DNA from: Parapristionchus giblindavisi
Lineage: Eukaryota; Nematoda; Chromadorea; Rhabditida; Diplogasteridae
NCBI GenBank assembly: GCA_943737045.1
Contig: CALSFV010000005.1
Span: 248,001-312,000, forward strand
Direction of reading: 5' to 3'
Length of the DNA stretch: 64,000 nucleotides
A program made the translations under genes and the position numbers. Numbering within the stretch: position 1 is the stretch's first letter; every line of letters begins with the position of its first letter. Under the pieces are notes generated by a model that was not told the origin of the DNA, made no database searches, and worked only from the letters and a program-made list of their open reading frames with translations. Below are positions 1 through 64,000 of this stretch, in pieces.

Positions 1-739
1 TCCTGATTGATTATTGAATAGGGTAGTAGAGTTCGCATAAATACCATGCTACGACTTAGGTAGCAAAGATGGAAGTTACAATAATATGAAAAATTATACA
101 GAAGGTAATGAAGCGATGGATATATGACTTTTTCAGATCCTTCTATTGTAAGGCGTGAATTTGAATAATAAATTCAGCTGGAAACAAGCCTATTTCCATA
201 CGTTCAAACAGTTTCCCGAAGTAAATTTGTTTTTAGGCATTTCGGATACGTACTCATTATCAAAATGCTTTTGTTTTTTGAAATGCACTTTAAATGCATA
301 CAACAAGATTTTTACCCTCTGTATTGGGAACACTCTTTCTTTAAAAAAAGGAGAGCATTGTCAGAGTGGAAAATTTCAAACTAGCTCGTGGTGTGCATAT
401 AACAATAAGTTATTAGAGACCATAGGAGATCGCTGTCAGAGAACTTTTTATACTTTGAATGCGGTATCTCCCTTCAGTGAACAACTACGACCACTCAACC
501 ATTGATTGAATCCACACTGTATAAAATACACTTGTTTATTTGTTACGAGAGTAGCCAACCACTGCCACAATGAATTTCTATGTTTAGAGAGAGAACACCG
601 GTGAGAGAGTAGGTAGATCATAGAGAGCGAGGAAGGAAAGGAGGAAAGAGTGGGGAGTTAATCAATAGTTCTTCCTCTATTTAGCAGCAGTAGCAATGCA
701 ATTATGCAAGTACATTTTATACGGACAATAATCATAAAG
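1..739. other. 5' flank, no gene seen
   Basis: No convincing coding exon was found. The 116-codon open frame at 155-505 has no splice context or recognisable composition. Bases of about 420-540 resemble about 16360-16450, upstream of family-1 copy 2, so this is probably part of the duplicated 5' flank of the gene family. The rest is AT-rich and unassigned. Confidence 0.5.
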
Positions 740-1000
740 ATATAATGTGACAATGCCAATTATTGATCTTTGATCTTTCTTTAGACTGATGTAATCGATA
801 GATACATCAACTACACATCTACAACACTAGTTGGACCAATGTTTGTACTGATTCTTAATTCCTTCTGGCCTGGCTCAAATTGTCACGATGACCTACTTGA
901 AAAAATGACTCCACCCAATTATAATCCGCCCCTTTTAACTCCGCCCCGTTCTGAGCTGAAATATTTGTCCATCAGTCTTCATTAAGGCATTTCTCACTAT
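740..1000 (+). promoter_or_regulatory. Conserved upstream block of family-1 copy 1
   Basis: This block recurs upstream of family-1 copies 2, 3, 4 and 5. It contains a tract like ATTGATCTTTGATCTTT, then TGTCACGATGACCTACTTG, then paired CTCCGCCC-type boxes, and ends in CAGTCTTCATTA about 200 bp before the start codon. Conservation between paralogues whose introns have diverged suggests a promoter or outron. The transcription start cannot be placed from sequence alone. Confidence 0.5.
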
Positions 1001-1209
1001 CTCTTGCAGTCGCGTTTTCTCGGCTTTGCTTGGAAATACGACAGTATCGACACTAAATTCTATACAAACTTTTCGATCGTTGCCCTAAAAGAAGGAATCA
1101 CAATTCTGTATTTTATTTTTTTTCTCTCGTTTTTTATATCCGTTTTCATGGTAATTTCTGATTTGCATATTTTATTTTCCATATGAAAAATCATTTTTAC
1201 TATTTACAG

Positions 1210-4200
1210 ATGCTTCTATTCCCGCTCCTAAGTCTATTAATGTTAGCTGTCGCAATCGAGTCGGCGTGGTGGGACATCCCCCATGTCACCCTACTGAATT
1301 CGTCTACTAAACCCTTCGTCTCGTTAAGCCACTCTCTTATATTCAATGCTACTGACTCAACTATGCTCGTATGTGCTTGATCGTTTTTGTATCTTTGCTT
1401 TCATATAGTTTTAGTATTAGCGTAACGAGATCTCAATCAATTTTTACTCTTTTACATCGAAAATCTGATATATTTTCCTTTTTTTCTTTGTTAAAAATAA
1501 TAACTAAAAAGTTTCCTGTGTGGGCCACCATACTGATGAGGCCCAAAGCAGGTCGGTCCAGTGTCCAGGTCGAGGGCCGAAACACTACATCGTTTTAGTT
1601 TATTTATAGTTTTTTTCTTATAAAACTCTAACACAGCCCATTTTTAGTTTTCCAATCTTGCATCTTTTTCTATAATTTGATCTTTGGTCTTTGATTTTTT
1701 TAAATTACAAAAATGCAGGAACAGCAGTGTACATGTGCTATGGTTGAAAGTGAGGACGGAGGGGATGTTGACGAGCCATTCTCTATCATCGGAAGCAGCA
1801 CGGTATCCATTTTTTTCGATTAAAGATGTTTGTTGTTCATGATTTTTTTTTTAAAAAAAGATGCGCATTTGGAGCATCTATTTTAAAAACTATGTTCTTT
1901 TAAAAAATATTAAAAGTTTAAAGAATGTTTTCGTGAATAAACAGAATAAAAAGTATAAAAAGGAGCAAATCCAGTTGAGCAGCGTTTTGACAACCGCTAG
2001 GTAATTTTACTCACTCTCTGTTTCGAATCAGCTCGGGCGTGCCTTTAAAGGTGGAGTCCCGCGAATATTTTCGTGAACAAATTGTGAAGACAGAAATATA
2101 GCGAAAGATATTCTGCATACCGTACATAAATTATTTTATGCTAATTCAGCGTATTGATCCCTAAAATCATGAATGAATCATGGTTGATGTACAGGCAAAG
2201 GCGCGAAATTTTGGAAAAAAAGTTCTCTTTTTCAACTAATCATGAAAAATTTATTTTTTCCAAAAATTATAAAATACAGTACAGCCCGATCTCCTTTTGT
2301 ACACGAGTAGCACTGCGGCGCGCAGAGGCGCTCATTTGCGCTCATCATTTATTTCTGCGGGTACTGAATATTTTTCGATTCTCAAAGTCTTAATCATGAG
2401 TTTCCGTTATGAAAAGTTGTTTTAATGACTAAAAAAACTGAAACAAAATTTCTATTAATGAGAAAAAACAATTAAAAGGCAAATCACACTAGTCTCAAAA
2501 TGATGGGTACTGTAAATTTCGAAAAATGTCTTACGGCGATCGTGCGATCGATTCGTGATATTACAGTATACCTTTCCAGTAAATAATTACCCATCGTTTT
2601 CGGACCAGTGTGATTTGTCTTTTAATTGCCTTTTCTCATTAATACAAATTTTGTTTCAGTTTCTTTAGTCATTAAAACAACTTTTCATAACGGAAACTCA
2701 TGATTAAGACTTTGAGAATCGAAAAGTATTCAGTACCCGCAGAAATAAATGATGAGCGCAAATGAGCGCCTCTGCGCGTCGCAGTGTTACTCGTGTACGA
2801 AAGGAGATCGGGCTGTACTGTACAAATTGTGAAAAATCACAAATAATTTTTTTTGAAAATCGTAGAGCGGTAAATCTAAAAACATATTTAAAAAATATTT
2901 TTGATCTCTAAAAGAAACATCGGTGTTCATGCTTATCCATGCGAATAGAATACTTTGAAGACTGCCCAATCTTTGCCGAGGGAGCCACCGTTAACGTTAC
3001 CGTAATTCATCTGAATATTCATTTTTATCATTTTTCATAGCTTGATTGTTTCAGAAACAACTGTGGTCGTGCACGTCGAAGAAATATGATACATCTTTAA
3101 CCGAATCAATCACCGTAATTTAACAATGTTGCTTAACGATATATTGTGCGTATAAAATGTACTTGCATAAGAAAAAGATATTTTAGAGTAAAGACAGTAT
3201 TTCCCTTCGTAAACTTTAACACCCTCGGAACGAAATATTTTCAATTTCGACATTCGTACAACTCGATAGTTTTTTTTTACTTTTTTGTTTTGTTCTGTGA
3301 TTATCTTGTTTTGTTTTTGTTTCTATATCAATCTTTCGTACTCTGCCGACATTTATGCGAGTGGTTCAACGCTCGTTCATCAATTCCTTGGCCAATACAC
3401 TCTGTAGCAAAATTACGTTCATTTTCGCCCGCATTTATCATTGTTTTCCTTACTTGGTATCTAATTGTTTCTTGTTTTAGCTTCAGTAACGTCGTTAGCA
3501 ACGGTTGGAACATTAGAAGAGCCGGCGGCAAGCGCTTCTAACACCATCTACAGGCAAATTAATATCGAGCACGGACGGGACAAAGGCGGGTCAGCAAATT
3601 GCCGCACACTATATGCACGCCACCGCGCGTTTTAGTAACCCCTAATTCGCAGATGCGGAATTATTTTTGTTTCTTCAAAATTTTGTAGTTTCATGAATTT
3701 ATTTCGCTTAAATCTTTGATGAGGGTGAACACTGAAACAATCTAAATTGTATTGGAAAAAATAGAGAAGAAATAAGAGTATTGGCAATACGAAGTTTGCT
3801 AAATGCAGTGTAAAGTCCTATATTTCGTTATGTCGCGGAATCTCTGTGAATACGACTTTTATTAACATTTTGCATATTCAAATATCTTACAGACCTATGG
3901 TTCCGTCTGTCGCGTTGACAAAAGCTATCAGCTAGCTCTCACGACTACGAAATTAATTATTTTTGAATTTATTCAGTACGATTTGTTTGCTAATTTACGA
4001 ACATTTTTGAAAATTCCGCCTCTAGAGTTGCGTTTCTGCATTTAGCAATGCCGCCTAATACCGTAGCTTTTTTGAACTTTGATGTGCATTTGGCAAAAGG
4101 GGCGTACGTCCTTTTGGCTTGTGTGTCCCGTCCGTGCGAGGTTGTTCTTAATTTTCCTTTGTCCATTCTCTCGTTTCGATTATACCGCGATTAAACTTGA

Positions 4201-7200
4201 TATTACTATAATTACACTTATAATGGCATTGTTATCAATTTAAATAACTATTTATAGAGTGAGGACTTCCGAAATCCACTTCTTCCTCGTGAACGATGCG
4301 TTCGTAAAGTGCCCGCTGGTCATTCCCATAGACTACAACGGATGTACTGAAGACATACTTTGTGCACCTGGTCCGGTATGACTCAACATCTGTTCAATCA
4401 TCAAAGATACACGTACGGTTTTATCTTTTATGATTTGTTGATTTTGTACATTTTTAATTTAATTTTGATACGTCTTATAACAAGGCTCTTGTTGCATAAC
4501 TTGTCAACTTGGCAAAATAGTCCAAATCATACCAACACGGCAATGTAGTTCGCTACCTTTTTACTGGTCTGTTATAAGAAAGATCTAGCCGTCCATCAGG
4601 AAGAATCAAGATGGTGATTAAGGCTTGATTTGCTTGTTTTCAGTCAAGAACAAATCGATATGGAGGAGATTGGACAAAGGAAAACCCCGCCGAAATAAGA
4701 ACTGGGTTAAGGTAAGCAAGCTTATTTTAAATATTGCAATAGGGTTGTTGTGTCAGACGTAAAACTTTGGCTTGGACACGTTATATTAATAAATAAATCG
4801 GTCTTTTTGCAGAAGAAACTGCTCAAGGCGCGGAATGCAGACGCCAACGAAGAGAATATAGACGATGAGGTATGTACTTTTTATTAAATATTTATTTATT
4901 TAATTATATCGATGTCATGTGTCTTAGTTCTGGTTAAATGGAATAACTCAGTTAAAGGCGATAGTGTTAGCGTTTTGAATGAGAAACGGGATTGAACATT
5001 ATAATAATTGGTATGGATGCAAATTCCTAAGCTCAGCATAGTTGGAGGCACAGATACATATGTCTTTATTGAAATTTTATCGATTTAAGTTTGACCAGAA
5101 ACCGTCGGAAGCCGTGTTGTCAGCGATCCGGGAGCTCGTGCCCAAAGGGACGCCGGTATGTTATCTATATCTTACTGAGTTCATTGGTTGTTTCAATGCA
5201 ATCTTGTGATCTCTTTGATCTTTTGATCTATTGCAAATCTAAAAAAAAGGTCATGCCTTATTGAAAAAGACTGTACCCCTTACAAGGGAATGACCAACCA
5301 TCCCCGTCAAGTTATGACTAGTGACATACACCATTCGAATCGCCATGTGATTCTGATAATACATCGTTAATGACTCGACTCAAACGGTTATGATCTTCGA
5401 GAAAATCGATATTGAAATTCGGCCAAATTCGTGTGGTTTCCTACACAACACATGCGGATGGGTTGGTGAACTCTACTATCTTCTTTCGAAACATCGGCTC
5501 GTGTAGTGTAGTGGATAAGATGCCTGCGTTTACTTTTGACTGTCAAGGGTTCGACCCCCCTTGCCGCACTTTTCTTTTGCTGATTTTGTTGCTGTAGAAA
5601 GTTTGAAATGTTTTGCTGTGATTATGAAAGCTAGAAAAAAGAACACAATCAGAAAGTTTTCTTGATGGAAAAACACTCCTCAAGGAAAATTGAACTTTGA
5701 TCCTTTTGTTTATGGCATTATTTTTTCAATCTCCTTCTCCCTCTCCCTCTCCCGAGGTCGAGGTCATGCAATGTATGACCTGAAAAACAGCAATGAGAGT
5801 TCAAAGATCAAAGATCATGCGAAAACGGTAAGTGCTTCCATTTCTTGTTGGACTGTCTTCCAAAGCCTTGATGTGATTGTTCTTCCTGTTAAAAAAATGT
5901 GAAAACTGTATTTTCCTTACTTCACTTATTTTGTTGTTCAAACGTGTTGAATGTGTTGTGTTTTTCTATAATCACAGCATAAACTTTCTACAGCAACAAA
6001 ATCAGCAAAAGAAAGTGCGGCAAGGGGGGTCGAACCCTTGACAGTCAAAAGTAAACGCAGGCATCTCATCCACTACACTACACGAGCCGATGTTTCGAAA
6101 GAAGATAGTAGAGTTCACCAACCCATCCGCATGTGTTGTGTAGGAAACCACACGAATTTGGCCGAATTTCAATATCGATTTTCTCGAAGATCATAACCGT
6201 TTGAGTCGAGTCATTAACGATGTATTATCAGAATCACATGGCGATTCGAATGGTGTATGTCACTAGTCATAACTTGACGGGGATGGTTGGTCATTCCCTT
6301 GTTAGGATGGTCAACTTATTCAAGTGTTCTTTTGCTGTAATTGGATGTATGACTATAATTGATTGATCGTTCAGGAGATGATCAGTTCTTAGTAATATGG
6401 GGGAAACAATACGAGAAGTTCCATTCAACCATCGTTTCAAGGAGTCAACAATCGTGAGTATTGTTTTCGGAACTTAATATGTAGTCTAAGTTACGGTAGC
6501 TCGTGCTGATGAGAGTGGGTTACGGTATTGCTTATTCTGACAATGAGTGTTAGTAATGGAGCTAGAACATAAGTAATTGGTGTTAGAGATAATAAATTGA
6601 ATGTAGTAAGGATGCAAGGCCTTAAGGAAATTTTATTGGTATTAAATATAATTTATTGTTAGTGAAAATAAATTGTATTCTCCTTCAGATCCATTCTTCA
6701 CACTATTCTTCCTTCTCTTCATCTCCCCAAAAGTGGCCTCGTACCTCGTTGACCTCGTTGAAGGGATTAATAATCAAGTCTTCATTCCCTCTTTAAAAAT
6801 CTGTTTTTCATTACTTGTTTATTCTTTTTTTTGTACTTGGTCATTTATATCACCATGTTAATAAAGGTTTTTGTATCCATTTGACGGCAGAGTATGCAAT
6901 AAGTGTAGAACACTTTGCCATCTCTGGCATGCCATTTTGTTCACTTTTGTTACGATAAAGCTGATTGTAATGGAGCTGATACGAATAATACTTGTGTGGA
7001 TACAGTACCATGCTCGGGGTGGTGGGGCTAGCTCGTTTGGCTAACCCTCAATACACTCCGGGTGATACTTTCATACATAATTGAATTAGATGGTAAAACG
7101 ACAACACTCAAAAAGATCACTCCAAAGCCATGTATTTGAATTAGCCGGTAAATAGTAGATCTGCTAAACAATAGAAGTCGGGCGTAAAGTCATAAATTCC

Positions 7201-7628
7201 CTCGTACTTTAAAAAACAAGTGAATTTTATACGCTCAATATAATCTATGATTGTTTCAGGATGAATGGTGCTCTAGCGAGCTCATGGAAGCTAAGACCAT
7301 CACTTATACCACAATAGAAGATATAATACCCAACGTTCGACTACTATCAGATTGTGTTCCTAGCGACAAGGAACATGTCAGCAATTCTGAGATTAGCAAA
7401 GTTTGCGAATGCACGACCTTCGAAAATGACCTGGTAATTACTTGTTCATCTTCAATCTTTTCACTTGTCTATTTCTAATGATTTATTTAATTTCAGAAGA
7501 ATCAATATTGTATTTGCAAGACCCCCTCCAATTGTAAAGCTAAGAATTATCCCACATCAAGCATATCATCTACCCAGTCAGGGTTCATTGCGTTAGGTCT
7601 AATTGTGTCATCATTGAACCTTTTCTGA
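1210..7628 (+). CDS. Family-1 copy 1: secreted cysteine-rich protein, six exons
   Basis: Function unknown and family not recognised. Exons 1210-1368, 1719-1802, 2915-3001, 3055-3114, 7260-7433 and 7497-7628 join in phase 0 to give 231 codons plus stop. Residues 1 to about 18 (MLLFPLLSLLMLAVAIES) look like a signal peptide. The Cys pattern includes C-x-C pairs in exons 2, 3, 5 and 6. The tail (SGFIALGLIVSSLNLF) is hydrophobic and could be a GPI-attachment signal or short anchor; most other copies lack it. The start follows TTTACAG directly, which suggests trans-splicing. The exon-3 acceptor is a weak CTAAAAG where paralogues have TTTCAG. Intron 2 holds a 544 bp MITE and intron 4 a 4.1 kb TIR element. 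Every exon is open, so this is the best candidate for a functional member. Confidence 0.72.
2277..2820. mobile_element. Palindromic TA-flanked MITE in intron 2 of copy 1
   Basis: Near-perfect inverted repeat. Both ends begin CAGTACAGCCCGATCTCC and are flanked by TA on each side (2275-2276 and 2821-2822). The arms of about 240 bp face a short unique centre near 2500-2590. TA duplication and CAG ends are typical of non-autonomous Tc1/mariner-type elements. No open frame of note. The other family-1 copies lack it. Confidence 0.8.
4257..6445 (+). CDS. Exon-like pieces inside the 4.1 kb element, unidentified protein
   Basis: Four or five open segments with splice-like borders. 4257-4376 contains NDAFVKCPLVIPIDYNGC. 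About 4645-4711 gives WRRLDKGKPRRNKNWVK before GTAAGC. About 4813-4869 gives KKLLKARNADANEENIDDE, bounded by TTTTTGCAG and GTATGT. About 5100-5156 gives KPSEAVLSAIRELVPKGTP before GTATGT. About 6384-6450 gives FLVIWGKQYEKFHSTIVS before GTGAGT. The amphipathic, charged composition argues for real coding sequence. The first piece is faintly like the C-terminal end of histidine acid phosphatases, but that is a guess. The exons may not belong to one gene, and no start or end is assured. A nested element occupies 5283-6301. Confidence 0.35.
5497..5569 (+). repeat. tRNA-like module in Tc4-like element 1, left arm
   Basis: Contains an A-box-like TAGTGTAGTGGATAAG and a T-arm with AAGGGTTCGACCCCCCTT (stem AAGGG/CCCTT around the loop). 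The acceptor stem does not pair, so this is a tRNA-derived or SINE-like module, not a working tRNA. It is mirrored in the right arm. Confidence 0.55.
6014..6087 (-). repeat. tRNA-like module in Tc4-like element 1, right arm
   Basis: Inverse copy of the module at 5497-5569, with the same A-box-like and B-box-like sequences (GGGTTCGACC read on the minus strand). The arms differ by only a few bases. No paired acceptor stem. Confidence 0.55.
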
Positions 7629-8700
7629 CTGTCTCTTCGATTAGTGATTATTTTTTTATTGTTGATCGTATGTAAATATTTCGATATGCTTTAATTTGTA
7701 GCGTCGTATACCCGATAAATTGAACGGTTGATGTTTGTTGAGCAATACAATCGATTATATTTATTCATATAAAGTGAAATACTATATGAGTGGTGGGCCA
7801 TTCTTCAGTTGCTCCACTAGTATTGACCACCATTGCTCAGTGATTCTCTTGAACTCATTCGTCCAACTTTATACTTTGGAAATTGCTGCTTTTTTTGTCA
7901 AAGCTTTTTTATAATATTCTTTATCCATTGTTTAAACGATATGTTTTGGATTTACATGGACATTTGGGGACCTCCGTCTTCAAAACTTGATATGCGTTGA
8001 CAGTAATTGGTAGTAACTAGATCACGCGGCAACGTAGGTCCAAAGAAAAGATTATGCCTTCCTTTTTTGAATAGGCCTAACATATCATATCATATTATCG
8101 CTGGTCTGGCAGTGATAATTCAAATGTTTTGACCAAAATCATTGTTTAGAAGTTCTCGGCTTTTGTTTATTTTTAAAATATATTATATAAAATGGATAGC
8201 TTCCTAAATTTAAATAATATTACATATTATATTTATATTTCAATATTGCTTCCTTTAGTTTCTTCTTTTCTTAATACGGAGTGAAAAGTTAACCGTAGGC
8301 ACACTTTTTCATGTAATTGTGTATTGCAGAAGCAAAAAATGTTTTCCAAAGACAGCGTAATCCAACGGATTCATTATTAATATCGCCATGTTCAGAGACA
8401 GTGAGCATATATGATCTGTTGAAGATGACCCAGAGGGAATGCTCCTCACCATATTCACTACTATAGATACTACGTCTTCTCACCCCATCCTCTGGCTACT
8501 GTTCTGTTTGAAAGTGTGACAGAGAAAAAGGTAGAGCAAAAAAAGTGTACGTAAAGTGAGAGAACGCATACAGTTTAAATTCAATTGATGAACCATATTA
8601 TTGGTATTCCGCTGTTGTAAGTTGAAAGAAGTCTAGCCCTTCTTTGGACTCTCTGCACTTCACACACTATCTCGATATTCTCTGACCACTGCCAGAAATT
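7629..8700. other. Downstream flank of copy 1 with dispersed repeat R
   Basis: No gene seen. At about 8290-8580 lies an inverse-oriented copy of a dispersed sequence containing GATGACCCAGAGGGAATG. It also occurs at about 26460-26700, 37320-37600, 42290-42560 and 47330-47590, in intergenic DNA near family-1 or family-2 copies. It is probably part of the ancestral duplicated segment or a decayed MITE. Confidence 0.5.
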
Positions 8701-9405
8701 GATATATTTTCCTAGACAAACCTGTTTGTTGAAGTAAAATATCTATTATGCTTCACTGCGAATCAATCACAAACTGCTATGCGCTCCATAAGCCGCCATG
8801 TTCTCTAAGGTCCCTTCCTATCTGATCTGCCCAATCAATCAGAAAGGAGGGAACCCAGGGGAAGGGGGAGAAGATCAAAGCACGCGCTTCCTTGCGTATG
8901 ATAGACTCCCAGTTCCCCTGTTTTCTTCAGAATGCTTTCTTAGAGCGAGAAACCCATAGGCTGTTCGTAACGATGGACAGCTTTATTTGTCACGAAAATA
9001 AAGGTGTCAACAATTACTGTGAAGGTACAGGAACACCAGAACAGTATACGAGAGCGGGGTGTGGTCTCAATCTGCTCGCTTCTTCTTGAGAGCACTCTGA
9101 GATCTCGTAGCCGGATTCTTCTGGATACGAGATATGGAGGGCAGTATATATGCCCTTGTATGCACACGGCTGAATTCCGGAGTCGACGGAGATTTCGTGG
9201 ACTTCGTCGGAGATGTCTTCGAGGAAGGGACCGTCTTGCTCGTGACGTTGCCAGCCATGGGCGTGACGCGGTAATATGCGAATAGTTGTGCTAAGGCAAG
9301 GTGAAGCCATGGGTGGGTTCGGGGTTGGGTAACTTTGTGATTGATTCGCAGTGAAGCATAATAGATATTTTACTTCAACAAACAGGTTTGTGTAGGAAAA
9401 TATAT
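8701..9405. mobile_element. Element Y, inverted-repeat element
   Basis: Ends are inverse copies of each other: GATATATTTTCCTAGACAAA... with ...TGTAGGAAAATATATC, followed inward by GCTTCACTGCGAATCAATC on both sides. The internal terminus is related to that of the adjacent element X. Bases of about 8777-8950 are also an inverse copy of the right end of X (13969-14152). It carries a small open frame on the minus strand (9258-9067). Family not recognised. Confidence 0.55.
9067..9258 (-). CDS. Small basic S/T/P/K-rich open frame in element Y
   Basis: 63 codons beginning MAGNVTSKTVPSSKTSPTKS and ending SALKKKRAD. The N-terminal half is repetitive in S, T, P and K, like an H1- or protamine-type tail. 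The sequence is more GC-rich than its surroundings, with AATAAA downstream at about 8980. An overlapping frame of 98 codons (9310-9014) is also open, so coding status is unsure. No function is claimed. Confidence 0.3.
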   Translation of the reverse strand: MAGNVTSKTVPSSKTSPTKSTKSPSTPEFSRVHTRAYILPSISRIQKNPATRSQSALKKKRAD

Positions 9406-12400
9406 CATTATACTACACTGCTCATCAATCACAAACTGCTGTTTTGTCCCACCTTGAGTTTAGCACCTTGAGCGATATTCTTATTCTAGAGACGCTCGAA
9501 TGTGGGCCCTCATTAGCCCTTGGAAGGGCCATATTGGTAGGGATCGATAGAGCTGCCTATTCTTAAGAAGTCGGCCTGGGATACCCAACCATTATCACTC
9601 CTCTGAACAGAGTATAGAGACATTCTTGCTAGCTCAGTTACCCTTTTGTGGCGTAAGTGTAAGTGCCAACAGCATAGCTAGTTCCTTAGTGAATGAATCT
9701 CTCGCTGTAAACCCAGATCCGGTAAGAGTTGGACCATTACTCTAAGAGGATCATAAGGAGTTGACGGGCGTAGCCGATGGATCCTTCTTTGCGCATGTTA
9801 ATATCTCATGATCTAATCCCACGCCAACCATCTGTAGCATGGTCGTTACGACTGCTATATGCACTACTAGGGTTGCGTAGCTTGTGCCTAGCGTGAATAG
9901 ATATGAAAGATAGTTAACATTATCGGCTTTATCGGGTCTAGCCCTATCGACGTGACCGTCCAACTTAATTCATGACGCTCATGCAAAGTGATAGCGTCTT
10001 TTAGGTTCCGGAGGACCGGAAGCTGATCAAGGTCTGTGCAGAATGGATATATGGACCATGATATTAGTATATTACCAAGAATGGAGGTCATTCACGCTAT
10101 TAATATCAACTGCGTTGAATGTGGGTTTCCCCGAACATCTCGGATCTCTACCATCTCCTCTATAAGAGGTATAAGTAGTAATGTGGCCACGTGGGAAGGC
10201 GGATAAGAAGGGGAACATTTTTGCCCATCCCATCTCGATGTGATGAGGGTCATCCTGACACCCTATCGGATGGTCTTGATGATCACCCATCTGGCCCGTT
10301 GGAAGGCAAAGCGAATCCAAAGCGGCCAGGACTGTCTTTAAGTGAAGACAATTTGTTACTCCTTTTAGGAACTTGGTATATACTTTGCACTCTTGCAGTC
10401 CATTCGTTCACCGACCACCTGCCATAGGTACGCAAATCAGCCACTACCACCACAACATCCCTCGTTAGAGGCGTCTGCGTGTATGAATGTGAAGGTTTCT
10501 GGTTCATAGATCACCTCGTGGCTACAGACATTCTAGAATTGATTCTCCCACCATTCGAGTTCGCGCCTCCGGACATCACTAAGGGCAACTTCGTACAGAA
10601 ACATCAATTCCTTGGGTTCCGCATGGAACCCCAGCCCTCGCGGTAGGTTCCTCGGCGAGGACCTAGCGTAACGAGATGGTTATCGAGTATGCTAAACTCT
10701 TGATACTGAACGAGGTGTTGGGATAGGGGTATATCTAGGATACCCTATATAGCAACCCTGATCTTGTCCTCTGAAACTGATATGAGGAGGAAATCATCTC
10801 GGTGTGTGGTCATACGAAGCCCATGCTTCCTTAGGTATTCGGAATAGGATTCATCAACGCTCTCGGACAGAGCAACGGTAGACGTTGGAAACAAGAGGTT
10901 GTACATTGCAAGGCAATGCCAGAATTTTCTGATTCCGGGAGGATGGGCATGACAAGATAGACATAATTTCAGATTTGTCATAACGATATCCCGATTATCA
11001 ACTCCCCAACCTTTTCTAGTCGTTCTATCTTGAAAAGCGACGTAGCGGTTTAGGGTTCTATGTTGACGACTGGTTTTCTGGTAACCTCTTTCTTCGGAAC
11101 GGTAAACATCCTTGATGTAAACAACTTCGAGTTCCGTGGGATCATTCGATAGGTCCCTTAGCCTGGGAGGGGGTATTCTCCTCCCTTAACACCGGATCCC
11201 CTGACTTAGTGTCCACATACCACCGCTGGGGGAGGGGGGTGCGAAGGGGATATGGTAACCATTAATTGATTCCAGGACCCAGGAATCAGTGGCAATCATT
11301 AACCATCATACTATCCTTCCCGGTGCGGGCACGGGGGCTCCGATATTGGAATCAGGTTACTGATTGTTCTCGGTTTCCATTATTGTTCCGAGTGAGGGGT
11401 AGCTCGGCCTGTTCGGGTCGTCAGAACGAGGTCTGGCTGACAAACTCGTCCAGCAGGGCCGGCTCAAGCACTAGCGGAAAAAGTGGCAAATAGTAAGCAT
11501 ACATAATGCTACCTGGGGTCTATTTAGCCAAGCTACCATTGTTGGAATGAAAACAAGTCTATTCCAGGAGGCAACGGACGCCTCTTCCCATTTAAGCATA
11601 AATCATAATCATCTCAACACCTCTTAACTAAGCACACGGAATGATTGATTATAAGCAATCGCGTCGTTAAGCGATGCGTAAGCAACATGATAGAGCGGGA
11701 ATGCACTTCTTCACGAAGTTTCTTCACGAACATTCCGTTCGAATTGAGGTCGTAGTCCTTTTGGGATCTACATTCATAGATGTAAACGAGTAACAGTTAA
11801 AACTACTGATGTAATGGGTTATATGATTTAACACAGTGCTCCCTCTATGTGAAGAACTAGGGTCCTATATGATGAAGCTCATGAGGGCGATTAACGGTTT
11901 GACCGAGCCTGCCACCTTTACGGAGTCATGGTATGTCTCCGTTAGCACCTATGCCGATGCAACCAACGCCGGCATCTGCCAGCACGTTAGGCAAAAGACT
12001 GGCAAATCATTTCTCATTACTGGGGTCATCATTACTAGAGTTGCTCAAGTAATTAGATTTAAGATAATCCTGATAGACCCACTTAGACATCTTGTTTGGG
12101 AGCTAACATCGATTATCCTAAGTTTATCATCGAGGGTTAGCGCGAGGATGTAGACGCTGGTTAGCAGTGGTATCATTTCCATGGACACCACAAGCTAGCC
12201 CCTTGTCAGTAGGGTACCCCTCGACTGAAGCCAGATTCAGACATCTTCACCCTTGGTAAAACCTCCAGAGTAGATACTTTAGTAGTTGGGCAACGTAAAG
12301 TATTCCGAATACTCAGGGGAGACACAACACACATCGATTCGCGAAGCGTCTGGTAGTTGTACAGTAGAAGGCTACTCTACCTTTAAATCTCCTTCGTAGG

Positions 12401-12604
12401 ATGATCGCCCCATCGCCATAGTTGAGCCACAGTGGATCGAACTCAACGAGATCGTTGTGGTTCATCTCAGGCGAGCCACCCGCACAAATATGGTAATATG
12501 AGACGGGGGTTCAACAACCGAGGTTATGTAAGAACGGCGTGCGCCGCGTAACGCGTCGAGGTGGCGAGATGGAATCTCAAAAGTGCGCCACAGGGCCGCG
12601 CAAT

Positions 12605-13056
12605 ATATAATGGGCGGAGTCAGAAAGATGGCTTACGCCGTGCTGAGTCAGGCCACTGTGGTTTACTACCAAGGCGAGGCTGAGTCAGACTAAGTATGTG
12701 TGTGAGTGAGGACTCAGGAAAAACAACTTTCGGCGCGAGATAGGGTTTCTGAGGGTGTGCCTACGCACAGGACTACGCAACATAACATGAGCGGGGTCAG
12801 AAAGATGGCTTACGCCGTGCTGAGTCAGGCCACTGTGGTTTAGTACCAATGCGAGGCTGGGTCAGACTAAGTATGTGTGGGTCAGGACCCAGAGGAGGTC
12901 AGAGAGGTCAGGACTTCCGAAAGCGAGATTGGATCTCTGAGGGTGTGTCTGTGCACAGGACTGCGCCATAACATGAGCGGAGTCAGAAAGATGGCTTACG
13001 CCGTGCTGAGTCAGGCCACTGTGGTTTAGTACCATTGCGAGGCTGAGTCAGACTAA
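12605..13056 (+). repeat. About 180 bp direct repeats within element X
   Basis: Three units begin near 12611, 12789 and 12976 with GGAGTCAGAAAGATGGCTTA. They continue through GTGCTGAGTCAGGCCACTGT and end with GGCTGAGTCAGACTAAGTA. A fourth unit at about 13778-13860 lies beyond the inserted MITE. Period about 178-187 bp. Not obviously coding. Confidence 0.75.
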
Positions 13057-13059
13057 GTA

Positions 13060-13688
13060 CAGTCCCGCACGTTCGCGCTCCCTAAACGCGGCCCCCCGCG
13101 GCCCGCGGGGGGCCGCATCATGCCGCATCGATGAATAATTGTTTTTCAAACATTTCATTGCTTGTGATCGTTGTATCATCAGATAATATTAATATCACCG
13201 CCGAAACGAAAATTTTTGGTTGAGTGTGGACGGCGTCACACAGCCAGACGTGTCCCCGAAACGCGGCATGATGCGGCCCCCCGCGGCCCGCGGGGGCCCG
13301 CATCATGCCGCATCGATGAATAAATTTTTTTATTCAAACACTTCATTGGTTGCTATCATTGCATCATCATGTCCGCACCCTTATTTGATGATGCAACAAT
13401 CACAAACGACGAATTGTTTAAAAAAAATTTATTCATCGATGCGGCATGATGCGGGCCCCCGCGGGCCGCGGGGGGCCGCAACCTGCCCCGTTTAGGGAGC
13501 GCGAATGTGCTACGCGGTCCACACTCAACCAAAAATTTTCGATTCGGCGGTGATATTAATATTATCTGATGATGCAACGATCACAAGCAATGAAATGTTT
13601 GAAAAACAATTATTCATCGATGCGGCATGATGCGGCCCCCCGCGGGCCGCGGGGGGCCGCGTTTAGGGAGCGCGAACGTGCGGGACTG
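13060..13688. mobile_element. TA-flanked palindromic MITE nested in element X
   Basis: Ends CAGTCCCGCACGTTCGCGCT on both sides, 629 bp, flanked by TA (13058-13059 and 13689-13690). The sister repeat units give the empty site GACTAAGTATGTGTGGG, so both ends and the TA duplication are certain. Each arm has GC-rich blocks (GGCCCCCCGCGGG) separated by AT-rich sequence with ATCATGCCGCATCGATGAAT, and the interior repeats these blocks in both orientations. Tc1/mariner-type, non-autonomous. Confidence 0.88.
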
Positions 13689-14309
13689 TATGTGTGGGTC
13701 AGGACCCAGAGGATAACTTCCGAAAGCGAGATTGAATCTCTGAGGGTGTGCCTGTGCACAGGACTGCGCCATAACATGAGCGGAGTCAGAAAGATGGCTT
13801 ACGCCGTGCTGAGTCAGGCTAACTGTGGCGATGCACCAGAGAGAGGCTGAGTCAGACTTGGGTGTGTGGGTCAGACACGGAAACAACGAAACTCCTCACC
13901 CTGACCAGGGGGGGAGAGAATGCGAGAGCATAAGGACGGCCAAAGATAACTGGAGAGAACAGCCGTCATGGCGAGCTCTAAGAAAGCATTCTGAAGAAAA
14001 CAGGGGAACTGGGAGTCTATCATACGCAAGGAAGCGCGTGCTTTGATCTTCTCCCCCTTCCCCTGGGTTCCCTCCTTTCTGATTGATTGGGCAGATCAGA
14101 TAGGAAGGGACCTTAGAGAACATGGCGGCTTATGGAGCGCATAGTAGTTTGTGATTGATGAGCAGTGTAGTATAATGCTTTTAGAATGAACCTGATTGTT
14201 ACGTCCTTGCGATACAAAGCAATCTTTGCTCGCGCTCCAGGACTGCGGATTTTTAGCCTTGATGATTCGTCTACTGACTCTGTCGATCTTTTATATCTGT
14301 CTTGTTTAA

Positions 14310-16294
14310 GAGAGATGGCGTTAAGACTCGACCACCCCCCGGACACGTGAGCTAGCAATGAGAACTGGGAGTCCATACTTGGGTGTTAGGAGTGCCCCCG
14401 GCCCTTATTACACAAAACGGCTGAAATTTCCTGTTTGTGCCCTCAGGCTATTAGAAAAAATAATTTTTTAAAAAAACTAAAAAATCATAATTTCTCAAAT
14501 TGTTGAGATGAAGTCTAAATACCATCTGCGATGCGTCTAGAGTACACAGTGCTTGCTAATTCACTATTAGCATCGAATGTGCGTTGATTCCTAAACCACT
14601 TTTTTGACTCAAAGTTTTGGTTTTTTCGGACAAATCATCCTTTGTTTTAGTGAGTGCCCAAAATTTCCGACCAGGTATTGTAGCCTAAGCAATTCTGCAT
14701 TGATTTAACTTAAAACTGGGTTCTTCCCGATCGACCATTTTGTCGAATTTTTTGCTCGAACTTCCGTCATCGATGGTTTTCCCGAACAAATGCTGTATTT
14801 TCCAAACGATTGGTGAAGAATTGTGGTCCACTCAAAGGTTAGAGGTGAGTCAAGTAAAATGACACAAGTAGCCCATCACTTGGATCAATTCGAAAATTTC
14901 GATTTTCATGACCCGGGGGTCATGGTCCGAAAATTTCAAAATTTCTCAAGTTTGAAATGTTTTCATTTATGTGGCTTATTGTGAAGTACTTATGATGTGA
15001 ATAATATTCAGCCTATGCTCAATGGCTGGTCTCTCCTTTCAACCAATTTTCGAAAATGTTTCGAAAATTTTCGTTCTGAATGCGTGTGAAAAATCAGAAT
15101 CGTGTTTGAATCGGTTTCCAACTTGCTTTTTGTAACATTCTGTCTTAGTAGTTTGCAATGTGCATAATCAATATGAAAATCGTTGATTTTCGAAAATTCG
15201 TAAAATTCAATTTGAGTGCCTACTTTCATGGCAAATTTCTATAATATTGCAGTTTTTAGACTCGAATGCTGCGACAATGAGCAAATGACAATGACAATGT
15301 GAAGTTTCATGATGAGTAAACGTAGTAGAACTGGAATCCCGGCATTCGGCTCACTTTTGAAAAATCGATTTCCATGACCCCGGGGTCATGGTAAAAAAAT
15401 ATGAATTTTCGAAAATCAACGATTTTCATATTGATTATGTACATTGCAAAGCACTTAGATAGGATGTTACAGAAAGCAAGTTGGAAACTGATTCAAACAC
15501 AATTCTGATTTTTCGCAAGCAATCAGAATGAAAATTTTCGAAAAAATGGTTGAAAGGAGAGATCGACCATTGAGCATTGGCTGAATATTATTCACATCAT
15601 TAGTACTTCACAATAAGCCACATAAATGAAAACATTTCAAACTTGAGAAATTTTGAAATTTTCAGACCATGACCCCCGGGTCGTGAAAATCGAAATTTTC
15701 AAATTGATCCAAGTGATGGGACTCTTGTGTCATTTTACTCGTCTCACCTCTAAACTTTGAGTGGACCACAATTCCTCACCAATCGTTTGGAAAATACAGC
15801 ATTTGTTCGGGAAACCCATCGATGACGGAAGTTCGAGCAAAAAATTCGACAAAATGGTCGATCGGGAAGAACCCAGTTTTAAGTTTAATCAATGCAGAAT
15901 TGCTTAGGCTACAATACCTGGTCGGAAATTTTGGGCACTCACTAAAACAAGGGATGATTTGTCCGAAAAAACCAAAACTTTGAGTCAAAAAAGTGGTTTA
16001 GGAATCAACGCACATTCGATGCTAATAGTGAATTAGCAAGCACTGTGTACTCTAGACGCATCGCAGATGGTATTTAGACTTCATCTCAACAATTTGAGAA
16101 ATTATGATTTTTTAAAGTTTTTTTTTTAAATTATTTTTTCTAATAGCCTGAGGGCACAAACAGGAAATTTCAGCCGTTTTGTGTAATAAGGGCCGGGGGC
16201 ACTCCTAACACCCAAGTATGGACTCCCAGTTCTCATTGCTAGCTCACGTGTCCGGGGGTGGTCGAATATGATCGAGTCTTAGGGAACAGGCCTC
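14310..16294. mobile_element. TTAA fold-back element F1
   Basis: Arms of about 950 bp face each other around 15300. It is flanked by TTAA (14306-14309 and 16295-16298). The outer ends are somewhat diverged (GAGAGATGGCGTTAAGACTC, versus CCTGTTCCCTAAGACTCGAT when the right end is reversed) but keep the TAAGACTCGA motif of the family. The interior has CATGACCCCGGGGTCATGG-like palindromes, shared with F2. No coding sequence. Confidence 0.6.
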
Positions 16295-16459
16295 TTAATG
16301 TGAATATATTATATATTACAGGGCTGTAGCATTTGAAACTTGAAATAACTATGTTTAAGCTTTCAGAGAGCTTTTTGTACTTTAAACACCTTACTTCCTC
16401 TCAGTGGAGAACCATGACCACTGATAGATTGATTGATATCACACTGTAATCGTAAAGAT

Positions 16460-16695
16460 ATAATATGAAAATGCTATTGGTCTTTGACCTGTGTTTGCCT
16501 GTTGAAATCGATCGATATATCAACTACTCATTTACGATAGTAGTTGGGACAACGTTTGTAATGATTCTTAATTTCTTTTGGCCAGGATCAAATTGTCACG
16601 ATGACCTACTTGAAATAGACTCCGCCCACTTATAACTCCGCCCCTTTCAGAGCTGAGAGATTTGTCGATCAGTCTTCATTATGTCATCTCTCACT
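16460..16695 (+). promoter_or_regulatory. Conserved upstream block of family-1 copy 2
   Basis: Same order of motifs as at 740-1000: TTGTCACGATGACCTACTTG, paired CTCCGCCC boxes around TTATAA, then CAGTCTTCATTATG. It lies about 1.3 kb from the start codon because a 909 bp element is inserted between. Confidence 0.5.
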
Positions 16696-17040
16696 CATTA
16701 TGCTTCATTTTCTTTTCTTTGCTCAGGAATAAGTATTGCGAAAGATATTACTTTGTCGACACTAACATCTCTCTGAATCGTTCGCACATTGTTATACATT
16801 GTTGTCGTCGTTGTGAAACGTTGTCTTAGGTCAGATGAGAACCGTAGAATTTGAACTGGATGGATGATAACTACACTGAGCCAAAAGTTACTTAAATACA
16901 AGCATGGCCTCTGCTACCTCGATACACTCAAGTAGAGTTCAGCTAGAATGCAAGCTATCTCGGTTTCTTATATTCTAGTTGAGCGTTCAGCTTAAATGAA
17001 AACGGAATTCGGCTAACTATCATTTAAGATCCAAACCGGC

Positions 17041-17573
17041 AAAAGATCAGGGAACAACTGGGACTCGAACCACCTAGCTTCCGCTTACTAGGGAATGGTT
17101 TCTGTGATGCATGAAATTACGGTTAGTGACCTACATAGCTTTAATCAGCATGGTCGATTTAGTAAGAATCAACTGTCAAAAGCTGCAGTTGATCGATTTT
17201 TTTAACGAAACCCGTCGCATATCCGCCTCATGAAAGACAGCCAAAAAGTTGCATTTTTTTTGTTTTTCCACTTTTTGAACACGAGTTCGATTCCCCAGAC
17301 AGCATTTTATGTCTGCATGGTAATTCCAGCAAAAAAATGCTGTTTCAATGGGAAATCAAGTCCAAAAAATCTACTTTGGCTGTCTTACGTGCGGCGGATA
17401 TGAGACGGGTTTCGTTCAAAATATTGATCAACTGCAGCTTTTTAAGGTTGATTCTTACTAAGTCGACCATGCTGATTATCGCTATGTAGGTCACTAACCG
17501 TAATTTCATGCATCAAAGAAACCATTCCCTAGTTAACAGTGGAGGACGCTTACCACTGCGCCACCTAGTCATG
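17041..17573 (-). repeat. tRNA-like sequence split by a transposon
   Basis: Read on the minus strand, 17573-17536 gives TAGGTGGCGCAGTGGTAAGC (A-box and D-arm-like) and 17084-17045 gives GGTGGTTCGAGTCCC (B-box and T-arm-like). The element at 17088-17532 sits in what would be the anticodon arm. Likely a tRNA-derived SINE or tRNA pseudogene. Confidence 0.45.
17088..17532. mobile_element. Tc4-like fold-back element 2
   Basis: 445 bp, ends CTAGGGAATGGTTTCT and its inverse, flanked by TTA (17085-17087 and 17533-17535). Arms of about 110 bp and more, continuing with small mismatches. The terminus closely matches element 1 and the Tc4 group as remembered. No coding capacity. Confidence 0.75.
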
Positions 17574-17992
17574 CTAGGGCTTCTTGTATAACTCAAAGCC
17601 TATTCCAGGAGGCGAGCGCGCGCTCGTTAGAAAACGCTTACCCAAATTAGCTGAAGCACAACTTAGCAATCCTCATGCTTTTTTGCTTCATCGTTTATTT
17701 AAGCTGAAGGGGTATTTCTAGCTGAACTTTATCTAAGTAATGTAGTTAGCTGAGACATTGCTAAGCAACTTTTCGCTCAGTGTATTTGCATACGTTGTCC
17801 ATTCCTCATTTTCAGCGCTTGTATCTCATATGCTAGTTCTGCGAATCATAGTTTTTAAAAGTTCTCCTTAAAGACGGTTCTAGAATCAAAATTCGGTACA
17901 TTGTATTTATTTGATAACATTTTTCATGGCGATTTCTCATTTACATTTGTTAAAATTTTTATATCAGAAGATCATTTATTCTATGCTTACAG

Positions 17993-19036
17993 ATGCTTCT
18001 AGTAACTCTGCTGATACTAACAGGTTCGATCGACTCGGCTCCGTTCACCGTCCCTCAGGCAACCGAACTGTCCATCGACTCCTTCAAACCTTTCACCACG
18101 CACACCGTTAGCCTTCTATTCAATGAAACAGACTCCACTATGCTCGTATGTGTTTGATATATGATATTTGGTCCTTGATATTTTTTTTCAAATTACAAAA
18201 AATTCAGGAGCAACAGTGCTTTTGCACTATGGTAGAGAATAATGACGGTGGGGACATAAAGGCTCCATCCTCTACCATCGGAAGTCGCACGGTATTTTTT
18301 CATCCTATTTCCTGTTAAAGATGTTCGCTTTCAAGAAATTTAAGAAAAAAATGGATTTATATTTGCAGCATCTATTTTAAGAACAAAATAGTTTCAGGAA
18401 AAAAACAAAAAAAAATAGTGAAATGGAAAAACAAATAACATTTCTATGTTTTTAATCTCTATATCCAACTTTATTGTTCAGAAACATCGGTGTTCCTGTG
18501 TAGCCTACCCAATAGAACTCTATATGTACTTCCCTCTCTATCCCAGGAATACTTCCGTTCCCATTACCGTAATTCTTTTTTTACCTTGATTTAAAATTTT
18601 TTTTCATATTTTCATTGTTTTAGAAGCAACTGTGGTCGTGTATGTCAAAGATAAGGGATATGGCATGTTAACCGACGGATCGTTTGACGTAATTTAACAA
18701 TTTTTCTTATCAATTTATAATCTACGATTGTTTCAGGGTGAATGGTGTTCTAGCCATCTCATGCAAGCAAAGACTTATACCAAAACGAGCTAGAAAACGT
18801 CGAATTTCCCGTATTATCGGAGTGAATTCCGAGCGGCAAACAAACAACTTGAAAGCATTTCGGAGATAAGTAAAGCTTGCCTATGCTCGAACATCGAAAG
18901 AGAGCGGGTAATTATTTTTTTCATATTCGATCTTTCCCTTCATTGACTTCTAATGATCTATTATAAATGGTTTCAGACTCAATATTGTAGTTGCAAGACC
19001 CCGTCCAAGTGCAAATTTGAGTACTTACGAGAGAGA
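17993..19036 (+). pseudogene. Family-1 copy 2, pseudogene
   Basis: Exon equivalents are 17993-18145, 18208-18291, 18482-18568, 18624-18688, 18737-18906 and from 18977. Exons 1-3 are intact: signal peptide MLLVTLLILTGSIDS, the NETDS motif, and EQQCFCTMV. Exon 4 has lost 4 bp compared with copy 5 and then hits TAA. Exon 5 has an in-frame TAG at 18791-18793 and a length that is not a multiple of three. The trans-splice-like acceptor GCTTACAG before the ATG and the canonical GT-AG borders are kept. Not translatable as a full product. Confidence 0.8.
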
Positions 19037-19489
19037 CATAGAATGCAAATCATCTACCCAGCTACCCAGTCAGTGATAGAAGAGTCCCACACTTAATGAA
19101 CTAGCCGAATTTCAATGTCGATTTTCTCGAAGCTCATAAAAATTTGAGATTTTTTAAACCTTTTCTGACTGTCTTTACGATTTGTGTTTATTTATATATT
19201 GTTGGTCGTTTGTAAGTGTTTTCGATATACTTTTAGTTGTAATATCGTAATGTCGTTCGATAAATTGAACTGTTGATTTTTGTTGTACAATAGAATCAAT
19301 CAACCAATTTATTGATATCAAGTATAATACAAGATGAAGGAGGTCCATTCTTAAGTTTCTTCAATGGTATTGACTACCATTACGCACTAATCCTCTTGAA
19401 CTCACCTCTCCATCGAATACGAGGTTGATCTGAAGATAAAGAGAACCATATCATGAATCTTCGTTCCCCCCTTTTTTCATTTCCATTGT

Positions 19490-20327
19490 AGCATGAATGA
19501 TGAACAAACGACTTTCATAAAACATGATCAACATGAAAAATGACGTGCTCGACGAGTTCTTTCGAATGCGCATAAACATGTCAAGGTGTCGACTGCTTTT
19601 TTTCAAGCCATCTTCTATTTCTTTGATGAAAGAACAAGGTAATTATAGTTTTTGAGCCATACGATATAGGCGTATTAGCATTGTGCACAAAAGATTTTAC
19701 TACCACTTTACTTAAATTATAAGCGAAATATGTCATAGTTAAACATGCAAATGTACTCATAATATTTGATATTAATGAATCTAAAGTAGTTGTTAGTAGA
19801 GGCTGAAAAACGTGCGAATCTTTCTTGTATATGTCTTGTCTTCTTGTCTTTTCAGACCGTATAAAAGTTGGTCATCTTCACGTCCATTATTCTCAGAATA
19901 GGAGTCTATCGATTTTAAAAATATTTTCCCTCCTTCGACGATGAAATTTTCGCTCTATAAGATCATGCAAACCCTGTGCTGTACTTTTCTTTTTAAAATT
20001 TTAATTAAATTTAAAATGTTTTGTGGAGGTAAAAAAAAGTTTGCGATCGGATCTCCGGACTGTCCAATATCCAGATTTTATTGCTTAGTCATACATGTAA
20101 TTAATTGACTCTAACATTGGACCTAGGTCGCTCCATTTTCTTCTGGTGATCATATTTCGGGAACACGGCACATTTACGTTTCAAGGACCCAGCCCAAATG
20201 AATACCCATTTTGTGTCGGGATAAATGGGGGGTATCCACAAAATATTTTTTTTAAAGAGCTAAACCGGTGAGGTCGATGCCCGACGTCATTGGTTCAACC
20301 CTCGAATCTTACTGACAAGCCCGTGTC
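19490..20327. mobile_element. Old right-hand fragment of a TTAA fold-back element
   Basis: Right end CAAGCCCGTGTC followed by TTAA (20328-20331). The interior matches F3 and F4, for example AGGACCCAGCCCAAATGAAT and TTTGCGATCGGATCTCCGGA. It is more diverged than F2-F4 and no matching left end was seen, so it is an old truncated copy. No gene. Confidence 0.6.
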
Positions 20328-21079
20328 TTAATTCAATTTCTTGTACGAGTCCTAGATAATATGTAATGTTCATTACCCGCATAATCAAGTGTTATTATAA
20401 TTGATATAAAGTAATATCACATTTATGCCTGATAAAAGTTCATTTACTGGTCACATAATGACCAAAACAACCAAATATTTAAAAAAAAATTCACATTTTG
20501 AATGCAAAATGGAACGAAAAAATACAAAACTATACAACCAGCAATCATTCAATAACACCGTAAAAATAACAAGTAAATATACAATAATTAAACATTATCA
20601 ACAAAGTACTGGTTGGAGACGACTACACAAGTTCCGATGAGACTCTTTACATCCTTCTTGTACGCGAGGCATTGGCAGGTCTTGAGCAACGACATGGCAA
20701 TCTTTAAGTATTGATTGATTATACTACAGTATACATTGATATACAGTAATCAAACAATTATCGATAGCTGGCAGTGATCAAGTGTTCAGGAAAATATTGA
20801 AACCAACCTTGGGGTTCTTTTTGGTGCATTCGACCATCATCTCTTGGTACCTCTCGCGTTTGGGCATGCGCATGCGGCATCTGAAAAATATAAAATTATG
20901 AATTTCCCGCCTTGAGACGAATTTAAAATGTACCGTACCCATTGGCAGTGACGCAAGAGTGAGTCTTCTTGTGTAGGCAGTGCTTGGTGCAGTGGAAGAA
21001 TTTTTGGAAACGGCTATACTCGCGCTGGCCCTTGTTCCTGCAACGAAATCATTAGAATTTAGTAGTTCACAAAATAAAT

Positions 21080-23598
21080 ATGGGACATGCATTATGGGAT
21101 GGCAGCCGGTGTTGTCATAATATATTAAATTTCGGAAAAAAACAGAAATATTTATGCGTTCACAAGGAAACACGGTACAGTAAAGAACAAATAAAATGTG
21201 TGAATGAATAAGAGGAACAGATTATTGGTGAACAAAAGAACTGTCGGAATAGAATTATTATGGGAAATAGGAAGATCACATCAATCAATTTTCACTCAGG
21301 GAAACTAAAGGTAATCCGGTTTTTAGGTCGTACAAGAAGCCTTGCCGCTCTAGGAAAGAAACTATTATGCCTGTAGTGAAAGCGTGAACCTGGATTATTA
21401 AAATTGAGACCATTATGAGTTGTATAAGTGCGAAAGTAATGTGGTTTTCGATTAGAGATTTTATATTTTCCTCTGATAAGTTTCATAGCTGAATTGATAT
21501 CGATTTCTTCTCTTCGTGTTTCAAGGGTATCTAGATTTAGTTGTTTATTCCTTTGCATGCTTGAGGGCATTGAATCCCATGTGGCATTGAAACAACGCAT
21601 GAATATTCGTCTGGTAAAATAGTTTTGGACCCTTTCTAAAATCTTTTTATCTCCTATCTGATATGGATTGAAGACTATTGAGGCACTTTCTAGAATTGGT
21701 CTGATATAGATTGAGTACGTTTTTAACAGTACAGTCACGTTCTTGGTGAGTAATGCTCTAAGGATTATGTGGCAAGCGGTTTTGGCTTTTGATGCCGTTA
21801 GCCTGCTGTGGTTCGAAAAGGTTAGAGTCTTCTGAATGATGAAACCAAGATCCCTGACCATTTCTTTCTGTTCAAGGTTTACGGTCCCAATGTTGTATTT
21901 TCTCATTGGATTTGCTCTACCTAAATGAAGTGAGCAACACTTATGCTCCGCCAATGGCAGTTGCCAATCCAGAGACCATTTTGCTATTGAATCGATTGCT
22001 GCTTGTAAATGAGTAGGAGCATCTCCAATTTCGAATGAACGATAGATTTTAATGTCATCCGCGTACATTCTCGCAAAAACACCATTATGTTGAACAATAC
22101 CAGGGATTTCAGATGTATATATTAGGAATAAAAGTGGGCCCAAGACAGACCCCTGGGGAACTCCACTAGTAACATTTTGGGAATGGGACAACTTTTCTCT
22201 TACTCTAACCTGGAAGGTACGATTCCTCAGATAGGAAGAAATCCATTCAATAGTTCTATCCGATAATCCAGTGCCGCCAAGTTTCAGAATTAATTTGGGG
22301 TGGGACACTCGGTCAAAGGCTTTTGCAAAGTCAAAATAAATAACATCAACAGGTTTGCCTTCACTTATAGAGGAAGTCCAATGTTCTAATACTTCCAGCA
22401 TCTGCATTTCACGCGATCTTTTTTGTCTAAAACCGTATTGTTCATCTGGAAAGATTTCTAGCGATTCACAGTGAGTAATTATAGATTTACATAGAATGCG
22501 CTCGAATATTCGACAGAAAAAGGAGGTTATCGAAATTGGTCTATAATTTAGCGGGTCTGAAAACGGCGGCGATTTCTTAACGGGCGTAACTATGGAGTGG
22601 CGCCAAGGGGACGGAACCACTCCTGTTTCAAAAGAACTGCGAAAGATCATTTCAAGCGGCTCAGCAATGGGAACGGCTACTTTCTTAATGAATGAGAGAT
22701 CGATATTTTCGGGAGTTCGACATGAAGATTTCTTCCACTTTTCAATTAATGCACAAATTTCGTATCGAAGAAATAGTGGTTCCTGATAGTTCTCTAGGAT
22801 ATTGGGTGGTAAATGTGGGGGAAGTATATTGTTGTCTACAGTGAAGACCTCTGCAAATGCATTTGCAAGAACATTAGCCTTGCCTAGGTCATCCATAACG
22901 AGGAGACCATTATTGTCTCTCAGACCCTCAACACCTTTATCTTTGTTCGAACAGCGCTTCATGTATCGAAAGAACTTATTGTTATCCTCACTGTCTATTA
23001 TTCTTTTCTCTATGGATTTCTGGTATCTATCCAATTCTCTCCTAAATCTCTTATTTAAAATTTCAAAAGTACGTCTATCAAGCGGGTCACTGCTACTGAT
23101 TGACCTCTGCCATGCACAGAATCTTTTGTGCAGAAGTCTTTCGATATGAGGGGGGATTTTCCCATGGGTGACATTTATTCTAGTCCATGGTATATGAGTA
23201 TCAATAGATTTTTGAATAATCTTAATTAATAAATCATACATTTGATCTACGTCTTTCAGTGTGGAAAACAAACTCGTCCAGTCTACATTTGCTAATTGCA
23301 TATTAATAAGACCATAGTCCGCAACTTTATAATCTCTTTTCAGTACGGTGGCAGGAGCAGTGTGGTTTATGAATATCTTAAAATCAATTGAGTAATGATC
23401 GGATTTACAAAACGGCGGGCCAACATTGACGTGGTCTACGAGACTGGGATGGTTACAGAGCAGAAGGTCAAGTAAATTTCCCTGAATATGGGTCGGATAG
23501 TTGATTAATTGGGCAAGTTTCAATGTATTACAGAAGTCAATAAAAGATTGCGAGGGGCTTGAGATGGTTTGTGTTGAGAAAGTACTACGGTATCTCAC
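21080..23598 (-). mobile_element. LINE insertion in intron 4 of family-2 copy A
   Basis: The paralogous intron (60816-60863) is 48 bp. Here over 2.5 kb lies between the exon-4 donor at 23599/23598 and native intron sequence that resumes near 21080 (TGTGAACTACTAAATTCTAA). The LINE is sense to the host gene. The 3' boundary is approximate, and no clear target duplication or poly(A) tail was seen. Confidence 0.75.
21292..23598 (-). CDS. LINE reverse transcriptase ORF, CR1/Jockey-like, 5' truncated
   Basis: 768 uninterrupted codons encoding a non-LTR retrotransposon polyprotein. Residues 1 to about 75 are the C-terminal end of an APE-type endonuclease (NLLDLLL, then SDH at about 66-68). The reverse transcriptase has NYRPIS near 351, FDFAKAFD at 422-429, SGVPQGSVLGPLLF near 478-491 and catalytic YADD at 512-515. 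A C-terminal connection domain follows. The frame begins with GTG at the intron-4 splice donor, so there is no native start: the element is 5' truncated inside the endonuclease. The intact frame suggests a recent insertion. CR1/Jockey-like is judged from motif style, not from a search. Confidence 0.88.
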   Translation of the reverse strand: MRYRSTFSTQTISSPSQSFIDFCNTLKLAQLINYPTHIQGNLLDLLLCNHPSLVDHVNVGPPFCKSDHYSIDFKIFINHTAPATVLKRDYKVADYGLINMQLANVDWTSLFSTLKDVDQMYDLLIKIIQKSIDTHIPWTRINVTHGKIPPHIERLLHKRFCAWQRSISSSDPLDRRTFEILNKRFRRELDRYQKSIEKRIIDSEDNNKFFRYMKRCSNKDKGVEGLRDNNGLLVMDDLGKANVLANAFAEVFTVDNNILPPHLPPNILENYQEPLFLRYEICALIEKWKKSSCRTPENIDLSFIKKVAVPIAEPLEMIFRSSFETGVVPSPWRHSIVTPVKKSPPFSDPLNYRPISITSFFCRIFERILCKSIITHCESLEIFPDEQYGFRQKRSREMQMLEVLEHWTSSISEGKPVDVIYFDFAKAFDRVSHPKLILKLGGTGLSDRTIEWISSYLRNRTFQVRVREKLSHSQNVTSGVPQGSVLGPLLFLIYTSEIPGIVQHNGVFARMYADDIKIYRSFEIGDAPTHLQAAIDSIAKWSLDWQLPLAEHKCCSLHLGRANPMRKYNIGTVNLEQKEMVRDLGFIIQKTLTFSNHSRLTASKAKTACHIILRALLTKNVTVLLKTYSIYIRPILESASIVFNPYQIGDKKILERVQNYFTRRIFMRCFNATWDSMPSSMQRNKQLNLDTLETRREEIDINSAMKLIRGKYKISNRKPHYFRTYTTHNGLNFNNPGSRFHYRHNSFFPRAARLLVRPKNRITFSFPE

Positions 23599-24369
23599 CA
23601 GAAAGAGTTTGTCTTGACGTTCTTATGGGGCTTAGACTCGAAATCGAATCCGGTGTACTTGTTGATAGGTGCTGATTCGATGTAAGTTGTCTCGCTTCCA
23701 GAGGCGCAACTAAAAGGCAAAGGTTAGCTACTAACAATCGTAACCGAGTGACTACAGTGTTCAGTACAAGGTCAACTACGGTACAAAAATAACTACAGTA
23801 TCCTCACACTTACCGGTCTTCAAGTCCTTCAAAGAGACATCTCTCAGCTTCAGCGACGCCTTCACCATTTTGTTGGAAGCACTCCAGGTATGAGTCGGTC
23901 TTATTGCCGAATTCCTGCAAAATAAAATGAATATTTAATAAAATTTGAAATTTCGAAAATTCAAAATTTAAACAAAAAAATCGTACCTTCAGATGCTCAT
24001 CGCAGGACTCCATACACGTTTCCATCTGGGATTTCGACTCGGCTTGGCACTTGGAAGTCACATCGCACGAGCAGAGTGGAACCTGAAATGATCGATGTTA
24101 AAATGAAATCATCTGAGTCTCCAAAGATCAAAGTTCAAATATCAATTAACTACCTTGGCTGGAGCTACGGTAGTTGATGGGGCTGGTACGGTGTGGATTA
24201 CGGTACGAGTTACGGTCTCGTACACGGTCTCGATGGTGGTTCTTCGAACGGGAACGACTTCCGTTTTGTTCTCGATCTTGGCAGGGGCTACTGTAGTTTA
24301 GTTGATCCCATCACAATGAGTCCAGGCACATTGACCACAGTATTCTCGGGTTTGGCGGTTTCGACGACT

Positions 24370-24780
24370 ACTGCAGGAACTTGTTCGGTTACTGTAGCTG
24401 ATTCGATGACTACGGTAGGGAGGGGCTCGGATACGGTAGCGGCTTCGATGACTACTGTAGGAAGCGGCTCGGTTACGGTAGCTGATTCGATGACTACTGT
24501 AGGGAGAGGCTCGGTTACGGTAGCTGATTCGATAATTACGGTAGGAAGGAGCTCGGTTACGGTAGTTGATTCGATGACTACGGTAGGAAGGGGCTCGGTT
24601 ACGGTAGCTGATTCGATGATTACGGTAGGATGGGGCTCGGTTACGGTAGCTGATTCGATGACTACTGTAGGGAGGGTCTCGGTTACGGTAGCTGATTCGA
24701 TGACTACGGTAGGAAGGGGCTCGGTTACGGTAGCTGATTCGATGATTACGGTAGGGAGGGGCTCGGTTACTGTGATGGTT
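24370..24780 (-). repeat. 42 bp coding minisatellite of family-2 copy A
   Basis: About nine to ten units encoding V-T-E-P-L-P-T-V-V-I-E-S-A-T with third-position and conservative changes. Both strands are open across the array. Copy B has about two units and copy C at least eighteen, so unit number varies greatly between paralogues. Confidence 0.85.
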
Positions 24781-25349
24781 TCTTGTTTAGATGTCTCTTC
24801 AGACACAGTAACGTCTTCAGTTTGACCATTCTTGACGATAGAGTCGACGATCGTTGCGACAGTTGTCTCAAATTCTTCAACCGATTCAGCTATTTCGTCC
24901 TTGAGAACCACAACCACGGGGGCCGATTCGGTTGGAGTGAGTACCGCAACTACTGGCATCACTACAGTAACTCTCGGTTCGGGCTGAAATACGGTAACGT
25001 TGTCGGATAAGGATGCAGGAGGATTGGAAATATCTGTTACGACGAAATGGGCAGTATCGTCATCTTCAGCAACTTCGGAAAGAACGACAGCCTTGGTCTC
25101 GGACGGTTCAGATTGGGCAACGACGACGGTTTCCACGGGTGCGACCGCTCCGTCGGATACGTTTGCTGATGATTCGGTCACGGTGTGAACGATGTTCTTG
25201 GTCACGAGTTCGTAGAAGGTCTCGACCGTTGTCTTGGGAACGGATTCGGTAGGCAAAAGTTCATCTTCTGGGTCCACGGGCAGAATCTTGGCCGGCTGGG
25301 CATGGATGGTGGAGAGCAGAAGAAGTGGTAAGAGCGAGAATAGACGCAT

Positions 25350-27087
25350 CTACAAAGACGACGAATTAAATGGAGAAATTTAACGAGGATATACGGATAT
25401 GAACAAGTTTCAAAGGTGACAGATAAGGCGATGATTACTTTATGGAATTCATTCTAAAACAACGAACTCGATAAATAAATTTAAGGAAATAAGTATGGAT
25501 TTTGGTCCGAACTGAAAAAAAGAAACATGATTGCTCGTGAACATAAATATGTCTTCCTCTGAATTGCAGAAGAGTAGACAGATAATGAAGTGATCGGCCG
25601 ATGTATTTCTATACCCGATGGGGGCGTGGTCATAGTGGGCGGAGTCTTAAAGGACCGGGTCTTGCAATGCGCGAGCGTGACCCATGTCTCCTATTTTTGC
25701 ACACTATTTCGTCGATCTATGTCAAATTATACTTGCGCTACTTCTTACCAAGGGCCGAGAGAATACGAACAGTGACCGTAGGAATATTGCAATTATAAGA
25801 TCAATGAAACAAGAGATAAATAGAATAATCGTTGATGTCGAGAAAAAAAAACATATAATGGATGTATCAGTATATTGTCTATAAGAAAATCAACATACGT
25901 ATCAAAAATATATCAAAGACAAACTATTTGTACACTAACAATCTATCTTTTACAACAGTTGATTGTAAAACTATAATAGTTCAATCAATATTAAATATCT
26001 CTTTAAATAGTCATTTATGGTACATTTTTGAATTCTTCACTTGACAGGAATACCTTTTTTCTTTATTTTTACTACCAGATTAACACTCTATTTCATTCAT
26101 TACAAGCACTTTGATTGTATTTTGTTCTATTAAAAAGATTAATTTACAGATAACTGGAAGTGTGCATATTTCAGAATTTCATTAGCAGAAAGTGAATTCA
26201 GTTTGATTTAATCCTAAAAATCATTAATAAAAACGGACGTAGGGCTGTATCAGGCAGTCTCTTCTACAATTTCTTGTAGTTCTCAGAGAATATCGAGATA
26301 GTGTGTGTAGAAAATTTCTTTTCAAACAAGAAGCCGCCTCTTTTTCAATTTCTTATCGTGACTTTTGAACTCTACTTTAGTTCTACAAATATTCTTCTTG
26401 CCCATGATACTTTTACGATTAATAACTACAGAATATATATGATACCAAAAATACGTTATGGTTCATCACGTGTGCTTCAACCGTCTTCGCTCTCTAAGTT
26501 TTTCGCACTCTCTATAGTTTTCGCGCTATCTTTTTCTTTGTCGCACCACATCTCTCGAACAGAACTATAGCCAGAAGATGGGGGTGAAAAGACGTGGTAT
26601 CCATAGTAATAAAGATGGTGAGGAGCGTTCCCTCTGGGTCATCTTCGTCACGTCATATAGAGTAGTGAATATTGCACTAGCAATGATTACGGGAAAGTTT
26701 TTTCTTTTATAATAAACAATTAATTGTAGGAGAGTATTTAGAGTCAAATTTGCATTAGATCTTCGTTATATCATCGATAAATTAAGTTTTTTCTCTTCAG
26801 AAATCAAACTAAAACAATTTTGAAAGACTGAAACTCATTATATCTGTAATGTAACCCTTACGCTATTAGATTGAGGAGGAAGTCTTAATATCTTCACACT
26901 TTTACATTGTTTGTCGTGAGAGAATTACAAGGTTCATCTTTTGAGGTAGGCAGCATGGTTGTGACAAATAATTATCCCAACGGCCGTTTTTTTGAACAAT
27001 TTTGATAAATTTTCCGATCGGAAAATTGCTCCTCTGTGGACATCCATGTCCAGTGATAAATTGATGTCACACTGTAATCATAAAGAT
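25350..27087. other. Divergent intergenic region between family-2 copy A and family-1 copy 3
   Basis: Head-to-head spacing between a minus-strand and a plus-strand gene. 25505-26450 is duplicated at 34598-35828 and 26452-27570 at 37317-38330. Contains GGGGGCGTGGTCATAGTGGG near 25620 and repeat R near 26460-26700. No gene found. The 60-90 codon open frames here are not preserved beyond DNA-level duplication. Confidence 0.5.
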
Positions 27088-27335
27088 ATAATGTGAAAAG
27101 ACCAATTATTGATCTTTGATCTTTGTTAAACCTGGAGAAATCGATAGATATATCAAATGACCATTTATGTACAACGCTAGTTGGGCGAACGTTTGTAATG
27201 AGTCTTAATTTCTTCGGGCCAGGATCAAATTGTTACGATGACCTGATGAAAATTGACTTCGCCCACTTATAACCGACCCCATTATAACTACGCCCCTTTC
27301 TGAAAGATTTGCCAATCAGTCTTCATTATAGCATC
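27088..27335 (+). promoter_or_regulatory. Conserved upstream block of family-1 copy 3
   Basis: Same motif order as the other copies: TTATTGATCTTTGATCTTT, TGTTACGATGACCTGATG, CCACTTATAACC, then AATCAGTCTTCATTATAGCA. It lies about 240 bp before the start codon. Confidence 0.5.
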
Positions 27336-27569
27336 TCTCAAAATCTTTGCCTCGTTTTCTTGGCTTTGCTTAGGAATAAGTAATGCAAAATATGTTACTT
27401 AAACGAAACTAACATTCGTTATCAAAATCGTACGATTGTTCTCCTAACAATAAAAGTAGAGTCTAGGATCAATATTCGGAATATTGTCTTGATAACAGTT
27501 TTCATGACGATTTCTCATTTGCATTCTTTTAATTTCCATATCGCAAAATAATTATTGCTATGCTTTCAG

Positions 27570-28732
27570 ATGCGTTTACTCCCGCTTGTAACTCTGCTCA
27601 TACTATCTGGCACAATCGATTCGGCACCGTTGACCGTTCCTCATTTCACCGAAATGTCCATCGACTCCTTCAAACCTTTCTTCACGCATACCAGAAGCCT
27701 TGAATTCAATGAAACTGACTCCTCTATGCTCGTATGTATTTCACATTTCATTCTTGCTTTCCGCTTTTAAAATTACAAAAAAAATTCAGGAACGACACTG
27801 TACTTGCACTATGAATAATGAATCTGGGGATGTTAAGGCGCCATTCACTTCCATCGGTGACCGCATGGTATTTTTTTATCCTATCGATAAAAAGATGTTC
27901 GCTTTTCATGAAATTTAAAGTAAAGGATGTATATTTGCGGTATACATTTTAACAAAGTTAGAAAAAAAACAAAGAAAATGAATTGTCCGGCGAATGTTTT
28001 CGTGAGTTTGATAAGATAAAAAGGGGTCCAGTTGAGTAAGACGCCTTGTATACCTAATAAAGATTACTTGTGTATAATAATAAAATGGAAAAAAACTCAT
28101 AGCATAAATATCTCTGTTTTTTATCTCTAAAGTTCGCTATATTTTTTCAGAAACATCGGTGTTCCTGCGAATCCTACCGAGTTGAAGTATTTGTAGACGG
28201 TCCTATGGCGTACTATCTCGACAACTCTACCATTGCCATTACAGTAATTCATTTTGGCCTTGTTTTCTTCGTGTTTTCTTATTTTCATTATTTCAGAAGC
28301 AATAGTGGTCGTGTATGCCAAAGGAAGATAAGGCATCTGGCATAATTATGGACGAATCTCGCTCAGTAATTTATCAGTGAATCGATTTATAATCTACGAT
28401 TATTTCAGGGTGAATGGTGCTCTGGTCAGGTCATGGCAGCAAATACAACCACAATTGAAGATATACTAGCCGACGTTCGTATATTATCGGATTGCGTTCC
28501 TAGCGGCAAACAAAGTGTCAGCAATTCTGAGATAAGCAAAGTTTGCGAATGCACGACCTACGAAAGCAATCGGGTAATTACTTTTTTCATCTTCATCTTG
28601 TCATTTATCGATTTCTAATGATATATTTAATTTCAGAAGTATCAATTGTGTACTTGCAAGACCCCCTCCAAGTGCAACGTTATGGACTCAAGCCCATACA
28701 ATCAACTACCGACGAGCCTTATTTGCGTTTGA
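27570..28732 (+). CDS. Family-1 copy 3: secreted cysteine-rich protein with a stop in exon 4
   Basis: Exons 27570-27731, 27790-27867, 28151-28243, 28297-28365, 28409-28573 and 28637-28732, all in phase 0. Signal peptide MRLLPLVTLLILSGTIDS, then HFTEMSIDSFKPF and the NETDS motif. C-x-C pairs occur in exons 2 (CTC), 3 (CSC), 5 (CEC) and 6 (CTCKTPSKC). Exon 4 has in-frame TAG at 28303-28305 where paralogues have CTG. Skipping exon 4 keeps the frame, because all exons are symmetric, and would give about 198 residues. Otherwise this is a pseudogene. The start follows CTTTCAG directly, suggesting trans-splicing. Unlike copy 1, it ends soon after exon 6 begins and has no hydrophobic tail. Confidence 0.65.
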
Positions 28733-29910
28733 TCTTATTGACGAATTGAACCTTTTCTCTTTCTTCCGATTCGATTACTTCGATTCATCCTGTTGTCTTT
28801 TCAATATGTGAATGTTTTTTGTATTGTTGCTTGTAAATGGTTTCGACATTCATTGTGTTGTAATGTCGTATGTTCGATAAATTGAACTGTTGATGTTGAT
28901 GTTGATGTTGTTGTACAATACAATCAACCAATCTTTTTTTCATATCAAGTAAATTGCTTCAGTTCCTCCACTATAGTATTGATCACCATTGTGCATTAAA
29001 GCTGGAGGCTCTCGAATGTCTATGAAAATGCAAAGCATATCTGTTAAGCAAGGGACACGTGATATGCAAGAAATTAGCACGACCATTCATCAATATCGTA
29101 GCGCAGGGGAAAATAAGTGCTCACTAGTAAGCGTAACGTAGTGGGTTCGAAACATATTGCAGAATGTTACAATTTTCAATACTTCGCGCCTTTCCCTGCA
29201 CAATCAGTGATGATTCATTCATGATTCTCGTGATCAATAAACTAAATCAGCATAAAATAATTTATGTATGTCATGTAGAATATCTCTTGCTATCTTTCTG
29301 TCTTCACAGTTTGTTCACGAATAAATTGCTGGGACTCCACCTTTAAAGCCACACCCGATCCATTAATTCGAGTGTTAATTAAGAACGTGTTTGGATAAGG
29401 CAGAAACACTCCGGCAGCTGAAAGAAATATGGTGTGGCCATCTCTGACCAATGACAACATCATAGAAAGCTAGCAAAAATCGCAGACACAATACTTAATA
29501 CATAGATACTTAAGCAAAACCTAGGGATTCTAGGGATGACTAGGACCTAGGGATACGACGAACTAAACAACCCTCGTCATCATAGCTCTACTAATCAAGT
29601 TGAAACGTATTTAATTACATTTTTCATGCATTTGACGATTTCACTTCATGATTGCACTTCACTTCATATTCGATTTCACATACCACAAACCATATATAAT
29701 GAGGACCGTTATCAGATCCGGGAAATAGCCTTGTGAAGCTGAGTGAGACCAGATGTGTATGAAGAAACTTGTTTTTTTTGTATTCAAACGTTTCGGAGAC
29801 TATTTCCCCATAATCGGTGAAATGTAGCTCCAATGAAAAATATGAAAGAAATATGAAATCCGACAAGTGGACTAGAGAGGGCAAGAGCACAACCGTACAC
29901 TTAGATACAA
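28733..29910. other. Downstream flank of copy 3
   Basis: 3' flank with a short TTGATG run near 28881-28911 and otherwise AT-rich sequence. The start resembles the flanks after copies 1, 2 and 4 (GATAAATTGAACTGTTGAT). No gene found. Confidence 0.45.
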
Positions 29911-29914
29911 TTAA

Positions 29915-32130
29915 GAGACCGGCTCGGTAAGACTCGAGCATTTCGACCCCCTGCCGGACATTCGCGAGGAATTTCGATTTGGCACTCAATACTTTCATCA
30001 TAGACACATACCGGGGGGAGACCGATGAAAGTTATAGTGAAAATGCCCTGCGGCTCAAACCCGGCTCACATATGCCGCATAAAATAAAAAATTGAAAAAT
30101 TCATAACTTTTCAATCGCGATAGCTAGGACTTTTATTTCTTTTTATTGGTGAATAACATGTCATGCACTCTTACAAACACAGCTGAACAGTAATATCATA
30201 TCATTCTGGATAAGTTTTTTCGTATCTGATTTTAAGATTTTTCCTCTTCTATCCTCATTGAAGAGAGACGGCAAGCACTGACATAGTACATATTGTAGCC
30301 CTGACAATTATATACATGATGGTCACATTCCCGTAAAAATCCATGTTTTCTGAAACATCGAGAATTGCAGCTGAATGTGAGATATGTGTGATTTGCAAAA
30401 ATCGAAAATTAAATTTCTTGTAAATCGCAAGAGTAAGAGGTAGCTTTATTATGTCATTATACTCGTAGTAATGCGAGTGCACAGGAAAAATATACAAGTA
30501 ATCTCGGACTACATTTTTTTTAAATTAAAAAAAAATCATTATTTTATTTTTATTTTTTCAAATCCCACATTCAGTCGACCGTCAATGCAAGTTGATTCAT
30601 AGGGCGGATGGTGGCTGTTGCATGTGCGTTTGCAGAAACGACTGCAACGTGAAGAATCGTGGTTTCGCAGATCTCGAATTTATTTTTTAATTAACAAACT
30701 TGAATATTTATATGTTTCTTTAATATAAATCGGTTGGAAGGTAGCGTACTGCATCCAAAGCTGTACCATTTTTATCAGTAGGAGTATACGGTATTGAACA
30801 ACCGTAATCGCCAGGAATCGCGAACTGATTTTTTTTCAGTCGATCCATGATTTTCAACCATGACCCGGGGTTCATGGTTGAGAATGGCTGAGGTCGAAAA
30901 ATTCGTGCTGGTCCGAGATCAAATACTATTTGGCATTATATGAACAGTGGGCCAACTTTTATTTTTATGGATACCATAACTCGAATTACCGTAATAGTTA
31001 TGCAAGCATCTGAATTTTGCGAGAATTTCACCACATTATTATAGGATACGGTAGCTAGATTACGGTAATTCGAGTTATGGTATCCATAAAAATATAAGTT
31101 GGACCACTGTTGATATAATGCCACATAGTATTTGCTCTGGGATCATCATGAATTTTCCGACCTCAACCATTCTCAACCATGAACCCGGGGTCATGGTTGA
31201 GAATCATGGGTCGACTGAAAAAAAATCAGTTCGCGATTCCTGGCGATTACGGTTGTTCAATACCGTATACTCCTACTAATAAAAATGGTACAGCTTTGGA
31301 TGCAGTACGCTACCTTCCAACCGATTTATATTAAAGAAACATATAAATATTCAAGTTTGTTAATTAAAAAAATAAATTCGAGATCTGCGAAACGACGATT
31401 CTTCACGTTGCAGTCGTTTCTGCAAACGCACATGCAACAGCCACCATCCGCCCTATGAATCAACTTGCTTTGACGGTCGACTGAATGTGGGGGTTGAAAA
31501 AATAAAAATAAAATAATGATTTTTCTAAATTTTTTAAAAATGTAGTCCGAGATTACTTGTATATTTTTCCTGTGTACTCGCATTACTACGAGTATAATGA
31601 CATAATAAAGCTACCCCTTACTCTTGCGATTTGCAAGAAATTTAATTTTCGATTTTTGCAAATTACACATATCTCACATTCAGCTGCAATTCTCGATGTT
31701 TCAGAAAAAATGGATTTTTACGGGAATGTGACCATCATGTACATAATTGTCAGGGCTACAATATGTACTATGTCAGTGCTTGCCGTCTCTCTTCAATGAG
31801 GATAGAAGAGGAAAAATCTTAAAATCAGATACGAAAAAACTTATCCAGAATGATATGATATTACTGTTCAGCTGTGTTTGTAAGAGTACATGACATGTTG
31901 TTCACCAATATAAAGAAATAAAAGTCCTAGCTATCGCGATTGAAAAGTTATGAATTTTTCAATTTTTTATTTTATGCGGCATATGTGAGCCGGGTTTGAG
32001 CCGCAGGGCATTTTCACTATAACTTTCATCGGTCTCCCCCCGGTTTGTGTCTATGATGAAAGTATTGAGGGCCAGATCGAAATTCCTCGCGAATGTCCGG
32101 ACCATGCTCGAGTCTTACCGAGCCGGTCTC
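29915..32130. mobile_element. TTAA fold-back element F2 (2.2 kb)
   Basis: Almost perfect palindrome centred near 31030. Ends GAGACCGGCTCGGTAAGACT on both sides, flanked by TTAA (29911-29914 and 32131-32134). Arms are about 1.1 kb, with few mismatches and very little spacer. The inner part has ACCATGACCCGGGGTTCATG-type palindromes. An 80-codon frame occurs in both arms (30497-30255 minus and 31557-31799 plus), but nothing links it to a known protein. No transposase. Confidence 0.82.
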
Positions 32131-32275
32131 TTAAAGAATGATTCTGAGTACAAACATGAGGGCGTTTAAAGTGTATATCGAATTTTTTTATATTTTCCAT
32201 CGTTCGACGCGGAATTTGTTGCTCAATAAGAGGATGTAAAAACTGTACTGCTTTTTGTTTCAAAAGTATAATTAA

Positions 32276-33770
32276 GACACCGGCTCGGTAAGATTCGAGG
32301 GTTGAGCCAGTGACCCCGGACATCGACCTCACCGATTTGGCTCAAAATTTTTTTGTGGATACCCCCATGGCCTCCCATCACAAAATGGGTATTCATTTGG
32401 GCTGGGTCCTTGAAACATAAATGTGGCGGGTTCTCGAAATTTGAAAACTCGATTTTCACCAAAAAAAAGTGGAGCGACCTAGGTTCAATGTTAGTGTCGA
32501 TTAATTACAAGTATGCCTAGACAACAAAAACTCGCTATAGGACGGTTCGGATATCCGATCGCAAACTGATTTTTTTACCTCCTCAAAACACATTAAAATT
32601 AATTAAAATTTTAAATTACAAAATCGCACAATTATTTTTGCCTTATCTTATAGAGCAAAAAATTCCGCGTCGAATGAGGTTAAAAAATAAAAAATCGATA
32701 GACCCCTATTTTGAGAAAAATGGGCCTGACCATGACTCGAAAATATTTTTGTTTTTAAAACCCCTCATGTTTGTACTCATATTGAAGAGCTCGTCGAGTA
32801 GAACAACTTTCATGTTGAACGTTTTGGCTGAAACTCATGTACAAGAGAGATACACACGATTTTGCACAAAAATATTTTTATTTCGCTTAACTCAAAATTG
32901 GTCACAAAATCGTGTGTATCTCTCTTGTACATGAGTTTCAGACAAAACGTTCAACATGAAAGTTGTTCTACTCAAAAAGATCTTCAATATGAGCACAAAC
33001 ATGAGGTGGTCTGAAAACAAAAATATTTTCGAGTCATGGTCAGGCACATTTTTCTCAAAATAGGGGTCTATCGATTTTTTAACTTTTACACTCATTCGAC
33101 GCGGAATTTTTAGCTCTATAAGATAAGGTAAAGATTGGACTGCGATGCTTTGTTTTAAAAATATTTTATTTTCGTTTTCCTCAAAATTGCAGGAAAACGT
33201 GTGAAACTCTCTTGTACATGAGTTACAAACAAAACGCTCAACATTAAAGTTGTTCTACTCGACGATCTCTTCAATATGAGTACAAACATGAGGGGTTTTA
33301 AAAACAAAAATATTTTCGAGTCATGGTCAGGCCCATTTTTCTCAAAATAGGGGTTTATCGATTTTTCAATTTTTGCCCTCTTTCGACGCGGAATTTTTTG
33401 CTCTATAAGATATGGCAAAAATAATTGTGCGATTTTGTAATTTAAAATTTTAATTAATTTTAATGTGTTTTGAGGAGGTTAAAAAATCAGTTTGCGATCG
33501 GATATCCGAACCGTCCTATAGCGAGTTTTTGTTGTCTAGGCATACTTGTAATTAATCGACACTAACATTGAACCTAGGTCGCTCCACTTTTTTTTGGTGA
33601 AAATCGAGTTTTCAAATTTTGAGAACCCGCCACATTTATGTTTCAAGGACCCAGCCCAAATGAATACCCATTTTGTGATGTGGGGCCATGGGGGTATCCA
33701 CAAAAAAATTTTGAGCCAAATCGGTGAGGTCGATGTCCGGCACTACCGGGAGTCTTTCTGAGCCGGTGTC
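32276..33770. mobile_element. TTAA fold-back element F3 (1.5 kb)
   Basis: Ends GACACCGGCTCGGTAAGATT and, on the other side, the inverse of a GACACCGGCTCAGAAAGACT variant. It is flanked by TTAA (32272-32275 and 33771-33774). Interior modules of about 300 bp (GACGCGGAATTTTT near CTCTATAAGAT) occur three times, one plus and two minus. F3 sits just after F2 in remnants of an older related element. Confidence 0.8.
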
Positions 33771-33774
33771 TTAA

Positions 33775-34090
33775 ATTTAGAATGTTTTGCGGGGGGGGGG
33801 GGGGGTAAAAACAGGTTGCGATCGATTCTCCGGAGAGTCCAATAGAGGGGTTTTATTGTCTAAAAAACGGTTTTCCGTTGTCCATGCTACGACCGTTGTC
33901 GACGACGACTGATGAAATGGAGTTTTCAAATTTCGAGAAGCCGGCGCACCTATGTTTCATGGACCCAGCACAAATGAAAACCCATTTTGTGATGGGGGCC
34001 CATGGGGGTATCCACAAAATTTTTTTTGATCCAAATCGGTGAGGTCGATGTCGTCATTGGTACAACCCTCGAATCTTACTGAGCCCCTGT
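33775..34090. mobile_element. Remnant of an older TTAA-family element
   Basis: Diverged half-copy with AAACCCATTTTGTGATGGGG and CCCATGGGGGTATCCACAAA, ending CTCGAATCTTACTGAGCCCC. With 32131-32275 it appears to be the body into which F2 and F3 inserted. Includes an uninterrupted G run at about 33789-33805. Confidence 0.6.
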
Positions 34091-34343
34091 AAATTTCTTC
34101 TTGCATCGTTCTTGTATTGTTGTTCTTGTAAGCAATTTCTTGTACGAGTCCTAATGTGTAATGTTCATTACCCGCATAATCAAGCGTTATTACAATTGAT
34201 ATAAAGTAATATCACATTTATGCCTGATAAAAGTTCAAAAATAATTCACATTTTGAATGGAAAACGGAACGAAAAAAAGACAAAACAATACAACCAGCAA
34301 TCATTCAATAACACCGTAACAATAACAAGTAAATATACAATAA

Positions 34344-34600
34344 TTAAACGTTATCAACAAAGTACTGGTTGGAGACGACTACACAAGTTCCGATGAGACT
34401 CTTTACATCCTTCTTGTACGCGAGGCATTGGCAGGTCTTCAGTAGGGACATGGCGATCTTTAAGTATTGATTGATTATAGTACAGTATATATTTTGCTAC
34501 AGTAAAGGAATAATTATCGATTGGTGATTCTTATATAATATAGTGATGAAATGTTCATGAAATATCAGGTAGTAGCCAACCTTGGGGTTCTTTTTGGTGC
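34344..34600 (-). pseudogene. Family-2 remnant A': exon 7 and part of exon 6 only
   Basis: Exon 7 (34457-34344) is open and almost identical to copy A, including QCLAYKKDVKSLIGTC and the stop. Exon 6 keeps only its last 20 bases (34600-34581). At 34600 the sequence jumps to AAACTGAAAAA, which in copy A lies upstream of the gene at about 25510. A deletion has therefore removed exons 1-5, most of exon 6 and the promoter-proximal DNA from a tandem duplicate. Confidence 0.85.
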
Positions 34601-35830
34601 AAACTGAAAAAAATAAACATGATTGCTCGTGAACATAAATATGTCTTCCTCTGAATTGCAGAAGAGTAGACAGATAATGAAGTGATCGGCCGATGTATTT
34701 CTATACCCGATGGGGGCGTGGTCATAGTGGGCGGAGTCTTAAAGGACCGGGTCTTGCAATGCGCGAGCGTGACCCATGTCTCCTATTTTTGCACACTATT
34801 TCATCGATCTATGTCAAAATATACTTGCGCTACTGCTTACCAAGGCCCGAGAGAATACGAACAGTGACCGTAGGAATATTGCAATTATATGATCAATATG
34901 AATACATGAAATAAAAGAAAAAAAACAGAATAATCGTCGATGTCGAGAAAAAAACCTATAATGGATGTATCAGTGTATTGTCTATAAAAAATCATCATAA
35001 GTATCAAAAATATATCAAAGACTAATTTATTTGTACACTAGCAATCTATCTCTCGCATCAGTCGGTTGTAAAATTAGTTCAATCAATTTTAAATATCTCT
35101 TTAAATAGTTATTTATGGTACATTTTTCAATTCTTCACTGGAAAGGAATAACTTTTATCTTTATTTTTATCATCAAATTAACACTCTATTTCATTCATTA
35201 CAAGCACTTTGATTGTATTTTGTTCTATTAAAAAAGATTAATTTACAGATACCTGGAAGTGTGCATATTTCAGAATTTCATTAGCACAATGGAAATTCAG
35301 TTTGATTTAAAGATGGAGACCCACGAGTTTTTCGTAATAAGACTGTTCGGATAGAATGATAGAGATTCATCACACGAATCGAAAGACATATCTGATATTG
35401 ATTCCCGATCTGTCTAAAGCTCACTGTGCGCATTGAAAGTATAAATTTTCAAGGCATGTATAGAGTGCCCATCCTTTTTTTTGCATACTTGCTCTCTCAT
35501 TTTCTCATTATCCCTTACGCCAATTACCATATAATATAAACAATATCCAACATGCTCAAGGGTCCCCTTCTTTAATTCTAAAAAATAAATAAAACCGGAC
35601 GTAGGGCCTTATCAGGCAGTCTCTTCTACAATTTCTTGTAGTTGTCAGAGAATATCGAGAAAGTGTGTGAATTTAATGTAGAAAATATCTTTTCAAAGAA
35701 GAAGTCGCCTCTTTTTCAAGTTCTTCTTGTGACTTTTGAATTCTACTTTAGTTCGACAAATATTCTTCTTGCCAGTGATAATTTTACGACTAATAACTAC
35801 ATAATATATATGATACCAAAAAAAACTATA
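34600..35830. other. Duplicated upstream region
   Basis: Close copy of 25505-26450 with small indels, plus an extra segment at about 35310-35560 that resembles 41690-41850. No gene. It shows that the gene-pair unit was duplicated in tandem. Confidence 0.65.
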
Positions 35831-37316
35831 TCACGCATGTCAGCTAAGGATTGACTGATTCCACTACACACTTTTGAGCTGACCCCCTCTTTTCTCCACG
35901 GTTTTCGATGGTCCTTGGGTAGGACATCCCTGAACCAGAGTAGCAAGGTTGGTAGATCAATCGTCTCTCCAGGAGCTCACGTCAAAGTTCGTCGTTGAGG
36001 CCCCTTCCGATGCGATTTTCTCGGCTCACAGGAGAGCTAGGAAAAAGTGATCAACAGATGAAATGTGTAATTTCTCGAGTACTTTCAGATAAAAATGTGA
36101 AAATCCAACTTTTTGATTTTGTGTTCCATAAGGAATTGGTTTTGTTCTACAGTTCCGGGACCTATTTTGTTTTGGGCTCAATCGATAGAGCTCGTCAATA
36201 GCTTTCATTTAAGCCCTTGGGATCCGATTTAAGTTGGCATTTGGCTGAATGACGGCCAAAAAACTGCATTTGAATGCTGGTAGATCACTAATGAAAGCCG
36301 CGCGTTGCTTTGATCTACTCGCCTTTGTAGGCTAATTGACAAGATTGTCCTGTAATATACTGGAGAATGGGATGACGATCAATCTGACGTCGAATCGCTC
36401 ACCCAAGTTCGTTTTGTTCTCGCTGCAGCCAAACCATCGAAATTAGTCCATTTCGATGGTTCCTGATACGGATTGAAAGATGAATGCTGTAGATCTGAGA
36501 AAAAGTTCCATTTAGAACTCTCTGGATCTCTGGCCAAGTGATCTATGTTTCTCGAAGAATTCCCGAGAGAGTTCTCGCTGGACTGAATCGACGTAGCCAT
36601 CTTGGATGCCCATCCACTGGGCGGAACTGGAACTTGCTCTCATATCTACAGTATTCATCGGTCAATCCGTATCAGGAACCATCGGAATGGACTAATTTCG
36701 CTGATTTGGCTGCAGCGAGAACAAAACGTACTTGGGTGAGCGACTCGACGTCAGATTGATCGTCAGCACATTCTCCAGTATATTACAGGACAATCCGGTC
36801 AATTATTCGACAATGGCGAGTAGATCAAAGCAACGCGCGGCTTTTATTAGTGATCTACCATCATTCAAATGCAGTTTTTTGGCCGTCATTCAGCCAAATG
36901 CCAACTTAAATCGGCTCCCAAGGGCTTAAATGAAAGCTATTGACGAGCTCTATCGATTGTGCCCAAAACAAAATAGGTCCCGGAACTGTAGAACAAAACC
37001 AATTCCTTATGGAACACAAAATCAAAAAGTTGGATTTTCACATTTTTATCTGAAAGTACTCGAGAAATTACACATTTCATCTGTTGATCACTTTTTCCTA
37101 GCTCTCCTGTGAGCCGAGAAAATCGCATCGGAAGGGGCCTCAACGACGAACTTTGACGTGAGCTCCTGGAGAGACGATTGATCTACCAACCTTGCTACTC
37201 TGGTTCAGGGATGTCCTACCCAAGGACCATCGAAAACCGTGGAGAAAAGAGGGGGTCAGCTCAAAAGTGTGTAGTGAAGCAGACGATTTTGGTCAATCCT
37301 TAGGTGACATGCGTGA
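35831..37316. mobile_element. TA-flanked palindromic element (1.5 kb)
   Basis: Palindrome centred near 36570. Ends TCACGCATGTCA / TGACATGCGTGA, flanked by TA (35829-35830 and 37317-37318). The duplicated segment at 26440-26470 is an empty site (ATACGTTATGGTTCATC), confirming insertion and the TA duplication. Arms about 700 bp with few mismatches. Open frames of 60-73 codons occur in mirror pairs and are shadows of the palindrome. Non-autonomous. Confidence 0.82.
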
Positions 37317-37944
37317 TATGGTTCATCACGTGTACTTCAACCGTTTTCGCTCTCTAAGTTTTTCGCACTCTCTATCCTTTTCGCGCTACCTTTTTCTATG
37401 TCACACCACGTCTCTCGAACAGAACAATAGCCAGAGGAAGGGGGTGAGAAGATGTAGTATCTTTACTAGTGAAGAAGGTGAGGAGCATTCCCTTTGGGTC
37501 ATCTTCATCAGGTCATATAGAGTAGTGAATATGACGCTCACAATGATTACGGTATCTTTGGAAAATTTTGTTTTCTTTTACAATACATAATTACATGTAG
37601 GAGTGTGTTTAGAGTCAAATTTGCATTAGGTCTTCGGTATATCATCGATAAATTAAAAGTTTTTTTCTTTAGAAATCAAACTAAAACAATTTTGAGAGAC
37701 TTAAACTCATTATATCTGTAATGCAACCCTTTCGCCCTTTCGCTATAGATTATCGTTAGAGAATTACATGGTTCATCGATAGAGGTAGGCAGCATGGTTG
37801 TGAGAGAAATTATCCCAACGGAAAAATTTTCCGTTTTTTTAGAACAATTTTGAGAAATTTTCCGATCGGAAAATTTGCTCCTCTGTGGAAATCCATGTCC
37901 AGTGATAAATTGATGGCACACTGTAATCATAAAAATATAATGTG

Positions 37945-38190
37945 AAAATACCAATTATTGATCTTTGATCTTCGTTAAACCTGGTGAACTCGATAGATAT
38001 ATCAAATACCCATTTACAATGCTAGTTGGGCCAAGGTTTGTAATGATTCTTAATTTCTTCTTGCCAGGATCAATTTTTTACGATGACCTACTTGGAAATA
38101 GACTCCGCCCACTTATAATCGACGCCTTTATAACTACGCCCCTTTCTGAGAGATTTGCCAATCAGTCTTCATTATAGCATCTCTCAATAT
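37945..38190 (+). promoter_or_regulatory. Conserved upstream block of family-1 copy 4
   Basis: ATTGATCTTTGATCTTCG, TACGATGACCTACTTGG, GACTCCGCCCACTTATAA and CCAATCAGTCTTCATTATAG in the usual order. The left arm of the first giant palindrome begins inside this block at 38162, so the mirrored copy 6 has lost nearly all of it. Confidence 0.5.
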
Positions 38191-38332
38191 CTCTACCTCG
38201 ATTTCTTTGTAGAGTCTAGAATCAATATTTGGTATACGTACTGTGTTTATTTGATAACAGTTTTCATCGTGATTTCTCATTTGCATTTTTCTTAAATTTC
38301 TCTATCGAAAAATAATTTGTTACTGTTTACAG

Positions 38333-41008
38333 ATGCGTCTGCTACCGCTGGTAACTGTGTTCATACTAGCAGGTTCGATCGACTCGGCACCGTTGACAGT
38401 CCCTCATTTCACCGAAATGTCCATCGAGTCCTTCAAGCCTTTCATTACGATTACCAATGGCTTTATATTCAATGAAACAGACTCCACTATGCTTGTATGT
38501 GTTTCATATTTGATCTTTGATTTTTTTAAATTACAACATATGCAGGAGCAACAGTGCATTTGCACTATGGTGGAGAATAATGACGGTGGGGAAGTTAAGG
38601 CTCCATCCTCTACCATCGGAAGCCGCACGGTATTTTTATGTTCTTTTCTGTTTTTAATCTCCAAAGTTCTCAATATTTTTCAGAAACATCGGTGTTCTTG
38701 CGGATCTATCCGAGTTGAAGAATATTTGTACAATCCTTTCAATCTCTTTGTCGGAAACTCTACCATTACCGTAATTAATTTTGATCTTGATTTCGTCATT
38801 TTTTTCTAATTTTTTTATTATTTCAGAAGCAACTGTGGTCGTGTATGAAAAAGCAAGATAAGATGTATGCCCACTTAAGACACCGGCTCAGTAAGATTCG
38901 AGGGTTGAGCCGGTGACCCCGGACATCGACCTCACCGATTTGGCTCAAAAATTTTTTGTGGATACCCCCATGGGCCCCGATCACAAAATGGGTATTCATT
39001 TGGGCTGGTTCCTTGAAACACAGATGTGGCGGGTTTTCGAAATTTGAAAACTCGATTTTCACCGAAAAAAATGGAGCGATCTAGGACCAATGTTAGTGTC
39101 GATTAATTATAAGTATAAATAGACAACAAAAACTGGCTATACGACGGTCCGGAGATCCGATCGCAAACTGATTTTTTACCTCCTTAAAACATTCTAAAAT
39201 TAATTAAAATTTTAAAACAAAAAAAGTGCAGTCCAATTTTTTTCTCATCTTATAGAGCAAAAAATTCCGCGTCGAATGAGCGACAAAATTGAAAAATCGA
39301 AAGATACCTATTTTGAGAAAAATGGACCTGAAGATGACCCGAAAATATTTTTGTTTTCGAAACTCCTCATGTTTGTACTCATATTGAAGAGCTCGTCGAG
39401 TAGAACAACTTTCATGTTGAACGTTTTGTCTGAAACTCATGTACAAGAGAATTACATGAATTAAGATTTACTGGATCCTAATCGTTTAGATTGCTTGTAT
39501 CTTGAGAACAAACGACTTTCATAGAATACGACCAACATGAGAAATGATGTACTCGACGAGTTCTTTAAAATGAGTATAAACATGGCAAGGTTTCGACAAC
39601 TTTTTTTTCCATGACCACTTTAGAGACCATGTTTTTCAGAATAAGGGCCGACAATTTTTTTCGTGAAACAACAAATTAAGTATGGATTTTTGAGTTCTAC
39701 AATATAGGCGTAATCAATTTGTGCACAAAAAATATTTTACTTTCGTTTAACTCAAAATTGGGTGAACAACCGTGTGAATAAATAAAACTCATGTAATTCT
39801 CTTGTACACGAGTTTCAGACAAAACGTTCAACATGAAAGTTGTTATACTCGACGAGCTCATCAATATGAGTACAAACATGAGGGGTTTTGAAAACAAAAA
39901 TATTTTCGGGTCATCTTCAGGTCCATTTTTCTCAAAATAGGTATCTTTCGATTTTTCAATTTTTTCGCACATTCGACGCGGAATTTTTTTCTCTATAAGA
40001 TGCGGCAAAATTTGGACTGCACTTTTTTCTTTTAAAAAACGTTTATTTTCGTTTTACTCAAAATTAGCAGGTAAACGTGTGAAACTCTCTTCTACATGAG
40101 TTTCAGACATAACGTACAACATGAAAGTTGTTCTACTCGACGAGCTCTTCAATATGAGTACAAACATGAGGGGTTTTGAAAACAAAAATATTTTCGGGTC
40201 ATCTTCAGGTCCATTTTTCTCAAAATAGGTATCTTTCGATTTTTCAATTTTTTCGCTCATACGACGCGGAATTTTTTGCTCTATAAGATCAGATAAAAAT
40301 TGGACTGCACTTTTTTGTTTTAAAATTTTAATTAATTTTAGAATGTTTTAAGGAGGTAAAAAAATCAGTTTGCGATCGGATCTCTGGACCGTCGTATAGC
40401 CAATTTTTGTTGTCTATTTACACTTATAATTAATCGACACTAACATTGGTCCTAGGTCGCTCCATTTTTTTTCGGTGAAAATCGAGTTTTCAAAATTCGA
40501 AAACCCGCCACATCTGTGTTTCAAGGAACCAGCACAAATGAATACCCATTTTGTGATGGGGACCCATGGGGGTATCCATAAAAATTTTTTGGGCCAAATC
40601 GGTGAGGTCGATGTCCGGCACTTCCTGGAATCTCACTGAGCCGGTGTCTTAAACGACCAATCCAGCACCGTAATTTAGCAATGTTGTGTAACGATTTATA
40701 ATCTAAGATTGTTATAGGGTGAATGGTGCTCTAGCCAGTTCATGGAAGCTAAAACAATCACAATTGAATATGTAAAAGCCAACAGTCACACATTATCGGA
40801 TTGCATTCCTAGCGGCAAACAACGTATCAACAATTCTGAGACAACTAAAGTATGCGAATGCATGACTTACGGAAGCGAACTGGTAATTACTTTTTCATTT
40901 TCTATCTTTTCATTTATCAATTTCTAATGATTTAAACGATTTTAGAGAAATCAATTTTGTATTTGCAAGACCCCATCCAAGTGTGAATCTAAGGTCTTTC
41001 CCATATAA
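38333..41008 (+). pseudogene. Family-1 copy 4, exon 4 disrupted by F4
   Basis: Exons 38333-38494, 38546-38629, 38684-38770, 38827-38878 with 40649-40669 (exon 4 split by F4), 40718-40882 and 40946-41008. Signal peptide MRLLPLVTVFILAGSIDS, then PLTVPHFTEMSIESFKPF, NETDS, QQCICTMV and KHRCSCGS. Exon 5 starts GEWCSSQFMEAKT and exon 6 has CICKTPSKC. All other exons are open. F4 adds 1.77 kb and an early stop to exon 4. If splicing skips exon 4 or removes F4 the rest stays in frame, so it may not be completely dead. Start follows TTTACAG. Confidence 0.78.
38879..40648. mobile_element. TTAA fold-back element F4 inside exon 4
   Basis: Ends GACACCGGCTCAGTAAGATT and the inverse of GACACCGGCTCAGTGAGATT, flanked by TTAA (38875-38878 and 40649-40652). 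Copy 5 gives the empty site CCCACTTAAACGACC, which proves the insertion and the four-base duplication. The interior has 300 bp modules as in F3, plus a unique middle near 39465-39700. Confidence 0.92.
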
Positions 41009-43030
41009 CAAACACACAACACCTACCCAGTCAGCTATCGACGAGTCTAAGTTTGGTCTCATTGAATCTTTTCTGACTGCCTTTCCAATTTGTGAATAAT
41101 TTTGTATGGTTGATTGTAAAATGTTTCGATATGCTTTGAGTTGTAATGTGATATGCTGGATAAATTGAACTGTTTGCGCTTGTTAATATTGCAATACGTA
41201 ATCAATTCATAAATGCATTGTTTATATGAAGAGTCTATTGGAAAGTTGGTTGATTTCTTTGTATTAGTTGTCCTCCATACGGATCGAAATGCGCGAGCGA
41301 GTCTCATATTTTCTAGCACTATTTCTTCGATAAAATCAAATCGAATAATTTATTCCTACATAAGAATGGTATTAAGTACTTCTTATCACGTTACACGGGG
41401 TCAGAAAAAGACTAGTCTTCTTATGCGAAAGAAGTCATTCCAATTTTCGCACACTTTAGAAGATAACACACAATCAGAGATTCATCAGCATCAAATCGAA
41501 CATTCCGAATCCGAGAACCACGGGTAAGAAAAACTAGTAGAGACTTGCAACAAGTGGAGATGCGACTGTCATCTTGCCTAGACTGTCTCCGGGTTTCAAG
41601 TCTATCCACTAATTAAGGAGCGAAAGATATTCCGACGAGTCAAATAGACTTCCGTTCCTTTACATTAGATATCGAATATGTAAACGTGCGGTAAAATTGT
41701 TCGGGTATAATGATAGATATGAACGGATAGACATATTTGAGATCGATTCACGATATGTTTAAAGATATCTGATGTCTGATATATTATCTGATATATCTGA
41801 TATATTTACGATAGCTGCGTATTGAAAGTCCAACTTTGAAGGAATGTAGAGAGTGCCTATCCGATTTACATACTTGACTCTCTCAATTTCCCGTTATCTC
41901 TCACGCAAATTTTCACGCACTATAAGCAAGATTCCCCATGTTAATCGTTGCATCATGCAAACTTAAAGAGAGCGGAACCTCTCTCAATGGTCTCTTCGAC
42001 GCGCAATGCTCTCTTGTTGTTAGAGAACAGAGAAATAGTGTGCACAATGAAGAGACCAATGATTGAGGTAAGGCTCCCTTTAAGAGTCTCTTTTTAAGCA
42101 TAAAAAATAGTTCAAAAGCTAGCTATTTGTGCATTAACAATTCATCGTTTATACTTGACAATTATAAAACTATTATAGTTTAATCAATTTCTAGACCCGT
42201 TTTAACTAACCTCATCAGAATTTCAATTCAAATCAACCTCACTTTTAGAGATCGGGAAAAGCGTTATTCAAAAATTGTGTTCAGTAAATGAATTTACTTT
42301 TTCGTACTCTCGTATCTCTCATCTTTACGATCTACCTTTATCTCTGCCACAACATGTCCATACTCTGAACTATTACCAAGGGATCGGGTGAGAAGAGATA
42401 ATATCTTTAGTAGTGAAGATGATGATGAACATTCCCTCTGGGTCATCTTTGTCAGGTCATACCAATAGAGAACACTGTGACTGAACAATAATGGTGAATC
42501 CGTCGGATTACGGTATTCTTTGGAAAGTTTTATCTCTCCAAGACACAATCACGTAAAAGAGTTTGTCAAGTTTTCATTGGATATTAAGGAAATACATTGA
42601 TATAATATATAAAATTTTATAGATTAAGACAACATTAAGACAAATATTAAGATCATCTTTCATCCTGCAAAACCTCTAGACTCTAAACCTTAAAACTCCC
42701 TTGAACAACATTTGCACAACATTTGTCAACAATTACAATTCTTGCAAAGGGGTACACCAAGATAGCTACTTTCTATAAAAATCATAATGTGATTATTTTA
42801 AATTTGACAACTTCTTTATAAGATTACATGAGTGGCGATGCTCGAGGCTATCCCATAATTATTCATTAGTGCACGGAGTGAATATATACAGTAGGATGTG
42901 AAACGAGGATTACTGTATCTTTATAGATGAATCAATCAATAATCGTCCCTTATCAATAATTGATAGCAGAAAATGGGTGAAACAAAATAAAACCAGCGCT
43001 GAATGTGTAATCCCTCCGCGATAGAAATAA
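41009..43030. other. Downstream region of copy 4
   Basis: Contains 3' flank, a section near 41230-41400 related to 25640-25740 and 34740-34830, a section near 41690-41850 related to 35330-35480, and repeat R at 42290-42560. No gene. It looks like another decayed duplicate of the intergenic segment, without family-2 coding sequence. Confidence 0.5.
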
Positions 43031-43486
43031 TGTGGTGTTAATTTCTTGTAAATGGAATTGGAAATTGTGAAAAGGGTGTTAATTTGTCCACTTGTAAATA
43101 GCATTGTAAAAAGCAAATATCTCGGTTCTCTGACTAGTTAGAGACTTGAAACTTGGTTTTTAGGTGAGAAACCACGAAAAAAGCTTGTAAACGAAGTTTC
43201 AAGTCTCTAGCTCTACTAAGAACGGAGATATTTGCTTTTTACAAGATTTTTCAGGAAAAACTCGAAAATTCTTGTAAAAAGCAAATATCTCCGCTCGTTG
43301 TAGAGATAGAGACTTGAAACTTCGTTTATAAGTTTTTTTCGTGGTTTTTAACCCAAAAACCAAGTTTCAAGTGTCTAACTAGTCAGAGAACCGAGATATT
43401 TGCTTTTTTCAATGCTATTTACAAGTGGACAAAATTAACACCCTTTTTACAATTTCCAATTCCATTTACAAGAAATTAACACCACA
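43031..43486. mobile_element. TAA-flanked palindromic MITE
   Basis: Ends TGTGGTGTTAATTTCTTGTA and its inverse, flanked by TAA (43028-43030 and 43487-43489). Within each arm GCAAATATCTC recurs in both orientations next to GAGACTTGAAACTT, so the arm is itself a smaller inverted repeat. 456 bp, no coding sequence. It lies in the spacer of inverted duplication 1. Confidence 0.7.
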
Positions 43487-43928
43487 TAAGATTTTGCATG
43501 CTTTCCAACTATCACTAAAAACTTTTTTGATATCCAACTCAATGGGGGTTCTACTGAAGATGGCCAACCCCATTGATTCACTGTCTAGAACCTATTGCCA
43601 AAACAGTGTTCCTCAAATTAGTATTGAGTACATTTGCATGACTTATAAATTCCTTATTTGCTCTTTCAATTGTATTAAAAATGCATGTTCAATTTATCGA
43701 TCATATCATAATACAACAATTCAATTTATCGATCATATCATAATACAACTCAAAGCATATCGAAACCAATGAGACTCGTCGATCGCTGACTGAGTAGGTG
43801 TCACAGCGTTCTCATGACTTTCAAAGCAAGAACGACCGCTCAACATACAAACTCTCTCGAATACAATGGTCTCTCCTTTGTCTTGCTTTGGAAGAAAAAT
43901 GGCTTGGACCAGAATACTGTGGTGTGTG

Positions 43929-44985
43929 TTATATGGGAAAGTTCTCAGCTTCACACTTGGATGGGGTCTTGCAGATACAATATTGAGTGTTCTGAAATTA
44001 AATAAATCATTATAAATCGATAAATGAAAAGATAGAAGATGAAAAAGTAATTACCAGTTCGCTTCCGTAAGTCATGCATTCGCATATTTTACTTATCTCA
44101 GAATTGTTGATACGTTGTTTGCCGCTAGGAATGCAATCCGATAATATGTGACTGTTGGCTTTTACATATTCAATTGTGATTGTCTTAGCTCCCATGAACT
44201 GGCTAGAACACCATTCACCCTGAAACAATCTTAGATTATAAATCGTTGCACAAGATTGTTAAATTGCGGTGCTAGATTGGTCGTTTAAGTGGGCATATAT
44301 CTTATCTTCCTTTGACATACACGACCACAGTTGCTTCTGAAACAATGAAAATTAGAAAAATGACGAAATCATGATCAAAATTAATTACGGTAATGGTAGA
44401 GTTGCCGACAAAGAGATTGAAAGGATTGTACAGATATTCTTCAACTCGGATAGATCCGCAAGAACACCGATGTTTCTGAAAAATATAGAGAACTTTGGAG
44501 ATTAAAAAGAGAGGTGTTACATATGAGGTACATTTTTATATGATACATTTAAAAAAAATCACTTTACAAAAACCTTTTTTTAAACTGCGTTGTTGTGAAA
44601 TATATAGATACCGCAAATATAAATCCTTTTTTTTAAATTTCATGAAAAGCATTTTAATAGACATTAATACGAAAAATACCGTGCGGCTTCCAATGGTAGA
44701 GTATGGCGCCTTAACGTCCCCACCGCCATTTTTCTCAACCATAGTGCAAGTGCACTGTTGCTGCTGCAATTTTGTAATTTGAAAAAAATAAATTAATGAT
44801 CAAAGATCAAATATCAAAAACATACAAGCATAGTGGAGTCTGTTTCATTGAATATAAGGTTATAGATATGTGAAGAAAGGTTTGAAGGAGTCGATGGACA
44901 TTTCGGTGAAATGAGGGACGGTCAATGGTGCCGAATCGATTGTGCCAGCTAGTATCAGCAGAGTTACCAGCGGGAGTAGACGCAT
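43929..44985 (-). pseudogene. Family-1 copy 5, 2 bp deletion in exon 1
   Basis: Minus-strand exons 44985-44826, 44763-44680, 44475-44389, 44336-44268, 44219-44055 and 43991-43929. Exons 2-6 are open: QQQCTCTMV, KHRCSCGSIRVEEYLYNPF, KQLWSCMSKEDK, GEWCSSQFMGAKT, CICKTPSKC. Exon 1 is 160 bp, where copies 3 and 4 have 162, and reads into TAA soon after SIDSFKPFFTYL. The exon-4 donor is GC rather than GT (ACC|GCAATT). This copy has an intact exon 4 and supplies the empty site for F4. Start follows GCTCACAG-type sequence (CTCACAG). Confidence 0.78.
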
Positions 44986-45289
44986 CTGTGAGCAGTAACA
45001 AATGATTTTTCGATAGACAAATTTATAAAATGCAAATGAGAAAACACCAAACTGTAACCGAATAAAAAACAAAATAACGAAGTAAAGAATTATGATTCCA
45101 TCTTAAAGACAACGATTGAAAAGAGGGGTAAAGATAGATATTAGTATTCAGAATGACAATGATAATTCACAACGACAACGATGGTCAAACGATTCAGACA
45201 AATGATTGTATTGACAAAGTGATATCTTTCGAACTACTTATTCCAAAGAAAGCGAAGAAAACGAGACAGCCAGAGAAAGTGATTGATGC

Positions 45290-45545
45290 CATAATGAAGA
45301 CTGATTGACAAATCTCTCAGCATAGAATAGGGGCGGAGTTATAAGTGGGTGGAGTCAATTTCCAAGTAGGTCATTGTGACAGTTTTATCCTGGCCAGAAG
45401 GAGTTAAGAATAAGAACAAATGTTGGCCCAACTACACATGTATTGCAATTGTGTAGTCAATTTATCTATCGATTATACCACGTTAAACAAAGATCAAAGA
45501 TCAATTATTGGCATTTTCATATTATATATTTATGATTACAGTGTG
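45290..45545 (-). promoter_or_regulatory. Conserved upstream block of family-1 copy 5
   Basis: On the minus strand it has TTGATCTTTGATCTTTG, GTCACAATGACCTACTTGG, CTCCACCCACTTATAACT, CTCCGCCCC and CAATCAGTCTTCATTATGGC. The full block is kept although exon 1 is frameshifted. Confidence 0.5.
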
Positions 45546-45754
45546 GTATCAATCAATCTGTCTGTGGACATAGTTGTGCACTGAAAAGAAATCAAATTAC
45601 GCAAAAGATATGTTCTCGTTAATAGATATTCTGATTGTTTCAAATCTATTATTTATCTCAAAAACAGTTGTCATGGGGTTCCTCGTATAGTTTGACTTAG
45701 ATTTTCCTTAAATATATTCAAGAATTGTCTAATTTCAAGGACTACCCAGTGATG

Positions 45755-46417
45755 TATAATATACAGACTGAATACGGTAAGATGTGTAACAATACCGCCC
45801 CGCAGAATCTCCTTTTCATGCATGTGATCCCGCGGATCCCGGTGATCCCCACGTGCTCCTCGAATTATTGTGCTCTCAATATTGGACATCAGTGGCCGTA
45901 TGCAAGAACAACGGAAAACCGTTTTCCGGGAAAATGTGACGTCATTAGCGTAGGCGGAGGATTTTTGGAAAACGCCTCCGCCTACGCTAATGACGTCACA
46001 TTTTCCCGGAAAACGGTTCTTGCATACGGCCACAGGTGTGACAATTGTTACTACTGTTTTCCCCTTTACTTGACCTATTTTATCAAAGAAAATTTGGAAT
46101 TTTTGAAGGGTTATCAAATAAATTATGCCTAAAAATAGAAATTCCGAAAACTCACTTTGGGATTGGTATTGCCGAATGTGAAATTTTCGCGAAATTTTCG
46201 CGGGGCATTTACCAAAAATTAATAATTTTCAATATGTATTCTCGGTCTACGTAATACATAAAATTCCAAACTTTCCTTGATAAAATAGGTCAAGTAAAGG
46301 GGAAAACAATAGTAAAACTTGCAACACCTGATATTCAATATTGACAGCGCAAAGATTCGAGGAGCACGGGGGGATCCCCGGGATCACATGCACGAAAGGA
46401 GATTCTGCCAGGCTGTA
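45755..46417. mobile_element. Palindromic element with a long central hairpin
   Basis: Outer sequences near 45763-45890 and 46331-46416 match in inverse orientation (GCAGAATCTCCTTT, GATCCC). The next layer, 46032-46103 and 46262-46330, also does (CCCCTTTACTTGACCTATTT). The centre has a 43 bp perfect stem, 45918-45960 with 45975-46017, around a 14-base loop. Several inverted layers in one element; borders approximate and no target duplication identified. Confidence 0.55.
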
Positions 46418-46419
46418 TA

Positions 46420-46618
46420 CTCTGGTATTTCCAAACTAGTAGTTTACTTACGTGACGTCACAGACTAGTAGTTTACTGCTAGTTTACTACAAGGGAAAGA
46501 ACATTTGACGAAATGCAATACCGTATTACACACCACTTCTAGTAAACTTTCGTTTAACTCGTAGAAGTCTACGGCTAGTGGGAAATATAAGTAAACTTCT
46601 AGTTTGAAAATACCAGAG
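46420..46618. mobile_element. Small TA-flanked MITE
   Basis: Ends CTCTGGTATTT and the inverse, flanked by TA (46418-46419 and 46619-46620). AAACTAG and GTTTACTT repeat in both arms. About 199 bp, abutting the preceding palindromic element. No coding sequence. Confidence 0.55.
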
Positions 46619-46620
46619 TA

Positions 46621-47042
46621 ATAGCCAGAGAGAATGTTCGGCGAGATTGGCATCGGCAATTTTTGTATTGTCCCATGTGAAGAATTTGATGAGTATGCTC
46701 TATGGCAGTACTTCACAGGGCCAATGAGACAAATGTCTCGATTATTACATTTAGTGATGGTCAATGTTCTCGTTTACGGTACTTTTTTACAATGATTGTA
46801 TGATCATGAAAGTTGCAAATATAGGCCATTGAATTATCGATCTTAGATCTCTGAATTATTGATTTTTTCTATCACTTATGATATTTGCCGATGCAGATTC
46901 ATTCCGAGTGAAGTGTCAACAAAATTTTGGGTGGTAGAAACCGGTACCTAGAGTAACATTAAATTCGCTTTTACTAGATATACATAGAGTATACAAAACA
47001 ATTCAATTAGAATTAAAACAAAAACAAGAAATTTGTTTAAAA
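46621..47042. other. Remaining spacer of inverted duplication 1
   Basis: About 420 bp of AT-rich sequence with no gene, repeat or regulatory block recognised. Confidence 0.4.
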
Positions 47043-48969
47043 TCATGTAATCTTATAAAGAAGTTGTCAAATTTAAAATAATCACATTATGATTTTTATA
47101 GAAAGTAGCTATCTTGGTGTACCCCTTTGCAAGAATTGTAATTGTTGACAAATGTTGTGCAAATGTTGTTCAAGGGAGTTTTAAGGTTTAGAGTCTAGAG
47201 GTTTTGCAGGATGAAAGATGATCTTAATATTTGTCTTAATGTTGTCTTAATCTATAAAATTTTATATATTATATCAATGTATTTCCTTAATATCCAATGA
47301 AAACTTGACAAACTCTTTTACGTGATTGTGTCTTGTGTCTTGGAGAGATAAAACTTTCCAAAGAATACCGTAATCCGACGGATTCACCGTTATTGTTCAG
47401 TCACAGTGTTCTCTATTGGTATGACCTGACAAAGATGACCCAGAGGGAATGTTCATCATCATCTTCACTACTAAAGATATTATCTCTTCTCACCCGATCC
47501 CTTGGTAATAGTTCAGAGTATGGACATGTTGTGGCAGAGATAAAGGTAGATCGAAAAGATGAGAGATACGAGAGTACGAAAAAGTAAATTCATTTACTGA
47601 ACACAATTTTTGAATAACGCTTTTCCCCGATCTCTAAAAGTGAGGTTGATTTGAATTGAAATTCTGATGAGGTTAGTTAAAACGGGTCTAGAAATTGATT
47701 AAACTATAATAGTTTTATAATTGTCAAGTATAAACGATGAATTGTTAATGCACAAATAGCTAGCTTTTGAACTATTTTTTATGCTTAAAAAGAGACTCTT
47801 AAAGGGAGCCTTACCTCAATCATTGGTCTCTTCATTGTGCACACTATTTCTCTGTTCTCTAACAACAAGAGAGCATTGCGCGTCGAAGAGACCATTGAGA
47901 GAGGTTCCGCTCTCTTTAAGTTTGCATGATGCAACGATTAACATGGGGAATCTTGCTTATAGTGCGTGAAAATTTGCGTGAGGGATAACGGGAAATTGAG
48001 AGAGTCAAGTATGTAAATCGGATAGGCACTCTCTACATTCCTTCAAAGTTGGACTTTCAATACGCAGCTATCGTAAATATATCAGATATATCAGATAATA
48101 TATCAGACATCAGATATCTTTAAACATATCGTGAATCGATCTCAAATATGTCTATCCGTTCATATCTATCATTATACCCGAACAATTTTATTACGAAAAA
48201 TCCGGAGGGTATCCAGCCTAAGCTGATTTTTCTTACAGACAATGAACTCGATACATTGTGCACAATAATTACTTATTTCTGAATGACCGCACGTTTACAT
48301 ATTCGATATCTAATGTAAAGGAACGGAAGTCTATTTGACTCGTCGGAATATCTTTCGCTCCTTAATTAGTGGATAGACTTGAAACCCGGAGACAGTCTAG
48401 GCAAGATGACAGTCGCATCTCCACTTGTTGCAAGTCTCTACTAGTTTTTCTTACCCGTGGTTCTCGGATTCGGAATGTTCGATTTGATGCTGATGAATCT
48501 CTGATTGTGTGTTATCTTCTAAAGTGTGCGAAAATTGGAATGACTTCTTTCGCATAAGAAGACTAGTCTTTTTCTGACCCCGTGTAACGTGATAAGAAGT
48601 ACTTAATACCATTCTTATGTAGGAATAAATTATTCGATTTGATTTTATCGAAGAAATAGTGCTAGAAAATATGAGACTCGCTCGCGCATTTCGATCCGTA
48701 TGGAGGACAACTAATACAAAGAAATCAACCAACTTTCCAATAGACTCTTCATATAAACAATGCATTTATGAATTGATTACGTATTGCAATATTAACAAGC
48801 GCAAACAGTTCAATTTATCCAGCATATCACATTACAACTCAAAGCATATCGAAACATTTTACAATCAACCATACAAAATTATTCACAAATTGGAAAGGCA
48901 GTCAGAAAAGATTCAATGAGACCAAACTTAGACTCGTCGATAGCTGACTGGGTAGGTGTTGTGTGTTTG

Positions 48970-51647
48970 TTATATGGGAAAGACCTTAGATTCACACTTG
49001 GATGGGGTCTTGCAAATACAAAATTGATTTCTCTAAAATCGTTTAAATCATTAGAAATTGATAAATGAAAAGATAGAAAATGAAAAAGTAATTACCAGTT
49101 CGCTTCCGTAAGTCATGCATTCGCATACTTTAGTTGTCTCAGAATTGTTGATACGTTGTTTGCCGCTAGGAATGCAATCCGATAATGTGTGACTGTTGGC
49201 TTTTACATATTCAATTGTGATTGTTTTAGCTTCCATGAACTGGCTAGAGCACCATTCACCCTATAACAATCTTAGATTATAAATCGTTACACAACATTGC
49301 TAAATTACGGTGCTGGATTGGTCGTTTAAGACACCGGCTCAGTGAGATTCCAGGAAGTGCCGGACATCGACCTCACCGATTTGGCCCAAAAAATTTTTAT
49401 GGATACCCCCATGGGTCCCCATCACAAAATGGGTATTCATTTGTGCTGGTTCCTTGAAACACAGATGTGGCGGGTTTTCGAATTTTGAAAACTCGATTTT
49501 CACCGAAAAAAAATGGAGCGACCTAGGACCAATGTTAGTGTCGATTAATTATAAGTGTAAATAGACAACAAAAATTGGCTATACGACGGTCCAGAGATCC
49601 GATCGCAAACTGATTTTTTTACCTCCTTAAAACATTCTAAAATTAATTAAAATTTTAAAACAAAAAAGTGCAGTCCAATTTTTATCTGATCTTATAGAGC
49701 AAAAAATTCCGCGTCGTATGAGCGAAAAAATTGAAAAATCGAAAGATACCTATTTTGAGAAAAATGGACCTGAAGATGACCCGAAAATATTTTTGTTTTC
49801 AAAACCCCTCATGTTTGTACTCATATTGAAGAGCTCGTCGAGTAGAACAACTTTCATGTTGTACGTTATGTCTGAAACTCATGTAGAAGAGAGTTTCACA
49901 CGTTTACCTGCTAATTTTGAGTAAAACGAAAATAAACGTTTTTTTAAAAGAAAAAAGTGCAGTCCAAATTTTGCCGCATCTTATAGAGAAAAAAATTCCG
50001 CGTCGAATGTGCGAAAAAATTGAAAAATCGAAAGATACCTATTTTGAGAAAAATGGACCTGAAGATGACCCGAAAATATTTTTGTTTTCAAAACCCCTCA
50101 TGTTTGTACTCATATTGATGAGCTCGTCGAGTATAACAACTTTCATGTTGAACGTTTTGTCTGAAACTCGTGTACAAGAGAATTACATGAGTTTTATTTA
50201 TTCACACGGTTGTTCACCCAATTTTGAGTTAAACGAAAGTAAAATATTTTTTGTGCACAAATTGATTACGCCTATATTGTAGAACTCAAAAATCCATACT
50301 TAATTTGTTGTTTCACGAAAAAAATTGTCGGCCCTTATTCTGAAAAACATGGTCTCTAAAGTGGTCATGGAAAAAAAAGTTGTCGAAACCTTGCCATGTT
50401 TATACTCATTTTAAAGAACTCGTCGAGTACATCATTTCTCATGTTGGTCGTATTCTATGAAAGTCGTTTGTTCTCAAGATACAAGCAATCTAAACGATTA
50501 GGATCCAGTAAATCTTAATTCATGTAATTCTCTTGTACATGAGTTTCAGACAAAACGTTCAACATGAAAGTTGTTCTACTCGACGAGCTCTTCAATATGA
50601 GTACAAACATGAGGAGTTTCGAAAACAAAAATATTTTCGGGTCATCTTCAGGTCCATTTTTCTCAAAATAGGTATCTTTCGATTTTTCAATTTTGTCGCT
50701 CATTCGACGCGGAATTTTTTGCTCTATAAGATGAGAAAAAAATTGGACTGCACTTTTTTTGTTTTAAAATTTTAATTAATTTTAGAATGTTTTAAGGAGG
50801 TAAAAAATCAGTTTGCGATCGGATCTCCGGACCGTCGTATAGCCAGTTTTTGTTGTCTATTTATACTTATAATTAATCGACACTAACATTGGTCCTAGAT
50901 CGCTCCATTTTTTTTCGGTGAAAATCGAGTTTTCAAATTTCGAAAACCCGCCACATCTGTGTTTCAAGGAACCAGCCCAAATGAATACCCATTTTGTGAT
51001 CGGGGCCCATGGGGGTATCCACAAAAAATTTTTGAGCCAAATCGGTGAGGTCGATGTCCGGGGTCACCGGCTCAACCCTCGAATCTTACTGAGCCGGTGT
51101 CTTAAGTGGGCATACATCTTATCTTGCTTTTTCATACACGACCACAGTTGCTTCTGAAATAATAAAAAAATTAGAAAAAAATGACGAAATCAAGATCAAA
51201 ATTAATTACGGTAATGGTAGAGTTTCCGACAAAGAGATTGAAAGGATTGTACAAATATTCTTCAACTCGGATAGATCCGCAAGAACACCGATGTTTCTGA
51301 AAAATATTGAGAACTTTGGAGATTAAAAACAGAAAAGAACATAAAAATACCGTGCGGCTTCCGATGGTAGAGGATGGAGCCTTAACTTCCCCACCGTCAT
51401 TATTCTCCACCATAGTGCAAATGCACTGTTGCTCCTGCATATGTTGTAATTTAAAAAAATCAAAGATCAAATATGAAACACATACAAGCATAGTGGAGTC
51501 TGTTTCATTGAATATAAAGCCATTGGTAATCGTAATGAAAGGCTTGAAGGACTCGATGGACATTTCGGTGAAATGAGGGACTGTCAACGGTGCCGAGTCG
51601 ATCGAACCTGCTAGTATGAACACAGTTACCAGCGGTAGCAGACGCAT
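48970..51647 (-). pseudogene. Family-1 copy 6, mirror of copy 4
   Basis: Exons 51647-51486, 51434-51351, 51296-51210, exon 4 split by F4' (51153-51102 and 49329-49309), 49260-49096 and 49032-48970. The predicted protein segments equal those of copy 4, including the F4-disrupted exon 4. Only about 170 bp of its own upstream DNA remains before the palindrome junction, so the conserved promoter block is missing. Expression would need another promoter. Confidence 0.78.
49330..51101. mobile_element. F4', mirrored copy of fold-back element F4
   Basis: Same ends and TTAA flanks as F4 (49326-49329 and 51102-51105), carried here by the inverted duplication rather than by a separate insertion. A two-base length difference from F4 was noted. 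Confidence 0.9.
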
Positions 51648-52077
51648 CTGTAAACAGTAATAAATTATTTTTCGACAGAGAAATTTAAGAAAAATGCAAA
51701 TGAGAAATCACGATGAAAACTGTTATCAAATAAACACAGTACGTATACCAAATATTGATTCTAGACTCTACAAAGAAATCGAGGTAGAGATATTGAGAGA
51801 TGCTATAATGAAGACTGACTTACCGAGCCGGTATCTTATAATGGATCGCTTTAGATTTATTAAAGCTTTTGTCAGAAAAATTCTCACGCAACTATTTTTT
51901 AAACTCTCCCTTTGTCTCTTCCTTTATAATTCATAGAAGTTGTATGTTTATTGTTTATATGTTCTGACAAGAGAAATCACACAAAAATCTTTGAATGATA
52001 GGAACAAGCGAGAATGAGTTCACGACTTTTATCACAATTGTTACTAGTCAAATAATACAACTGTTGACCTTTACAAT

Positions 52078-53935
52078 TTAATTGTTATCTATGAAGTATG
52101 GACTTCCAATTAAGGCGCATTTGCCCTGTAGAGTTGTGATTTTATTCTCGAAGGCGAGACATACACACAACCGCCCGAGTGCGATTGCAATCTAAGTGTT
52201 TATAAATTATTTGTTTTCAAGTTTCAAGGGAAAAATTCAGGTAGTAGCCAACCTCATTGTTTTCTTTTGTACATTGATCCATCAAATGCTGGTACTTGTC
52301 GAAAATTGGAATACGAATACCGCACCTGAAATATATTGAATAAATTTCCCGCCTAGAACACAATTCAAAATGTACCGTACCCATGGGCGGTGGTGCACTT
52401 GTAAGTTTCTTCGTGAACGCAATGTTTAGTGCAGTGGAGAAACGATTGGATTGTTATGTACTCTCGTTGACTTTGTCTCCTGAAACGAAATTATTAGAAT
52501 ACTGTAGTTCACATTGTAAATATATACCAGAAAGGAAAGGGTTTGATGTTATGGCTCGGGTGTGATTCGTATGCGAATTCGACCATCTTATTGGAGTCTA
52601 CATCTTCCATATATAATGTATCGGGAACGATTGAGCATCTAAATGACAACACTTCTTTCCACTTAACGTTAACTACCGTAACCGAGTGACCACATGGTTC
52701 AATACCCGGCCAACTAGATTATTACATTATCCACGCCCTTACCTGAAATCAAAGCGTTCGTAGAGGCATCGTTCCGCATTGGTTACAATGTCTTTATATC
52801 GGTTGAAGCAGGACAGGAATTCTTTGGGATTATCTCCAAATTTCTGCAAAGAATTAAAATATTTTATAAATTATGAATTTTCGCAAATCAACATTAAACT
52901 AGAATTACCGTACCTTCAATTTTTCGGAGCATCAGTCGAAACAGTTCTCTATTTGATTATACGATCGTTCCTGACACATCGTTGCTATCGCGCAAGAGCA
53001 AAGTTTGACCTGAAATAATCAGTGATAAAATGAAATCATTTGAGTCTCCAAAGATCAAAGATCAAATATCAATTAACGAATACCTTCGAAGGAGGGGCGA
53101 CTGTAGTTGATGCTGGAGGTACAGTATGAATTACTGTGCGAGTTACTGTCTCGAACACTGTCTCGATAGTGGTTTTTCCAATAGCTGTTTGGATGACTAC
53201 GGTAGGGAGTGGCTCGGTTACGGTAGCAGCTTCGATGATTACTGTAGGCTGGGGCTCTGTTACGGTCTTGGTAGCAATCGTGGACTTGGCCTCGGGAACA
53301 GTCGATTCCGATACAGTATCTTCTGGCACGACCAAGACGATGCTGGATTCGGGTACAGTTGTGGTAGCGGTCTCTTCGGGTACAGTAACTTCTTTAGCAT
53401 CTACATTCTTCACGATAGAATCTACGATCGTTGCGACTGTGGTCTCAAACTCAGCAACCGTTTCGGTTGGCATGATTACCTCATCCACTGGTACCGCTAC
53501 GGGAACATTCGGTTCGTTATGAGGAATAGTAACTTCATCGGATACGGTTGCAGTTGAATTGGAGATATCCTTTACGACGAAATGGGCAGAATCATCAGCT
53601 TCAGCGACTTCGGGAAGGACGATGGCCTTAGTCTCGGTCGGTTCAGCTTGGGCAACGACGATGGTTTCCAAGGGTGCGACAGCTCCGTCGGATACGTTTG
53701 CTGATGATTCGGTCACGTTGTGGACGATGTTATTGGTCACGAGTTCATAGTCGGTCTCGACGGTTGTCTTGGGAACGGATTCGGTCGATAAAAATCCATA
53801 ATCATCAGTGGGAAGAATCTTTGCGGGTACGTTGTACATGTCGACTTCCGATGTTGTGGTGTTGGATAGTGGGGGCGAGGCAGTCACGTTTGTACAAAAT
53901 ATGTTGAAGAGAAAACAGAGGTTAGAGAGTATCAT
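52078..53935 (-). pseudogene. Family-2 copy B', in-frame TGA in exon 2
   Basis: Exons 53935-53084, 53009-52914, 52843-52743, 52638-52528, 52479-52381, 52325-52253 and 52191-52078 give about 481 codons. Signal peptide MILSNLCFLFNIFCTNVTAS. The exon-1 region is V/T/E-rich but has only about two of the 14-residue units (VTEPLPTVVIQ, VTEPQPTVIIE). Exon 2 has LCSC, then TGA at 52934-52932 (codon 310) between CFD and CSEKLK. Downstream exons remain open with conserved cysteines (CTKHC, CLAYEN-like CxC). Differs from its mirror copy by several amino-acid changes, for example F for Y in exon 7. The stop suggests a pseudogene or a shortened protein without the Cys domain. Confidence 0.75.
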
Positions 53936-54048
53936 CTGTAAAGGCAGTATATAGACAAGAAGAAATTAACATGGGACATTTTTGATGAATATTTTTCGTT
54001 CCGATAGTGTTACACAAATAAATGGATTTAGAGTAACAGTGACAAGAA

Positions 54049-54340
54049 ATACAATGCGAGAGAGAGACAGACAGGCAGAGAGGCAGAGAGACAGAGAGGC
54101 AGAGAGAGAGAGAGACAAAGAGACAAAGAGACAAAGAGACAGAGAGGCAGACAGGCAGAGAGACAGGGAGATAGAGAGACAGTGAGACAAAGAGACAGAG
54201 AGACAGAGAGAGAGACAAAGAGACAAAGAGACAAAGAGACAGAGAGGCAGATAGACAAAGAGAGACAAAGTGACAAAGAGACAGAGAGACAGAGAGACAG
54301 AGAGACAGAGACAGAGAGACAAAGAGACAGAGACGATTCA
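54049..54340. repeat. GACAGA-type microsatellite, left arm, outer part
   Basis: Imperfect GACAGAGA / GACAAAGA / GGCAGAGA runs upstream of family-2 copy B'. Mirror of about 59000-59287. It is followed by about 130 bp of unique DNA (54341-54469) that the right arm lacks. Confidence 0.9.
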
Positions 54341-54469
54341 GGTAGTGAGATATTTATCATAAATTAATTCCACCTTATATAGGCATAATCTACGCAATAA
54401 TCTACGTAAGCTAGACACAATATGCAAGGAATAGATAGACAAAACAGATACAACATATGAGAAGAGAGA

Positions 54470-55653
54470 CAGAGAGACAGAGAGACAGAGAGACAGAGAG
54501 ACAGAGAGACAGAGAGACAGAGAGACAGAGAGACAGAGACAGAGAGACAGAATGTCAAAGAGACAGAGAGACAGAGACAGAGAGATAGAGGGACAGAGAG
54601 ACAGAGACAGAGAGACAGAGAGACAGAGACAGAGACAGAGAGACATAGTGACAAAGAGACAGAGAGACAGAGAGACAGAGTGACAAAGAGACAGAGAGAC
54701 AGAGAGACATTGAGACAGAGAGACAGAGGGACAGATAGACAGAGAGACAAAGGGACAGAGAGACAAAGTGACAAAGAGACAGAGAGACAGAGAGACAGAG
54801 AGACAGAGAGACAGAGACAGAGAGATAGAGGGACAGAGAGACAGAGACAGAGAGACAGAGAGACAGAGACAGAGACAGAGAGACATAGTGACAAAGAGAC
54901 AGAGAGACAGAGACAGAGAGATAGAGGGACAGAGAGACAGAGACAGAGACAGAGAGACATAGTGACAGAGAGACAGAGTGACAAAGAGACAGAGACAGAG
55001 ACAGAGAGATAGAGGGACAGAGAGACAGAGACAGAGACAGAGAGACATAGTGACAGAGAGACAGAGAGACAGAGAGACAGAGACAGAGAGATAGAGGGAC
55101 AGAGAGACAGAGACAGAGAGACAGAGAGACAGAGACAGAGACAGAGAGACAGAATGACAAAGAGACAGAGAGACAGAGACAGAGAGATAGAGGGACAGAG
55201 AGACAGAGACAGAGAGACAGAGAGACAGAGACAGAGACAGAGAGACATAGTGACAAAGAGACAGAGAGACAGAGAGACAGAGTGACAAAGAGACAGAGAG
55301 ACAGAGAGACATTGAGACAGAGAGACAGAGGGACAGATAGACAGAGAGACAAAGGGACAGAGAGACAAAGTGACAAAGAGACAGAGAGACAGAGAGACAG
55401 AGAGACAGAGACAGAGAGACAGGAGAGACAGAGTGACAAAGAGACATAGAGACAGAGAGACAGAGAGACAGAGAGACAGAGACAGAGAGACAGAATGACA
55501 AAGAGACAGAGAGACAGAGACAGAGAGATAGAGGGACAGAGAGACAGAGACAGAGACAGAGAGACATAGTGACAAAGAGACAGAGAGACAGAGAGACAGA
55601 GTGACAGAGAGACAGAGTGACAAAGAGACAGAGACAGAGAGAGATAGAGAGAC

Positions 55654-55684
<31 letters not shown>

Positions 55685-55735
55685 GAGACAGAGAGACAGA
55701 GAGACAGAGAGACAGAGACAGAGAGATAGAATGTC
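54470..55735. repeat. GACAGA-type microsatellite, left arm, main array
   Basis: About 1.27 kb of imperfect 6-14 bp units (GAGACAGA with GACAAAGA, GATAGAGG, GACATAGT variants) and some higher-order periodicity of about 100 bp and longer. Stop codons are absent in several frames, producing open frames of up to 458 codons that are artefacts of the repeat. The counterpart at 58411-59287 is shorter. Confidence 0.93.
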
Positions 55736-55892
55736 AACACTGCTTCACTCTTTTCGTTGTTTTGTTCGGATCGATAATGAACAGGACTTCAGCGACCACC
55801 TTTCCACACCGACAAAAGGTCGGGCGAAGTGTTAGGGTGTAAAGCGGTCTGGCCAGATCCAAGGTCCCTATTTAGGGAGTCGCGCCCTGGTG

Positions 55893-56291
55893 GCAGCCCA
55901 CCTAGTCGTCCGTTCGACCGACCTTCAAGCCAACGGGATGAGCATCCCTAAAACAGATCGCAAAACCTCCCTCCAAAAACAAAATCCCCCTTTTAACTAT
56001 AATAAGTTACTTAGAACGGAAGAAGGTAGAGCAGTTGTCACATTGGGAGAATATTCTGATTATATTGGATCTTCATGTAATAATAGACGATGTGTTATAT
56101 GTCCAAAAATAAGATGGAACAAAGGAGTCATAAGCAGTATTACAAATAAAATTTTTCTGACTAATAAAAAAAAACCGAAGAAGTGCCAAATGTTCAATGC
56201 GAAAGTGATTAAAGATTATTTCCGAAATATAAGTGATATAGAAAACCCTAAACGTTGCATAACATATTCATTGAATTCTCCAGTCTCTTCA
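55893..56291 (+). pseudogene. Retroelement-like open fragment, left arm
   Basis: About 133 codons, open from MAAHLVVRSTDLQANG to NSPVSSLR, then interrupted by F5 at the TTAA. The part SCNNRRCVICPKI followed by SSITNKIF and KKCQMFNAK recalls the Cys linker ahead of the GIY-YIG domain in Penelope-like elements. This is a tentative match from memory. The mirror copy (58345-58131 with 57224-56946, minus) is split by a Tc4-like element. Confidence 0.35.
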
Positions 56292-56295
56292 TTAA

Positions 56296-56941
56296 GAGTC
56301 CCGATCTGTAAGACTCGACCATTTCGGCCAGATTTCGGACATCGCGCCAAGAATTTTGATTCAGGCCATTCCACTTTATGGGTGTAGGTTACCTTGGGCC
56401 CTGATTACAAAATGACAATCAAAGTGGCCCTTGCAGTGGAAAGCGGCGCGCCAGGTGGGCGCCAAGTTGAAAAATTCGATTTTCATATTTTTTCAACCGA
56501 ACAAGCTAGAGTCCAAATTTCTTCGGCACTGTGTTAGGCATGCCCAATGTGCACAGAAACATTATTGAGATTAATTGTAAGCAATTCCTAGACTGATTTT
56601 TTACACGAATTTTCGGTTTTTATTTTCGATTTCTCGGCATCTCAATTTCAATTCCGCAAAAGTTCTCAAGTATATCCATGGAGCCCAACTACTAGTGCAT
56701 GTAACCCTGCTAGGCGGGAATCGATCTTGGATTGCGCGTGTCGGAAAAGCTGTATTTCCAAACGATTAGTGCGGAGTTATGGTCTACTCAAAGTTTAGAG
56801 GTGAGACCAGTAAAACGACACAAAAAGCCCATCACTTGGATCAATTTAAAAATTTCGTGTGAGTGGAATGGCCTGAATCAAAATTCTTGGCGCGATGTCC
56901 GAAATCTGGCCGAAATGGTCGAGTCTTACAGATCGGGACTC
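56296..56941. mobile_element. TTAA fold-back element F5 at the apex of inverted duplication 2
   Basis: Ends GAGTCCCGATCTGTAAGACT on both sides with TTAA outside (56292-56295 and 56942-56945). The arms match for about 80 bp, around a 486 bp unpaired middle. The right half of the middle resembles F1 near 14790-14900 (CCCATCACTTGGATCAAT), and the left half resembles F3/F4 sequences. The flanks outside F5 are inverse copies of each other, so F5 is the turning point of the giant palindrome. Confidence 0.8.
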
Positions 56942-57449
56942 TTAATGAAGAGACTGGAGAATTCAATGAATATGTTATGCAACGTTTAGGGTTTTCTATA
57001 TCACTTATATTTCGGAAATAATCTTTAATCACTTTCGCATTGAACATTTGGCACTTCTTCGGTTTTTTTTTTATTAGTCAGAAAAATTTTATTTGTAATA
57101 CTGCTTATGACTCCTTTGTTCCATCTTATTTTTGGACATATAACACATCGTCTATTATTACATGAAGATCCAATATAATCAGAATATTCTCCCAATGTGA
57201 CAACTGCTCTACCTTCTTCCGTTCTAACAAGGAGTCTCTTATGTCTTAAGGTGGCGAAAACTGACGATTTATAGCTTATGTGAAAGCCCTTTCTCTGAAG
57301 AATAAGAATATATGTTTAAATAATTCGGAAGAGCTCTGTACATGGATATTAAAAAATCCAAAGTTTGAGCAATTTCTGCCTTGAAATTCCTGTGTAATGG
57401 CCGTTGAATTGGCGTACAATGATGGGCTACTTCTCCACGCTCTCTCTCT

Positions 57450-57523
57450 GAGCTAGTGGTGGCGCAGTGGTAAAGATGTCGCTTACAATTTTTGCGCTGC
57501 GGGTTCGATCCCCACTGATTCGA
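57450..57523 (+). repeat. tRNA-like module in Tc4-like element 3, left arm
   Basis: A-box-like GTGGCGCAGTGGTAAAGATG and B-box GGGTTCGATCCCCA. The T-stem has one mismatch and there is no convincing acceptor stem, so not called a tRNA gene. Confidence 0.5.
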
Positions 57524-57830
57524 CTTGTTTTGCACGATTTTTACATTTGTCTTTTTACGTTCTTTTTTTAAAAATTTCCCAATGTTCTTACTGATATCCA
57601 TGAATCCAATCTGTCTGAGAGTTTGTCAGTGTTGATTGAGATTATAGAATTATTGATTGACTTACTCTTTTGTTATTCTAATCTTTGAGTGTTGTTCTTT
57701 GTTTCATCTCTGAAATACGTTGAATCATTAAATCAACACTGACAAACTTTCAGACAGATTGGATTCATGGATATTGGGAAATTTTTTTAAAAAAACGTAA
57801 AAAGACGTGAAAAATCGTGCAAAAAAAAGT

Positions 57831-57902
57831 CGCATCAGTGGGGATCGAACCCGCAGAACAAATATTGTAAGCGACATCTTTACCACTGCGCCACCACTAG
57901 CT
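57831..57902 (-). repeat. tRNA-like module in Tc4-like element 3, right arm
   Basis: Inverse copy of 57450-57523 with small differences in the anticodon-like region. Keeps the B-box GGGTTCGATCCCCA on the minus strand. Confidence 0.5.
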
Positions 57903-58410
57903 CGGAGAGAGAGAGCTCGGAGAAGTAGCCCATCATTGTGCGGCAATTCAAAGGCCATTACACAGGAATTTCAAGGCAGAAATTGCTCAAACTTTGAATT
58001 TTTTAATATCCATGTACAGAGCTCTTCCGAATTTTTTAAACATACATTCTTATTCTACAGAGAAAGGGCTTTCACATAAGCTATAAATCGTCAGTTTTCG
58101 CCACCTTAAGACATAAGAGACTCCTTGTAAGTAACTTATTATAGTTAAAAGGGGGATTTTGTTTTTGGAGGGAGGTTTTGCGATCTGTTTTAGGGATGCT
58201 CATCCCGTTGGCTTGAAGGTCGGTCGAACGGACGACTAGGTGGGCTGCCACCAGGGCGCGACTCCCTATTTAGGGACCTTGGATCTGGCCAGACCGCTTT
58301 ACACCCTAACACTTCGCCCGACCTTTTGTCGGTGTGGAAAGGTGGTCGCTGAAGTCCTGTTCATTATCGATCCGAACAAAACAACGAAAAGAGTGAAGCA
58401 GTGTTGACAT

Positions 58411-58973
58411 TCTATCTCTCTGTCTCTGTCTCTCTGTCTCTCTGTCTCTCTGTCTCTCTGTCTCTCTGTCTCTCTGTCTCTCTGTCTCTCTGTCTCTGTC
58501 TCTGTCTCTCTATCTCTCTCTGTCTCTGTCTCTTTGTCACTCTGTCTCTCTGTCACTCTGTCTCTCTGTCTCTCTGTCTCTTTGTCATTCTGTCTCTCTG
58601 TCTCTGTCTCTCTGTCTCTCTGTCTCTCTGTCTCTCTGTCTCTATGTCTCTTTGTCACTCTGTCTCTCCTGTCTCTCTGTCTCTGTCTCTCTGTCTATCT
58701 GTCCCTCTGTCTCTCTGTCTCAATGTCTCTCTGTCTCTCTGTCTCTTTGTCACTCTGTCTCTCTGTCTCTCTGTCTCTTTGTCACTATGTCTCTCTGTCT
58801 CTGTCTCTGTCTCTCTGTCTCTCTGTCTCTGTCTCTCTGTCCCTCTATCTCTCTGTCTCTGTCTCTCTGTCTCTTTGTCATTCTGTCTCTCTGTCTCTGT
58901 CTCTCTGTCTCTCTGTCTCTTTGTCACTCTGTCTCTGTCTCTGTCTCTGTCTCTGTCTCTGTCTCTGTCTCTG

Positions 58974-59006
<33 letters not shown>

Positions 59007-59133
59007 ATATCTCTCTGTCTCTATATCTCTCTGTCTCTATATCTCTTTGTCTCTCTGTCTCTCTGTCTCTCTGTCTCTCTGTCTCTTTGTCACTCTGTCT
59101 CTGTCTCTGTCTCTGTCTCTGTCTCTGTCTCTG

Positions 59134-59166
<33 letters not shown>

Positions 59167-59287
59167 ATATCTCTCTGTCTCTATATCTCTCTGTCTCTAT
59201 ATCTCTTTGTCTCTCTGTCTCTTTGTCTCTCTCTCTCTCTCTGCCTCTCTGTCTCTCTGCCTCTCTGCCTGTCTGTCTCTCTCTCGC
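58411..59287. repeat. CTCTGT-type microsatellite, right arm
   Basis: About 0.88 kb mirror of the two left-arm arrays. Contains two near-identical blocks of pure CTCTGT followed by CTCTCTATATCTCTCTGTCT at about 58930-59045 and 59097-59210 that look locally duplicated. Long open frames here (up to 304 codons) are repeat artefacts. Confidence 0.93.
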
Positions 59288-59407
59288 ATTGTATTTCTTG
59301 TCACTGTTACTCTAAATCCATTTATTTGTGTAACACTATCGGAACGAAAAATATTCATCAAAAATGTCCCATGTTAATTTCTTCTTGTCTATATACTGCC
59401 TTTACAG

Positions 59408-61265
59408 ATGATACTCTCTAACCTCTGTTTTCTCTTCAACATATTTTGTACAAACGTGACTGCCTCGCCCCCACTATCCAACACCACAACATCGGAAGTC
59501 GACATGTACAACGTACCCGCAAAGATTCTTCCCACTGATGATTATGGATTTTTATCGACCGAATCCGTTCCCAAGACAACCGTCGAGACCGACTATGAAC
59601 TCGTGACCAATAACATCGTCCACAACGTGACCGAATCATCAGCAAACGTATCCGACGGAGCTGTCGCACCCTTGGAAACCATCGTCGTTGCCCAAGCTGA
59701 ACCGACCGAGACTAAGGCCATCGTCCTTCCCGAAGTCGCTGAAGCTGATGATTCTGCCCATTTCGTCGTAAAGGATATCTCCAATTCAACTGCAACCGTA
59801 TCCGATGAAGTTACTATTCCTCATAACGAACCGAATGTTCCCGTAGCGGTACCAGTGGATGAGGTAATCATGCCAACCGAAACGGTTGCTGAGTTTGAGA
59901 CCACAGTCGCAACGATCGTAGATTCTATCGTGAAGAATGTAGATGCTAAAGAAGTTACTGTACCCGAAGAGACCGCTACCACAACTGTACCCGAATCCAG
60001 CATCGTCTTGGTCGTGCCAGAAGATACTGTATCGGAATCGACTGTTCCCGAGGCCAAGTCCACGATTGCTACCAAGACCGTAACAGAGCCCCAGCCTACA
60101 GTAATCATCGAAGCTGCTACCGTAACCGAGCCACTCCCTACCGTAGTCATCCAAACAGCTATTGGAAAAACCACTATCGAGACAGTGTTCGAGACAGTAA
60201 CTCGCACAGTAATTCATACTGTACCTCCAGCATCAACTACAGTCGCCCCTCCTTCGAAGGTATTCGTTAATTGATATTTGATCTTTGATCTTTGGAGACT
60301 CAAATGATTTCATTTTATCACTGATTATTTCAGGTCAAACTTTGCTCTTGCGCGATAGCAACGATGTGTCAGGAACGATCGTATAATCAAATAGAGAACT
60401 GTTTCGACTGATGCTCCGAAAAATTGAAGGTACGGTAATTCTAGTTTAATGTTGATTTGCGAAAATTCATAATTTATAAAATATTTTAATTCTTTGCAGA
60501 AATTTGGAGATAATCCCAAAGAATTCCTGTCCTGCTTCAACCGATATAACGACATTGTAACCAATGCGGAACGATGCCTCTACGAACGCTTTGATTTCAG
60601 GTAAGGGCGTGGATAATGTAATAATCTAGTTGGCCGGGTATTGAACCATGTGGTCACTCGGTTACGGTAGTTAACGTTAAGTGGAAAGAAGTGTTGTCAT
60701 TTAGATGCTCAATCGTTCCCGATACATTATATATGGAAGATGTAGACTCCAATAAGATGGTCGAATTCGCATACGAATCACACCCGAGCCATAACATCAA
60801 ACCCTTTCCTTTCTGGTATATATTTACAATGTGAACTACAGTATTCTAATAATTTCGTTTCAGGAGACAAAGTCAACGAGAGTACATAACAATCCAATCG
60901 TTTCTCCACTGCACTAAACATTGCGTTCACGAAGAAACTTACAAGTGCACCACCGCCCATGGGTACGGTACATTTTGAATTGTGTTCTAGGCGGGAAATT
61001 TATTCAATATATTTCAGGTGCGGTATTCGTATTCCAATTTTCGACAAGTACCGGCATTTTATGGATCAATGTACAAAAGAAAACAATGAGGTTGGTTACT
61101 ACCTGAATTTTTCCCTTGAAACTTGAAAACAAATAATTTATAAACACTTAGATTGCAATCGCACTCGGGCGGTTGTGTGTATGTCTCGCCTACGAGAATA
61201 AAATCACAACTCTACAGGGAAAATGCGCCTTAATTGCAAGTCCATACTTCATAGACAACAATTAA
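59408..61265 (+). pseudogene. Family-2 copy B, in-frame TGA in exon 2
   Basis: Exons 59408-60259, 60334-60429, 60500-60600, 60705-60815, 60864-60962, 61018-61090 and 61152-61265. The TGA is at 60409-60411, in frame with both flanking exons. Exon phases match copy A exactly (0, 0, 2, 2, 2, 0), so the exon model is well supported. The start directly follows CTTTACAG, suggesting trans-splicing. Conserved cysteines as in copy A: LCSC and MCQE in exon 2, SCFN and RCLY in exon 3, HCTKHC in exon 5, CGIR and QCTK in exon 6, CVCLAY in exon 7. If translation ends at the TGA the product is about 309 residues, mostly the V/T/E-rich region. Selenocysteine is not suggested: it would need a SECIS element, and none was seen. 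Confidence 0.75.
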
Positions 61266-61509
61266 ATTGTAAAGGTCAACAGTTGTATTATTTGACTAGT
61301 AACAATTGTGATAAAAGTCCTGAACTCATTCTCGCTTGTTCCTATCATTCAAAGATTTTTTTGTGTGATTTCTCTTGTCAGAACATATAAACAATAAACA
61401 TACAACTTTTATGAATTATAAAGGAAGAGACAAAGGGAGAGTTTAAAAAATAGTTGCGTGAGCATTTTTCTGACAAAAGCTTTAATAAATCTAAAGCGAT
61501 CCATTATAA

Positions 61510-62465
61510 GAGACCGGCTCGGTAAGAATCGAGCATTTTGACCCCATGCCGGCCATTCGCGAGGACTTTCGATTCGTCTCTCAATACTTTCATCAAAGAC
61601 ACATACCGGGGGCAGAGCGATGAAAGTAATAGTGAAAAAAAAACCGGCTCACATATTTCTCATTAAATAAAAAATTGAAAAAATACATATCTTTTCAATC
61701 GTGAGGTTTTTTATTTTTTTATTGGTGAATAAAATGTCATGCACCCTTATAAACACTGTAGAACAATAATATCATATCGTTCTGAATATGTTTTTTCGTG
61801 TCTGATTTTCAAATTTTTCGTCTTCTATCCTCATTGACGAGCTAGCCCCAGTAATGGAATAGTGCATATTGTAGCCCTGACGATTTTGCACATGGTGGTC
61901 ATATTCCCTTGGTCAGCCAACATTTAGCAGGCGGCGAGAATTGCAACGGAATTTTTTTCTTGAAATTCGCAAGAGTAAAAGGTAGCTTTATTATGTCATT
62001 TCACTCGAAGTGATGTGCGCACACATAAAAAATATACAAATAGAATCAGACTACAAGAAAATTGAGAAAAAAATAAATTGAGGAAAATAATTATTTTATT
62101 TTTATTTTTTCAACTTTCACATTGAGTCGATCGTCAAGTCAAATTGAATCATAGAGCTGATACATGTCCATTAAGTGAAAACGAGTGCCACGTGAAGAAT
62201 CGTCGTTTCGCAGATCTCGAATTTTTTTTAAAAAATTATCAAATTTGAACATTTATATGTTTCTTTCATCGTTTCGTAAATTCCAACGCGTATACGCTAC
62301 AATTATTCAGCTATTCGCACGAGTATATAGATCAACAAACGATTTGTAGCCCTGACGATTTTTCAGAGGCATCGAGAATTGCAACAGAATGTGAGATATG
62401 TGTAAGTTGCAAAAATCGAAAATAAAATTTCTTGAAATTCGCAAGAGTAAGATGTAGCTCTATGA
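61510..62465. mobile_element. Truncated TTAA-family element F6
   Basis: Starts GAGACCGGCTCGGTAAGAAT and follows the left half of F2 (CATACCGGGGGCAGAGCGATG near 61605, ATATTGTAGCCCTGAC near 61870). A second piece of the same F2 region repeats at about 62340-62460. It stops where the minisatellite of family-2 copy C begins. No right end or TTAA there. Confidence 0.65.
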
Positions 62466-62475
62466 TATCATTTTT

Positions 62476-63281
62476 TCCGGTTACCGTAGCTGATTCGATG
62501 GTTACAGTAGGAAGGGGCTCGGCTACGGTTACTGATTCGATGATTACGGTAGGAAGGGGCTCGGTTACGGTAGCTGATTCGATGATTACAGTAGGAAGGG
62601 GCTCGGTTACGGTAGCTCATTCGATGATTACGGTAGGAAGGGGCTCGGTTACGGTAGCTGTTTCGATGATTACGGTAGGAAGGGGCTCGTTTACGGTAGC
62701 TGATTCGATGATTACGGTAGGAAGGGGCTCGGTTACGGTTACTGATTCGATGATTACAGTAGGAAGGGGCTCGGTTACGGTAGCTGATTCGATGATTACG
62801 GTAGGAAGGGGCTCGGTTACAGTAGCTGTTTCAATGATTACGGTATGAAGAGGCTCGGTTACGGCAGCTGATTCGATGATTACGGTGGGAAGGGGCTCGG
62901 TTACGGTAGCTGTTTCGATGATTACGGTAGGAAGGGGCTCGTTTACGGTAGCTGATTCGATGATTACGGTAGGAAGGGGCTCGGTTACGGTTACTGATTC
63001 GATGATTACAGTAGGAAGGGGCTCGGTTACGGTAGCTGATTCGATGATTACGGTAGGAAGGGGCTCGGTTACGGTAGCTGTTTCAATGATTACGGTATGA
63101 AGAGGCTCGGTTACGGCAGCTGATTCGATGATTACGGTGGGAAGGGGCTCGGTTACGGTAGCTGTTTCGATGATTACGGTAGGAAGGGGCTCGGTTACGG
63201 TAGCTGTTTCGATGATTACGGTAGGAAGGGGCTCGTTTACGGTAGCTGATTCGATGATTACAGTAGGAAGGGTATTGTGTT
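62476..63281 (-). repeat. 42 bp minisatellite with a six-unit higher-order repeat
   Basis: About 19 units of 42 bp. Variants (VNEP, SAAVTEPLH, SVTVTEP) recur in the same order every six units (252 bp): the order seen around 62880-63130 repeats that around 62630-62880. Both strands are open. Confidence 0.88.
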
Positions 63282-63900
63282 TACATTCGTCCCCTCCTAG
63301 AGTCGTCACCTATCATTTTCAATCCAACCACCAAATTGTTGACCAATACTCTTGAAGATGTCCAGAGAAATTTTTCTCGTAGGCTTTTCTTCCGTTGCAA
63401 ATTGCCCCCGTCCAATCATATCGAAAGAAATTCTTACTTGAATCTGCCGACCCTTGAATATCGACGATGTATTAGAGATTTACAATTTATTCATAGTACC
63501 ATTCATGGCCATTACGAGTACGACTATTCAAACCTTTTTGTTGTATCACCTCTTAACCGCGATCACAGATTTTCCCATCCTTACCGTATATCTCTCCCTT
63601 ATCGTAGTAATTCAACATTATCTACCTGTGCATCTAGAGTAATAGATATTTGGAACTCTTTACCCACCGAATTAGTTGCATCCTCACCATCCCCATTCCG
63701 TGCAGGGCTAGTTAAGATCTCCCCTGATATAATTATCCCTTTTTCCAAGATTCGCCAGTAGCTCCCAAACTGCCACTGTACCCAAAAACCCTCACCGATA
63801 TCGCTACATTAGCGACGGACATCCATCAATCCCTTTTATGTCACTATTTCCCTGTTTCGTATATTATGATGGAATAAAGAAAGAAAGAAAGAAAGAAAGA
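63282..63900 (+). mobile_element. 5'-truncated LINE 3' fragment in the minisatellite
   Basis: Carries the last about 140 codons of a non-LTR reverse transcriptase ORF (63336-63761): LEDVQRNFSRRLFFRC, then VIDIWNSLPTELVASSP. It ends in AATAAAGAAAGAAAGAAAGA, a GAAA-type 3' tail. The ORF is similar in layout to the C-terminus of the LINE at 21292 (ERVQNYFTRRIFMRC) but clearly a different copy or family. Junction sequence GTAGGAAGG on the left and AAAGGGGCTCGG on the right rebuild one repeat unit, so it inserted into the array. Confidence 0.85.
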
Positions 63901-64000
63901 AAGGGGCTCGGTTACGGTAGCTGATTCGATGATTACGGTAGGAAGGGGCTCGGTTACGGTAGCTGTTTCGATGATTACGGTAGGAAGGGGCTCGGATACG

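What the first reader, a model, noticed from the sequence alone, without database searches (positions are those of the whole stretch)
29915..32130. Family of giant palindromic elements flanked by TTAA
At least five complete elements (F1 14310-16294, F2 29915-32130, F3 32276-33770, F4 38879-40648, F5 56296-56941) and several fragments share ends close to GA[CG]ACCGGCTC[AG]GTAAGA followed by TTAA. They are nearly whole-length inverted repeats with internal modules in both orientations and no transposase. TTAA duplication is known for piggyBac and Sola3, but these termini are not ones I recognise. They could be a new fold-back family mobilised by such an enzyme.
Basis: partly seen in the sequence, partly recalled or inferred. 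Interest (0 to 1): 0.85.

Follow-up and report, generated by a model that had tools for sequence, protein, structure and literature searches.

The report
Recently active palindromic TTAA transposon family
The window holds members of a large family of mobile DNA elements that are almost perfect mirror-image palindromes, jump into TTAA sites, carry no transposase gene found so far, and were moving very recently in this nematode genome.

Summary
F2 (29915-32130, TTAA outside both ends) is a loop-less palindrome of 2.2 kb, its strands matching at 94%. Its 18-base tip occurs 2089 times in the 251-Mb genome, 2009 of them beside TTAA. Joined flanks match unfilled paralogues across one TTAA-type site for F4 and four other insertions: TTAA is duplicated on insertion. 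Two copies identical over 2223 bases have unrelated flanks: movement is very recent. Inner arms are 95-99% alike within copies where copies differ by 8-15%, while left and right tips stay distinct: the arms evolve in concert.

Corrections: F5 is the mirrored centre of a larger palindrome; F1 is a diverged relative. No coding partner was found. Tips 5'-GA...TC-3' fit Kolobok (RR...YY) rather than piggyBac, and the genome holds a THAP/DDE Kolobok-type gene starting at TTAA with a tip found 1749 times. That tip differs from the fold-back tips, so the mobilising enzyme is inferred. 15 of that gene's 16 relatives are from Pristionchus, so the host is probably a diplogastrid nematode.

The parts
29911..29914 (.). 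TTAA target duplication, left of F2
   Evidence: sequence; self-alignment 29911-32134
29915..32130 (.). F2, family A fold-back element, palindromic over its whole length
   Evidence: family A copies compared
29911..31022 (+). F2 left arm with TTAA (inner limit = midpoint, approximate; starts TTAAGAGACCGGCTCGGTAAGACTCGAGCATTTCGACC)
   Evidence: arms I1, I3, I5, I7
31023..32134 (-). F2 right arm with TTAA (inner limit = midpoint, approximate; rc starts TTAAGAGACCGGCTCGGTAAGACTCGAGCATGGTCCGG)
   Evidence: arms I1, I3, I5, I7
32131..32134 (.). TTAA target duplication, right of F2
32272..33774 (.). F3, family B element with its two TTAA; arms 32272-32862 and 33194-33774, 93.9% alike; inner 287-base direct repeat
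38875..40652 (.). F4, family B element with its two TTAA; arms 38875-39456 and 40080-40652, 93.3% alike
44085..44484 (-). paralogous empty site of F4: joined F4 flanks with a single TTAA align across it over 404 columns at 93.3%, TTAA intact
49326..51105 (.). second copy of F4 within the inverted duplication of the region
14306..16298 (.). F1, diverged member with its two TTAA; arms 14328-15202 and 15400-16265, 94.4% alike; tips GAGAGATGGCGTTAAGA / GAGGCCTGTTCCCTAAGA
56292..56945 (.). F5: mirrored end of a related element at the centre of palindrome 56011-57227; not an independent complete insertion
61507..62472 (+). fragment related to F2 (74-75% over 61507-62269, 88% over 62359-62472), tip GAGACCGGCTCGGTAAGA next to ATAA
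51819..51835 (-). terminus remnant (GATACCGGCTCGGTAAG on the - strand) at the border of two giant palindromes
19870..20333 (.). family B fragment
33915..34085 (.). family B fragment
35560..35575 (-). one end of the separate Kolobok-related MITE family (TTAA + AGAAGGGGACCC); not part of the fold-back family
   Evidence: C5:283560-283575, window starts at C5:248001

Best explanation
F1-F4 belong to a family of non-autonomous fold-back DNA transposons with subfamilies A (about 2.2 kb, with shorter derivatives), B (about 1.5-2.3 kb) and C (most often about 1 kb). A transposase supplied in trans recognises the roughly 20-base tips, cuts the element out and pastes it into TTAA, duplicating those 4 bases (duplication and unfilled sites shown; cut-and-paste inferred). 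The enzyme is most likely a Kolobok-type THAP/DDE transposase of a lineage whose coding copy was not found (inferred). Palindromy is maintained because the arms of one copy correct each other, by gene conversion or by repair or replication with template switching inside the hairpin. The outermost bases escape this and keep distinct left and right versions, possibly because the enzyme needs two different ends (homogenisation shown as a pattern; its mechanism and the reason inferred).
For: 2009 of 2089 exact 18-base tips lie beside TTAA. In 34 fetched copies in which both ends were recognised, 34 of 34 have TTAA on both sides; 28 of these were chosen because both ends matched a pattern containing TTAA. 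Mate ends not so chosen: 6 of 6 found without asking for TTAA (L039, L040, L041, L042, L044, L048) and 3 of 3 found with a loose pattern that includes it (L062, L063, L065). Unfilled paralogous sites for F4, L010, L020, L032, L035. L010 and L012 identical over 2223 bases; 11 of 18 family A copies have a neighbour at 99.3% or more, flanks unrelated. Arms within a copy 95.6% on average against 90.4% between left arms of different copies, 19 copies; in columns 300-450, 99.0% against 85.6%. Arms agree in 86.2% of informative cells against 57.4% when shuffled among 18 copies. Family B, 12 copies: columns 0-100, left with left 92.4% but within copy 88.4%; columns 300-500, within copy 95-96% but left with left 85-86%. 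19 of 19 family A copies have one end of each type. RR...YY tips plus TTAA characterise Kolobok in PMC9587614 (passages). A gene with THAP (4e-7) and a weak MULE match (1e-4, below Pfam's cut-off) in the same genome starts at TTAA+AG, and four 372-373-base MITEs with that tip match its first part over 263-276 columns at 73-76%.
Against: No coding copy with these tips was found. Copies with longer spacing hold nested retroelements or other fold-backs, judged by reading translations and self-alignments, not by domain scans (L017, L048, L060, L061); the 17-kb pair of ends in L045/L046 was compared with F2 and read for open frames only and stays unresolved. Four fetched tips with an unusual next base were family A sequence. 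The Kolobok-type gene has different tips (AGAAGGGGACCC); its C229 copy loses likeness to C27 inside the gene, its C27 copy has stops in one exon, and no right end was recognised. PF13843 and PF20700 gave nothing, and PF20700 missed even the known gene, so they exclude little. In family A the tip difference is small (first 150 columns: within copy 96.9%, left with left 96.1%, left with right 94.9%), and in family B the last block (columns 500-590) does not show the excess (within 92.7%, left with left 93.7%).
Confidence: 0.6

Rival explanations
1. Same fold-back elements, but mobilised by a piggyBac-type transposase.
For: TTAA duplication; the nematode family PALTTAA2 is listed as PALTTAA2/PiggyBac in C. 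elegans and C. briggsae (PMC1431705, passages).
Against: Tips begin with GA, not with the pyrimidine-rich piggyBac start (recalled; contrast stated in PMC9587614). PF13843 gave 0 matches in the genome, though no control rang.
Confidence: 0.15
2. Same elements, mobilised by a Sola3-type or an undescribed TTAA-specific transposase.
For: Sola3 is listed among superfamilies with MITEs (PMC5199201, passages); its TTAA duplication is recalled. Nothing found here excludes it.
Against: No Sola3 gene was seen, but none was searched for: no model or sequence was at hand.
Confidence: 0.2
3. The palindromes are artefacts of inverted-duplication errors in the assembly or of amplified DNA.
For: The window and C2 hold inverted duplications of 99.85-99.9% identity, and F5 is mirrored together with its flanks.
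Against: 0 of 28 copies tested have mirrored outside flanks (ungapped, 300 bases a side); F1-F4 flanks match their mirror at 64-81 of 280 bases; the arms of F1-F4 differ by about 6-7% and many copies share the same ends at TTAA.
Confidence: 0.03
4. Arms are alike within copies because each subfamily arose separately by a new inverted duplication, not by continuing conversion.
For: Family A falls into clusters of near-identical copies, and arms are exclusive sisters in only 7 of 19 copies.
Against: 19 of 19 family A copies carry one end of each of the same two types, and the 12 family B copies likewise show two end types; separate new duplications of one end would erase this.
Confidence: 0.25

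Closest known systems
Kolobok superfamily non-autonomous elements (for example Xenopus T2-MITEs)
   Same: TTAA duplication, RR...YY tips (PMC9587614 passages; PMC6004289 passages), non-coding copies; a Kolobok-type gene and related MITEs are in this genome
   Different: Palindromes over the whole length with arms of about 0.6-1.1 kb; tips GAGACCGG/GACACCGG differ from AGGRR of T2 and from AGAAGGGGACCC of the local Kolobok; no coding partner known
PALTTAA palindromic families of Caenorhabditis
   Same: Nematode, TTAA, palindromic, non-coding (read from the name and recalled)
   Different: No sequence at hand to compare; annotated PALTTAA2/PiggyBac (PMC1431705 passages)
Galileo (P superfamily) and Foldback of Drosophila
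   Same: Long arms, 98-100% identity between the arms of one copy, and arm growth explained by repair from the other arm (PMC3573991 passages)
   Different: 7-base duplications, other superfamily, middle with transposase sequence in some copies
Tm1 Mutator/Foldback of root-knot nematodes
   Same: Nematode fold-back-like family with non-coding groups (PMC3169594 passages)
   Different: 9-base duplications, composite arms with short tandem repeats, Phantom/Mutator-type transposase identified

Membership tests
Kolobok | 4-base TTAA target duplication | tested here: met
   2009 of 2089 tips; unfilled sites
Kolobok | tips 5'-RR and YY-3' | tested here: met
   GA...TC in A, B, C tips
Kolobok | THAP/DDE transposase encoded by a full-length relative with the same tips | tested here: inconclusive
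   Kolobok-type gene found, but with tip AGAAGGGGACCC; no coding copy with these tips
piggyBac | TTAA target duplication | tested here: met
piggyBac | tips starting with CC/pyrimidines | tested here: not met
   tips start GA; the piggyBac rule is recalled, contrast
piggyBac | DDE_Tnp_1_7 transposase in the genome | tested here: inconclusive
   0 matches, no control rang
Sola3 | tips and transposase of Sola3 | not testable with these tools
   no sequence or profile at hand; tip sequence not in the passages seen and one search gave a listing only
Foldback-type elements (structural class) | long inverted arms filling most of the element | tested here: met
Foldback-type elements (structural class) | mobility (target duplications, many sites) | tested here: met
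PALTTAA of Caenorhabditis | sequence likeness to the named consensus | not testable with these tools
   Repbase/Dfam not at hand

The most novel reading that the evidence does not exclude
A fold-back lineage of the Kolobok superfamily in diplogastrid nematodes, still moving, in which the inner arms of each copy are rewritten from one another while two different end sequences are kept. It would be a natural system for watching hairpin-driven concerted evolution under an asymmetric-end requirement of a TTAA transposase.
Probability: 0.4. Interest if true: 0.55.

Novelty: new member of a known kind. Interest (0 to 1): 0.42.

Why it matters
Long palindromes are unstable DNA (general knowledge), yet a loop-less 2.2-kb palindrome and its relatives have left 2009 exact ends at TTAA in one genome, with identical copies at separate sites. 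The family makes two questions testable: how such hairpins are copied intact, and why tips resist the homogenisation that rewrites the rest. It may also offer a transposon substrate for a Pristionchus-like nematode, and fold-back copies near inverted duplications may promote rearrangements as Galileo does (inference).

Tried and rejected
Autonomous partner: copies with long spacing (L017, L048, L060, L061) were read and hold nested retroelements, a gag-like frame between short direct repeats, or other fold-backs; L045/L046 stays unresolved. Tips with a purine as next base: 18 found, 4 newly fetched, one more is L017; all family A sequence. The third THAP hit, C249, carries no such tip within 6 mismatches in 9.9 kb. 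The 706-base repeats flanking the C27 gene look like a TA-inserting fold-back (TACAGTAGCGCCC; superfamily recalled), not Kolobok ends. A second pair of Kolobok-type tips at C229 (stretch positions 14434 and 14748) is a short element of its own, not the right end of the gene. PF13843, PF20700 and RF00198 gave nothing and no control rang. The tip was not found in IMG/VR (0 matches; records near the window's genome may be left out there). Rfam at gathering scores gave nothing in the window. DNA folding of the first 1000 bases of F2 (z -3.2) adds little beyond the palindrome. Papers: no paper in the held library has both Pristionchus and Kolobok; 2 have Kolobok and foldback, seen as listing and start of abstract only; PMC9297572 on P. 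pacificus repeats has 0 occurrences of Kolobok, piggyBac and palindrom in the main text (term search); PMC5395297 was listed for PALTTAA2, but its main text gave 0 occurrences. Rows dropped before counts: 19 of 26 two-ended family A copies were used (L014, L015, L017, L026, L027, L039, L048 left out for length or inserts), 18 (L042 also left out), 12 family B copies, leaving out L021 (duplicate of L020), the second F4 copy, L001 (same place as L028) and L043 (one end recognised). In one search, 5 of 20 loci showed only one end (L038, L043, L045, L046, L047), 1 of 4 (L064), 1 of 20 (L028).

Full report
What is there. With its two TTAA it spans 29911-32134 and aligns with its own reverse complement over its whole length (2239 columns, 93.97%). 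F3 (32272-33774) and F4 (38875-40652) share its 28 terminal bases at 89-93% and little else that BLAST finds. F4 occurs again at 49326-51105 because the region is an inverted duplication of 99.9%. F1 (14306-16298) has TTAA on both sides but tips that differ at many places. F5 lies at the centre of a palindrome that includes 281 bases of outside flank on either side (56011-56375 against 56862-57227, 99.7%; flanks 99.6%), so it shows one end twice.

Genome scale. The window is C5:248001-312000 of a 251.4-Mb, 703-contig genome. The exact 18-mer GASACCGGCTCRGTAAGA occurs 1051 + 1038 times; with TTAA directly outside 1012 + 997 times, that is 2009 of 2089. The reversed control patterns gave 0. A third group of tips (mostly TTAAGAGGCCGTTTG[TC]GTAAGA) gave 95 + 94 ends with a pattern made to leave out the A and B consensus tips; the 100 listed places include many inverted pairs about 1 kb apart, together with some A- and B-like variants.

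Insertion. Among 34 fetched copies in which both ends were recognised, 34 of 34 have TTAA on both sides. Twenty-eight of them were chosen by both ends with a pattern holding TTAA, so the fairer figures are the mate ends not so chosen (6 of 6 without asking for TTAA; 3 of 3 with a loose pattern that includes it) and 2009 of 2089 tips. L020 and L021 are an inverted duplicate pair (99.85% over 2687 bases), so 33 are distinct. F4's flanks joined with a single TTAA align to window 44085-44484 over 404 columns at 93.3%, with TTAA in the empty copy. Of 28 fetched copies tested the same way against the sequence in hand, 5 (L010, L020, its duplicate L021, L032, L035) found an unfilled paralogue spanning the junction. 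The closest to L010, a neighbouring repeat unit, has TTAA (96.2% over 396 bases); the older paralogues of the others have TGAA, TTCA or TTAT at that place. These are paralogues, not alleles.

Recent movement. In 18 family A copies, 11 have a neighbour at 99.3% or more; L010 and L012 are identical over 2223 bases; the 200-base flanks of nearest pairs agree at 21-33%, as unrelated DNA does.

Arms. In 19 family A copies arms within a copy are 95.6% alike, left arms of different copies 90.4%; the difference is largest at columns 300-450 (99.0% against 85.6%) and small in the first 150 columns (96.9% against 96.1%) and at the centre. Left and right arm of a copy are exclusive sisters in 7 of 19 copies; for the other 12 the smallest clade holding both arms has 4 to 12 arms. 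At 185 informative columns arms agree in 2853 of 3310 cells, 86.2%, against 57.4% after shuffling arms among copies. All 19 copies have one end of each of two types. In 12 family B copies the tips (columns 0-100) are more alike among left ends (92.4%) than within copies (88.4%), while columns 300-500 show the reverse (95-96% within, 85-86% among left arms); the last block, columns 500-590, shows no excess (92.7% against 93.7%). So the arms are homogenised inside each copy and the tips keep two versions. This resembles Galileo, where arms of one copy are 98-100% alike and repair from the other arm is proposed (PMC3573991, passages). Conversion, template switching and spread from homogenised source copies are not separated by these data.

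Which enzyme. Kolobok makes TTAA duplications and, unlike piggyBac, has tips 5'-RR and YY-3' (PMC9587614, passages; PMC6004289, passages). The tips here are GA...TC. A THAP search found 3 places. Two of them, C229 and C27, are copies of one gene. An exon chain typed from both has THAP (4e-7) and a weak MULE match (1e-4, under Pfam's cut-off) and residues laid out as in the Kolobok description: DGSFDS, TDRH, DPWH, VESVN (motif reading mine; the C/DxxH signature is). Its 16 homologues are 15 Pristionchus proteins and one tick protein; the best is P. fissidentatus at 50%. The likeness of the two gene copies begins at TTAA|AGAAGGGGACCC. That 16-mer occurs 841 + 908 times, these two included; many of the 100 listed places are inverted pairs about 372 bases apart. 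Of five fetched, four are 372-373 bases long and match the first part of the gene copies over 263-276 columns at 73-76%; the fifth carries an insert. They are relatives of this Kolobok element. A Kolobok system acting at TTAA is therefore, or was recently, present in this genome. Its tips differ from those of the fold-back family, its copies are broken or truncated, and no right end was recognised, so it is a candidate lineage, not the demonstrated mobiliser. PF13843 (piggyBac) gave 0 matches but the tool warned that no control rang; PF20700 missed even the known gene. A search with a Pristionchus protein did not complete.

Known kinds. A TTAA family named PALTTAA2 is on record in Caenorhabditis (PALTTAA2/PiggyBac; PMC1431705, passages; palindromic structure recalled), and fold-back-like elements are known in Meloidogyne (Tm1, PMC3169594, passages). 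In the held library no paper has both Pristionchus and Kolobok, and the P. pacificus repeat paper does not use the words Kolobok, piggyBac or palindrom in its main text. I could not compare with Repbase or Dfam. I file the family as a new member of a known structural kind, with Kolobok as the most likely superfamily.

Noticed in passing
38162-42831 with 47043-51818, and 51819-61526: Two giant palindromes lie end to end; the first has arms 99.0-99.9% alike. Their common border falls inside the last 17 bases of a fold-back terminus (51819-51835), and the mirrored terminus at 61510 starts a family A fragment: a possible rearrangement breakpoint in an element end, or an assembly effect.
   Followed up: partly
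L020 and L021 (C2:98088-103999): A family B copy and its flanks are present twice in inverted order at 99.85% over 2687 bases.
   Followed up: partly
2275-2822, 13058-13690, 5278-6306, 17087-17533, 35824-37323, 43030-43487, 57224-58131: Other long palindromes without likeness to the F family apart from one 25-base match; two begin TACAGT, as TA-inserting mariner-type elements may (recalled). The window is rich in palindromes of several families.
   Followed up: partly
35560-35575; genome-wide: An abundant MITE family, often about 373 bases (TTAA + AGAAGGGGACCC, 1749 exact ends), related to the Kolobok-type gene at C27/C229.
   Followed up: partly
21292-23622 (-): 776-residue open frame with a reverse transcriptase domain (PF00078, 4e-30).
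   Followed up: no
24360-24770, 62478-63272, 63898-64000: Arrays of a 42-base tandem repeat at distant places of the window, mostly 85-93% alike between arrays.
   Followed up: no
54061-55730 and 58411-59282: Long 8-base tandem arrays (AGAGAGAC / TCTGTCTC) inside the arms of the second giant palindrome.
   Followed up: no
2913-3144, 7239-7857, 17879-19404, 26457-28951, 37317-41207, 43922-45590: A diverged repeated unit several kb long, recurring along the window, into which F4 inserted; possibly a tandem gene family.
   Followed up: no
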